45,495 bases of DNA from an uncultured Rubrobacteraceae bacterium (GCA_902806065.1 CADCVE010000024.1:1-45495); one strand, 5' to 3'; counted from the stretch's first letter, positions 1 to 45,495 are shown. Numbers and translations: made by a program. Notes: generated by a model from the sequence alone, not told the origin.

Positions 1-281
1 TGGCGGCTCTCTTCGTCGAGCTCTTCAAGACCCGGGTGCGCTACAGCGGGGTTTCGACGGGCTACAACCTCGGCGCGGTCTTCGGCAGCGCCCTGGCCCC
101 CATCATCGCCACCCAACTGCTCGCCTCCACCGGCGGCTCCTGGTCCATCTCCCTCTACGTGGTAGCGCTTGCCGTTATTGGGTTCGTCTCCATATATTTC
201 ATGCGGGAGGATCGACTCGAAGACGTCACCGGGGCGTCGCAGGTAGTAGCGGCGCCCGCGCCGAAGCTAGCCCCCGAGTAG
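1..281 (+). CDS. MFS transporter, metabolite:H+ symporter type, C-terminal part
   Basis: Only the C-terminal end is in the window; the frame is open from base 3. The segment reads like the last two or three membrane helices of the MHS (ProP/ShiA-like) branch of MFS transporters. A loop with FKTRVRYSG-STGYNLGAVFG is the hallmark of this family, followed by a helix and a charged tail. It would move a small organic solute with protons across the plasma membrane; the substrate cannot be read from this fragment. Its stop overlaps the stop region of the convergent menA gene by 15 bp. Confidence 0.8.
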   Translation, partial: AALFVELFKTRVRYSGVSTGYNLGAVFGSALAPIIATQLLASTGGSWSISLYVVALAVIGFVSIYFMREDRLEDVTGASQVVAAPAPKLAPE

Positions 282-1175
282 GACGCCGATGCAGTACAGG
301 AGCCCGAACGAGGCGTGGAGGCCAGCCGTCCTTTTGACTACCGGGTCCAAGAGCTCGGGTACGCGCGCGGACGCGATGCCACGCCAGAGGCCGGGGAGTA
401 GGGGGGCGCTCGCGACGACGAGCCCGGTGCCCAGAGGGACGAGGCCGAGGAGGATCAGGGCGGCGACCGAGACGTAGGCCTCGAGCAGCAGGGCCCGGTA
501 GACGAAGATGCCGGCCTCTCGTCCTAATGCTATAGGCAGCGTGCGCCGTCCGCCCCTGCGGTCGGACTCCATATCCCGGATGTTGTTAGCGAGCAGGATC
601 GCCGCTACCGGCCCGCCTATCGGGAGGCCCGCGAGAAAGACACGCGCCGAGAGGTCTACCGTCTGCACCGCGTACGCGATAACCACGATCAGGACGCCCA
701 TGAACAGAAAGACGGCGACCTCGCTCGCCGCTGTATACGCGAGGGGCCGCGGCCCTGCCGAGTATACATAGCCGCCCAGCGCCGAGAGCAGTCCGAGGAC
801 CAGGACGGTCCAGCCCCCGACGAAGACCAGGTAGAGCCCCAGGAGGGCTGCCATCACGTAGCACACCAGGGCGCCCAGAAGGACCGCCCGCGCGTGCATC
901 CTGCCCCCGACTATGGAACCCGCGATCCCGACCGAAGCGGCCGTGTCTAGGCCGCGCTTCTCGTCGTAGAACTCGTTGAACATGTTGGTCGCGGCTTGTA
1001 TGAGTAGGCTCGCCAGGAACATGGCTACGAAAGGCCCCCACCCGAACGCCCCGTCGGACAGCGCCAGGGCGGTCCCGAAGAGCACCGGGACGGCCGCCGC
1101 CGTCAGGCTGAAGGGACGGGACAGCCAGAACCATTCGGCCAGGAGCGAGCGCCGCCCGGGGTGCGCCGAGTTCAT
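267..1175 (-). CDS. menA: 1,4-dihydroxy-2-naphthoate polyprenyltransferase (MenA)
   Basis: Membrane enzyme of the UbiA superfamily. In the MenA branch it joins 1,4-dihydroxy-2-naphthoate to a polyprenyl diphosphate, giving demethylmenaquinone. About 302 residues with eight or nine hydrophobic segments. The first Asp-rich motif is NMFNEFYDEKRGLD and the second is NNIRDMESDRRGG, both expected for Mg-prenyl-diphosphate binding. The frame is open much further upstream, but I chose the ATG at 1175. It has GGAG five bases upstream, begins MNSAHPG, and gives the normal family length. The extended N-terminus would be Arg-rich non-membrane sequence. The exact quinone pathway step is inferred from the family; a heme O-type UbiA member is less likely because of the motif spelling. 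Confidence 0.9.
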   Translation of the reverse strand: MNSAHPGRRSLLAEWFWLSRPFSLTAAAVPVLFGTALALSDGAFGWGPFVAMFLASLLIQAATNMFNEFYDEKRGLDTAASVGIAGSIVGGRMHARAVLLGALVCYVMAALLGLYLVFVGGWTVLVLGLLSALGGYVYSAGPRPLAYTAASEVAVFLFMGVLIVVIAYAVQTVDLSARVFLAGLPIGGPVAAILLANNIRDMESDRRGGRRTLPIALGREAGIFVYRALLLEAYVSVAALILLGLVPLGTGLVVASAPLLPGLWRGIASARVPELLDPVVKRTAGLHASFGLLYCIGVLLGG

Positions 1176-1202
1176 ACGGTCTCCATTGCCCCGACATTGT
1201 AG

Positions 1203-1484
1203 AAGCTCGAAGAGACCAACGCTGGCGAAGAACACACAACCCCGGAGCCGTCCCCGCCGAACCCTGAACGCATCGAAACGAATGCTCCGACGTACAGTAC
1301 GGTTGCCCCTGGGCTGAAGAAGGGTGTGCGCGGCAATTACCGCACCCGCAAAGACAAGGAGTTTTGCAGCAAGGCCTGCAAGCAGTGGTGGAGCTACAAC
1401 TACGGCAACAGCAAAATAGCGCGGGCCAAGCGGGAGCGGGAGCAGGCGCGCAGGCGGCGCGAAAGCGAGCACCGTGAGGGGTAG
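1203..1484 (+). pseudogene. Remnant of a Cys-containing basic protein, start codon lost
   Basis: A frame follows directly after a TAG at 1200 and runs to TAG at 1482 with strongly coding-like composition but no usable start codon. It reads as a Pro/Glu-rich stretch, then RKDKEFCSKACKQWWSY, then a highly charged Arg/Glu tail (AKREREQARRRRE). FCS-x2-C resembles half of a small zinc knuckle. It lies antisense to the region upstream of menA. I interpret it as the 3' part of a gene whose 5' end was lost. A start outside ATG/GTG/TTG (for example CTG at 1314) is possible but not supported by a ribosome binding site. Confidence 0.4.
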
Positions 1485-1593
1485 GGCGTTCAGCAACCTT
1501 GCAACTTCGTCCCTGGCCACAATCGGGCGTGGTAGCGTCTGGTGCAAAGCGGAGCTATGATTCCCCCGTAAAAAATCGAGGGATAGGCGGGGT

Positions 1594-2973
1594 ATGACAC
1601 CGCTCATAAGGTTCCTTCTAACAGCAATTCCTCTGCTGGCGTTCTCACTTACGGGTTGTGGCGGGGATGACTCTACCCAGCAGAGCTCTCAGGAAGAAGA
1701 GCCAGCCACGACGACGAGCGCAGAGGCCTGGTCTTGTGTGGGAGATGCAAACGTGCAGGTTCCCGGGGCCGAGTTCCAAGAGGCGGCGTGCTTGGCAGAC
1801 CTCACCACGGAGGGTACGCAACAGACCGGGCACACCAACCCCGAGGACTGGGCAGGGCTAAACGCGAAGGAGACCGACAACCCAAGCGGGGTATCCGGAC
1901 TCCAAATAGACGGTTACTTTCCGGACGATTCCCGCACCAACACCAACAATGATCATAACCACGACTCGCAGTTCGTGGTCCGTTTGCCCGATCAGTGGAA
2001 CGGTAAGCTAGTAATCACCGGAGCCTCTGGCAACCGGCCTCAGTACGGCAACGACTTCATCATGAGCGACTGGCTGCTCGAACGGGGCTACGCCTTCGCT
2101 TCCACCGACAAGGGCAACACGGGCGAGGAGTTCTACGAAAGCGGGGAGAACCCAGGAGATTCTATAGACGAGTGGAACTACCGGGTCGAGGAGCTAACGA
2201 GGGCGACTAAGACCGTGGTAGAGCGGTACTACGCTCAGGCCCCTCAGTTTACCTATATAACGGGCATCTCCAACGGCGGCTACTTGGTCCGCTACGCACT
2301 AGAGAACACGCCGGAGCTCTACGATGGCGGCGTGGATTGGGAGGGCAACCTCTTCCGGGCGCAGGGGCCGAACCTCCTGACGTACCTCCCACCAGCGGTC
2401 AAGAACTACCCCGAGTATGCAGACACTGGCGATGAGGATGCGTTCAGGACCATCACCGACGCAGGTTTTCCGGCGGAGTCGGAGTTCCTGTGGGAGAAGT
2501 ATTTCGATGCTTACGGGCAGCTGACCCTGAAGGGCTACCGGGAGGAGTTCGATCCGGGCTACGAGGAAGCCGAGGAGGCATACGACTACTCCACCCGACC
2601 GCAGGAGGTCAGGGAGGCGGTTGGGCGGGTGCAGAACACCGGCGCAATCGGCAAGCCTATGATCACCTTACATGGAACGCTCGACGCACTCCTGCCTATA
2701 GGAGAGAGCTCTGAGATATACCAGGACCTTGTGGAGGCGGCTGGCCGGTCGACCCTCCACAGCTACTTCGTGATCGAGGACGGCAACCACGTCGACGGTT
2801 TCTACGACGACTACCCCGACAGGCTGCGCCCCATCCTACCCTGCTACCGAGCAGCCTTTGAGGCGCTGGAGGAGACGGTAGAGGGTTACAATCCGCTACC
2901 GTCCGGGGGCTTCTTGCCGGTTCCGGAGGAAGGCGACATCGTTAACCAATGCTCTCTAGAGGAGGCCGCATAG
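1594..2973 (+). CDS. Secreted alpha/beta-hydrolase lipoprotein, tannase/esterase-like
   Basis: 459 residues. Residues 1-22 form a lipoprotein signal ending in the lipobox LTGC (Cys22), so the mature protein should be lipid-anchored outside the membrane. A nucleophile elbow GISNGGY places the catalytic Ser at about 226. HGTLDALLP (Asp about 364) and EDGNHVDGF (His about 399) complete a plausible Ser-Asp-His triad in the right order. The layout resembles large extracellular esterases of the tannase/feruloyl esterase or hydroxybutyrate-oligomer hydrolase kind; the substrate is not determinable. The ATG at 1594 follows GGCGGGGT and gives an ideal signal peptide. It appears to be a single gene; the next frame begins about 100 bp downstream. 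Confidence 0.85.
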   Translation: MTPLIRFLLTAIPLLAFSLTGCGGDDSTQQSSQEEEPATTTSAEAWSCVGDANVQVPGAEFQEAACLADLTTEGTQQTGHTNPEDWAGLNAKETDNPSGVSGLQIDGYFPDDSRTNTNNDHNHDSQFVVRLPDQWNGKLVITGASGNRPQYGNDFIMSDWLLERGYAFASTDKGNTGEEFYESGENPGDSIDEWNYRVEELTRATKTVVERYYAQAPQFTYITGISNGGYLVRYALENTPELYDGGVDWEGNLFRAQGPNLLTYLPPAVKNYPEYADTGDEDAFRTITDAGFPAESEFLWEKYFDAYGQLTLKGYREEFDPGYEEAEEAYDYSTRPQEVREAVGRVQNTGAIGKPMITLHGTLDALLPIGESSEIYQDLVEAAGRSTLHSYFVIEDGNHVDGFYDDYPDRLRPILPCYRAAFEALEETVEGYNPLPSGGFLPVPEEGDIVNQCSLEEAA

Positions 2974-3070
2974 GGGAAGGAACGTACGGCTCCCCTCGGA
3001 AGATGCCGCCTCCTTTTTTCGGCGTAACTTGCTGCCCTTGCCTGAAGCGAGCTAGGAGGAGGTACGCGTA

Positions 3071-3415
3071 CTGACCGATGGGCAGATCGCGAGGGAACTC
3101 GTGGGGAAGGGTTGGGAGATTCGGTACAGGGGCGGAAACACGATGTGCGCTACCCCTAGCGACCTCGACCTCATCGTCGCGGATGCACCGAGGGCCCCTG
3201 GCGATGAGGGCTCTCCGTCGAGGTACTCGATCGCCACGTGGTATTCGACCGAAGACGTGCCCCCGGAGGAGCAACCGGACCTTGTCTTCGACCTTTACGA
3301 TGCCGAGCGGAGCATCGTGGTATGGGTACGCTGGGTTCCGACCCCGAAGCAAGCGGCTGAGCTCCTCGAACGCTACGGTGTGCCAGAGTCGGAGGCACGA
3401 AATCTCCTCGGTTAG
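3071..3415 (+). CDS. Small conserved hypothetical protein, probable CTG start
   Basis: Function unknown. The C-terminal half, with FDLYDAERSIVVWVRWVPTP then QAAELLERYG, aligns well with the 85-residue protein at 43051 (YELYDVDKHLSYWVHEIPTP then EEAARQLKEHG), so both belong to one small family. The first ordinary start is GTG at 3101, but the similarity continues upstream: TDGQIARELVGKGWEI matches the DKGEVDQELEDAGWKT of the relative. That places the start at CTG 3071, eight bases after an AGGAGGAGG ribosome binding site. If CTG is not used, the protein is the 104-residue form from 3101. No membrane segment or catalytic motif is visible. Confidence 0.6.
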   Translation: MTDGQIARELVGKGWEIRYRGGNTMCATPSDLDLIVADAPRAPGDEGSPSRYSIATWYSTEDVPPEEQPDLVFDLYDAERSIVVWVRWVPTPKQAAELLERYGVPESEARNLLG

Positions 3416-3533
3416 AGAAGGGGTATGAGGACCGCTGGGTAGGTCGAGGGTTAGGCGAAGCGAGAGGCGTTGGGGTCAAACGGTTTGGGGTGGCTTTGAA
3501 AGACGACTACGAGGGGGCTCTGGGTTGGCGTCA

Positions 3534-3635
3534 ATGGTACGGGAAGACAACAAGAGGCTGTTGATAGATCGTCGCCTGAGCAGTACATTGGCGCAGCTCG
3601 TTAGGATCGTTGTGGAAGAGGAGGTCGGAAGATGA
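3534..3635 (+). CDS. Short ORF translationally coupled to groES
   Basis: A 33-codon frame (MVREDNKRLLIDRRLSS and on) whose TGA overlaps the groES ATG as ATGA. It is basic then acidic, with a possible helix ending VRIVVEEEVGR. The frame stays open upstream, so the start could be the TTG at 3525 or farther. The overlap suggests translational coupling, but the AGGAGG that would serve groES lies inside this frame, so it may be chance. No recognised family. Confidence 0.3.
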   Translation: MVREDNKRLLIDRRLSSTLAQLVRIVVEEEVGR

Positions 3636-3898
3636 AGTTCAAGCCCCTAGGAGCGCGGGCGATGGTCAAGGAGGTCGAGCGCGAGCAGACCACAGAGTCC
3701 GGGATCGTGCTGCCCGACACTGCTAAGGAGAAACCCCAGAACGCCGAGGTAGTCGCGGTGGGCGCCCACGAGGACGTCAAGGTGAGGGTCGGGGACGTGG
3801 TGGTCCTTCGCAAGTATTCGGGAACCGAGGTCAAGGTCGACGGGGAGGAGCACCGAATCGTGGACGCCGAGGACATCCTCGGGATAGTCGAAGGCTAA
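3632..3898 (+). CDS. groES: GroES-type co-chaperonin, short form
   Basis: The 88-residue protein has the Cpn10 fold signature: N-terminal KPLGARAMVK, a mobile loop TTESGIVLPDTAKEKPQ that would contact GroEL, then VVAVG, GDVVVLRKYSGTEV and EDILGIVEG. Normal GroES is 94-100 residues; the roof-loop region between VVAVGA and VGDVV is shorter here. GroES caps the GroEL ring during protein folding in the cytoplasm. No groEL gene follows; the next feature is a strong hairpin. It may therefore be a solitary second GroES acting with a chaperonin encoded elsewhere. Start chosen at ATG 3632 after GGAAGAGGAGGTCGGAAG. Confidence 0.85.
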   Translation: MKFKPLGARAMVKEVEREQTTESGIVLPDTAKEKPQNAEVVAVGAHEDVKVRVGDVVVLRKYSGTEVKVDGEEHRIVDAEDILGIVEG

Positions 3899-3916
3899 AG
3901 CGACCCAACACGATAA

Positions 3917-3951
3917 CCATAAAGCGGCCCCCTAAAGGAGCCGCTTTATGG
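3917..3951. terminator. Perfect 12-bp hairpin after groES
   Basis: CCATAAAGCGGC and its exact reverse complement are separated by an 11-base loop, 18 bases after the groES stop. No T-run follows, so it may be an intrinsic terminator of the tail-less kind common in actinobacteria or an RNA-stabilising hairpin. Confidence 0.65.
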
Positions 3952-4090
3952 TCAGGAGAAGAAAGGCAAGCGAAGGGAATCGCGTGGGTGCCAAAACTTC
4001 CAAGGAAGCAGGTACATATGATCCGCGCGACGTAGATTATAGGAGGAGCGGATTCTCGAGGCGGGTATACGCCTCGGAAAAGGAGGCACG

Positions 4091-4675
4091 ATGAGGGACG
4101 AATGGGTAGGCACCTCGGAGACCGACCCCATACTCGTGGACTTCCTGCTAGACGAAGAGGTGGGGACACCGGGGCGACTCGGCATGACCTTCGCCCCCGG
4201 CATGTGGGCGGGAAGCGTGGGGGGACGGTGGGAGAGGGATCTGGCGGCCGACATGCGAGCGCTCGAGGAGGAGCATGAGACCAACGTCCTCGTCTCCCTG
4301 ATGGAGGACCATGAGTATCGCGGCTATCAAATCCCCGAGCTCCTAGAGAGGGATAAGTTCGGGGATGTAGAGATACTCCGCTTCGCCATAGAGGACATGG
4401 GCGTGCCCCAAGAGGCCGAGTCAGAGAGGTTTGAGGCCTTCGTAAAAGACGTAGTACGGCACCTAGAACAAGGCCAGAACGTCGTGGTGCACTGCCGAGG
4501 CGGGCTCGGTCGTACCGGCACGCTAGCCGCCTGCGTCCTCGTCGCGCTCGGTCGCCACGCCGCCGACGAGGCCATAGCCGCGGTGCGCGAGGCGAGGAAG
4601 GGCACCGTGCAGACGAGAGAACAAGAGGACTTCGTACGCCTCTTCGAAGGGATGGTCAGGACTCGCGGAAACTAG
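4091..4675 (+). CDS. Protein-tyrosine / dual-specificity phosphatase
   Basis: 194 residues. The signature VVHCRGGLGRTGT is the Cys-x5-Arg phosphate-binding loop of the cysteine-based phosphatases; the catalytic Cys is near residue 137. An upstream general acid is plausibly in the FAIEDMGVP segment, which matches the WPD-loop position of CDKN3-like and plant/bacterial dual-specificity enzymes. It would remove phosphate from Tyr/Ser/Thr or a small phosphorylated ligand in the cytoplasm. It starts at ATG 4091 after AAAAGGAGGCACG. The next gene begins nine bases after its stop, so the two form an operon. Confidence 0.85.
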   Translation: MRDEWVGTSETDPILVDFLLDEEVGTPGRLGMTFAPGMWAGSVGGRWERDLAADMRALEEEHETNVLVSLMEDHEYRGYQIPELLERDKFGDVEILRFAIEDMGVPQEAESERFEAFVKDVVRHLEQGQNVVVHCRGGLGRTGTLAACVLVALGRHAADEAIAAVREARKGTVQTREQEDFVRLFEGMVRTRGN

Positions 4676-4684
4676 GGGGACGCT

Positions 4685-4903
4685 GTGGCGGCAGGAGACA
4701 AGTCCGGCGGACCGACAGAGGTGCCCGCCGACGTGCTCGAAGGGCTGGAGGCGGTGAGGCGGTCGGGAGCGCACATGGTCGAACGCGCGCACGTTCTGGT
4801 CCTAGCCAAGCGTATGGGTTACCGGCGGACCGTCCTTTGGGTCGAAGAGCACCCGGACGAATACGCGCGTGGGATCTCTCACGGTTTCGAGGCCAGTGAG
4901 TAA
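4685..4903 (+). CDS. DUF5049-like small protein
   Basis: A 72-residue protein starting at GTG 4685. The core VPADVLEGLEAVRRSG, then MVERAHVLVLAKRMG and VLWVEEHPDEYARGI match the pattern I recall for DUF5049. That is a small helical domain common in phage and Firmicute genomes, with the layout I..IR.sG..NMfd...V...A...gf.elv.yie...k.Y...I. No function is established. It follows the phosphatase nine bases after its stop and is probably co-transcribed and co-translated. The family call is from pattern memory and should be checked with a profile search. Confidence 0.55.
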   Translation: MAAGDKSGGPTEVPADVLEGLEAVRRSGAHMVERAHVLVLAKRMGYRRTVLWVEEHPDEYARGISHGFEASE

Positions 4904-5042
4904 CCCACCCTAAACCGGGGACGAAAGGTCTCACCTACCGCCCTTCGGTAGTGCCGCTTGATTCTTTCCGCCGCAACCCCTTCCCTTAGCGCAACGGAAA
5001 GAACAGCAACCCGCACCCCTCTCCTCAGTGTACAGTGTTCGT

Positions 5043-5159
5043 ATGATTAACGACCGACTCTTAGACTCGGTGGCTCAATATATGAGGATATTCTACACAT
5101 ATCAGCTTGTCACGCTCATAGTACTCAAGCGGGAAGGTGACTGGGAAGGCGCGGCATGA
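5043..5159 (+). CDS. Short ORF overlapping the start of the MFS gene
   Basis: A 38-codon frame, MINDRLLDSVAQYMRIFYT and on, ends with ATGA shared with the start codon at 5156. It is partly hydrophobic (YQLVTLIVLKREG). A TGTACA palindrome lies just upstream of the ATG. It could be a leader peptide that couples translation to the transporter, or the tail of a lost regulator. No clear ribosome binding site, so support is limited to its position and overlap. Confidence 0.3.
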   Translation: MINDRLLDSVAQYMRIFYTYQLVTLIVLKREGDWEGAA

Positions 5160-6382
5160 CGAAAAAGGCCCCTGCCACGGCCACATCTGGCCATCGTCCC
5201 TCCTCGTGCATTAGAGGCCTGCTGCTCGTATTGGCGATCGTGCTCCTGGCGGCAAACCTGCGCCCGGCGCTCACGTCTGTGGCACCCTTGATCGGTCAGA
5301 TCCGAACGGATACCGGAATATCCAATGCAGTTGCGGGCCTGCTCACGGGGCTGCCACTCTTGGCGTTTGCTGTGCTGTCACCGATCGCGCCGCTGCTGGC
5401 CCGCCGGTTTGGTATGGAGCGCGTGTTGCTGACAAGCTTGCTCGTACTTGCAGTGGGTATCCTACTGCGCTCGGCGGGTGTGGTAGCGGCGCTGTTTTTG
5501 GGCACCGCCATCCTGGGAGCGGCGATCGCGGTTGGCAACGTGCTCTTGCCCAGCCTGGTGAAACGCGAGTTTCCCGAACGTACCGGTCTTATGACGAGCA
5601 CGTACACCACCGCATTGGCCGTCAGCGCCGCGATTGCGGCTGGTGCAAGCTTTCCGATCGCGCACCAACTTGGCAGCATCGGTTGGCGGGGATCTTTGGC
5701 CTTGTGGGCTCTTCTAGCCCTCGTCGCTGCCGTTGCGTGGTTCCCCCAGATCCGGAACGCTGATCCAGCGAACACGTCCACCGAGACTTCCCGCGGGGTT
5801 ACCGGCTTATGGAGTTCGGTACTAGCCTGGCAGGTGACGCTGTTCATGGGGTTGCAGGCGCTGAGATATTACGCGGTACTGACGTGGCTTCCTGAGATCC
5901 TGCAGTAGGAAGTTGGGGTGAGTGCGGCTCAAGCAGGGTGGATGCTCGCGCTTGCGCAGGTGGTAGTCATTCCCGCGATGTTTCTCGCCCCCGTGCTCGC
6001 CGACAGAAGTCCTTCTCAGTACAGCGTCGTCGTGGTGGCTGTAACCCTGACTGGTGCCGGTACTTTGGGCCTGCTGGTTGCCGCTAGTACCGCTACCGTC
6101 CTTTGGATCGTACTATTGGGGCTCGGCCAGGGGGCCTGCTTCAGCCTGGCGCTCACGTTCTTTGCACTGCGTGCACCGGACTCTGAGCATGCCGCCGCGC
6201 TTTCGGGTATGGCCCAGTCCGTCGGATACTTATTAGCTGCGGGTGGGCCGTTTCTCTTCGGCCTGCTCCGCGACGCAACACACACGTGGACCGTACCGCT
6301 AACGCTGCTGGTAGCGGTCACAGTGTGCCTCCTGATCACAGGCCTTGGCGCCGCCCGCGACGCCCACGTCGGGAGGGTATGA
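5156..6382 (+). pseudogene. CynX/NimT-type MFS transporter interrupted by an in-frame TAG
   Basis: Two frames, 5156-5908 and 5918-6382, are in the same phase and separated only by TAG at 5906. Read through, they give about 408 residues with twelve hydrophobic segments. The N-terminal LAANLRPALTSVAPLIGQIR is typical of the CynX/NimT cyanate/nitroimidazole transporter group. The sequence around the stop reads TWLPEILQ-stop-EVGVSAAQAGWML, which is a seamless family sequence, so a single base change (for example CAG or GAG to TAG) explains it. Its substrate is unknown. It is preceded by a 38-codon overlapping frame and followed by decayed DNA. Alternatives are a sequencing error or a split protein, though the second part has only a GTG at 5918 and no ribosome binding site. 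Confidence 0.8.
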
Positions 6383-6481
6383 CGTGGTGCACCGGGGGCA
6401 GGTGGAGGAGGTCACGGAGTTATTCTCCGAGGAGCCGGAGAGCCTGTAGGGACAACCGCCTTGATCTCACAAACGCCGAAT

Positions 6482-6747
6482 TTACTCCCGGTACCCCTGG
6501 TAGAACGACTCGGCCAGCTCGACCTCCGATTCTTGGCCCAGCGTGACGGAGAAGCGAACCTTCGGGGCGTTGTCAGTTCGTACCGTGCAGGGGCATAGGA
6601 GGGCTTCCCGCAGCTGCTTATACTGGCCCAGTGACCTGGTCCAAAAGTCGAGGTAGCTCCCCCGGGGCCTAGGTGGGAGTACGTACCACTACTACGCGCC
6701 CGAGACGAGGGAACTGAACTCTGCTCCTCGTCCTTGACTGTCGCCAT
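6482..6747 (-). pseudogene. Frameshifted small gene, possibly a PadR-like or phasin-like remnant
   Basis: An ATG at 6747 follows AAGGTGAG and reads MATVKDEEQ before losing coding character. A second frame, open from 6688 to TAA at 6482, reads GSYLDFWTRSLGQYKQLREA, later VRFSVTLGQESEVELAESF. The first part resembles the C-terminal helix of the PadR protein at 42408 (YLNFWAKSLEQYQRNMDAFF). I infer one gene with a frameshift near 6700. The family is uncertain. Confidence 0.35.
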
Positions 6748-6813
6748 TTGCTCACCTTCAGGCTGCCACTCTGGCCCTCGTCGTATCGAAGGAGTTTCCC
6801 TCACCTACATGAG

Positions 6814-7230
6814 CTAGCGCAAGACAGATAACAGGGCCCATATCCCCAATGCGGCGCCACAAACCGGAACTATTACGCCAATCAGGATTCTTAGTGCGGC
6901 GGGCAATCTCACCCAGACGCCTTTGAACCGCTGCGCCGGTCCTTTGAGTATCATTTCGGCTCGATCCAAGAAACGGGCGACGATCAGGAATTCTCCTGCG
7001 AGTATCATAAGCCCCACGAAGAAGGTGCCCCAGCCGGGACCGGGCAAGGGCGCCAACAAGAGGCTGGTGATTGCGATCACTAGTCCGCCGACTATGTAGA
7101 GAGCCTTCCAAAAATCGAAGCCACTCCGACCACGTCGCTTGCGGCGACGGTAACGGTCTCGGAAGCGAAAGCCTGACTTGCTCGCCTTGAACCGCCGCCA
7201 GTCTTCTCGCAACCTTTCGAACATACCCAT
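6814..7230 (-). CDS. PGPGW-family transmembrane protein
   Basis: 138 residues. The PLPGPGWGTFFVGLMIL segment is the defining PGPGW motif of a small actinobacterial membrane family of unknown function. A basic N-terminus (RDRYRRRKRRGR, residues about 24-35) precedes a helix at about 44-62, a second at about 68-85 and a C-terminal hydrophobic segment at about 112-137. It sits in the plasma membrane. Start ATG at 7230 (MGMFERLREDWRRF); a second ATG lies two codons later. Neighbours are a decayed gene and a divergent aldo/keto reductase, so context gives no role. The 293 bases between it and that reductase hold no visible gene. Confidence 0.8.
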   Translation of the reverse strand: MGMFERLREDWRRFKASKSGFRFRDRYRRRKRRGRSGFDFWKALYIVGGLVIAITSLLLAPLPGPGWGTFFVGLMILAGEFLIVARFLDRAEMILKGPAQRFKGVWVRLPAALRILIGVIVPVCGAALGIWALLSVLR

Positions 7231-7523
7231 CTATTTTCCCCAAATCCGGCACATTTCACAAGGCAAGGCTCTACAGAATCGCAAAGGTGTAGGGTGGATC
7301 AATGACTCGTCTGCTCGACACACCTCTCCCCCACCTTGCCAAGTGTCAGGCAACTACAAAACCTGATCTATGCTTCATCGCTGCAAATCGTTACCGATTG
7401 GCGTTGTCTGAAGACCAGCCCTACTGCAACAGCATCCCGATCAATGCTGATGAAAGGTTCGCACTATTGTGAGCGGTACGCTCGACGTCCCCGGTAGCGA
7501 GCACGACAGGTTATCATGCGAGG

Positions 7524-8522
7524 ATGCCACCCCACGTAAGAGATCCGGCGCCGCCAGAGGGGATGAGGGTGCTCGGGCGTACGGGGCTACTTGTTAGCCC
7601 CATAGGCTTGGGCCTCGCCGCCCTCGGTAGGCCTGCTTATATCACCTCGGGCCGCGCCCACGACCTCGGTCAGGACCGGAGCGTGGACGACCTGAGGCAC
7701 CGGACACACGAGGTGCTCGACGCGGCATACGCTGCCGGGGTCCACTATTTCGACGTCGCCCGTTCCTACGGCCGTGCCGAGGAGTTCTTGGCTTCTTGGC
7801 TCGCGGAGCGCGGAATCAGGCCCGGCGCGGTGAGTGTAGGGTCGAAATGGGGCTATGAGTACACGGGCGGCTGGCAAATGGACGCCGAGAAGCACGAGAT
7901 GAAGGATCTAAGCGCAGAGACGTTGCGCCGCCAGCTTGAGGAGACTCGCGCACTGCTCGGCGAGCACCTCGGCCTCTACCAGGTACACTCCGCCACACTG
8001 GAGAGCGGAGTCCTGGAGGACGACGTCGTGCTACAGGAGCTGGGGCGCCTGAAACAGACGGGGGTGGCTGTCGGCTTGAGCGTCACTGGCCCCCGCCAGG
8101 CCGAAACGATTAACCGGGCGCTGGAGGTGGGCGTTTTCGGCTGCGTCCAGGCCACCTGGAACCTGCTCGAGCGTTCCGCGGAAGACGCCCTGGCCCGAGC
8201 CCACGAGGCCGGGCTCGGGGTGATCGTCAAGGAGGCGCTCGCCAACGGCCGGCTCACCATCAGGAACTCCGGTGGGTACGAGCGCCTGCTCACCATGGCG
8301 AGCGAGCGCGGATTGGCCCCGGACGCCTTGGCACTTTCCGCTGTGCTCGCCCAGCCCTGGGCGGATGTCGTACTGAGCGGTGCCGCCACCGTGGGGGCGT
8401 TGCGCAGCAATCTCTCTGCACTCGAAGTGGCCTACAACGAGGAATTGGACCAGCGCCTTCTTCCGCTGGGCGAGGAGCGCGAACACTACTGGTCGGAGCG
8501 AGCGAACCTACCGTGGGCCTGA
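7524..8522 (+). CDS. Aldo/keto reductase family oxidoreductase
   Basis: 332 residues with the AKR barrel. Catalytic tetrad candidates are Asp and Tyr in YFDVARSYG, Lys in VGSKWG and His in YQVHSAT. The nucleotide site appears near LSVTGPRQA and SGAATVG. The family reduces carbonyls with NADPH; this branch resembles D-threo-aldose 1-dehydrogenase-like proteins, with an extended N-terminal loop. The substrate is unknown. I keep ATG 7524, which has GAGG close by; ATG 7563 (MRVLGRTG) is an alternative that better matches the usual N-terminus. A weak hairpin at 8554-8571 (CCACGC/GCGTGG) may end the transcript. Confidence 0.85.
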   Translation: MPPHVRDPAPPEGMRVLGRTGLLVSPIGLGLAALGRPAYITSGRAHDLGQDRSVDDLRHRTHEVLDAAYAAGVHYFDVARSYGRAEEFLASWLAERGIRPGAVSVGSKWGYEYTGGWQMDAEKHEMKDLSAETLRRQLEETRALLGEHLGLYQVHSATLESGVLEDDVVLQELGRLKQTGVAVGLSVTGPRQAETINRALEVGVFGCVQATWNLLERSAEDALARAHEAGLGVIVKEALANGRLTIRNSGGYERLLTMASERGLAPDALALSAVLAQPWADVVLSGAATVGALRSNLSALEVAYNEELDQRLLPLGEEREHYWSERANLPWA

Positions 8523-8624
8523 AGTAGGACGGGCCAAAAGATCACCTTAGTAGCCACGCACGTCAGCGTGGTGTGGAGGTTGAAGAGAATTCTTCTATTC
8601 GGGTGATATGGTCACCTTCGGCGT

Positions 8625-9044
8625 CTACTCCTGGATCGTTGTGTCTGACGTCCAAACTACCCGTCGTGCAAAACCTCGGCCCTGAAGTTTCCCTTCTTCC
8701 TGCAGCCAAACAAATACTTCTTCCACGCTCTGACCGGTAATGTGCTCGGAACCAGCAGATTTAGGAGTCCGGGTAGCAAGCGGAGACGGTCGATTATCGT
8801 ACTCGACTCGGCGGCGCAGCCAGGCCAGTCCCGCCTCGGTCGCCAGGACTGCCAGGCCCACCGCCAGCGCCTTGCCAGCAGGACCGATCTTCGTGGGTAA
8901 GAAGCGAATAGCTGCGGCTGACTTGGCTTCTGGGCGGGGAGTTAGCTGTCCTCTGGTAGTCAGCGAGGCACCGCAATGGCCACAGAAGCGATTCTCCGGC
9001 AGATTCTCGTGCCGGCACAGTGGGCAAGAGGTAAGCTCGTCCAT
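8625..9044 (-). CDS. Zinc-ribbon protein with one membrane helix
   Basis: 139 residues. The N-terminus CPLCRHENLPENRFCGHCG forms a four-Cys zinc ribbon of the double-CxxC kind. About 40 residues later a hydrophobic segment (AGKALAVGLAVLATEAGLAW) probably crosses the membrane, and a C-terminal cytoplasmic or external tail follows. No known function. An AAGGAG ribosome binding site is nine bases from ATG 9044 (MDELTSC) but only three from ATG 9050, so I chose 9044. Upstream is the tRNA region and no operon partner is visible. Confidence 0.7.
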   Translation of the reverse strand: MDELTSCPLCRHENLPENRFCGHCGASLTTRGQLTPRPEAKSAAAIRFLPTKIGPAGKALAVGLAVLATEAGLAWLRRRVEYDNRPSPLATRTPKSAGSEHITGQSVEEVFVWLQEEGKLQGRGFARRVVWTSDTTIQE

Positions 9045-9314
9045 ATACATCTTCTCCTTGTTCTCTCCAAACCTTTTTACCAAACGGAAGGTTTTCAAAC
9101 ACAAGAGTAGATCACCTCTCCACCCAGGCTTTTCCGTACGAAGTGCGCAAACAGGGATTGGTGTAGTGTCCTGCCAAGCGCACTCCGTGTGCAGCAACCG
9201 TGCAGCAACCCGGGCAAATATAGTGAAACCTCAGGAAAAGTACTACGCAAAAAATATGTATATTTGTAGGATTTTTGCAAACTCTAGAAACCCCCAGAAA
9301 CCTATCGTACTGAC

Positions 9315-9356
9315 TTCACACGGCAGAGGTCGCTGGTTCGAAACCAGCATCGCCCA
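9315..9356 (+). other. Orphan 3' half of tRNA-Val(CAC), probable attachment-site scar
   Basis: The anticodon loop TTCACAC, stem GGCAG, variable AGGTC, T arm GCTGG-TTCGAAA-CCAGC and acceptor ATCGCCC plus A are intact. The 5' acceptor, D arm and most of the 5' anticodon stem are missing. Such 3' halves arise when a tyrosine-recombinase element integrates into a tRNA gene; the element would then lie to the left. No intact tRNA-Val is seen in the window to the left. Confidence 0.65.
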
Positions 9357-9358
9357 CT

Positions 9359-9386
9359 TTGGAGTGTCCGGCTTGTATGCTAGGAT
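9359..9386 (+). promoter_or_regulatory. Probable promoter of tRNA-Ala
   Basis: TTGGAG at 9359 and TAGGAT at 9381 are spaced by 16 bases and sit 17 bases before the tRNA. The placement and the near-consensus boxes suit a stable-RNA promoter. Confidence 0.45.
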
Positions 9387-9402
9387 AGTCGGGCTTTACT
9401 TT

Positions 9403-9475
9403 GGGCCCGTAGCTCAGTTGGGAGAGCGCTGCCTTCGCATGGCAGAGGTCACGAGTTCGAGTCTCGTCGGGTCCA
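9403..9475 (+). tRNA. tRNA-Ala (anticodon CGC)
   Basis: A full cloverleaf folds: acceptor GGGCCCG with CGGGTCC, D arm GCTC/GAGC, anticodon stem CTGCC/GGCAG around TTCGCAT, and T arm ACGAG/CTCGT. The anticodon CGC reads GCG (Ala). CCA is not encoded. Discriminator base is A at 9475. Confidence 0.95.
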
Positions 9476-10114
9476 CTCCCGCAATTCCCGCAGGTAATCG
9501 AGAAGTTCCACCCAAAGGAAAGGACCGGAGTGTATCCCCGGCTCTTTCTACACCAACGCACCACTAATGCCCCTATCCGAAGGCTTTGCTCATCGCGCCA
9601 CCGGCCTGGTCTCTCATCGAAGGTTAGGACACCAGCCTGGCGAGCCGTAGGGGCAACGCGGCCAAAGGGCACCCCAAGAATCGGCGTGGACACACTGAAA
9701 AGAGCCGGAGCCTAGAGAAGAATCCCAGCCCCACTGCAATTCCAGAGTGATACGGACCTTAGGTGAGGAAATAAGTGTGGCAATGGGAGCCAGCACCTCG
9801 GATAAGTAGGTGGCGCTTTTTGGAGAGACTGAATACCATAAAGGATACCAAGCGGGCAGGTAGAGTTTGCGGGACCACTTGTGCAAGCGCTGGTAGCAGG
9901 AGGCCTGGTTGTCTTCCTATTGCTATTCGTAGCCGGGTGGGTACGCCGGACCTCCCCGAGCCGTTCGAAAGACTAAAGGACCGGAATCTATTATAGGACC
10001 CCGACCTGGTATGCAGCGTTCGCTAGTTCTTGACCGAGCGGGGAGCAAGAGGTTCTTGAGGAGGGCATTCAGGGGATAACTAGTCAAGTAGCAAGATAAA
10101 CGCAGGGAGGTTAT
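9476..10114. other. Gene-poor stretch with one possible tiny membrane peptide
   Basis: No convincing gene. The best candidate is a 31-codon frame, GTG 9881 to TAA 9974, reading as one hydrophobic helix (ALVAGGLVVFLLLFVAGW) followed by a basic tail. It has no clear ribosome binding site and may be the remains of a longer membrane protein. Long minus-strand frames here are tRNA shadows. Confidence 0.3.
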
Positions 10115-10369
10115 GTGGACGCTCCGAAGATCCAAGCCGAAGGGCAGCTAGAGCGGGCCGGGGGCACGAGATACGAGTACGGTTCTCATGTCTTGGTTGT
10201 CCCCGACGAGCGTGATATTCGGTTCGTCTTGAGAAGCGAGAACATTCAGCTAAGGGAGTTCGAAGGGCAACGCGTCCGGATCACCGCGTCATTGATAGAA
10301 GGCGAGTCTCCTGATGAAGGAGGCCCGAAACTCCTGGACGTTTTCTCGATATCGATCCAACAGGAGTAG
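10115..10369 (+). CDS. Small hypothetical protein, possible OB-like fold
   Basis: 84 residues from GTG 10115, preceded by GCAGGGAGGTTAT. The pattern of a leading GQLERAGG, YEYGSHVLVV, a beta-rich centre with EFEGQRVRITASL, then LLDVFSISI suggests a small beta-barrel like those in secreted or periplasmic OB proteins. No signal peptide or catalytic motif is visible, and I do not recognise the family. It stands alone in a decayed region, yet its frame and start signals look intact. Confidence 0.55.
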   Translation: MDAPKIQAEGQLERAGGTRYEYGSHVLVVPDERDIRFVLRSENIQLREFEGQRVRITASLIEGESPDEGGPKLLDVFSISIQQE

Positions 10370-10434
10370 CGGCAGTAGGGACCGAAGAAGCAAGGGCCGA
10401 AGCTCCGAAGGACCGTAAGGCTGTCTATCACTAA

Positions 10435-10803
10435 TCACGTAGAGCTCAGGAACTCCTCGGCCGGTAAAAAGGGGCCTCCTTTTGCGGGGAATACCGAGGG
10501 ATTCACCGCGACGAAAGGATGACCGACGGTCCTAACGAACTCCGCCAACATGGGCGGATATATGGGCACGAAATAGACGGGTTTAGCGCCATGCTGCGCT
10601 GCTATGTATTCCGAGAAATTAAATTCTTCCGCTTCCTGCCAGAATCCCCGCGCGGCCTCTTCCGAGTCGAAGAGACACAGGGCATGCTCGCTACCATACT
10701 CGATCTTGCCCGCAGGGTCCCGACCTTCCGGCTTGAGTGTAGCCATGATCGCGATTTGCGGCTCTCCGGGAGCCCCGAACGTAACCGCCCAGAAACGCCT
10801 CAT
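10435..10803 (-). CDS. Hypothetical protein
   Basis: 122 residues from ATG 10803, with a strong AGAGGAGGAACA ribosome binding site. It begins MRRFWAVTFGAPGEPQIAIMA and contains CLFDSEEAARGFWQEAEEF, YFVPIYPPMLAEFVRTVGHPFVAV and a short acidic tail. The mix of beta strands and helices suggests a compact soluble protein with an alpha/beta fold. No known motif or membrane segment. The surrounding DNA is decayed, but this gene's start region and codon pattern look intact. Confidence 0.6.
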   Translation of the reverse strand: MRRFWAVTFGAPGEPQIAIMATLKPEGRDPAGKIEYGSEHALCLFDSEEAARGFWQEAEEFNFSEYIAAQHGAKPVYFVPIYPPMLAEFVRTVGHPFVAVNPSVFPAKGGPFLPAEEFLSST

Positions 10804-10918
10804 TGTTCCTCCTCTCTATATAGGTCCAGAACCCTCTTCGGAATTCCCTCTTGACTTCTTTTTGGCTTCCTCCTGGGCGGCGGCGAAATATCGAGTGAGC
10901 AGCATTGATAAACTCCCA

Positions 10919-10944
10919 GGAGCCCAGCGAAGCCAGGACCCCGG
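10919..10944 (+). repeat. 26-bp direct repeat, copy 1
   Basis: Begins GGAGCCCAGCGAAGCCAGG; pairs with 11217-11242, differing at three positions. Both lie in non-coding, decayed DNA. Possibly the remains of a duplicated segment. Confidence 0.35.
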
Positions 10945-10958
10945 CCTGCCTCCCTGGC

Positions 10959-11147
10959 TCAAGTTGGCAGCGCATCACCCAGGTAACCGGCTACTACGGT
11001 CCAGATTGTCTCTAGCCCGCTACGAACAACGGTGTTTAGATTTCCAATCATAAGCAGCTCTACTTTACTTAAGTCTCGATCCTGAAGGACGAGAAAGAGC
11101 ATTGCACGCAACGCTTTGAGAACTACAAGCGCCCCTAGACTGGTCAC
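10959..11147 (-). pseudogene. Possible membrane-protein remnant
   Basis: A 62-codon minus frame from GTG 11147. It reads TSLGALVVLKALRAMLFLVL, then DRDLSKVELLMIG and ETIWTVVAGYLGDAL, and stays open upstream for about 16 more codons (WRLNTFRV). Codons use more A/T at third positions than neighbouring genes. It could be a small intact membrane protein, but there is no ribosome binding site and the region is decayed. Confidence 0.25.
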
Positions 11148-11216
11148 GCGGAAGGTATTGAGCCTCCAGACGCTGCCATCCTGAGCTAGCTAAAGGCACA
11201 TTATACGAGAAGAGCC

Positions 11217-11242
11217 GGAGCCCAGCGGAGCTAGGACCCTGG
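11217..11242 (+). repeat. 26-bp direct repeat, copy 2
   Basis: Second copy of the element at 10919 (GGAGCCCAGCGGAGCTAGG and on), same orientation, about 270 bp apart. Confidence 0.35.
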
Positions 11243-11499
11243 TCCACGTTACTTCTCTCCCACTCAGTCGCGTACGAGACTATCCGGCTCCTCTCTACGC
11301 CGCCGATCCTCCTACTTGCCTTTGCAGTCATGAGGGTCAAATTTGTTGAGCCTCCACGGTTAGGACGTTAAAGCTTGTCCCATACATGGCCAATAACCTT
11401 GCTATCAAGGCTGAGACTGCGGCTTGCCGTTGCCGTAGCGACAACCCCTCCATCAGCCTCGGAGAGGGGTTGTTCGAGATGCGCACACTGGCGCATCGT

Positions 11500-11712
11500 C
11501 GCACCAAACTCTACGCTAGAAAGTATTGACCGGGAGCTTGAGGCACTGCGCGCAAGGCCCGCGAGCACATTGCCGACACAGCCAATCTCGCCGAGATGGC
11601 GAAGGAGCACATGGAGGAGGGCAGGTTTGAGGACGCATCTGCGCGCCTGCGCCTGATCCAGCAGAACGCGAGCATAGGTCGAGAGGGGCTTGGAACGCTC
11701 CTCAACCGGTAG
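11500..11712 (+). pseudogene. Frameshifted coiled-coil protein remnant
   Basis: Two overlapping frames join into one helical sequence: NSTLESIDRELEALR in the first, then after a frameshift near 11550 KAREHIADTANLAEMAKEH, EEGRFEDASARLRLIQQNAS and GREGLGTLLNR to TAG 11710. Neither frame alone has a good start. The stretch between 11148 and 11500 shows no other gene. Interpreted as the 3' part of a broken gene for a charged helical protein of unknown family. Confidence 0.4.
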
Positions 11713-11752
11713 GATGTGCGATGCCAACCTGCCAGATTACTGCGAGCACACA

Positions 11753-12773
11753 CTAGTTGTGTATCGTACCGTCCGGCATGGTGACGCCCCCTAAGGACCT
11801 GCACTGCTCAAGTTGGCCTTTGGTTATACTTGCATTAAGCAGGTTGGCCTGCGTCAGATCTGCATTAGTCAGATTGGCATCTCCTATGCTGTTCTCTGGC
11901 CCTTCGCCTATCATCTCGGCCACCCATGAACCCGCGAGCTCAGCGTCCTGCAGGTCGGCGCTGTCCAAGTGCGCTTCGCTCAGGTTGCTGTTCCAGAGGT
12001 TGGTAGATCGAAGATCGGCGCCGGTCAAGAACACCCCCTCCAAGTTGGCATTACCGATCACGGAGAAGCTCAAGTTAGCTTCGGTGAGATCGGCATTCCC
12101 AAGGTCGGCATTATTGGTCAGTCTCGCTTAGGTTCGCACCAGGCAGCACGGCAAAGGCCAAGTGGGCCCCTTCAAGATCGGTGCCGCTTAGGTCGACGTT
12201 AGCCATGTGGGAAAAACTGAGATCGATGTTTTTCAAGTTAGCCGAGCCTGAAATGAAGCCGAGCGTGCTGATGCCGCCGAGCCTGACGACGGGAGAATCC
12301 TTGTTGATCAAGTTCGTTTCGTACAAGAATCTAAGGACGCTGTCCTTGCGTTCAGGGTCCAACCGTGCCAGTACCGTCAAAGTTCGAGCACGAGCCAGCA
12401 TACGTACCTCGTCTTCTTCCCGCGAGTCGCGTATCCTCTTCTCGAGAAGGAGGTGGCTCATCTGGTCTAGATAGGCTTGGACCGCTTCTTCCTGCGCGCG
12501 TTAGTCGTGTAGCTCGCGTTCCCGCTGAGTCTGCCGGGCACCAAGCCAGTACATGCCAAACGCTATCGCGGCCGGAGCGCCTAGGAGTTGCAGCCAGTCC
12601 CACAGCGTCTTCGCTCGTCGCAGATTCTGGTACGGTTCCAGTTGGCGGATAGATTCGCCGAAGCCTAATCCCTCGAAGGAGTAGGCGCTAACGAGCAGGA
12701 GGAACACGATCAGCGCCGTCCACAAGGCCACCTTTTGTCTCACGGTCGGCTGCCACCTCGGTTGTCCATTCAC
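11753..12773 (-). pseudogene. Membrane-anchored pentapeptide-repeat protein, broken twice
   Basis: Three minus frames make one protein. 12773-12501 has a charged start, a membrane helix (LWTALIVFLLLVSAYSFEG), a second hydrophobic segment and ERELHD. An in-frame TAA near 12501 interrupts it. The same frame resumes RAQEEAVQAYLDQMSHLLL and runs through LARARTLTVLARLDPERK into repeats (ANLKNIDLSFSHMANVDLSG) until a TAA at 12111. A shifted frame continues the A(D/N)LxX repeats (ADLRSTNLWNSNLSEAHLDS) to 11753. So one nonsense codon and one frameshift have inactivated a gene of a common actinobacterial type with a right-handed beta-helix domain. Function of such proteins is unknown. Confidence 0.8.
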
Positions 12774-12962
12774 GCAACGACCTCCGCAACGCCGCTTCCG
12801 TCTCCGGTGGCATTATGCAGCATGGTTCCTCCTCTGGCGCGAAGTGTCCCTTAGAGGTCCGTAGCGGGACTCAGAATGGCCTTTTTTCCCTTAGTCGAAG
12901 GATCAAGGCCGCCAGACGAGCTCTTCGGGGCTCCGGCTTCTTTGCTCCGAGGAGCATTCCGG

Positions 12963-13628
12963 TCATCCGCGCGCTCTCCACCGACGCCATACGAACCAGA
13001 AGATCCCTCCAACTACAGCGGCTAGTACTACGTATTTGACAATCGACGCATACTCCTTCACGAGCGTCCACTCGGCGCCGAGTATCCACCCGAGGCCGAT
13101 CAAAGCCCCGTTCCACAGGGCGGTGCCGAGGATGGTGTAGAACAAGAATCGTCTGTGGATAGGCATGCGCTTGAGACCCGCCAGTACCGAGATGAGCGCG
13201 GACACACCCGGGACGAGGTGGCCGATCAGGACGGCTTTCCCACCATGTCTGTCGAACATCTTGCTGGCCTTGTTCAGGTCCGACTCGTGTACGAACACGA
13301 ACCGGCCGAACCGGCGGACGAGCCGGTAGAGGTTCTCCTCGCCGACCCAGAGGCCCGGGAGATACATAATCAGCGAGGCGACTCCTCCCCCTACCGTCGA
13401 GGCTACCAGCACGGGGACAAAGGAGAAACGTCCCTGCCCGACCAGGAAGCCGGAGAGGGGCAAGACCAGTACCGTGGGCACCGGGAGGTGCAGGTACCCC
13501 AACGCGACGAAAACGGCCACGCCAGGGTAGCCGAAGAAATAGAGGGCATCAGCGACCCACTGCGAGAGATTTGCAGCCAGGTCGCCCACCGTATCTCCTC
13601 TTCTTACCTCTGCTTCGTACGGACTCAT
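12963..13628 (-). CDS. DedA / VTT-domain membrane protein
   Basis: 221 residues with about five hydrophobic segments. The core FDRHGGKAVLIGHLVPGVSA followed by ISVLAGLKRM matches the DedA (SNARE-associated, VTT) signature F.rfGg....gRf.PgvR...s..AG..rM. In bacteria these proteins act in the plasma membrane and include undecaprenyl-phosphate and phospholipid transporters; the specific lipid is not determinable. The usual essential Arg after PG is Val here (PGVSALIS), a deviation worth noting. Start ATG 13628 (MSPYEAEV); MFDRHGG lies in the middle of the protein. The gene appears monocistronic. Confidence 0.85.
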   Translation of the reverse strand: MSPYEAEVRRGDTVGDLAANLSQWVADALYFFGYPGVAVFVALGYLHLPVPTVLVLPLSGFLVGQGRFSFVPVLVASTVGGGVASLIMYLPGLWVGEENLYRLVRRFGRFVFVHESDLNKASKMFDRHGGKAVLIGHLVPGVSALISVLAGLKRMPIHRRFLFYTILGTALWNGALIGLGWILGAEWTLVKEYASIVKYVVLAAVVGGIFWFVWRRWRARG

Positions 13629-13991
13629 CGTTACGGGGCCGACCCGCTACCCGGCAGAAGCCAAACTCGGGCGTATCCTAGAGCCAGCCCGACCTACTCC
13701 CCGCTACGGTAGGCAAGGATAGCACCAACGCCGAGTGAGTATAGTGAGATAGTTTCGAGCGACCCCTGATCGCGCCCTATTTTAGCGGGGAGTAGAAACC
13801 GGCCGCGGTGTCGAATCCCTGGAGTTTCTAGAGGGTCCGAATAGAGTCAATCACGAGCCTCGTCCGGTCAACGCTCGAAGCCTCTGACTTCGCGGACCAG
13901 AGGCCAAGTATAAGATGATGATCCAGCGTGCCGCGTCTGAACCCTGATATCGTGACACGTTGTGTACCGTCCCTACCGCTGAAACGGTCTC
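13629..13991. other. Intergenic stretch, nothing recognised
   Basis: No open frame with coding character. Some short self-complementary runs occur (for example CCTCTG...CAGAGG near 13883-13905) but no T-run. It separates DedA from the broken peptidase gene. Confidence 0.4.
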
Positions 13992-14461
13992 TTAGGCTTT
14001 ACCCTCTTGCAACCGCTCGACTAGTACGGGTAAGCCGGTGTAGATGTTCAACTCGCACGCTATCTCGACGGCCCGCTCCGGGGAGGCTCCGGCTGCCATG
14101 GCCCCAAGCGCGATCTCACTGCCCTGCCCCATAGCATAGAAGTCCTCGACGATCCCGACCTATCGAGGCTTTTGTAGTATTGAAAGAGTCCTTCGGGCGT
14201 GAGCACCAGGGCTTCAAAGGAATCGCCGAGGTCTGGCTTGTCGTCCTCCGGGCGACCTTTTTTGTACCATTCGAAGAACCGCGGGATTATGTCCGTGCTC
14301 CCCACTGCCGCCACGAGGTCGCCGTTTATGCGCTGGAATTTGGGGCGCGGGGTACGACTTTTGGTCGATCCGGCGGTGCTCTGGGAATCGGCGGCCATCT
14401 CGTTGCGGTTGGCGGCTATGGTACTCACCCTGGCCAGTGTATCCCCGTGGGATGGCGGCAC
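13992..14461 (-). pseudogene. Proteasome/HslV-like Ntn-hydrolase peptidase, frameshifted
   Basis: The first frame (14461 down to about 14160) has VSTIAANRNEMAADSQSTAG and RINGDLVAAVGSTD, the start of a proteasome-type fold with a Thr nucleophile near the N-terminus. It continues through WYKKGRP and ALVLTPEGLFQYYKSLD. After a one-base shift near 14160 the sequence resumes as VEDFYAMGQGSEIALGAMAA, then ERAVEIACELNIYTGLPV and a TAA at 13992. Together they give a complete small self-contained HslV/proteasome beta-like protein of about 155 residues, as found in phages and scattered bacteria. No HslU or Mpa partner is nearby. The frameshift is not in a long homopolymer. Confidence 0.7.
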
Positions 14462-14494
14462 TAAAACCTGCGTTTGGTTTGCAGATCAGCTAGC

Positions 14495-14998
14495 TCACAT
14501 GGCAAGTCCGCTGCGTGATTTACGCGCGACCAACAAGACGGCCGCGTTGCAGATCACCAGACCCGCGAGAGCAGGCGGCGCTATCACCAATCCGCCCGCC
14601 ATGCCGCCGTAGTAGAAGCTCCAGGCCACTTTCCCCAACGCCAGCGCGTCCATCACCACCAACCCGAGTATCAACGATCTCTTCCAGAAAGCCAGCGCCA
14701 GCGCCGCGAGGCTGATGGGAACGAGCAGGGTAAGCAAGGTCTTCGAGAGAGTCCAGGCGCCGGTGAGATGCGCCTTCTCCATCTCCAGGAACTCGAGCAC
14801 CTTCGGGTCGGGTTGTTCGGGCTTTGGGAACCAGAACATGCTCGTCGCCAGCGCGAAGAGCGTAAGCGATATCCCCAGAAGGCTGCGCCTGTAGGCGAAG
14901 TAGCAGAACGGCAGCAAGAACAGCGGCCGGATGTACCAGCTGAGTATGTTGTGATGCCGGTCCCAGGCCCAGGCGAGGAAGTCGTTGAGCCACTCCAT
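14495..14998 (-). CDS. Multi-pass membrane protein, unknown
   Basis: 167 residues from ATG 14998, preceded by AAAGGAACGAG. Four or five hydrophobic segments: around residues 22-38, 40-54, 85-105, 108-125 and 135-158. The N-terminus is MEWLNDFLAWAWDRHHNI. No family recognised. It follows no co-directional partner closely and may be transcribed alone. Confidence 0.65.
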   Translation of the reverse strand: MEWLNDFLAWAWDRHHNILSWYIRPLFLLPFCYFAYRRSLLGISLTLFALATSMFWFPKPEQPDPKVLEFLEMEKAHLTGAWTLSKTLLTLLVPISLAALALAFWKRSLILGLVVMDALALGKVAWSFYYGGMAGGLVIAPPALAGLVICNAAVLLVARKSRSGLAM

Positions 14999-15223
14999 CT
15001 CGTTCCTTTAACTTACCTGCCGATCACGCAGCCAACCACCTCGTAGTATGCTCTCTTATCTCTCACGAGTCCATGAACGGCGAGAGACGGCTTCGTCAGG
15101 ATAGACGCGCAACTGGGAGAAACCGCGGCTTTTACCCCCTCCTGATCTGACTCTGAAAGAGCAGCGGTACGTCGAGGCTGTGGAAGCGGCGGCTGGACTT
15201 ATAGAGCCTCACCGGTTTTATCC

Positions 15224-15568
15224 TCATACCAACAGCGAGACCAGCCAGAACGCTGATACTCCGACGAGAACCGTGAGCCCCAGATTACCGAAGCGCATGG
15301 CGACGGCCAGTGTCGGCAAGAGTGCCGTGGCGGTGCGTACGGCGCCCGCCGTATCCTCTACCTCGGGGAACACCGAGGTTACCAGTAGCGCGCCGACCAC
15401 GGACATCCCCACGAACGGCAGCAGCCCGCCCAGCTTTGTACTCGCGGCGTCTCTCGGCTCTCCTGGCTCCGTCTCTGCTCCCCGGAGCGCCCAGAGGAGC
15501 GGCAGAAAGCGCATCAGGTAGTTGCCTATTCCAACTGACAGAAAGAGCAACATGAACTCAGTCCGCAT
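15224..15568 (-). CDS. azlD: AzlD-type branched-chain amino acid exporter subunit
   Basis: 114 residues with four hydrophobic segments. Typical AzlD features: GNYLMRFLPLL near the start, LLPFVGMSVVGALL, a short acidic loop, then ATALLPTLAVAMRFGNLGLT. It pairs with AzlC, whose gene overlaps its 5' end by 11 bp (stop of azlC at 15558). AzlCD of Bacillus exports branched-chain amino acids and their analogues; substrate here is inferred. The proteins work together in the plasma membrane. Confidence 0.85.
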   Translation of the reverse strand: MRTEFMLLFLSVGIGNYLMRFLPLLWALRGAETEPGEPRDAASTKLGGLLPFVGMSVVGALLVTSVFPEVEDTAGAVRTATALLPTLAVAMRFGNLGLTVLVGVSAFWLVSLLV

Positions 15569-16313
15569 TCAGTCTACCCATCCCGATCAGGAACGCGACT
15601 ACCGGCCCGATCACACCCGCGACCGGTACGCTCCAACTTCCAAAACCCACTAGATAAAGAGCCGCGGCCACTATCACCGCCGCGAGTACCGCCCCAAAAA
15701 CCGGACCCGGCACGTCCTGATACGCCTCACCGGCCGACCTTACGAGGGAGACGAGCAAGGCGACGAAGAGGGCGGGCAGTGCAAACGAGAGCGCGGGCGC
15801 TAGGGAGGGCAGCGCGCCTATCACGGCCGTGCCCGCAACGGCCCCTATCCAGGTGCCTACACCCCACGAGATGTAAGCGCCCGCCCCGAGACCCAAGATC
15901 CAGCCGAACTTCGTCCCGGGCTCCCATTGCCGTTGCAACTTCGTGGAGGCCACGGCGAAGACCTCGTCGGTCAGGCCGAACGCGGCGGTAGCCGCACGGC
16001 CCGCGCCCATGCGTCCGAGTAGCGGGGCGAGGGAGGGACCGTAGAGTATATGCCGCACCCCGAGTACGAGCCCGATCGCGACTATCACCAGCCACGACGT
16101 ACCCACAGCCACGAGCCCGGCAAGGGCGAACTGGCTCGCCCCGGAGAAGACGATCAAGGACATCGCGACCGTCTCGACGGTACTCAAGCCCGCGCCCCGC
16201 GCGGCGACCCCGAAAGCCACCGCCGCCGGCAGGTAGCCGACGACGATAGGGACGGAGGCACGCAGCCCGCCCGCCGCGCCGTCCCGCTTTCGCGGATGCC
16301 CGGCCCTCCGCAC
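15558..16313 (-). CDS. azlC: AzlC-type branched-chain amino acid transporter subunit
   Basis: 251 residues, with seven or eight membrane segments. PIVVGYLPAAVAFGVAARGAG, LIVFSGASQFALAGLVA and LGVRHILYGPSLAPLL are typical AzlC motifs; DEVFAVAST follows. It forms the large subunit of the two-part exporter with azlD, which overlaps its end. The aldo/keto reductase gene ends five bases upstream of its start, so the three genes (reductase, azlC, azlD) form an operon. Start at ATG 16313; the first 14 residues are basic. Confidence 0.88.
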   Translation of the reverse strand: MRRAGHPRKRDGAAGGLRASVPIVVGYLPAAVAFGVAARGAGLSTVETVAMSLIVFSGASQFALAGLVAVGTSWLVIVAIGLVLGVRHILYGPSLAPLLGRMGAGRAATAAFGLTDEVFAVASTKLQRQWEPGTKFGWILGLGAGAYISWGVGTWIGAVAGTAVIGALPSLAPALSFALPALFVALLVSLVRSAGEAYQDVPGPVFGAVLAAVIVAAALYLVGFGSWSVPVAGVIGPVVAFLIGMGRLNAD

Positions 16314-16318
16314 CGGCC

Positions 16319-17299
16319 CTAGCGGTTGACGCTGCTCATATCGGCGTAGCGCTCGCCGGCTGCCACGTCTTTGGGGGCGGTATCCTCGATGCGCCTGAGG
16401 TCTTCGTCGGTGAGCGTCACCCCGTTGGCGGCGGCGTTCTCTTCGAGGTACTCGCGGCGCTTGGTGCCGGGGATGGGGACGATGTCGTCGCCCTGGCTGA
16501 GGAGCCAGGCGAGCGCGAGCTGGCCCGGCGTGACGCCTTTTTCGGCGGCGATCTCGTTTACGCGGTCCACAAGCTCCAGGTTCTTGTCGAAGTTCTCACC
16601 CTGGAAACGCGGGGACCCGCGCCGGTAGTCACCCTCCGGTAAGTCCTCGAACTTGCGGATCTGGCCGGTTAGAAAACCGCGCCCCAGAGGACTGTAGGCG
16701 ACAAAGCCGATTCCCAACTCGCGCAGGGTCGGCAGGATCCCATCCTCCACGTCGCGGCTCCACAGAGAGTACTCCGTCTGCAAGGCACTTACGGAGTGTA
16801 CTGCGTGGGCCCTTTTTATCGTCTCGGGTGCCGCCTCCGAGAGGCCGAGGTACCTCACCTTCCCCGCTTCGACCAACTCTTTCATCGCCCCCACCGTCTC
16901 CTCGATGGGTGTCTCCGGGTCTACCCTGTGCTGGTAGTAGAGGTCGATGTGGTCCACCCCGAGCCTCTGAAGCGAGGCGTCACACGCCGAGCGCACGTAT
17001 TCGGGTTTACCGTTGACGCCGAGCATCGTGCCATCCTCTTCGCGCTGTATACCAAACTTCGTTGCGATCGTGACCTCGTCGCGCCTGCCCTGTATCGCCT
17101 TGCCAACGAGGCGTTCATTGGTGAACGGACCGTACATATCCGCGGTATCGAGGAAAGTGACACCGATCTCGATGGCGCGGCGGATGGTAGAGATGGACTC
17201 CTCCTCCTCGCCGGCACCGTAGAACTCGCTCATCCCCATGCAACCGAGGCCGAGCTCCGAGACGACCAATCCTTCGCTGCCGAGCCTGCGCTGGTCCAT
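16319..17299 (-). CDS. Aldo/keto reductase, NADPH-dependent
   Basis: 326 residues, full AKR length. It begins [20 protein letters not shown] and carries Asp/Tyr in [10 protein letters not shown], Lys in IATKFGI and His in YYQHRVDP as the catalytic tetrad. The tail has [19 protein letters not shown], the NADPH-binding segment. It matches the AKR13/YakC-like group that reduces short aldehydes. Substrate unknown. Start ATG 17299 follows GAAGGGAGATC. First gene of the azlCD operon; a role in detoxifying carbonyls linked to amino acid catabolism is speculation. Confidence 0.9.
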
Positions 17300-17741
17300 G
17301 ATCTCCCTTCGGATAATGTTTCTTACCGTACCTGAGGTTAGCCGATTCCGGCAGCCCTAAACCGGGCAGATCAGCGCGGACTATGGGCGGACGTTTTCGT
17401 ACATGCCGCACCAGCTCCTACCAAGAACGCCGCTCGCGCCTCCGGCCCTCTCACCTGTCGAGCCAAGACCTCGACCGAAAAGGACCCCACGCCCAACGAG
17501 ATGGTTACCAGGCAACCGTCGTAGATCAATGGTTATCACTCAGCTGCGCGCGTGCCGAAGAGTTCCCCGAAACCCCCGTTCCTGCTCCTGTACGGCGCGT
17601 GATGGAGACGCATCCGGCTACCGGTCATGCTTCGCAGCACGGGAGTGCGCCGCACTTCGATGAAGGACAGCTCGAATCTCATCGGAACCGAACCGTCCCG
17701 CTTTTTGCCTGATAACGAGCGAGAAGTAACCGCATGGGCGC
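17300..17741. other. Intergenic stretch, nothing recognised
   Basis: About 440 bases with no coding-like frame on either strand. It should contain the promoter of the reductase-azlCD operon near its left end and the 3' untranslated region of the membrane protein at 17742 on its right. I see no clear boxes or hairpins. Confidence 0.4.
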
Positions 17742-18329
17742 CTACAAGGCCACCACTACGGCAGCGAAAGAGACCCATGTCAACCCACCTCCGACGATCG
17801 TACCAAGCGCCAACTCCAGGTTGGTGTGCCGTCCAAGCCTCCTCCTCGCCCACCATACTAACGGCAGAACCGGAATAAAGAGCGCCCCGAGAAAGCCAAA
17901 GACGAAGAGCAGGCAGACTATGGCTCCCGAGACCCCGGCCGCGTGCAGCGAGAGGTTTATGTAAGGCGTGAATACGGCGAAGGCCGTTGTTGCGAGAGCG
18001 TAGGAGAGCAGGACGGCGCGTAGAGAGTCGGGGGCGCCGAGGAGGGTGACGAGTATCCAAGCCCCGACGTGCAAACCCGCTACCACGCGTAGAGGACGTA
18101 TCCTCTGTTCTTGCGGGATCCTACGCGGGTCACGCACCTTGCCCGAGCGCGTCAGATAAGCGAGGTAGAGCAGCGAGAGCCCGCTGGTGAGCAGGAGACA
18201 GAGCACGGCCCAGAGTAATCCGTTCCAGCCAGCGGTCGCGGCGCCCACCAGCAGAAACAGCGGCACGGCCAGAAGCGGCAGGCGGGTAGCATTGGAGATT
18301 AGGCGGGCAATACGCGCGAGGAGGTCCAC
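17742..18329 (-). CDS. Polytopic membrane protein, possibly PAP2-like
   Basis: 195 residues with five or six hydrophobic segments. The loop RSGKVRDPRRIPQEQRIRPL between helices 2 and 3, and the later HAAGVSGA and LPLVWWARRRLGRHTNLELA, resemble the layout of phosphatase PAP2-like proteins (R..P/GH/ R...H). The canonical triple motif is incomplete, so an enzyme is uncertain. The frame is open further upstream, but that part overlaps the divergent NIF3 gene. GTG 18329 (VDLLARIARLI) keeps the two genes apart. Confidence 0.65.
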   Translation of the reverse strand: MDLLARIARLISNATRLPLLAVPLFLLVGAATAGWNGLLWAVLCLLLTSGLSLLYLAYLTRSGKVRDPRRIPQEQRIRPLRVVAGLHVGAWILVTLLGAPDSLRAVLLSYALATTAFAVFTPYINLSLHAAGVSGAIVCLLFVFGFLGALFIPVLPLVWWARRRLGRHTNLELALGTIVGGGLTWVSFAAVVVAL

Positions 18330-18341
18330 GGCCCGGGATTG

Positions 18342-18347
18342 TACAAT
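18342..18347 (+). promoter_or_regulatory. -10 box for a probably leaderless NIF3 gene
   Basis: TACAAT lies eight bases before tandem ATGs at 18355 and 18358, so transcription would begin at or next to the start codon. No ribosome binding site precedes these ATGs. A -35 box is not evident. Confidence 0.4.
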
Positions 18348-18354
18348 GCCAGAG

Positions 18355-19437
18355 ATGATGCGCGTTCGTGAGATAGCACAAGCCGTGGAGGAGATAGCCC
18401 CGCGTGCCCTGGCAGAAGATTGGGACAACGCCGGGCTCCAGATCGGAGACCTTGACGGCGAGGTCGGCCGGGTACTCGTCGCTCTGACACCGCTGCCGGA
18501 GGTCTTTGAAGAGGCAGGGGAGATCGGGGCGGACTTCCTCCTCTTTCACCATCCCCTTATCTTCCAGGGCCTGAAGAGCGTGGATACGGCTTCGTACCCT
18601 GGAGGGCTGATCTCGCGCGCCATACAGAACAACCTCACGATCTACGCCGCCCACACCAACTACGACGCCGCGCCCGCAGGAGTCTCGCTCGCGCTCGCGG
18701 AGGCACTGAACCTCCAAAACCCCTCAGAGGTCGTGGCGCCGCGGGGGGCTCTACGCAAGCTGGTAGTCTTCGTCCCCGAGGAGAACGCTGATCAAATCTC
18801 CTCCGCCCTGACCGAGGCAGGCGCGGGCGTCATCGGAGAGTACACACACTGCACCTTCCGCACCCCGGGAACGGGGACCTTCTTCGGGGGCGAAGGCACC
18901 GACCCATACGCGGGCGAGAAAGGACGCCTGGAGAGAGTGCCGGAGCTAAGGCTGGAGACAGTAGTACCGGCCCACGCCGCCGCGAGAGCCACCGCCGCTA
19001 TCCGCGCCGCCCACCCGTACGAGGAGCCCGCCTTCGACGTCTACCACGTGGACGGATACCCTGAGGACTGTGGCTACGGGCGTGTGGGAACGCTGCCGGA
19101 GCCGCTAACGCTGGAGGAGCTCTGCGACCACGTCTCCAACTCCTTAGGCTTCCCTGCTCGTCTCGTTGCGAACCCAGAGCCCGGACGCAGGGTGGAGCGC
19201 GTCGCGGTTCTCGGAGGCTCGGGCGGCTCGTTTATCCGGGAGGTGGCGGCCTCGGGAGCGAATGCTTACGTTACCGGGGACCTCGATTACCACGACGCCC
19301 TGCTAGCCGAGTCACTGGGGTTGGCCGCGATAGACGCCGGGCATGCGGCGACGGAGCTTCCTTCGCTAGAGCCACTGGCCCGCAGGCTGGCTGAGCTTGT
19401 AGACGTGCCGGTGGATGGTAGCCGGGTCAGACGGTAA
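18355..19437 (+). CDS. NIF3-like dinuclear metal-centre protein
   Basis: About 360 residues. Motifs: EDWDNAGLQIGD near the N-terminus; FLLFHHPLIFQG, with two metal-binding His; YAAHTNYDAAPAG; and at the C-terminus GDLDYHDALLA and IDAGHAATE. These supply the two-metal site of the NIF3/YbgI hexamer (often described as a GTP cyclohydrolase 1 type 2 homolog). A central insertion (about residues 115-225, with HPYEEPAFDVY) is the CutA/PII-like domain of long bacterial NIF3 proteins. Function is not established. The frame is open back to 18187, but the -10 box at 18342 and the divergent neighbour argue for ATG 18355 (MMRVREIAQAV). Confidence 0.88.
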   Translation: MMRVREIAQAVEEIAPRALAEDWDNAGLQIGDLDGEVGRVLVALTPLPEVFEEAGEIGADFLLFHHPLIFQGLKSVDTASYPGGLISRAIQNNLTIYAAHTNYDAAPAGVSLALAEALNLQNPSEVVAPRGALRKLVVFVPEENADQISSALTEAGAGVIGEYTHCTFRTPGTGTFFGGEGTDPYAGEKGRLERVPELRLETVVPAHAAARATAAIRAAHPYEEPAFDVYHVDGYPEDCGYGRVGTLPEPLTLEELCDHVSNSLGFPARLVANPEPGRRVERVAVLGGSGGSFIREVAASGANAYVTGDLDYHDALLAESLGLAAIDAGHAATELPSLEPLARRLAELVDVPVDGSRVRR

Positions 19438-19550
19438 AGTCCCGCCAGCGGTACCATAAAGCGTACGGCGTGGCGTTCAAAGGGCTTGTTCACCTTAGCA
19501 GGCGATCTCGTTCGAGTAATACTCGGATCCATAGCCGGGGGGTCTCTATC

Positions 19551-20144
19551 TCAGGAAGCGTCACGGTACGCCACGCTCAGGCCCTTACCGATAGGAATGA
19601 CGAGGTGATCGACGTTGAGCAGAGATTGCACGGCGGCGAGGTAACCGGAGATCTCGGCCGGGTGCGACAGTACGTTGTCCGCGAGGAGCATCACGTCCGG
19701 GTTTAACTTCGGGACGAGCAGCGAGAGCTGTTCGGCAGCACTTACCCTATCCGCATCGAAGAACACGAAGTCGAACGGCCCCGGCAGGCTTGCGACTACT
19801 TCGGTGGCGTCGCCGAGCACGAGGTCCACGACATCACGCAACCCGGCGCGGCGCAGGTTCTCATCGGCCATGGCCTGCTTTTCGGGGTTCCGTTCGATGC
19901 TGGTGACGCGGCCGCCCAGCGAAGCCGCGCTCGCCGCCCAGGCCAGCCAGATGGTGCTGTAGCCATTGGAGGTGCCGATCTCCAGCAGACGCGAACGCCG
20001 GCCGCTGCGGATGAGGAGGCCGATCAAGCCGGCCGTTTCAGACTCCAGGTTGAGCACCTTTCCGCTACGCTCTGGCCTCTGCGCGTCGTTGGCCCGCCCC
20101 CACTCCTCTAACTCGTCGAGAAGACCTGCATCCATCGTCTCCAT
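19551..20144 (-). CDS. Class I SAM O-methyltransferase, COMT-like
   Basis: 197 residues. The SAM-binding motif is LLEIGTSNGYSTIWLA, followed by VTSIERNPEKQAMA and FDFVFFDADRVSA, which matches the caffeoyl-CoA/catechol O-methyltransferase family (PF01596). The metal-binding Asp is in FFDAD and a second in LLADNVLSHP. It would transfer a methyl group from SAM to a hydroxylated aromatic or similar compound in the cytoplasm; the substrate is unknown. It lies downstream of the PfkB kinase on the same strand, 18 bases after it, and is probably in the same operon. Confidence 0.87.
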   Translation of the reverse strand: METMDAGLLDELEEWGRANDAQRPERSGKVLNLESETAGLIGLLIRSGRRSRLLEIGTSNGYSTIWLAWAASAASLGGRVTSIERNPEKQAMADENLRRAGLRDVVDLVLGDATEVVASLPGPFDFVFFDADRVSAAEQLSLLVPKLNPDVMLLADNVLSHPAEISGYLAAVQSLLNVDHLVIPIGKGLSVAYRDAS

Positions 20145-20162
20145 CAGCGGCTCCTCTCTACG

Positions 20163-21110
20163 CTAACCGCCGTCTATGAACCGTTCGAGCTCTTTCTTCG
20201 TGGGCAGAGGCCCCATTGCCCCGTAGCCCATGCAGGCGATTGCGCCGGCCCCTGTCCCCCACCGCACCGCCTCGCGCACCGTCTCCTCATCCCACGCACC
20301 TCCGGAGAGCTGTGTGAGCGTAGCCGCCAGGAAGGCGTCTCCTGCTCCGGTGGCATCCACGCACTCGACCTCGAAGGCCGGGACTTCCCCACTGAACTCC
20401 CGGGTGGCGTAGAAGGCCCCGTCCGGTCCCAGGCTTATGAGGACGAGAGCGGCACCGCGGTCGAGCAGCATCTTCGCCGCCTCTTCCGTATCGTCTGTCC
20501 CGAGCATCGGCGGGAGCTCATCGTCGCTCAGCTTGATGACGCGTGAGCGGTCGAGAAGCGGGTCCACGACCTCGCGGGCGGCGCCGGCGCTCTGCCACAA
20601 GTGCTCCCGGAAGTTGACATCGAAGGCCAGGGGGATGCCGAGTTCTTGCGCGAGGTCCGCGGCGCGGTGTACGGCCGAGCGTGACGGCTCCTTTATGAGC
20701 GGTATGCTCCCGAAGTTTACGAAAGAGGCCCCAAGTAGTACCTCCCGGGTCACGTCCTCGGGGGAGAGCAACTCATCGGCCGCCGGGTCGGAGCGGTAGA
20801 AGGTGAAAGAGCGGTCCCCACCGTCCGCTATCTCCACGAATGCGAGCGAAGTGCGCGTCGGTGGCTCGCATCGGCGAACCGCGGAAGTATCCACACCTTC
20901 CGCCCTCAGAGCGCGCAGGATAAAGTCCCCGAAGAGGTCCTCCCCAACGGCCCCGATAAACGCCGCTTCGGATTCAAGCCTCGCGGCGGCGACGGTCACG
21001 TTTGCCGGGGCGCCGCCGGGCCGGGCTGTGAACGGCATCTCGATATCGAACTTACTCTCGTCGCGGTAGATGTCCGAGACGACCTCGCCCAGTGCGACTA
21101 TCTTTCCCAC
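20163..21110 (-). CDS. PfkB-family carbohydrate kinase, fructokinase-like
   Basis: 315 residues of the ribokinase/PfkB family. The N-terminus GEVVSDIYRDE and ARPGGAPANVTVAAARLE match the first signature (sugar binding); the second is VDATGAGDAFLAA, with the catalytic Asp. EVVSD, GGAPAN and the spacing favour a fructokinase or 2-keto-3-deoxy-sugar kinase. It would phosphorylate a sugar using ATP. Upstream on the same strand is manA, 45 bases away, which suits a fructose/mannose pathway: kinase makes fructose-6-phosphate and ManA interconverts it with mannose-6-phosphate. Confidence 0.88.
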   Translation of the reverse strand: MGKIVALGEVVSDIYRDESKFDIEMPFTARPGGAPANVTVAAARLESEAAFIGAVGEDLFGDFILRALRAEGVDTSAVRRCEPPTRTSLAFVEIADGGDRSFTFYRSDPAADELLSPEDVTREVLLGASFVNFGSIPLIKEPSRSAVHRAADLAQELGIPLAFDVNFREHLWQSAGAAREVVDPLLDRSRVIKLSDDELPPMLGTDDTEEAAKMLLDRGAALVLISLGPDGAFYATREFSGEVPAFEVECVDATGAGDAFLAATLTQLSGGAWDEETVREAVRWGTGAGAIACMGYGAMGPLPTKKELERFIDGG

Positions 21111-21155
21111 GATGCACCCTCCTATCAGGTCTCCTGTAAGGTCCGCCGGGAGCTG

Positions 21156-22229
21156 CTAGATACCGGTCTCTCCCAATCCCCTTATCTCCTCGTCGGAGTA
21201 CCCTGCCTCCCGCAGCGGCACTACGACGTCACGCTGCAAGTCCGGGACGTAGCAGACGATGAGGCTCACCTCGCCTTCCGGAACTACGCGCACCTCCCCT
21301 ATGGCCGCGGGCAGGATGCAGGACTCGCCGCGTCTCAGCGTCTCCGTCCCACCCGCGTACTCGATGCGCGCCGGGTCACCCACGTTGGAGAGCGTCAGGC
21401 AGCGCCACGGGTGGGAGGGCTCGGTGTGGGGCCTGGTAAGCGTCCAGCGTTCGAGGGCGAAGTGAGGACCCGCGCAGCACAGGATGCGGCGGTTCGCGGC
21501 GGCCCGCCCGTTCTCCAGGGCGAGGCCGGGGGTTGGGCGTGGGTGGTAGTCCGTCCTTAGCTCGTCGAGGGCGGCATCGACGTTTGCTTCCCACGTCTCC
21601 TGATCTAATGGGTTGCCGTAGAGGTCTTCCGGGGTAACGAACTGGCCGAGGTCGGAGGTCTGCTGCACCTCGAAGACCAGAGTGTCGGGGCCGAATGTGT
21701 GGATGACGCCGCCCGGCACGTAGATGGTGTCACCGGCGCGTATCGGGTGGCGCGGCATGACGGCGTCGTGGTCTTGCGCGAGGAATGCGTCGCGCAGTTC
21801 CTCCCGGCTTAGGCCCTCTTTGACGCCGGCCAGTATCGTCGCGTCTTCGGCAGCCCAGAGGATGTGCCAGGCTTCGGTCTTACCGTGGGGCTCGCCGTGT
21901 TTCGAGCGAGCGGTCTCGTCGTCGGCGTGGAGGTGGACGGGGAGCATGTTCGAAGCGTCTATAAACTTTTCGAGAAGCGGGAAATGTGGGCCGCGCCAGC
22001 CGGTCCCGACGAGTTCATCCGGGTACTCGGTGGTGAGGTCGTGGAGGGTACGGCCAGCGTATTCTCCGTTGGTAATTTCGCCGGTCGTCTCACGATAGTC
22101 GCTTATCTCCCAGGTCTCGGCGACGACGCCCTCGGGAAGGTCAAGCTTTTCGAGGATCTCGGGGATCAGGCGCCCGCCGAAGGCGTAGGTGCGAGCGTGG
22201 TAAGTCAACTTTATCGGGTAAGACTGCAT
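21156..22229 (-). CDS. manA: Mannose-6-phosphate isomerase, class I
   Basis: 357 residues. The zinc-site region LPVHLHADDETARSKHGEPH and KTEAWHIL, then GGVIHTFGPDTLVFEVQQ, give the ligands of type I phosphomannose isomerases (His, Glu, His). The enzyme interconverts mannose-6-phosphate and fructose-6-phosphate in the cytoplasm. The C-terminal half is a second cupin domain without metal ligands. Probably the first gene of a manA-pfkB-methyltransferase operon. Start ATG 22229 (MQSYPIKLTYHARTYAFGG). Confidence 0.92.
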   Translation of the reverse strand: MQSYPIKLTYHARTYAFGGRLIPEILEKLDLPEGVVAETWEISDYRETTGEITNGEYAGRTLHDLTTEYPDELVGTGWRGPHFPLLEKFIDASNMLPVHLHADDETARSKHGEPHGKTEAWHILWAAEDATILAGVKEGLSREELRDAFLAQDHDAVMPRHPIRAGDTIYVPGGVIHTFGPDTLVFEVQQTSDLGQFVTPEDLYGNPLDQETWEANVDAALDELRTDYHPRPTPGLALENGRAAANRRILCCAGPHFALERWTLTRPHTEPSHPWRCLTLSNVGDPARIEYAGGTETLRRGESCILPAAIGEVRVVPEGEVSLIVCYVPDLQRDVVVPLREAGYSDEEIRGLGETGI

Positions 22230-22455
22230 AAAGACCTCCGCGTTCTTTTACGGCCCAGGATTGGCTGACCGAAGTTTAGCGGTCTCCCGGGTTCGCGGAT
22301 ACATCGTGAATCCGTGGCGCCCTGGATAACAAGAGCGCGAGGCGCGTTAACCATCGGCACGGGTATACTGTGGGCAAGGGAAAACAATTCGGGAACGGAA
22401 GATCTAAGTACGTAGCACAGACAGGGGCCATAGATGCCTTGGGGCTGCCACCAAT

Positions 22456-22632
22456 TTGAGAGCAGGCCCTGCTGAAAAGGTAGGCTTCGAGCCCTTTATC
22501 TCCGGGGTACGTCTGCTCGAAGATGTCGTCGGGGAGCTGAAGGTTCACGGCCGCCAGGAGGGCAACGAGTACGTGACAATAAGGTTCGAAGGAGGCTGCG
22601 GTTGCAGCACCAGGATCTACGCGAAGAGATAG
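22456..22632 (+). CDS. Possible small CGCS-motif protein, or a remnant
   Basis: A plus-strand frame with clear coding character ends at TAG 22630, overlapping the aldolase start by 31 bases. From TTG 22456 it gives 58 residues: EKVGFEPFISGVRLLEDVVG, then ELKVHGRQEG and YVTIRFEGGCGCSTRIYAKR. The Cys-Gly-Cys near the C-terminus could hold a metal. The frame is open further upstream to about 22400 but without a better start, and no ribosome binding site precedes TTG. Either a small gene with an unusual start or the 3' end of a lost gene. Confidence 0.4.
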   Translation: MRAGPAEKVGFEPFISGVRLLEDVVGELKVHGRQEGNEYVTIRFEGGCGCSTRIYAKR

Positions 22633-23273
22633 CCGCGGTGGCCCGGCGGTTGATCTCCTGTGGCCTCGTCACCGGTACCTCGGGCAATGTGAGCGCCCGC
22701 ACTACAGGAGGGGACGTGCTGATCACACCGAGCGGCCTCGATTACAGCTCCATGCAACCGGAGGACATCGTGCTCGTGAGCGTGCGGGGCGAGGTCCTCG
22801 AAGGCTCCCTGCAACCCTCCACCGAGACCCCGATGCACACCGGCATCTATCGTGCCAGGCCACGTATAAACGCGGTGGTCCACACCCACTCCCGCTACGC
22901 CACGACGCTGGCTTGCCTGGGCTTGGAGATACCGCCGGTTCACTACATGCTGACCACTCTCTCACCCGAGGGCCGTATACCCCTGGCCCCCTACGCCACC
23001 TACGGCACCGAAGAGCTCGCGGGCTACGCTGCCGGGGCTCTGGGAGAACTCCACAATACGTGTCTGCTCCAGAACCACGGCACCATAACCGTGGGTGAGA
23101 GCGCGGAGCAAGCCTCCTCGCGCGCGGTAACGCTGGAAGAGATGGCGGAGATCTACTACTACGCCAGACTCGCCGGGGAGCCAATACTCCTTACCCCCGA
23201 GCAGCTAAAGGAAGTGGCGATCAAGATAGCCAGCTACGGTCAGTCAAAGCATATACCCGCCGATACGAAATAA
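22602..23273 (+). CDS. Class II aldolase, fuculose-phosphate aldolase-like
   Basis: 223 residues from TTG 22602, seven bases after AAGGAGG. Motifs: GTSGNVSART (phosphate-binding), ITPSGLDYSSM, TETPMHTGIY with catalytic Glu, VVHTHSRYATTL with two zinc His, and LLQNHGTITVG with the third zinc His. This is the complete zinc-dependent class II aldolase/adducin set, cleaving L-fuculose-1-phosphate or a related sugar phosphate into dihydroxyacetone phosphate and an aldehyde. It stands divergent from manA, in a sugar-metabolism neighbourhood. Confidence 0.88.
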   Translation: MQHQDLREEIAAVARRLISCGLVTGTSGNVSARTTGGDVLITPSGLDYSSMQPEDIVLVSVRGEVLEGSLQPSTETPMHTGIYRARPRINAVVHTHSRYATTLACLGLEIPPVHYMLTTLSPEGRIPLAPYATYGTEELAGYAAGALGELHNTCLLQNHGTITVGESAEQASSRAVTLEEMAEIYYYARLAGEPILLTPEQLKEVAIKIASYGQSKHIPADTK

Positions 23274-23463
23274 ACGGTTGTGGGACGAGTTCGGCTGAGA
23301 CGAAGGCGACGAGCAGTAGCTCGAGTCTTGCACGCTTGACGCGAATTCTCGGCTACCCTATTTTGATCCACGGGAAAAGGATCTGAAGGAAGCGCATCCA
23401 ACAGGTTGCGCGGTCGCCCATGAAAAGGACAAACTAAAGATACGAGAGAGGAGGAGTTCCCTG

Positions 23464-24421
23464 GTGAGCTTCGAATTGTCGGTGCTACTGGCTGCTTTCG
23501 CGGGTGGTTGTTCGGGGCTGCAATTGGGGCCCTCCCCGCCTTTATCCTCGTTGGTTTCGCCGTGCTCGTCGGGATAGCCGCGGGTCTGAGCGGGAGTCAG
23601 TTCGACGTGCTTGGTCAGATCGCCTTCGGACCGGTCCTCGGGCCGCACATTAGTTTCGCGGGCGGGGTGGCCGCCGCAGCCTTCGCCGCCAGAAGAGAAA
23701 GAGACGATATAGACGACGGTACAAACATAGTGACCCCGCTGGCCGGTCTCGGAGACCCGCTCCCCCTGCTGGTCGGGGGCATCTTTGGCGCCGGGGGTTA
23801 CCTCTTACAGTTGCTTTTGACGGCCCTGATCCCACCCGTGGAGGCCGGCTTTTACACTACGTACACCGATGTCATCGCCCTGGTGGTCGTGATCTCCGCC
23901 ATCATAGCCCGGGTTGCTTTCGGGAGGACAGGGGTCTTCGGCAGCCTCGACGCCGACGCGCGCGGACGCGGCAGGTTTAGTACGGGCGAGGGACGGGTCT
24001 GGCTGGCGTACCAGGAAGGCTTCTTGCAGGCTAGCGTGGTTGGCCTGGGCGCCGGTATCCTGGCGGCGTGGTCGGCCGCAGAGATACTGGCCGTCAACCC
24101 CGATTATCTACCGTTCGCGGTATTGCTCGGCTATGGTATCTCGGCCACTGCGCTGATTTTTTGCAGTTCGGCTTCTCGGTGCCGGTTACGCACCATATGA
24201 CGCTGCCAGCCAGCGTAGCAGCGGTCGCCGTCGTGAGCGTCGGCGGTTCGGAAGTCGTCGCTATTCTCATAGGCGCCGTCGCCGGTATCCTGGGTGCTCT
24301 ACTCAGTGAATTCTTCTCGCGGTTGTTCCTGATCCACGGTGACACTCACATAGACCCGCCGACCAACACCATCTTCGTAATGGCCACCCTCGTAGTGGTC
24401 GCCACGTTGCTCTTTACCTAG
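23464..24421 (+). pseudogene. Polytopic membrane protein with two single-base deletions
   Basis: GTG 23464, eight bases after GAGAGGAGGAG, starts FELSVLLAAFAGG. Near 23503 a missing T shifts the frame; the next frame reads LFGAAIGALPAFILVGFAVL through many hydrophobic segments with HISFAGGVAAAAFAARRERD. At the T-run near 24157-24162 another missing T shifts again, and the last frame reads LQFGFSVPVTHHMTLPASVA to the TAG at 24419. Adding both bases restores exactly 320 codons. The family is not recognised: about ten helices, a conserved GDTHIDPPTN near the C-terminus. Both lesions are in T-runs, so sequencing error is a real alternative to gene loss. Confidence 0.75.
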
Positions 24422-24431
24422 CACGGGACGT

Positions 24432-24463
24432 AGAGGGAGCCGGGCGAATGCTCGGCTCCCTCT
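24432..24463. terminator. 11-bp hairpin after the broken membrane protein gene
   Basis: AGAGGGAGCCG pairs exactly with CGGCTCCCTCT across a 10-base loop, 10 bases after the stop codon at 24421. A short A-rich run follows on the plus strand. Likely an intrinsic terminator. Confidence 0.65.
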
Positions 24464-24673
24464 AAACAACACGCCCCTTTGATGATAGCCAGGGACCATG
24501 CCGGACAAGCACGGACAAGAGAGCGTATCCAAGACGCTTGACAGCACCCGCGCCCCAGACGCACTCATCCGTAACCGCGCTGAAGATCTCGCCGGGTCAT
24601 GACTCGACGGGGAGGGGATGATCGCTCTACCCCGTTGGGTACGGAGGAGCCAGTAAGAAGGAGCCGTCGCCTC

Positions 24674-25750
24674 TCAGGACGTTCCGCGACCCTGCATACT
24701 TCTCTGTAGCTCCGAGTGCTTTCTGGCTAGGCCAGCGCGGTGGGAGATGCGGGCGTCGGTAACCAACTCGGGGTTGTGCCCCTCCAGGATATCCAGCCTC
24801 GCGGACGTCCTCGTTATCCCATCGTTCACCCGGCGCAGCCTCTCTTCCCACTCACGCTCACCCAGCCCGGACGCCTCGCCTTCCCGCATCCGGTAGAGCC
24901 CCTCGGCCAACTCCACGTAGCCCTGGTAATTCTCCAGGTACTTATCGTAGTGCTTGCGGAACATCTCGATCGGAGCGTCGTTTTGAGCTTCGCTACTGGC
25001 ACGCTCCCGGGCTGGCGCGGGTCTCACACCCTCGGCGTCGTCGGGGTGCGGTATCCACACCGCTCGACGCGTACTCTTGTTTTCCTTCTTCCCCCTCGCA
25101 GGCGCCGCCGTCTCGGAGAAGCCTTCCGGTCGCGGTGCTGTCCTCGCGGGCTCCCGCGTTCCCCGCGTGCGCAGCGGCTTCTCCACGGTCTCCACGGAGA
25201 ACCCGCTGCTCGGCGGCAGAGACTCCAGCAACGCTTCCCGAACGAGTGGAGAGCTCTCGCGTTGAGCCTCCCGCTCCCATTGCGCCTCCCGCTCCCGCCG
25301 GGCTTCCTGAAGCTCCTGGAGTTTTTGCTCGAGGTGGGCGATCTTACGCTCCGCCTCCAGGCTTCTTGTGCGCTCCCGCTCTACTTGTTCACGTTCGCTC
25401 AGAGCCTGACGTTCGGCCTCCAGGCGCCTCGCACGCTCCTGCTCAAGTTCTTCGGCGGACCTCCCCCGGTCCTGGCGCAATGACGCGCACTCCCGGTTCA
25501 ACCGCTCGACCTCCCGCCGGGCCTCCAGACGTTGCTCCCGCTCCCGCTCCAGTTCTTCCTTCAGGCTCTGGCTTTCTCCGCGCAGGGATGCCGAGAGACG
25601 GGTTTGCTCCTCACGAAGGTACCCCATGCGGTCTTCAGCCAGCCTTATGGACCTCCGCGCATCCCGCAAAGTAAAAGCAGCGATGACGAGGCTTGCGCCG
25701 CTAACCGTGAGCAAAGAACCCACGCCAAATAAACGAAACGCCTCGGCCAT
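24674..25750 (-). CDS. Membrane-anchored coiled-coil protein
   Basis: 358 residues. A hydrophobic segment (VGSLLTVSGASLVIAAF, residues about 10-26) anchors the N-terminus. Residues about 38-170 form a long coiled coil rich in Glu/Arg/Leu. A basic, Pro/Ala-rich linker follows (PARGKKENKSTRRAVW), then a helical C-terminal domain beginning EMFRKHYDKYLENYQGYVEL. The layout suggests a structural or scaffold protein at the membrane. No family recognised. The opposite strand is open over much of the coiled coil, which is a shadow of the Glu/Arg-rich codons. Confidence 0.75.
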   Translation of the reverse strand: MAEAFRLFGVGSLLTVSGASLVIAAFTLRDARRSIRLAEDRMGYLREEQTRLSASLRGESQSLKEELEREREQRLEARREVERLNRECASLRQDRGRSAEELEQERARRLEAERQALSEREQVERERTRSLEAERKIAHLEQKLQELQEARREREAQWEREAQRESSPLVREALLESLPPSSGFSVETVEKPLRTRGTREPARTAPRPEGFSETAAPARGKKENKSTRRAVWIPHPDDAEGVRPAPARERASSEAQNDAPIEMFRKHYDKYLENYQGYVELAEGLYRMREGEASGLGEREWEERLRRVNDGITRTSARLDILEGHNPELVTDARISHRAGLARKHSELQRSMQGRGTS

Positions 25751-26029
25751 ACCTCGTGCCTCCCTCGAACAAATTCCTCACCAAGACCCCCCGTCTACCC
25801 ATAACTTATACCAGCGGCTACGGTCCGATAGCAAGTGAACCTCCACCCAAATAGCATGCTTCTCAATCAAGGCACAAGATGTAGGGTGTCCCTTCTCCAA
25901 AACCGCAACCCAAGCACCCTACCGCACTCGTAAAGAAAACTCGCTCCACACCTCTTTCATGCCGCAAACAGGACCCGGAGAAGCTGGTAGCGGAGAGTAG
26001 CAAACCGTAACGGGTGAAGTCACGCAAAG

Positions 26030-26102
26030 CGGGCCTGGAAGGATTCGAACCTCCGACACCTGGTACCGGAAACCAGTGCTCTATCCCCTGAGCTACAGGC
26101 CC
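26030..26102 (-). tRNA. tRNA-Arg (anticodon CCG)
   Basis: A full cloverleaf on the minus strand: acceptor GGGCCTG with CAGGCCC, anticodon stem CTGGT/ACCAG around TTCCGGT, T arm GGAGG-TTCGAAT-CCTTC (one G-U). The anticodon CCG reads CGG. CCA not encoded; discriminator G. The 280 bases between this gene and the coiled-coil gene hold no recognisable gene. Confidence 0.95.
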
Positions 26103-26233
26103 ACAAAAGATGAACTACCTTGCAATACTACCGTACGGTCTACGAGGCTTCAATTACTCGACTACTCAGTGCATCTTTCGGTCTGTCCCGCTGAAAGCTG
26201 TCCCGCCGGAAGCTATACTACTCGGTATTCAGT

Positions 26234-26983
26234 ATGTACGCGGTCATCTCCGACATCCACGGCAACCTGGAGGCTCTGGAGGCCGTCCTGCGGGACGTTC
26301 CGGACGGGGTCGAGGAGATCTACTGCCTCGGCGACGTGATCGGCTACGGGGCGAACCCGAATGAGTGCTGCGACCTGGTACGCGCCTACGGGATGCCCGT
26401 CATCTCTGGTAACCACGACCTTGCGGTAGCGGACCCCTCCACGGACCTGTCCTGGTTCAACCCGATCGCCGCCGCGGCCATCGAATGGACCCGCGCACAG
26501 CTAACCCAGGACAACGCCGACTTTCTCCGCGCGCGGCCACGCATGCTGGAAAGAGAGGGAACGCTCTTTGTACACGGCTCGGTGCGCGACCCGGACGAGT
26601 ACATTATGAACGCGGCGACAGCCCGGGAGAACCTGGCCCTCCTGCAGGCGGAATACCCTGGCGTCCAGCTCTGCTTCTTCGGACACACGCACGTAAAGGT
26701 CGTCACGCCCTCGCCCGACAGCCCCTACCCCGGCTCCCACGACACCCTGGACCTGACCTCGGGCGGCCCCTATCTAGTCAACCCGGGCTCCGTCGGCCAG
26801 CCTCGCGACGGCGACATCTTCGCCTCCTACGTACTCGTCGAGGATGACAGAGGCGGTGAGACTTACGACGGGGCGCGTATTGCCTACCGCTTCATCGACT
26901 ACGATGTGGAGACGGCGCAAGACAAGATCCGGACGGCCGGCCTCCCCGAGATGCTCGCGGACCGGCTGGCCTACGGCCGTTAG
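26234..26983 (+). CDS. Calcineurin-like metallophosphoesterase
   Basis: 249 residues. All motifs of the MPE superfamily are present: SDIHGNLEAL, YCLGDVIGYGANP, ISGNHDLA, LFVHGSVRD, CFFGHTHVKV and LVNPGSVGQPRDG. It belongs to the YfcE/DevT-like subgroup (PF12850), whose members hydrolyse phosphodiesters or phosphomonoesters with two metal ions; the substrate is unknown. A TATACT box at 26214 lies 14 bases from the ATG, so the leader is short and lacks a ribosome binding site. It heads an operon with the DUF2203 protein and dtd. Confidence 0.9.
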   Translation: MYAVISDIHGNLEALEAVLRDVPDGVEEIYCLGDVIGYGANPNECCDLVRAYGMPVISGNHDLAVADPSTDLSWFNPIAAAAIEWTRAQLTQDNADFLRARPRMLEREGTLFVHGSVRDPDEYIMNAATARENLALLQAEYPGVQLCFFGHTHVKVVTPSPDSPYPGSHDTLDLTSGGPYLVNPGSVGQPRDGDIFASYVLVEDDRGGETYDGARIAYRFIDYDVETAQDKIRTAGLPEMLADRLAYGR

Positions 26984-26992
26984 GAGAGACCC

Positions 26993-27379
26993 CTGGAGCC
27001 CTCCTTCCCCAGGCTCTTCACCGCGGACGAGGCGAACGCCCTCCTGCCAAAGCTCGGGGAGCTGTTGGACGACCTCAGTCTACACCTCGAAGCCATGCGC
27101 GAGAGAGCCCCACACATGGAGCCCATACTCCAGGCAGCCGCGTCCAACGGCGGCGGTAAGATCGGCTCTGAGTACGGCGTAGAGGCGTACAAGCTCTACC
27201 TGGCCATAGAGCGCATCCGGGAACTCGGAGTCATTATCAAGGACCTCGACATGGGCCTGCTGGACTTCCCCCATGAGAGAGACGGTCGCGTCGTCTTCCT
27301 CTGCTGGCACCCGCCCGAAGAGCAAATCCGGTACTGGCACGAGATTCAGGCCGGATACCAGGGCCGCCAACCCCTGTAG
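26993..27379 (+). CDS. DUF2203 protein with apparent CTG start
   Basis: About 128 residues. RLFTADEANALLPKLGELLD at the N-terminus and IKDLDMGLLDFP, VVFLCWHPPEEQIRYWHEI and the terminal GYQGRQPL match DUF2203 (PF09969), a small conserved family of unknown function. The frame is the same as the preceding phosphoesterase, whose TAG at 26981 ends it. Between that stop and residue 1 there is no ATG, GTG or TTG; the first is TTG 27065, which would remove the conserved N-terminus. CTG 26993 has AGGAGAG six bases upstream, so CTG is the likely start. Readthrough of the TAG is an alternative. dtd begins six bases after the stop. Confidence 0.8.
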   Translation: MEPSFPRLFTADEANALLPKLGELLDDLSLHLEAMRERAPHMEPILQAAASNGGGKIGSEYGVEAYKLYLAIERIRELGVIIKDLDMGLLDFPHERDGRVVFLCWHPPEEQIRYWHEIQAGYQGRQPL

Positions 27380-27385
27380 ACCCGC

Positions 27386-27826
27386 ATGAAGATAGTACTC
27401 CAGCGCGTAAGACACGCCTCCGTCTCCGTGAACGGAGAGAGAATCTCCGAAATAGGCCCCGGCCTCCTGCTCCTCGTAGGCATCGCCAACGACGACACCC
27501 AAGCCGAAGCGGACTGGCTCGCCGAAAAGATAGCCGGCCTGCGCATCCTCGCCGATACCGACGGCAAGATGAACCGGAGCGTAAAAGATACCGGGGGCGA
27601 GGTCCTCGCCGTGTCCCAGTTTACCCTCCTTGCCGATACGAGGAAAGGCAAACGCCCGAGCTTCGTAAACGCCGCCCCTCCCGAAGAGGCGGAGAAGCTC
27701 TTCGACTACTTCTGTGAGAGGCTGGGAGCCGCGGCCATTACCTCCGTCAAAACCGGCTCCTTCGGGGCGATGATGGACGTGTCACTCGTCAACGACGGCC
27801 CCGTAACAATCCTCCTGGAGAGGTAG
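27386..27826 (+). CDS. dtd: D-aminoacyl-tRNA deacylase
   Basis: 146 residues, the full family length. It starts [18 protein letters not shown] and carries [18 protein letters not shown], the catalytic SQFTL motif, and [12 protein letters not shown] near the C-terminus, the NxGPVT motif that excludes L-amino acids. The enzyme hydrolyses D-aminoacyl-tRNAs (and Gly-tRNA-Ala) as a cytoplasmic proofreading step. Third gene of the phosphoesterase-DUF2203-dtd operon. Confidence 0.95.
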
Positions 27827-28417
27827 CTACAGGGCCGCCGGTTTTCGGCTCCTTGGTTTCCAGTCGGACACCGACGGTTAATCCACGCTCACTGGCTGCT
27901 GGACCGCTGCCGCCTCTCCTGACCAGAGTGCGCAACCCGACGATAAAACTATCCCACACCAGCACGGGAGCAGCCTCGCTCGAAGGGTATCCACTCTACT
28001 GAGCACAAATTCGACCAACAGTAGTCATCAAGCCAATCGGGACAAGTCACTCCAGGGCTGTACCACCCGACAGGAGGACCACAAGGCCCGAGATCTGGGT
28101 CAAAGTCGCCACGACGACCGTATTGAGACCCACTCGTTCGATGCACCCGTAGTCCTCTTTTACAGGGCGTGAAACCTCACCAGTCCCACCAGCACGAAAG
28201 TCGGCGCAACGGCTAATATGACATCCAGGTGTTGAGCGTCCTTGTTCGGCGAGCCGAGAATGCCATTCATTGTGAACGCCTCACCTCTAGCATTCTCGCG
28301 ATGCATCCCCGCTGGCTCAGGCTCGACCTGGACAATGTCCGTAGTCTCCTTTCTACCATTTTCAAGAGCGGGAGCCGGAGGCTACGCAGTCGCCGGCTCC
28401 CGCTCCGTACCTGGCAG
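27827..28417. other. Decayed intergenic DNA
   Basis: No intact gene. Short hydrophobic minus-strand pieces appear (for example ILAVAPTFVLVGLVRFHAL near 28162-28218 and VVVATLTQISGLVVLLSGG near 28065-28130), in two different frames and each ending in a stop. They may be the remains of one small membrane protein, but nothing is firm. Confidence 0.3.
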
Positions 28418-29062
28418 TTACTGCACCCGCGGTTGGGCTCCGAGGGACGACGTCTCAGCGGTGGCTCTCACCTGTCCCGACAAGAGCGACAAGCCCAGCC
28501 AAGCAACCGCCACGTCGATGACCAGTGTAGTAGCGGGCAACGGCAAGACGGTGAGCAAAGCGCCTATTATGAGGACTATGATGGCCCTGCGCGGGAAGAC
28601 CCGCGCCCTGAGCGTAGCCACCCCGAATAGCGCCCAACCCACGGCAACCGCTATACCCGAGAGCATGAACCCCATATCGAGCGGCCCGGCCGTCTCTTCG
28701 GCGTTGAGGAACGCGGGGGCCTCTATCGCCGCGCTCGGTACCACGAAGGCCTGGGTCCAGAAGATTCCCACGAGCAGCCCCGTACCGACGAGGGCCGCGA
28801 GGAAACCGACGAGGCCCAAAGTGCCGGCGGCCTCCGACTGTCGGGCGTAGAGACCGACCAGCGCCACCAAGAGCAGCAGACTACCGAGCAAGTACAGCGC
28901 AGAGAGCACAGTCCAGGAGGAGGTCACGGCAAACTCGCTGAAGTCCTCCGGGCCACCGAGGATGAACTCCAGCAGCAGGCTCCAGAGATCGGCGATCAAC
29001 AGCAGCGCTCCAGCCAGCACGGCCGCCAGTCCCCCTACTCGGATGAGGTTCGACGCGGACAT
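28418..29062 (-). CDS. Six-helix membrane protein, unknown
   Basis: 214 residues from ATG 29062 after AGGAGGAAACATT. Six hydrophobic segments at about residues 7-27, 49-70, 80-100, 128-148, 155-175 and 178-195; the loops are short. Layout resembles DUF998/DUF4386-type proteins, but no signature confirms either. The C-terminal tail is polar. Not closely linked to any neighbour. Confidence 0.65.
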   Translation of the reverse strand: MSASNLIRVGGLAAVLAGALLLIADLWSLLLEFILGGPEDFSEFAVTSSWTVLSALYLLGSLLLLVALVGLYARQSEAAGTLGLVGFLAALVGTGLLVGIFWTQAFVVPSAAIEAPAFLNAEETAGPLDMGFMLSGIAVAVGWALFGVATLRARVFPRRAIIVLIIGALLTVLPLPATTLVIDVAVAWLGLSLLSGQVRATAETSSLGAQPRVQ

Positions 29063-29196
29063 AATGTTTCCTCCTCTCCTGAAACATATCTATCAATACA
29101 AGCATACCAGTAGCAACACAAAACACAATGATCGAGTAGGGCATTTTGCAGGATTTTACGTTGGCACGGTGCGTGTCGGTAAGATCTCCCGACCGT

Positions 29197-29991
29197 CTAG
29201 CTTCCGGTTACAAAACCCTCGGCATAAAGAGATGCCGGGCGAGTGTAACCCTCGCGTTCGATGCGTTCTCGTAGCGCATTGAACCGCTCGCGCAACCTTC
29301 GTCTCGTCCTTGCGGGTAAGCTACTTAGCTCCTCGGGTTCTTCTTCGGCGAGGACGACCTTGCCGAGGTGCCGAATCGGTTTGGGAGTAAAGACCCGCCA
29401 CCGCACACCGACAAGCAGCGCCTCGTAGAGCGCAACGAGACGTTCAGCCGAACCGATACCATAGAGTTCGGCATTCGACACCTCCCGTGCCAGCTCCCGC
29501 TGCAGCTCCTCGTCTTCGAGTTGCACGGCGGGTACGTGATTCACAAAGTCGCTCGTTGCGATCCTACCACCGGGTCGGATGACGGAGCCAAGAGCCGCCA
29601 GAGCATCTCCAGCGCTTTTATCGCGCACGTCGAGTTCGTGGAAGAGCCCGGCGGAGTATGCGAGGTCGAAAGTGTCCGGCGCAAAGGGTGGCCGGAAGAT
29701 GTCTCCCGCGACGAGTTGGACCGGGGCGGCGAGGTCGAATTCTCCCAGTAACTCCCGGGTTTCTTCGATGCGCCTGGTATCGAGGTCGAGGGCGGTCAGG
29801 CGTCCTTTCTCTCCGATGCGGTGGCTAAGACCTTCGATCCACAGTAGAGAAGAGCCCCCGGCGTAGAGGACGTCAAGGTCCTTGATGCTTCCGAGCAGGT
29901 CTAGCTCGCGGTCGCAGAAGGCGATGAGGTCCGTCTCGTACACTTCTCGCTCTTCGGGCGTTAGGGGGGCCTTGTATAATCCGTGAGTCAT
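29197..29991 (-). CDS. Class I SAM-dependent methyltransferase
   Basis: 264 residues from ATG 29991 (MTHGLYKAPLTPEEREVYE). The SAM site is LDVLYAGGSSLLWIEGLS, followed by TALDLDTRRIEETRE, LVAGDIFRPPFAPDTFDLAY and VIRPGGRIATSDFVNHVP. The first motif lacks the usual GxGxG spacing (YAGGSSL), but the later motifs fit Methyltransf_11/25. Substrate unknown. Its ATG overlaps the ATG of the divergent ABC-F gene in the palindrome CATG. A TATAAG on this strand about ten bases upstream suggests a leaderless transcript. The longer frame to 30135 runs through the ABC-F gene and is not used. Confidence 0.8.
   Translation of the reverse strand: MTHGLYKAPLTPEEREVYETDLIAFCDRELDLLGSIKDLDVLYAGGSSLLWIEGLSHRIGEKGRLTALDLDTRRIEETRELLGEFDLAAPVQLVAGDIFRPPFAPDTFDLAYSAGLFHELDVRDKSAGDALAALGSVIRPGGRIATSDFVNHVPAVQLEDEELQRELAREVSNAELYGIGSAERLVALYEALLVGVRWRVFTPKPIRHLGKVVLAEEEPEELSSLPARTRRRLRERFNALRERIEREGYTRPASLYAEGFVTGS
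29975..29980 (+). promoter_or_regulatory. -10 box of the ABC-F gene
   Basis: TATAAT, a consensus -10, lies nine bases before ATG 29990, so the mRNA should begin next to the start codon. It lies inside the start region of the divergent methyltransferase. Confidence 0.5.
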
Positions 29992-31891
29992 GAAGGTTCT
30001 TATAGCAAGCAATCTGGTGAAGTACCACGGGGGGACTCTCAAGGTCCTCTCCGGGGCCTCGCTCGCCATCGAAGCCGGGGAGAAGATCGGGCTGGTCGGC
30101 CGCAACGGGGCCGGTAAGACGACGCTGGTCAACATCCTCTCGGGTGTCTCGGAGCCGGACGAAGGCTCGGTCGAGCTCGTCGGGGGCGCGAAGATCGGGA
30201 TGACCTCCCAGAGCCTCTACGCCGGCGCGTCCGCGAACCGCTCCGTGGAGGAGGAGATGCTCTCGGCTTTCGAGGATTTGATCCGCCGCGAGCAAGACCT
30301 CAAAGCCCTCGAAACGAAGCTCGCCGAAGACCCATCTTCAGCGCTCCTGGAGAGCTACGGCCGCATGCAGGCCGAGTTTGACCGGGACGGCGGCTACGGA
30401 TACCGGGCGCGCACCGCCTCCGCCCTCTCCTCTTTGGGCTTCGACCCCGAGGACTGGAAGCGCCCCGTAAACTCGTTCTCTGGCGGCGAGCAGAGCCGCA
30501 TCGCGCTGGCGAGGCTCCTCCTCTCTGAGCCGGACCTCGTCCTCCTCGACGAGCCCACAAACCACCTCGACCTGCGCGGTATCGAGTGGCTGGAGAACTT
30601 CGTCAAGAACGCCAGGAGCGCCGTCCTCGTAGTCTCGCACGACCGCTACTTTCTGGACGCCGTTGCCGAGTCTATTGTGGAACTCGACAACAACATCCTC
30701 ACCCGCTACCCCGGCAACTACACGAAGTACGTCTCGGAGAAGATAGCCCGCGACGAGCAGCTCGCGAGGAAGGCAAAGGCCAACCACGAGCGCCGCGAGC
30801 AGCTGGAGCGGTTTATCGAGAAGAACCGGGCCAAGAACACCAAGGCGAAGCAGGCCAAGAGCAAGCAGAAGCTCCTGGACCGCATGGAGAAGATCGACGG
30901 CCCGAGAAACGGCAAGAGAGGCATGAAGCTGGACCTCTCCGGCGAGACCTCGCGGGCCGGCAGGGTAGTTCTGGAGATGGCGGACGTCTCTTACGGCTAC
31001 GAGCCGGGCGAGTTGCTCTTGAACGGCCTCGGGCTGACTATAGAGCGCGGGGAGAGAGTCGCGCTTCTCGGCCCCAACGGCGCTGGCAAGAGCACCATAA
31101 TGCGATTGGCGACCGGGGAGATCGAAGCGAAAAAAGGCATCGCCCGCCTCGGCAACAACGTTACGTCCGCCTACCAGGACCAGCAACTCGCCCGCCTGGA
31201 AGGGAACAAGACCGTCCTCGCCGAAGCAATGGACGCCACCGGCCTCGACGCACCGGAGACCCGGGAGTTGCTCGGCGCCTTCCTCTTCTCCGGCAACGAC
31301 GTCTTCAAAAAGGTCTCAGCGCTCTCGGGCGGCGAGAAGAACCGGCTCTCTCTGGCGGAGATAGTGGTGAGCGGCGCGAACCTGCTCATCCTCGACGAGC
31401 CAACGAACAACCTGGACATACCCGCCCGTGAGGCCCTCGAAGAAGCCCTCCTCGATTACCCGGGCACGCTGTTCTTCATTTCCCACGACCGCTACTTCCT
31501 GCGCAAGCTGGCCACCCGCATCGTGGAGCTTGATAAGGGCAAGCTCACCAACTACCTCGGCGGCTACGACTACTACCGGGCGCATCGCCGCCTGGACGTA
31601 AAGGAAGGCGGCCGTGGTGGCCGTCGCGCGCCTCGCCGGAGGGTCAGGCCCGGAATGGACAAGAATCAGAACATCGTCGCCACGCGGCTCGTCGCCGTCG
31701 AGGGTGAGATCGACGCTACCGAACGCCGCGTCGCCCGTCTCGAAAAAGAGCTGGCAACCTCCGAACTCTACTCCGACGGCAAACGCTCCCGCGAAGTCGT
31801 AACCGAACACCGCCAGCTAAAGAGCATCCTCGAAGGACTCTACGAAGACTGGAGCGAGCTCATGGAAGAAGCGGAGGAAGTCGGGCTGTAA
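29990..31891 (+). CDS. ABC-F family ATPase
   Basis: 633 residues with two ATP-binding cassettes and no membrane segment. Cassette 1: GRNGAGKTT, FSGGEQSR, LVLLDEPTNHLD. Cassette 2: GPNGAGKS, LSGGEKNR, LLILDEPTNNLD. The linker between them (about residues 240-320) is Lys/Arg-rich, as in ABC-F ribosome-binding proteins (Uup, EttA, antibiotic-resistance types). A basic insertion near the C-terminus (GGRGGRRAPRRRVRPG) is followed by a coiled-coil tail (VAVEGEIDATERRVARLEKE). Likely acts on stalled ribosomes or ribosome maturation; the exact subgroup is not assigned. A near-consensus -10 gives a leaderless mRNA. Confidence 0.92.
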   Translation: MKVLIASNLVKYHGGTLKVLSGASLAIEAGEKIGLVGRNGAGKTTLVNILSGVSEPDEGSVELVGGAKIGMTSQSLYAGASANRSVEEEMLSAFEDLIRREQDLKALETKLAEDPSSALLESYGRMQAEFDRDGGYGYRARTASALSSLGFDPEDWKRPVNSFSGGEQSRIALARLLLSEPDLVLLDEPTNHLDLRGIEWLENFVKNARSAVLVVSHDRYFLDAVAESIVELDNNILTRYPGNYTKYVSEKIARDEQLARKAKANHERREQLERFIEKNRAKNTKAKQAKSKQKLLDRMEKIDGPRNGKRGMKLDLSGETSRAGRVVLEMADVSYGYEPGELLLNGLGLTIERGERVALLGPNGAGKSTIMRLATGEIEAKKGIARLGNNVTSAYQDQQLARLEGNKTVLAEAMDATGLDAPETRELLGAFLFSGNDVFKKVSALSGGEKNRLSLAEIVVSGANLLILDEPTNNLDIPAREALEEALLDYPGTLFFISHDRYFLRKLATRIVELDKGKLTNYLGGYDYYRAHRRLDVKEGGRGGRRAPRRRVRPGMDKNQNIVATRLVAVEGEIDATERRVARLEKELATSELYSDGKRSREVVTEHRQLKSILEGLYEDWSELMEEAEEVGL

Positions 31892-31949
31892 GGCGATCCT
31901 TCTCGAACTAGAAGTAAAAGGGAAGGATCGAGGTGCTCCCCCAGATGAG

Positions 31950-31998
31950 TCGGGACGAGAGGATTTGAACCTCCGACCTCCTCGTCCCGAACGAGGCA
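31950..31998 (-). other. Orphan 3' half of tRNA-Pro(GGG), attachment site
   Basis: On the minus strand: anticodon stem TGCCTCG, loop TTCGGGA (anticodon GGG), stem CGAGG, AGGTC, T arm GGAGG-TTCAAAT-CCTCT, acceptor CGTCCCG and discriminator A. The matching 5' acceptor CGGGACG and a normal D arm are absent to its right, where the sequence runs into the element. A hairpin (CGCAGCA/TGCTGCG, 32038-32055) and two TTGACCCC repeats lie between it and the integrase. Confidence 0.75.
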
Positions 31999-32133
31999 CT
32001 CTCCTATCTCGCTGCTCTGTACAAAGACGCTGGAAATCGCAGCAAAAATGCTGCGGTTCGGGAGGGTAAACGAGAGCTTTGACCCCCGCAGTTGACCCCT
32101 ACGCCCTAACCACGGACACGGAAGGGGTGTTTC

Positions 32134-33249
32134 GTGGCGAAGAAGAACACGAACGGCGACGGGAGTCGCCCGCGGAAGAGACCGGATGGGCGGTACGAGG
32201 CCCGTTACTGGGTAGAGACCACGAACGGTCGGAAAAGGCGTAGTGTCTACGGCAACACGAACAAAGAGTGTGCCCAAAGGCTGCGGGACGCTATGGCGGC
32301 CACGGATGATGGGCCTGTGTTCGTGGCCGCGAATATCAAGGTAGCCGACTTCTTCGGGCAGTACGAAGATGTTGCCAAGGACACGATGAAGAGGCGGAGC
32401 TTCGAGACCTGCCACGACATAACCAGGCTGCACCTCTTGCCTTCGTTCGGCAATCTCAAGCTCAAGGACCTAAAGCGTGAGGACGTACAGAGGCTTTACT
32501 CTCGCAAGCGTGAGGGCGGTCTATCGGCAGCAAGTGTACGCCGTATTCACGATGTGCTCTCGTCCGCCCTCAACCACGCGGTCAAGTGGCAGCTGATCGA
32601 GCACAACGTTTGTAAAGACGTTTCGCCCCCGAGAGTACCGGCACCAGAGATACGACCGTTCAGCAAGGAGGAAGCGAAGCGATTTTTGTCCGCGGCGGAA
32701 TCGGATCGCCACCACGCCTTATACATATTGGGCGTGACCAGTGGTGCCCGTTGGGGAGAACTGAACGGTCTGTTCTGGGCCGATCTTCATCTAGATCGCC
32801 GCGTTATGCACATACAGCGTGCCCTCGTACGAGGGTACGGTGAGTACTCCCTCGAGGAGCCAAAGACCAAGGGAAGTCGTCGTAGTGTCAGGCTGGCCAA
32901 GTTGGCGGTCGACGCATTGGAGCGACACCGCGAAAGACAAGTAGCCGAAGGATTACCGGTAGACGGTGGTGCCCTGGTATTCACCAATACCGTCGGCAAG
33001 CCCATACACCAGTCGAACTTCATACGTCGCTTGTTCAAGCCTCTCCTGAAACGTGCCGGTCTGCCGGACACGAACTGGCATGCGGCGACTCGCCATACTT
33101 GCACGTGTGTCTTGTTGCTGGAGGGGGTGAATCCCAAATCCGTGGCAATGCAGATGGGGTGGAGTAGCGTGGCCTTCATGCTGGAGAACTACGCTCGCTT
33201 CATGCCAGGATGGGGGGACAACGGGGTTATGGACTCAGCACTCTTCTAA
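32134..33249 (+). CDS. int: Tyrosine-type site-specific integrase
   Basis: 371 residues from GTG 32134 after GGAAGGGG. N-terminal arm-binding part (RPDGRYEARYWVETTNGRKR), then a SAM-like core-binding domain (about 65-160), then the catalytic domain: Arg206 in TSGARWGEL, His316 and Arg320 in HAATRH, and the nucleophile Tyr353 in LENYARF. The second His is replaced by Trp (QMGWSS), as in many integrases. It catalyses integration and excision of the element at the adjoining tRNA-Pro half. No obvious excisionase is next to it. Confidence 0.92.
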   Translation: MAKKNTNGDGSRPRKRPDGRYEARYWVETTNGRKRRSVYGNTNKECAQRLRDAMAATDDGPVFVAANIKVADFFGQYEDVAKDTMKRRSFETCHDITRLHLLPSFGNLKLKDLKREDVQRLYSRKREGGLSAASVRRIHDVLSSALNHAVKWQLIEHNVCKDVSPPRVPAPEIRPFSKEEAKRFLSAAESDRHHALYILGVTSGARWGELNGLFWADLHLDRRVMHIQRALVRGYGEYSLEEPKTKGSRRSVRLAKLAVDALERHRERQVAEGLPVDGGALVFTNTVGKPIHQSNFIRRLFKPLLKRAGLPDTNWHAATRHTCTCVLLLEGVNPKSVAMQMGWSSVAFMLENYARFMPGWGDNGVMDSALF

Positions 33250-33335
33250 CCGTGCCGTGAGCATTCGTAACACCCTGGGTAACGCACGCCTCTTAGACAG
33301 CACCGGTGTGGAGTACTCATCCCTCGCACGTGAAA

Positions 33336-33363
33336 GGGGCAGACCCTTGAAGAGGTCTGCCCC
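33336..33363. terminator. 10-bp hairpin between integrase and exported protein gene
   Basis: GGGGCAGACC pairs perfectly with GGTCTGCCCC over an eight-base loop, between two convergent genes. It may serve both strands. Confidence 0.7.
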
Positions 33364-33396
33364 GTTGAAACCTTGAGACTACGGCCGGTAGTGTGG

Positions 33397-33747
33397 CTAA
33401 CGGACCATCCTGTGGGCCACCAGCCCGCCGCCGACAAGCAAGACCCCGGCACCAAAAAGTGCAGCGTTACCAGCGGACATGCCCCCACTTGCGGGCAACG
33501 CCTTTTGAGCGAAAGCAGTGTCCGGCACCGCTGCCCCCTGGTCCGGTGCTGCCGGGACCGCGGCCCCCTGGTCCGGTGCTGCCTTCTGTACGCCGCCGCC
33601 ATCAGCAGCCCTATTCTGTGCCCTCTGCTCTTGCTTAGCGGCCTTTTTGGCGGCCCTTTGGGCAGCCTTGTCGGTTTGTGCCATCGCGGGGGCGGCGGCT
33701 ACCGCCAGCATAATGACCGCTATCGTAAGGATCATGATTCGCTTCAC
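33397..33747 (-). CDS. Small exported protein with sortase-like C-terminus
   Basis: 116 residues from GTG 33747, seven bases after AAGGAGG. Residues 1-23 form a Sec signal peptide ending APAMA. The middle is Ala/Gln/Lys-rich with two copies of PDQGAAVP. The end has LPASGG, a hydrophobic helix (NAALFGAGVLLVGGGLVA) and HRMVR: the layout of an LPxTG-type cell-wall sorting signal, with Ala-Ser in place of x-Thr. It should be attached to the wall or membrane surface. Similar in layout to the protein at 40993; both end in RMVR/RMVK. Confidence 0.75.
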   Translation of the reverse strand: MKRIMILTIAVIMLAVAAAPAMAQTDKAAQRAAKKAAKQEQRAQNRAADGGGVQKAAPDQGAAVPAAPDQGAAVPDTAFAQKALPASGGMSAGNAALFGAGVLLVGGGLVAHRMVR

Positions 33748-34500
33748 TGCATTCCCTCCTTAGCAGTTTTTCCGTATCCAACAGCTCCGATACTGGAGCA
33801 AGGGACACGATTAGTCAATAATTGTTTGTAAATTGTTACGAAACCTTAACAAAACGAAGCCGTGACAGTCGAATGTGAGGATTATGGTGGGGGAGCGACT
33901 CGTATCAGGTATTCGCTCATCAGCTCGGTGGTGCCCCACGAGAACGGCAAGAACACCACCGCCCGTTCGCAAGAGGATTTAGTCACCCGGGTGGCGGAGA
34001 AACACAAGTCAGCCTTTTCACTTCGGCACCCCCCAGGCGATCCTCGCTGGGCTACCCTGCCCGATTCCATCACCCTCGGGTGCAAGCCACACGTGCCCCG
34101 GGCGGTGCACGGACACATGAACGACGCCTTGAGCTGATACCAGAGCAGGCATTGTGGCAACGTTCCGGATCGTAAGTGATGGGTGCTGTGTGCGTATTCC
34201 GCCCGCCGACACAGCTAGTGGCAGACCGCCACAAACAGGGCCACGAGGATCGCCTGTATCGCCGAAAATCAGTTGGAGACACAGAGACCCCTACCCGAGC
34301 CCTCAGAGGCCGTTAGAACGGCTCTGGTGGCCTCTGAGAAGATGATAAAGCGTTAGTCACTAGATTCAGTGACGAGAATGAGATCAGGTGATCCTTGTGG
34401 TTCTTCGAGTACATAACCCGAGGGTCTACCCAGCCGTCACGGGGCGATTGCGACGCTGGTAGGCGAGGTCCTCGTCGTGCGTCTGTAGCCCTGGGGTCGG
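33748..34500. other. Region without a convincing gene
   Basis: Overlapping frames on both strands near 33860-34160 look like shadows and lack ribosome binding sites. A hairpin sits at 34302-34338 (see its own entry). No other gene or repeat recognised. Confidence 0.35.
34302..34338. terminator. 10-bp hairpin in the 34-kb gap
   Basis: CTCAGAGGCC pairs with GGCCTCTGAG around a 17-base loop, itself partly self-complementary (GTTAGAAC). Its gene is unclear; it may end a small transcript in this gap. Confidence 0.45.
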
Positions 34501-34525
34501 GGTACACTGGCCAGAAAGGAGAGAG

Positions 34526-34818
34526 ATGGATCTCTGTATAAGCGATTGTTGAAAGAGCGAGCGGAAGAGGAGCGACACAGGGAGAGACCCCTGCGTATGT
34601 TCCACAACGTGGACTCCCCGGTCCTGGATAGACGGTTGGCTGACGCTCCGGAGAACCGTCCAGGGTACGCTCCCGATCTGGTCCTGCTCCATCGTTACAC
34701 CCACACGGGTCCCACGAACGCCGGGACGTGTATGAGATATGTGGCCTTAAGGCAGAAGTACGTGAAGGAGCACGTCGAACTTGTAAACGAGGTCCGGGGC
34801 CAGGGAGCGTTGTTGTGA
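34526..34818 (+). CDS. Small hypothetical gene with an odd start
   Basis: A frame to TGA 34816 has coding character: LLKERAEEERHRERPLRMFH, YAPDLVLLHRYTHTG, TCMRYVALRQKYVKEH. Its best ribosome binding site, AAAGGAGAGAG, lies directly before ATG 34526. That ATG is in another phase and gives only MDLCISDC before a TGA which overlaps the TTG start (34549) of the main frame. A TACACT box at 34503 would place transcription start between. So either a leader peptide couples to the main frame, or a frameshift near 34545 broke the original start. No family recognised. Confidence 0.4.
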
Positions 34819-34880
34819 TCGCTTTTGCACGCACTTGATGTTCCTCCCTTTTGCTGCCGTTTGTATCCCCACCCAGTAAT

Positions 34881-34916
34881 GGAGGGGCACGACCGTAGAG
34901 TAGGTCGTGCCCCTCC
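34881..34916. terminator. Perfect 14-bp hairpin
   Basis: GGAGGGGCACGACC pairs exactly with GGTCGTGCCCCTCC across an eight-base loop. It lies between the converging genes at 34526 (+) and 34987 (-) and suits a bidirectional terminator. Confidence 0.75.
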
Positions 34917-34986
34917 TCGCACACGCAACGCTGCGATCGTACGCCCAGCTTCGAGACGTCAACCCCGTACTACGTGGTCTTCAGTC

Positions 34987-37185
34987 CTACACGCCGAGTA
35001 TCCGGCACTGGGCCTCCTCCACTTCTCCAGGGGTGGGGTCGCGGTCAAGTTCACGGAAGACGCCCTCTGCTATCAAGAAGCTGGGGGCGGCGGTCACGTG
35101 TTCGGGGCGTTCGGCGACGTGGCGACGCAACACCCTCTCCACCTCCAAAAGCCATGCCCGGTCCGCCTCCGTCTCGACATCATCGTCCGCGTCGGTCCAG
35201 ACGGGGGCATCAGAGTCCCCGAGATTCGAATCCTGGGAGAAGGAGCCGGAGCCCGTCGATGACCCCATGGTGTCTCCGCTGCCGGTACCGGCATGTTCTG
35301 CCTCAGATTTACCCTCGGTACCCTCGGTACTCTCGGCATCGGCGTCCACGTTACCTTCATGAGCAGCAGTATCGAGGGTAGACAACGAGAGCACAATGAT
35401 CGGGCTGCTGCCTCTATAGGCCTCCGTTAAGGAAAGGGCGTCGTCCTGCCGGGCGATCTCCCTGATCATCTTGCCGAAAGGTACCGGTCCACGGGGCAGA
35501 CCGGGGGCAGAGCGAGCCCTGAAGATACCGTACAACACCTCGGTCATACCCTCCCATCTGCCCCCCTGCTCGCGGAGGAAACCCTTTAACGACGCCGCCA
35601 GCAGGTTCTGGGGCTTATCCCCGTTGAGCTTGGCGTGCACCCTCCGGGCGTGGGCCTTGAAGTAGGCGACGAGATCCGCAGCGGCCCTAACGTCCTGCTT
35701 GATTACCATATTGCTGGAGAAGACTCGACCGGAATCACCCCGCCCCGCGATGCGCACCAAGGCCATTATGAGGGTGAGGCGGCCCAGGTAGGCTTCGAGC
35801 TTTGCCCAGGGCCCTGTGAGGTACTGCGGGAACTGCGGGTGCTCCATCTCCTCACGCAAGGAGTCGACCTCGTTGACCCAGATCTCCTTGGCGTTGCGGG
35901 CGAATTCCAGCCGCTTTGGGACAGGATCGCCATTTTCGTCCACCTCCATCTCGAGGTTGTACAAACCGTCGTAAATCTCCTGGTAACCTTCAACGGCCTC
36001 GTCACTGATCTCGTTGTCGTTGTAGCGGCTATAGACGGGATCCGGGTAGGCGAGAAGGAACCTGTCTACGAACCCGTCGTCGCGGTTGTTCTTCAGCTCA
36101 GGTAGTATCTGCGGCTGGATCGAGCCCACCACGCACACGAAGGGAAGCGGAATTATGATGGGCACGTCCCCGCCCTTCCGGTCCACGGCGATGGGGGAGC
36201 CTGACCACATGGAGAGGTAGACCTGTTGGTCGGAGCCCTTACCGCCCGCCTTGTACTGGTTCATCCCCTTCACGAACGCCGACAACTCGTCCTTGCCGAC
36301 GATGAGACCTCGAGGATTAACTTCCTCGCGATTCACGAGGGCCTCTACCGTGGTGTCGTCCACGGCGGTCCGCCTCATGACAGGCTTCTCTGGTTCGGGA
36401 GGTTCAGGCTGGCCGTTATCCCTCGCCTGCTCCTTTTCGTCCTCCCAACGACTGTGCTGGTCAGGGTACTCTGCCACATCCTTGCGGTACTCCCGCAGAA
36501 GAATCGCCTGGCGGTTCCAGACCGGCCTCATAGCCACCTTGAAGGCCGGGGTCTTCTTCTGCCCGGGGTCTGCAACTACCGCCGCGTAAACACCCGCACT
36601 CTCGGTCCAGCCCCCCTTTATCTTCAGCACGTGGCTATTGCCAATCGCCGCCCCGAGTGCACCCAGCATCGGAACGGCGATAAACTCGGGCGGGCAACCG
36701 ATGGACGCGGCGGCCTCCTCGACGATCCTCCTCAACCTGGGCCGCAACGCTCGCGTAGGGAACGCGGGGACAGGAGGTAGCTTGGTGGGCATAGCGTCCG
36801 ATAGCGAGGAATCAGCGTCGCCGTGACCGTCCGTGCTAGTACCTGGTCCTCGTCGGTCGTAGCAACCAGGCTCGTAATGCTCTCGCATCTCCGGCCACCC
36901 GTAGCTCTGGCACGAGTCGTGCTGACACCCGGCAGCGACGGCACCGTTCTCGAACTGCACGATGTAGCAGCTACTGTCCGTGTGCCCGTTCCAGGGGCAC
37001 TCCTGCAGCACCCACCTGCGATCCTTATCGTTCCACTTCCCTACCCTCAAGACCTCGATGTCGTGGTCCTGCAGCCACTGGTCCACATCGAACCCACCCC
37101 GACCGCGGGCAGAACTGCCGCGAGGCGGGGACGGATTCATGAGGGTCATGGCCTCAAGCAACTCCCGGTCAACTACTATCGTCAT
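34987..37185 (-). CDS. DUF3987 replication protein
   Basis: 732 residues. The N-terminus has a Cys/His cluster (ECPWNGHTDSSCYIVQF, then GCQHDSC) of the primase zinc-finger kind. Residues about 150-560 match DUF3987 (PF13148): PEFIAVPMLGALGAAIGNSH, VADPGQKKTPAFKVAMRPV, LIVGKDELSAFVKGMNQY, DDGFVDRFLLAYPDP. These proteins carry a degenerate helicase/ATPase-like domain and accompany primase-polymerases on phages, plasmids and islands. A low-complexity acidic/Ser-Gly linker (about 625-690) leads to a small C-terminal helical domain. Its ATG overlaps the TGA of the primase gene as ATGA, so the two are translationally coupled and act together in element replication. Confidence 0.85.
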   Translation of the reverse strand: MTIVVDRELLEAMTLMNPSPPRGSSARGRGGFDVDQWLQDHDIEVLRVGKWNDKDRRWVLQECPWNGHTDSSCYIVQFENGAVAAGCQHDSCQSYGWPEMREHYEPGCYDRRGPGTSTDGHGDADSSLSDAMPTKLPPVPAFPTRALRPRLRRIVEEAAASIGCPPEFIAVPMLGALGAAIGNSHVLKIKGGWTESAGVYAAVVADPGQKKTPAFKVAMRPVWNRQAILLREYRKDVAEYPDQHSRWEDEKEQARDNGQPEPPEPEKPVMRRTAVDDTTVEALVNREEVNPRGLIVGKDELSAFVKGMNQYKAGGKGSDQQVYLSMWSGSPIAVDRKGGDVPIIIPLPFVCVVGSIQPQILPELKNNRDDGFVDRFLLAYPDPVYSRYNDNEISDEAVEGYQEIYDGLYNLEMEVDENGDPVPKRLEFARNAKEIWVNEVDSLREEMEHPQFPQYLTGPWAKLEAYLGRLTLIMALVRIAGRGDSGRVFSSNMVIKQDVRAAADLVAYFKAHARRVHAKLNGDKPQNLLAASLKGFLREQGGRWEGMTEVLYGIFRARSAPGLPRGPVPFGKMIREIARQDDALSLTEAYRGSSPIIVLSLSTLDTAAHEGNVDADAESTEGTEGKSEAEHAGTGSGDTMGSSTGSGSFSQDSNLGDSDAPVWTDADDDVETEADRAWLLEVERVLRRHVAERPEHVTAAPSFLIAEGVFRELDRDPTPGEVEEAQCRILGV

Positions 37186-37856
37186 ACATTTACCTCCGTA
37201 GGAACCTTCAACAGCTCTGAGCGACGGTGAGGACGCCCGGGGACGTCATCGCCCTTGCGGGCCATCGTCCCGTAGACCTTCGATATCCTCGCCGCGTTGT
37301 AGACGCTCGTGTCTACCTTGACTTTCTCGTCATCGAACCTGAACGCCAAGGCTTGGAGCACGTTCTTCACGAGATCCGTGGACTCCTGATCGTTGGGTAG
37401 GTCGATGCGGTAGAGTAGGTGGTACCCGTTGCCAGAATCACCGACCACCGGATCGGGCCAGCCACGGCCCCTCAGATACTCCCTGACCTCGCGGGCCCGC
37501 AACTCGGCCGCTTCCTTCTCCGCCTCTGTCGAGGACACCCCCGAAGGTCTTACGCAGTCGAAGTCCAACAACAACCACTGGCGGCGTAGTACGTCCCTAT
37601 CCGAGGTGGTGTTTTTGGGCCGCTCTTTCGTGCGATTGGCCGCCCTGGCGAACAGAGCGGGATCAACCCGATTCAGGGTTACGTAGACTTCGTAGCCGCG
37701 TAAATCCATGCGGTGAGCAGCCGCGACGAAGTCGTCCCCGTTGTCGAAGTACCCAGAGACGGTCTGCTTGTCCCCAAAGGCCCGGATCTCCGTGACGTCA
37801 CCAGACTCGACGAGAGCATCGTAAGTCTGCCGTATCTGGTCTTTGACACCGCTCAT
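37182..37856 (-). CDS. Primase-polymerase (archaeo-eukaryotic primase fold)
   Basis: 224 residues. Catalytic motif I is LLLDFDCVRP (Asp98, Asp100), motif II GDSGNGYHLLYRID (His146), and a third acidic position lies in KVDTSVYNAARISKVYGT, followed by RKGDDVPGRPHRRS. This set matches the small AEP/RepB-like prim-pols of plasmids and integrated elements. It would make primers or short DNA at the element's origin. It is the first gene of the replication pair and reads away from the hairpin/repeat region at 38.1-38.2 kb. ATG 37856 (MSGVKDQIRQTYDALV). Confidence 0.85.
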   Translation of the reverse strand: MSGVKDQIRQTYDALVESGDVTEIRAFGDKQTVSGYFDNGDDFVAAAHRMDLRGYEVYVTLNRVDPALFARAANRTKERPKNTTSDRDVLRRQWLLLDFDCVRPSGVSSTEAEKEAAELRAREVREYLRGRGWPDPVVGDSGNGYHLLYRIDLPNDQESTDLVKNVLQALAFRFDDEKVKVDTSVYNAARISKVYGTMARKGDDVPGRPHRRSELLKVPTEVNV

Positions 37857-38475
37857 TTGTGGCTCCCCGGCAGGTCGAGCCGTGAGCCGTGGGGGTCACC
37901 ATCTATATGTCTGGTATCCTGAACGTGCAAGTGAATGAGATCTCCTTTCTCTTTTGCTTGCAGTGCTTGGAGCCGGTCGGCGAGTTCCGGGACGCCAATC
38001 TGGGTTCTCGCCGCCGCTCCTCAAGGTCTGTCGTCTGACCTTCTCGATCATGGGCCTAGCGTAACACGCCTAGTATGTTAACCCCCTACCCCCCCTTTCC
38101 CCTTAACAATGGGCTTTAGCTGCCAACAGATCTCCGAAAGGAAAGGGCAATACGAGTGTATTAACCCCCCTAGAGAGAGCCCTTAACCTCAAAAGTCTTA
38201 TTAAGAAAAACAAATTTTTCTTAATAAGACTCAGTAATGCCAAACAGAGCACCGCACCTTACGGAGCCACTATCTACCTCGGGTATAGTTATTTGTGTAA
38301 CAAGGAGAATCTTCGGTACGTGTGTACCTGCGGAAGAGAGTATCGAACGCATGTCCTCCATCGCCTGAAGCCATCTTCCTGTAGAGACTCCGTAATTTAC
38401 GAGGAATACGTGTCAATGGTCATGATCATGTTGGGGCCCTCCAGAAGCTCCCGAACACGTTTGGGAATCGATTCC
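37857..38475. other. Putative replication origin with AT-rich perfect hairpin
   Basis: No gene with coding character. At 38195-38230 a 16-bp arm (GTCTTATTAAGAAAAA) pairs perfectly with its reverse complement over a CAAA loop. This makes a strikingly AT-rich hairpin in GC-rich DNA. Just upstream, TTAACCCCCTA (38078) and TTAACCCCCCTA (38161) repeat, with CTTAAC variants at 38102 and 38182. Position beside the prim-pol operon, AT content and iteron-like repeats suggest the origin and/or operator of the replication module. Confidence 0.5.
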
Positions 38476-38544
38476 TACCCTCGGTACCCTAGATCTCCCC
38501 ACTCCCAGGTTACTGCATCACCGAGAGTACCTAGAGTAGAATCC
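38476..38544 (+). repeat. 69-bp direct repeat with internal inverted arms, copy 1
   Basis: Starts CTACCCTCGGTACCCTAG and ends CCTAGAGTAGAATC. Arms at 38476-38494 and 38522-38540 are inverted repeats of each other (about 16 of 19 positions). Its partner is at 40102; the last 29 bases are identical. It lies 110 bp before the ApeA gene. Confidence 0.8.
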
Positions 38545-38653
38545 TGGTCAATCGAGTCACGCAATACTTAGGCTCACCCCCAAATACCTGGCCGCATCTT
38601 CTATTTTTAACAAGTGGTATCAACATCTGCCCAACTGAGAAGGAGATGTAGCA

Positions 38654-40009
38654 TTGAACGAAACGTTAGAGTACCAGGGGTTCTGGTGGCTGCCTGGTGC
38701 AGACGGGGACAAAGTTCCTGGCCTCCTCAAGTTCGAGCCCGACGACGGTTCGACCCTGGATCTACTTGGGTCGCTCAAGGGCTTGAAAGGCGTCATTGAC
38801 CCCCTTGAGCCGGAGATTATCCTGGGCCTCTCATCTGATGGGAAGCTCATTACGTTGGCGGATTGCAGGAAAACCTCAGGCAACTTGGCATTCGGTAGTG
38901 GCTTCTCAACCTCCACCTTCGCTGTAAACACGATCTTCGCGGGTGAACATTTTTGGCGAGCAGAGGACATCGAGTTTGAGAGGCTCCAGGTCGAGTACCT
39001 GCACCTAGGAGCGTGGGCACATTCATCGGTCTTCGAGATGGAGATGATCGACCAGCCAGATGTCCAACCGTTTACGGTGAGGCACAAGATCGCTGAGCCT
39101 ATGACCGCCACCGTGAAGGACGGATACGAGGTGATCTTGTACTTTGGATCCTACCGTGAGTGGTCCCGTCTCCCAGTTACCTGGGTGAATATTACCCAGC
39201 CTGCCGAGCTTGTCATTAGGTTTCCAGAGAAGGAGCCCTTCGATCGTCTCAGCGACATCGTCTTCCGTCTCCAGCACCTTTTGAGCCTCGGGACGAGGAG
39301 GTCCGTATACCCTGTCGCCGTTAGGGGTTACACGGGTCCCGTGGGCGAGGCAAGGCAGGTGGACGTCTCCTACAGGACACTTGGCAGAAGCGGTATCTCC
39401 CAGGAGAGGCCGGAGCTGTACGAGATGCTCTTCTCCCGCCGATCCCTCCCCGGGGGATTTGGGCCCGCTGTCGCAAGCTGGCTTGAGGGGGCCGAGAAAC
39501 TGGATCCCGTCTATAGACTCTTCCTCGGCACCGTGTATAACCCCTCCGCATTCATAGAGCAACAGTTCTTGAGTCTTGTGACGGCCCTGGAGGTCTACCA
39601 CAGGAGGGCCGTATCCACCCCTCAACCGCCGGAAAAGCACGACAAGCGTAAGCGGGAGATCCTCGAAGCCGTGCCCGCCGATCACAGATACTGGCTGGAG
39701 CGGGAGCTTAAGTTTAGCCACGAGCCCACCCTCGAGGCGAGGCTCCACGAGATCTTTCGCAAGAACCTCGAAATCACGCAGGCTGTGGTGGGGAGAAAGA
39801 AAAAGGCCAGGGCGGACTTCATACAAGAGGTCGTTAACGCCAGGAACTACCGTGCTCACTTTGATGAAAGATTGGAGGGTAGGGCCGCCAGGGGTGTGAA
39901 GCTGCATCCGATCAACCAGAAGCTCACGCTCCTGCTGGAGGGATGCTTGACGGCGGAGATCGGGTTCGAAGCCGACGAGATAAAGAACGCTATTTTGGGT
40001 GTACGGTAA
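38654..40009 (+). CDS. ApeA-type HEPN anti-phage protein
   Basis: 451 residues from TTG 38654, seven bases after AAGGAGA. The N-terminus LEYQGFWWLPGADGDKVPG begins an ApeA N-terminal domain: WxP, then LKFEPDDGSTLDLLGSL and a beta-rich region to about 290. The C-terminal part is an ApeA-like HEPN domain. LSLVTALEVYHRR begins its first helix, and VNARNYRAHFDERL carries the RNase motif Arg397-x4-His402. ApeA-family proteins are abortive-infection defence factors, with HEPN cleaving RNA (known from E. coli homologues). It stands alone between two 69-bp repeats inside the mobile element, so it looks like a self-contained defence cassette. Lower GC than host genes is not obvious. Confidence 0.8.
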   Translation: MNETLEYQGFWWLPGADGDKVPGLLKFEPDDGSTLDLLGSLKGLKGVIDPLEPEIILGLSSDGKLITLADCRKTSGNLAFGSGFSTSTFAVNTIFAGEHFWRAEDIEFERLQVEYLHLGAWAHSSVFEMEMIDQPDVQPFTVRHKIAEPMTATVKDGYEVILYFGSYREWSRLPVTWVNITQPAELVIRFPEKEPFDRLSDIVFRLQHLLSLGTRRSVYPVAVRGYTGPVGEARQVDVSYRTLGRSGISQERPELYEMLFSRRSLPGGFGPAVASWLEGAEKLDPVYRLFLGTVYNPSAFIEQQFLSLVTALEVYHRRAVSTPQPPEKHDKRKREILEAVPADHRYWLERELKFSHEPTLEARLHEIFRKNLEITQAVVGRKKKARADFIQEVVNARNYRAHFDERLEGRAARGVKLHPINQKLTLLLEGCLTAEIGFEADEIKNAILGVR

Positions 40010-40101
40010 CTCTGCACAAATAAATTCTGGAACCTTCTAGCAGGGCAAGGTAATCTGCAGGGGTTCTATGGAGCACCTCGCCGATCTTAAGCAATGTAGA
40101 T

Positions 40102-40169
40102 CTACCCTCGGTACTCTAGGGTCCCCACTTCCGGGTTGCCGCATCACCGAGAGTACCTAGAGTAGAATC
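40102..40169 (+). repeat. 69-bp direct repeat, copy 2
   Basis: Same orientation as 38476-38544, with about eight differences including one gap; last 29 bases identical. Also contains inverted arms. It lies 92 bp after the ApeA stop and 62 bp before the DUF11 protein gene. Confidence 0.8.
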
Positions 40170-40231
40170 GTAACCATCCGTTCGACGGAGTTGGTGGCGA
40201 CGTCTACTCCTAGGATCGTGAGGTAGAAGAA

Positions 40232-40702
40232 GTGCGGAGAATAGTTTGTTTAGGGACGTTATCGGTAGTGTTCGTACTTATGTTTGCGGCTCCGGCTTGG
40301 GCTCAAGAACTGGTTGTCAACAAGGAAGACAACCCCGACCCGGTCGAGGTGGGAGACCTACTTCTCTACACCATAGTCGTAGAGAACGCTGGTAATGAAA
40401 CGGCCACGGATGTTGTTCTCGGCGACGCACTACCAGTCAACACTACGTTCGTCTCGGCTACCCCCTCCGCAGGCATTGTGTGTATCGTACCGTCGCCGGG
40501 AACCAGGGGTGGCATAGTAACCTGCAACTTGGGCAACCTTGAGCCCGACGAAGTCGGCACCGTAGAGATATTGGTCAGGCCGACGGCGGAAGCGGGAGAG
40601 GTAGGGTTCGTTACGAATACAGTGACGATTGCGGGAACAAACACCACTCCCGCCGTGGCTACAGAATTAACTCAGGTCATCCCGAACGATGAGGAGAATT
40701 AG
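40232..40702 (+). CDS. Secreted DUF11-domain protein, with in-frame continuation after TAG
   Basis: 156 residues from GTG 40232, with a Sec signal peptide (residues 1-24, ending APAWA). The rest is one DUF11/CARDB-like beta domain: VNKEDNPDPVEVGDLLLYTI, VVENAGNETATDVVLGDALP, VTCNLGNLEPDEVGTVEI. Such domains form extracellular stalks. After the TAG at 40700 the same frame runs 48 codons more to TAG 40847, with PGAGEPGAGEPG repeats and an acidic stretch ending SGDVNQSFEVS. The last motif resembles ESGEVEQTFEVS in the exported protein at 41515. Readthrough would give a 205-residue protein; otherwise a nonsense mutation shortened it. Confidence 0.75.
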   Translation: MRRIVCLGTLSVVFVLMFAAPAWAQELVVNKEDNPDPVEVGDLLLYTIVVENAGNETATDVVLGDALPVNTTFVSATPSAGIVCIVPSPGTRGGIVTCNLGNLEPDEVGTVEILVRPTAEAGEVGFVTNTVTIAGTNTTPAVATELTQVIPNDEEN

Positions 40703-40918
40703 GGACCTGGAGCCGGAGAACCTGGAGCCGGAGAACCTGGTACTGGTCCACCGGCATCAGGGATTACCGAGGATGTTCAAGAGCTTGAACAGGAGGGCGA
40801 CCAGGACGCCGAGAGCGGCGATGTGAATCAGTCATTCGAGGTCAGTTAGAGAGCCTCGAGGATCTGATCTGAGGCCCCCCGAGGGGGCGGGTTAAGGTAA
40901 AGCAGGGATAAAGAAGAA

Positions 40919-40946
40919 GAGGCGGGTCCCCATAAGGACCCGCCTC
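40919..40946. terminator. Bidirectional hairpin terminator
   Basis: GAGGCGGGTCC pairs with GGACCCGCCTC over CCATAA, 11 bp, between convergent exported-protein genes. A TATT follows on the plus strand. Confidence 0.75.
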
Positions 40947-40992
40947 CTATTCGTGACTCTTTAGTTAGAGCTACTGCTGCATGCTACTGCTA

Positions 40993-41421
40993 CTACTTGA
41001 CCATCCTGCGGGCAAGCAGGCCGCCAGCGACCAGCAACGTGCCGGCACCAAGGGCGAACAGCGACGCGGTGCTACCACCGGTCTTCGGCAGCTCCTTCTT
41101 TTCTTCCTTCTTCTCCTCCATCTTCGGAGCAGGAGCAGGAGCGGGGGCCGGAGCCTGGACAACCTTCGGAGCCGGAGCCGGAGGCGGCGGGGGCGGCGGG
41201 GCCGGGCAGTCAGCCTTGGCGACTACGCCGCCAGCCTCGGCTTCTATGACCTTGCCCTTACCGTCAGGCGGACAGTCGACCTTAGCCTCAGCGTCGCCAG
41301 CCTTCGCCGTCGGAGCCTTCGTGGAGTCCGCGACCACCGGGGGCGGGTCCTGAGCCAGGGCCGGAGCCGCAGCCACCATCACTACCGCCAGCATTGCCGC
41401 CAGCATCATCAACTTCCTCAA
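40993..41421 (-). CDS. LPxTG-type surface protein, Pro/Ala-rich
   Basis: 142 residues from TTG 41421, preceded by AGGAGGTAGAAG. Signal peptide of 23 residues (ending APALA). Two Cys (KVDCPP, KADCPA) flank a repeated linker, followed by PAPAPAPAPK repeats and a run of eight prolines. The C-terminus is a textbook cell-wall sorting signal: LPKTGG, hydrophobic helix (LFALGAGTLLVAGGLLA), RRMVK. A sortase (not in the window) would link it to peptidoglycan. The Pro/Ala-rich part would act as a spacer through the wall. Same layout as the protein at 33397. Confidence 0.85.
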   Translation of the reverse strand: MRKLMMLAAMLAVVMVAAAPALAQDPPPVVADSTKAPTAKAGDAEAKVDCPPDGKGKVIEAEAGGVVAKADCPAPPPPPPPAPAPKVVQAPAPAPAPAPKMEEKKEEKKELPKTGGSTASLFALGAGTLLVAGGLLARRMVK

Positions 41422-41457
41422 CTTCTACCTCCTAGTAAGAAACGATTTTCATCAGAA

Positions 41458-41482
41458 GCGGGCCCCTACTAGAGGGACCCGC
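41458..41482. terminator. Hairpin after the exported protein gene at 41515
   Basis: GCGGGCCCCT pairs with AGGGACCCGC (one G-U pair) over ACTAG, downstream of the minus-strand gene at 41515. Confidence 0.6.
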
Positions 41483-41514
41483 CTTGTAGCACCGCTAGAG
41501 CTAGGCCCTAGCCC

Positions 41515-41865
41515 TTAGCCGGCCGCCGCAGCCTGGTTGACTTCCTGCGTGCAGGTCGTCGTGAACTCCTGGTCCTCATTGATCGTGAGGGAGTCGCCGA
41601 TCTCATCCTGCTCGATCTCCTCGATGTCCGAGGCGTACTGGATCGTACCGCTCTGCGTCTGCAGGTTACCGGTGTTAGCGGTGCCATTGACGCCGACACA
41701 CTGGTTGCCGTTGCTACCCTCGCCGGAAACCTCGAACGTCTGCTCGACCTCGCCGCTCTCGGTCTCCTGCTCGAACCCCTGCTCGACCTGAGCCATGGCC
41801 GGGATCGCCGCAACGACCAACATCGCCAAGAGTGCTGCCAGCATTACTATCTTCTTCAACTTCAC
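41515..41865 (-). CDS. Small exported acidic protein, unknown
   Basis: About 116 residues; signal peptide to AIPAMA (residue about 25). Mature part is acidic with Gln/Glu repeats: EQGFEQETESGEVEQTFEVS, then SNGNQCVGVNGTANTGNL and DEIGDSLTINEDQEFT, a two-Cys pair likely disulfide-bonded. No sorting signal or membrane helix, so probably released. Annotated from GTG 41865, but TTG 41859 has a better spaced AAAGGAGTGAAG. Shares the (E/D)SG(E/D)V-x-Q-(S/T)FEVS motif with the readthrough tail at 40703-40849. Confidence 0.65.
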   Translation of the reverse strand: MKLKKIVMLAALLAMLVVAAIPAMAQVEQGFEQETESGEVEQTFEVSGEGSNGNQCVGVNGTANTGNLQTQSGTIQYASDIEEIEQDEIGDSLTINEDQEFTTTCTQEVNQAAAAG

Positions 41866-41901
41866 TCCTTTACTGAAAGTATTAACACTACCTCTATTAT
41901 C

Positions 41902-42318
41902 TTAACATTTTCGACATGCAGCGTCAATGTTCAGGCACGCCCCCCCCTGGTACGTTAGCCTAAAGAACCGCTGACGGCGGTGGTCACCTGGAGGAAGGCA
42001 CGCTGTGGGAAAAACGCTTACAAAGACCTGAGGCTCATCAACGTGTCCCGCGTCCTGCTCTGGTAACGCCGTCAGCATCGTCTGTCTCTTTTTAGCCGAC
42101 CCGGTCTGATCTCCACCCCACTCTTTGGCGTCCAGAACGAACTCCCAGTAGTCGCCGTTTTCCCGATCACTCCTCAAGCAATCCTCATCCTCGCCGATCC
42201 TCTCCAGGCACCCCTCCATGAAGCCCTTCACGTACTTCGAATCGAGGGCTAACCCGAGATAAAACTTCTGGGCGTCGTAGCCGTGGTCGTATCCTATGGC
42301 CGCCCTGCCCTCGAACAC
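41902..42318 (-). CDS. Hypothetical protein
   Basis: 138 residues from GTG 42318, preceded by ATCGGAGGATAG. It begins MFEGRAAIGYDHGYDAQKFY and has DYWEFVLDAKEWGGDQTGSA in the middle. The C-terminal 45 residues (from about QVFVSVFPTA) are more Cys/Arg-rich and less protein-like, so a frameshift or recent extension near the 3' end is possible. No membrane segment, no family recognised. Confidence 0.5.
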   Translation of the reverse strand: MFEGRAAIGYDHGYDAQKFYLGLALDSKYVKGFMEGCLERIGEDEDCLRSDRENGDYWEFVLDAKEWGGDQTGSAKKRQTMLTALPEQDAGHVDEPQVFVSVFPTACLPPGDHRRQRFFRLTYQGGACLNIDAACRKC

Positions 42319-42407
42319 CTATCCTCCGATAACCTGTGAGGGTGCACTTCCACGAGGATGACCGCCCTGTCTACCAGCACGTGTCGGCCCCCAGGAGCCT
42401 GCTCCCC

Positions 42408-42833
42408 CTACCTCTCGTCTTTTTGCTGATCTCCCCGCGTTGGTGGCCTGCCCCCGGTATAGAGGCTGAAGAAGGCGTCCATGTTACGTTGGTACTGCTC
42501 CAAGGACTTGGCCCAGAAGTTCAGGTACGCCTCCCCGGCGTTCGTGATGGAGTACACCCGGCGTGCCGGTCCTCCGCCGTTGATCGTGTCCCACTCAGAC
42601 TCCACAACGCCGTCCTTCTCCATGTTCCTCAAGGTCCTGTACAACGTGCCCGGGTTCATCGCCTCGAACCCGAATACTGTCGCCTGCTCCATGAGCTTGT
42701 ATCCGTACGAGGTACTCTCTCGCAAAGACAAAAGGATCACCGGCACCAGCCAGTTCCTGGGTCTTACCTCGATCCTGTTGATGCCTCCCGGCCGGTTTTC
42801 GCCCCCGTGCCTCTCGCGTTCCTCGTCGGGCAT
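42408..42833 (-). CDS. PadR-family transcriptional regulator
   Basis: 141 residues. The winged helix is clear: PVILLSLRESTSYGYKLMEQ, then EAMNPGTLYRTLRNMEKDGV with the recognition helix, and RRVYSITNAGEAYLNFWAKS as wing and start of the C-terminal dimerisation helix. PadR proteins repress neighbouring genes and release DNA on binding a ligand. An imperfect palindrome upstream (42889-42908) may be its own operator. Start ATG 42833; target genes are not identified. Confidence 0.85.
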   Translation of the reverse strand: MPDEERERHGGENRPGGINRIEVRPRNWLVPVILLSLRESTSYGYKLMEQATVFGFEAMNPGTLYRTLRNMEKDGVVESEWDTINGGGPARRVYSITNAGEAYLNFWAKSLEQYQRNMDAFFSLYTGGRPPTRGDQQKDER

Positions 42834-42888
42834 ATCTCCTTCTCTACACTCGCGGCCTTCATCTTATCTGCACTTCATTATAGTGTTT

Positions 42889-42908
42889 CAAATTAGCTTA
42901 CTAAATTG
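42889..42908. promoter_or_regulatory. Imperfect palindrome, candidate PadR operator
   Basis: CAAATTAG and CTAAATTG, a 7/8 inverted match, are separated by CTTA, about 55 bases upstream of the padR start in an AT-rich intergenic region. PadR operators are usually ATGT-n-ACAT; this differs, so confidence is low. Confidence 0.3.
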
Positions 42909-43050
42909 CATACAAAGATGTACAGCATCCTGATGGCTATATGGAATAATTCGGGCCTGGTCGCTGCGAGAGATTGTAGAGGAAGGCTACTTGCACCGTT
43001 GCTTTCTCTTGGCAGTGCCTACGGCACTACGTTGATAAGGGGAATGGCAA

Positions 43051-43308
43051 ATGAGGGATAAGGGCGAGGTAGATCAGGAACTTGAAGATGCCGGTTGGAA
43101 GACCGACGGCACCTTCTCGGAGCATCTGACCATCGGGGAGTCGGGTGACCTATGCTTACTAGTCCACCGTAGCACCTTGGAGACCAATGAGCCTACCTAC
43201 GAACTCTACGACGTGGACAAACATCTCTCCTATTGGGTACACGAGATTCCGACCCCTGAGGAGGCTGCCAGGCAATTGAAGGAGCACGGGGAGCCCCCCA
43301 AGGAGTAA
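43051..43308 (+). CDS. Small conserved hypothetical protein, paralogue of the 3071 protein
   Basis: 85 residues from ATG 43051 after GATAAGGGGAATGGCAA. It starts MRDKGEVDQELEDAGWKTDG and ends YELYDVDKHLSYWVHEIPTP, then EEAARQLKEHGEPPKE. The central region and the last 30 residues align with the 115-residue protein at 3071. Function unknown; acidic and probably soluble. This copy is inside the mobile element, the other in the chromosome. Confidence 0.65.
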   Translation: MRDKGEVDQELEDAGWKTDGTFSEHLTIGESGDLCLLVHRSTLETNEPTYELYDVDKHLSYWVHEIPTPEEAARQLKEHGEPPKE

Positions 43309-43495
43309 TAAGCCCTCCTACAATGGTCGTGGGGTAGAGGACGTGGTTTTCCTACGTTCTAAGGCTTGTCCGAGGGTCCCTCCACACAGAAACGTGTGTT
43401 ACGAATACTGCCCCCGGGGCCTATTCTCCTCCTTTCCCCAAAGGCTCTTGAAGGACGGGCACCGGGGACTACCAATGGTAGCTAGGTTATGAAGC

Positions 43496-43540
43496 CGAGG
43501 GCTTCCTCTGCTGAAGGCTTCCTAGTAAGGAAGCCCCTCG
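43496..43540. terminator. Bidirectional hairpin between 43308 and 43522 genes
   Basis: CGAGGGCTTCC pairs with GGAAGCCCCTCG (one bulged base), with a nested GGCTTCC/GGAAGCC hairpin at 43516-43535 that covers the stop codon of the minus-strand gene. Confidence 0.6.
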
Positions 43541-43803
43541 TTCTCGCCATCTTCAAGATCATCGTAACGCCAGGGGTGGATATCCTCATCACCTTGCGAT
43601 GGACGGCCGGACAGATCCTTCCGGACGATCCCCGTGTGATCCGCCCCGCATTCCTCGCAGGCGGTATAGGAGGGAGTGAGGGCCACCCTCTCGCCACACA
43701 CGCACTCGACCACGACCCTCTCCGGACGCCACTTGTAAACCTTGCCAAACACCACATATTCGGCTTCGTAGCCCGCACGGGCACGCTCGATTACCTTCGC
43801 CAC
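43522..43803 (-). CDS. Small zinc-ribbon protein
   Basis: 93 residues from GTG 43803, preceded by GGAAAGGGAAGTTA. VVECVCGERVALTPSYTA followed by CEECGADH supplies Cys-x-Cys and Cys-x2-Cys, a small zinc ribbon. The N-terminus (VIERARAGYEAEYVVFGKV) is beta-like and the C-terminus acidic. A role in binding DNA, RNA or a protein partner is possible but not shown. The longer frame to 44040 has no start support. Confidence 0.6.
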   Translation of the reverse strand: MAKVIERARAGYEAEYVVFGKVYKWRPERVVVECVCGERVALTPSYTACEECGADHTGIVRKDLSGRPSQGDEDIHPWRYDDLEDGENEGLPY

Positions 43804-44210
43804 TAACTTCCCTTTCCCACTGATGTACAGATATAAAGATTGAAGTACACATTGTACCAGACGATGGCCCAAAAGGTGTAGACGTCTGCACATTATGGGC
43901 CATGAATGAGCACGCAGGCCGGAGTGGCTCACTCCCGGCCCCGGTCTGATAGATCCAAGACGCCCCCTCCCCGCTTTCAGGACGGGCCACCCGGCGACGT
44001 TCCGTGGCCCAGCCCCGGTCCGCCACCGGCCTGCTAGCATGCCCCAGCGATGCAGCCACGCCCGCTCGGGTTCTTTCCGTTAGGCTTCGGCCCCAACAGG
44101 TATAGAATGAACCTCACGTTAGGCTGCAACAGCCACGCACGGGGCAGGGCAAGCCCTACCCTGCTAAGAGCAGCGAGCCGCGTTGTGCATATCCTAGAAA
44201 GGCGGTGCCC
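43804..44210. other. Intergenic region of the response regulator
   Basis: About 400 bases without a gene. A near-perfect hairpin (GGCCGGAGTG with CACTCCCGGCC, near 43918-43940) and AT-rich sequence near 43820-43860 (GATATAAAGATTG) may hold divergent promoters of the zinc-ribbon gene and response regulator. No operator recognised. Confidence 0.3.
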
Positions 44211-44906
44211 ATGAGAGAAGGAGGGGACGGCGAGACGAACCGACCCATCAGGGTGCTCCTCGCTGACGACCACACCCTGTTCCGCCGGGGTCTCGCGACG
44301 CTGCTCGCCTCCTACGGGGGCTTGGAGATCATAGCGGAGGTGCCCAACGATCAGGAGGCCCTAAGGCTCGCCCAGCAAGAGAAGCCAGACGTGGTCATCA
44401 TGCAGGTGCAGATGCCCTTCGAGAGAGCCAGGGAGTCTCTCTCGAAGATGAGCGAGATCTCGCCTGCTCCCAAGGTGGTCATAGTGACTATGTTCGAGAA
44501 ACCGCGTTACTTGCGCGAGTTTATGAGCCTGGGGGCTAGCGCCTACCTGCTAAAGAGCGTTTCCGTCGAGCACCTCATCGGCGCGGTGAGGGCGGCGGTC
44601 TTCGATCCTGAGGGGCAACACGTTGTGGTGGGCCTGCCCCAACAGATGATCGAGGAGGTCAAAGAGGGGTCTGGGGGCGTGCTCTCGGTGAGGGAGATGG
44701 AAATACTGGTGCTCGTCGCCCGGGGGCTTTCCAACCACCAGATAGCGAGCTCGCTGAGCGTGTCGGGGGCCACGGTAAAGCGCCACCTGGCCAACGCCTA
44801 CCCAAAGATGGGCGTCGCCTCTAGGAGCGAGGCCGTAAGAGAGGCTCTCTTCAAGAACTGGATCACCATCGAGGACATTACGAAACAGGACGAAGAAGGC
44901 GAGTAA
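44211..44906 (+). CDS. NarL/LuxR-family response regulator with Gln at the phosphorylation site
   Basis: 231 residues. Receiver domain: acidic pocket Asp19-Asp20 in LLADDHTLFRRG, signalling Thr in VVIVTMFEK, Lys115 in YLLKSVSV. The phosphoacceptor position reads VVIMQVQMP, so Gln65 replaces Asp. The LuxR helix-turn-helix is SVREMEILVLVARGLSN, then IASSLSVSGATVKRHLANAY. This suggests an atypical receiver locked in one state or controlled by a ligand or partner. ATG 44211 follows GAAAGG; GTG 44205 is an alternative. No histidine kinase is adjacent; a convergent receiver-like protein follows. Confidence 0.88.
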   Translation: MREGGDGETNRPIRVLLADDHTLFRRGLATLLASYGGLEIIAEVPNDQEALRLAQQEKPDVVIMQVQMPFERARESLSKMSEISPAPKVVIVTMFEKPRYLREFMSLGASAYLLKSVSVEHLIGAVRAAVFDPEGQHVVVGLPQQMIEEVKEGSGGVLSVREMEILVLVARGLSNHQIASSLSVSGATVKRHLANAYPKMGVASRSEAVREALFKNWITIEDITKQDEEGE

Positions 44907-44954
44907 GAGGAGTAAACCACCGACCGGAGGTCTCCCGCAAACTACTCTCCGGTA

Positions 44955-45287
44955 CTAGGGGACTAGCCTCTGGGTCTCCTCGACCACCCCGATGAGGTCT
45001 TCAATGGCTATGTCCTGTATAAGGCGCGGGTCTTGTCCGTCGATGAAGACGCTCGCGCTCAAGTGATCGTGGTAGCGGATCACGACCCAGGAGGAGACGC
45101 CAACCTCCTCCCCTACCTCCGAAGCGTTGTCGTTGCACACGATCAGGTGGGGACGAAACGAAGTCGCCTCCCGGTTGAGTGCCTGAGGGTCGGCGAGGCG
45201 CATCTCGTCGTCGGGGCGGTCCCTCCTTATGATATGGGCGAGCGTTTCGCGGTACATGGTGGGCGCTACAGCAACCAGTATGCGCAT
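44955..45287 (-). CDS. Receiver-like protein of unknown function
   Basis: 110 residues from ATG 45287 (MRILVAVAPTMYRETLAHII). The pattern of VAVAPTMYRETL, FRPHLIVCNDNASE and SWVVIRYHDHLSASVFID resembles a truncated response-regulator receiver: beta strand, helix, strand with Cys-Asn-Asp where the phosphoacceptor should be. DNA-binding domain is absent. Converges on the response regulator at 44211; a regulatory partnership is possible. The frame extends to 45320 but the extra residues look unlike this family. Confidence 0.6.
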   Translation of the reverse strand: MRILVAVAPTMYRETLAHIIRRDRPDDEMRLADPQALNREATSFRPHLIVCNDNASEVGEEVGVSSWVVIRYHDHLSASVFIDGQDPRLIQDIAIEDLIGVVEETQRLVP

Positions 45288-45421
45288 AGGGCCTGCGGCT
45301 CCTTCCCTAGCGGAACGCATCCCCGCGCGGGAAGGCCCGAAATCGGTGGTTTGCTCTCAGGTTATATACCTTTGCCTACAGCGGTTTGCGTAACGACTGA
45401 CGGGCGTGCGATGCTTTGCGC

Positions 45422-45495
45422 GTGAATGCCTACTCGAAGGACCTAAGGATGAGGGTGCTAGCAGCCGTCGACCAGGGTGACCCCTACTTGGAGGT
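45422..45495 (+). mobile_element. IS630-type transposase, first codons
   Basis: GTG 45422 opens MNAYSKDLRMRVLAAVDQGD, continuing to the window edge. AYSxDLRxRVLxAVDxG is the well-known N-terminus of IS630-family transposases, before their helix-turn-helix. The IS end should lie in 45350-45420 (next to TTATATACC), but the terminal repeat cannot be matched without the other end. Confidence 0.75.

Follow-up and report, generated by a model that had tools for sequence, protein, structure and literature searches.

What kind of mobile element, if any, is marked by a 3' piece of a tRNA gene that lies directly beside a tyrosine integrase, a prim-pol and a DUF3987 gene in an uncultured Rubrobacteraceae bacterium? 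The window, by which we mean the whole stretch of DNA analysed (45,495 nucleotides), is the entire contig C24 of a 3.75-Mb draft genome. A preliminary description, made from the sequence alone, had read everything from 31950 to its right-hand end as an integrated element. All the genes it listed, from the tRNA 3' fragment with the adjoining integrase, through the prim-pol/DUF3987 pair and the ApeA-type gene, to the exported and sorting-signal proteins, the PadR regulator and the small proteins, are present where it placed them (Table 1). Our analysis makes it very probable that we see here one end of a mobile element that integrated site-specifically in this bacterium and probably replicates by itself.

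Table 1 Features of the island in the window (contig C24)
Feature	Position	Strand	Evidence and remarks
attL	31938..31997	.	3' part of tRNA-Pro(CGG) plus 11 bp past the tRNA; 100% over 60 bp with the attR copy
Arm-type repeats TTTGACCCCC...TGACCCCTACGC	32078..32104	+	Second pair inside the right end, C109:1384-1408
Tyrosine integrase, 371 aa	32134..33249	+	PF00589 6e-16, PF14659 4e-9; phrog_1 integrase 1e-59
Exported protein, LPASG-type sorting signal, 116 aa	33397..33747	-	Signal peptide, LPASG, hydrophobic stretch, basic tail (translation)
DUF3987 helicase-like ATPase, 732 aa	34987..37185	-	PF13148 3e-62; phrog_2373 DNA helicase 6e-37
AEP prim-pol, 224 aa	37182..37856	-	Catalytic motifs; AlphaFold model, mean pLDDT 97.1; PDB fold match
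Perfect 17-bp inverted repeat (hairpin)	38194..38231	.	AT-richer intergenic stretch; z -3.8 for 38050-38330
ApeA-like HEPN protein, 451 aa	38654..40009	+	PF18862 8e-41, PF18739 2e-25; PADLOC PDC-S58 2e-91
Exported DUF11 protein, 156 aa	40232..40702	+	PF01345 6e-16
LPKTG sorting-signal protein, 142 aa	40993..41421	-	PF00746 4e-6; paralogues at many places in the genome
Exported protein, 116 aa	41515..41865	-	Paralogues on C74, C18, C53
ORF, 138 aa	41902..42318	-	First 45 aa 76% alike on tRNA-Glu island C60; no family match
PadR-family regulator, PhaQ-like	42408..42833	-	PF03551 7e-18; TIGR02719 129.5 bits, below the 139.35 cut-off
Small protein, 85 aa	43051..43308	+	Also on tRNA-Glu island C60 (76%) and beside PadR on C20 (70%)
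Small probable zinc-binding protein, 94 aa	43522..43806	-	Second copy C109:1-146, 95% DNA
LuxR-type response regulator	44205..44906	+	PF00072, PF00196
121-aa protein	44955..45320	-	Paralogue on C31 (77%)
IS630-type insertion sequence, first end	45374..45495	+	Exact copies on C14, C97; contig breaks here

The integration site and its empty counterparts

When the region was searched against the genome, an exact 60-bp match to the left-hand repeat appeared at C109:1500-1559 (E 7.9e-23). An intact tRNA-Pro gene with the anticodon CGG lies there on the minus strand (C109:1511-1585). On its 5' side chromosomal genes follow, the first of them glutathione-S-transferase-like, and on its 3' side there is 1.5 kb of inserted DNA including an IS630-type transposase (both read from translations). 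The repeat in the window is attL; attR and the restored tRNA are on C109. The intact tRNA-Pro that the preliminary description proposed to seek beyond the right end is thus located, at the other end of the element; its CGG rules out the anticodon GGG given earlier, and the extent of the repeat moves the start of the island from 31950 to a point 12 bp earlier.

A query in which the left flank, the tRNA and the right flank were joined matched unbroken over the junction in many relatives (G009, G008, G016, G010, G006, G035-G037, G023 and G024). The empty site that had been suggested as a check is clear in the alignment: in at least six relatives, the end of an ABC-F gene lies near an intact tRNA-Pro(CGG), contiguous with it and with no island sequence between, and in some other relatives, for example G001, several hundred bases separate the two genes. 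The lack of any empty site was what the preliminary description had named as refuting it, so its reading withstood this comparison. The exactness of the 60-bp repeat, together with the site being empty in relatives, excludes chance. The island is therefore shown to be real, and it is seated in tRNA-Pro(CGG) between 60-bp direct repeats with an intact tRNA at its far end.

Just inside attL are the arm-type repeats. TTTGACCCCC and TGACCCCTACGC each occur once in the window and once in C109, in the same orientation; a similar pair adjoins a related integrase on contig C60, and a complete element in the relative G037, described below, has its own TGACACC repeats at both ends. The tyrosine integrase would bind these arm-type TGACCCC repeats inside both ends, and a circular attP may have recombined with the 3' half of the tRNA gene in such a way that the tRNA was rebuilt. 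The visible part of the tRNA-Pro element yielded no excisionase-like gene; an excisionase-like HTH ORF immediately precedes the prim-pol in three relatives, G023 and G037 among them (read from sequence).

The right end

Position 45495, where the preliminary description had the element finish, is the end of the contig and not that of the element; since the window stops inside an IS630 copy, the element is incomplete there. What is visible amounts to 13.5 kb on C24 and at least 1.5 kb on C109, with the middle unassembled. C109 starts within a gene, and C109:1-1340 contains another IS630 and another copy of the zinc-protein gene. Three contigs with the other IS630 end, C105, C63 and C48, were candidates for the gap. 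C105 was dropped, since in relatives ~1 kb separates the flank of C105 from that of C97; C63, which has a copper ATPase among its genes, and C48 both resemble chromosomal DNA, and neither was assigned to the gap. The IS630 insertion and the copies of host-family genes suggest an old or partly decayed island.

These observations bear on whether the island is a composite, with several elements or IS rearrangements between the att copies and the cargo right of 40.2 kb foreign to the prim-pol element. The IS630 at the window end, its second copy with the zinc-protein gene on C109, the close paralogues that many cargo genes have elsewhere in the genome and the two small proteins shared with a sister island in tRNA-Glu would all fit such an origin. 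Set against it are the lack of any further att copy within 31998-45495 and the matching arm-type repeats of the two outer ends, and we regard a composite as somewhat unlikely.

The predicted replication module

In an alignment of the prim-pol with 40 relatives, D98 and D100 (DxD), SGxGxH at 141-146, D182, R190 and K201-G202 are invariant, and R190 is followed by a near-invariant I191. All four features of the PrimPol-PV1 type (DxD, the motif II His/Gln, hD and an Rh motif IV) are present. No Pfam family matched the protein, and sequence and profile searches against the PDB gave no real match. A fold search of the PDB with the model gave primase RepB' (3h20) as the best match (E 1e-5), and further matches were to the LigD polymerase domain, an archaeal primase and the CRISPR-associated Prim-Pol (CAPP). 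With TM-scores of ~0.5, the resemblance is at the level of the superfamily and not that of a close relative.

The prim-pol gene overlaps by 4 bp with that of DUF3987, which is single-copy in the genome. The two are fused into a single protein in G037, G026 and G022, and in a protein of G002, likewise, a prim-pol domain is linked to a segment that is related to the DUF3987 protein of the window. The partner is a different AAA-type ATPase in G023 and RecA/RepA-like in G004 (read from the sequences), differences that correspond to the helicase swapping of Kazlauskas et al. (PMC5862659). From the prim-pol fold and catalytic motifs, the helicase-like partner and the fusions in relatives we infer that the element is probably self-replicating, as the preliminary description had proposed. 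After excision, the prim-pol would prime and extend DNA and the DUF3987 ATPase would unwind it, so that the circle is copied; the prim-pol/helicase block, with its interchangeable helicases, would then be the replicon of the element.

The region 37857-38653 had been called origin-like. It is indeed AT-richer and contains one perfect 17-bp hairpin and two TTAACCCCC repeats; an origin was not borne out, as there are no iterons in the region and nothing upstream of prim-pol in relatives resembles it or shows conservation. The hairpin is a possible origin or regulatory site. On the other side of the module, the stretch at 33.75-34.99 kb contains no convincing gene, and its 203-aa ORF has a low third-position GC.

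Sister elements and distant relatives

Prim-pol is found in 7 of the 39 genomes of the class. Two complete elements could be delimited. The first is in G023, a one-contig assembly of 3,225,748 bp which we take to be Rubrobacter xylanophilus DSM 9941, where it occupies tRNA-Arg(TCT) between 43-bp att repeats from 1616383 to 1625321 (8.9 kb); the second, in G037, occupies tRNA-Val(TAC) between 48-bp att repeats from 38641 to 47038 (8.4 kb). Both contain an integrase, a prim-pol, a helicase and, beside the prim-pol, a large gene (358 aa in G023 and 457 aa in G037) whose product gave no family matches. The integrase/prim-pol core is common to the island and the two complete sister elements, and it is the helicases and neighbours that change. 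In G022:C251 (L133), a TopoVI-A-like and TopoVI-B/GHKL-like pair lies at 1951-4598, directly beside a prim-pol/DUF3987 fusion.

An alignment search found 405 prim-pol relatives in named genomes, many of them in methanogenic archaea and Bacilli, and there are 392 in IMG/VR contigs. A single-sequence scan of the named genomes with DUF3987 gave no matches. Many Methanomicrobiales have prim-pol relatives; on the methanogen plasmid pMETHO01 (L095, NC_019972.1), a protein annotated as HEAT-repeat contains a prim-pol that shares 44% identity with the one in the window.

Class of the element

Nearly all bacterial PrimPol-PV1 genes belong to integrated elements, for which tRNA genes are the commonest site, and these elements have been divided into (i) prophages, (ii) conjugative or mobilisable elements and (iii) cryptic elements with neither phage nor conjugation genes (Kazlauskas et al. 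2018, PMC5862659); the main text of that paper does not mention Rubrobacter. On its settled features the island, of which only ~15 kb is visible with the middle unassembled, fits class (iii), the 'cryptic integrated MGE'. It has an AEP prim-pol with motifs I-III and the Rh motif IV, a DUF3987 helicase partner as in the PrimQH and All3500 families, and the direct repeats made in a tRNA gene by a tyrosine recombinase, here represented by the 60-bp repeats, the adjacent integrase and the empty sites. As the preliminary description had noted, no phage capsid or conjugation genes are to be seen: no phage structural or conjugation genes were recognised, either within the 15 kb that is visible or in the two sister elements that are complete. 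The island differs from most of the class (iii) relatives fetched, which are fusions, in having prim-pol and helicase as separate overlapping genes, and from the class in its cargo of an ApeA-type gene and surface proteins. The earlier view that this gene combination is not known as a described element fails at the level of class, since PMC5862659 describes elements that have a prim-pol, are integrated in tRNA genes and lack phage and conjugation genes. It is well supported that the island is a further case of an already described, poorly studied class of cryptic integrated elements.

AICEs with a prim-pol are also known, and have an integrase, a prim-pol and an adjacent replication gene (PMC3218068). 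An AICE whose TraB was lost, or lies inside the assembly gap, would share with the island this set of genes, the actinobacterial host and the integration at a tRNA 3' end. However, the island has no visible TraB-type FtsK, and the only FtsK/SpoIIIE-domain protein above the cut-off in the genome (95% complete assembly) is on C54, off the element, so the island is not an AICE as assembled and AICE-type conjugative translocation was rejected for it. The AICE replication module (RepSA, RepAM or the PF09250 prim-pol) was not matched either: the prim-pol of the island, having no Pfam match, is not PF09250, and its partner is DUF3987 and not DUF3631. The complete sister elements are small, and no transfer gene was recognised in them. 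That the island is such an AICE is very improbable.

P4/PICI-like phage satellites consist of an integrase, a primase/helicase replicon and defence cargo in a variable slot, and the island resembles them in all three. The alternative that it is a degenerate prophage or phage satellite, its integrase and prim-pol/helicase derived from a phage and packaged by a helper phage, gains from the prim-pol relatives in IMG/VR and from DUF3987 relatives both in phages and in contigs of the genus that are phage-like, for example beside a gene reading as DNA polymerase I (G003:C144). Yet the part within the window and both complete sister elements of 8-9 kb have no capsid, terminase or portal gene, no packaging, capsid-remodelling or cos-related gene was seen, no helper is known, and the prim-pol appears in only two phage records, at 40-43% identity. 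We consider a phage origin of this kind unlikely. With neither capsid nor transfer genes in view, the cryptic integrated element that we favour would depend for horizontal transfer on a helper, either a phage or a conjugative plasmid; as the middle is unassembled, transfer genes could be hidden.

Replication by a prim-pol/DUF3987 pair becomes directly testable here, because a cryptic prim-pol element now has defined ends, known empty sites and two sister elements that are complete, all in an actinobacterial lineage that has been little studied. DUF3987 is of 'unknown function' in Pfam and its helicase role is only predicted. The slot beside the prim-pol is a place to seek unknown accessory genes. 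The picture of how such elements work is unchanged.

Cargo genes

The ApeA-like protein has the Rx4H motif RNYRAH (the HEPN Rx4-6H motif is defined in PMC3710099), and PF18862 and PF18739 are both above their cut-offs. Its best PADLOC model is the candidate family PDC-S58, and it is like the ApeA/PDC-S58 HEPN defence proteins in combining an ApeA N-terminal domain with an Apea-like HEPN domain bearing Rx4H. From plasmid-borne ApeA relatives it is distant, with at most 29% identity among the matches listed. The gene is found in two of the 39 class genomes, the source genome and G014 (30% identity), a sporadic distribution that is as expected for cargo; the source genome has in addition an ApeA fragment on C56. 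None of the 159 other prim-pol loci fetched contains ApeA, and there was no match in the phage collection. Judged by its domains, this is probably an anti-phage defence gene. The variable slot past the prim-pol would hold accessory genes, in this case an ApeA-type HEPN RNase that may act as an abortive-infection defence.

The preliminary description had the element carry a defence gene together with cell-surface proteins. The list of genes stands, with anti-phage activity predicted. The exported and LPXTG genes have matches at many other genomic locations, which makes them members of host-wide families; as copies from such multi-copy families, they need not be cargo specific to the element. 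The exported/LPXTG pair (window 40901-41928) belongs to a strongly multiplied family with ~20 other places scattered over the genome. The PadR gene and the 85-aa small protein have a second collinear copy on C20 (77% DNA; L042, C20:14000-30000, at 6648-7582).

A wider reading would be that Rubrobacteraceae harbour a separate lineage of minimal (8-9 kb) prim-pol elements, which spread as helper-phage satellites and in which the slot beside the prim-pol is a defence hotspot; ApeA, the TopoVI-A/B-like pair of G022 and, as new defence systems, the 358-aa protein of G023 and the 457-aa protein of G037 would be its occupants. As a whole this is speculative, and we think it improbable.

Other islands in the same genome

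A second island lies beside tRNA-Glu(CTC) at 12606-18071 of L040 (C60:70000-88070). Its integrase is related to that of the window element (65%), and it also has a sortase and two of the small proteins of that element. Integrases of the same kind are also found directly beside tRNA-Ala(TGC) and tRNA-Arg(CCT) (L124, C106:50000-60234, and L125, C27:108000-116224), and both of these islands extend toward contig ends. The window contig itself has no related integrase besides the one at attL. Within window 9001-13000, just past tRNA-Ala(CGC) at 9403-9476, GC drops to 0.54-0.58, which possibly marks another island.
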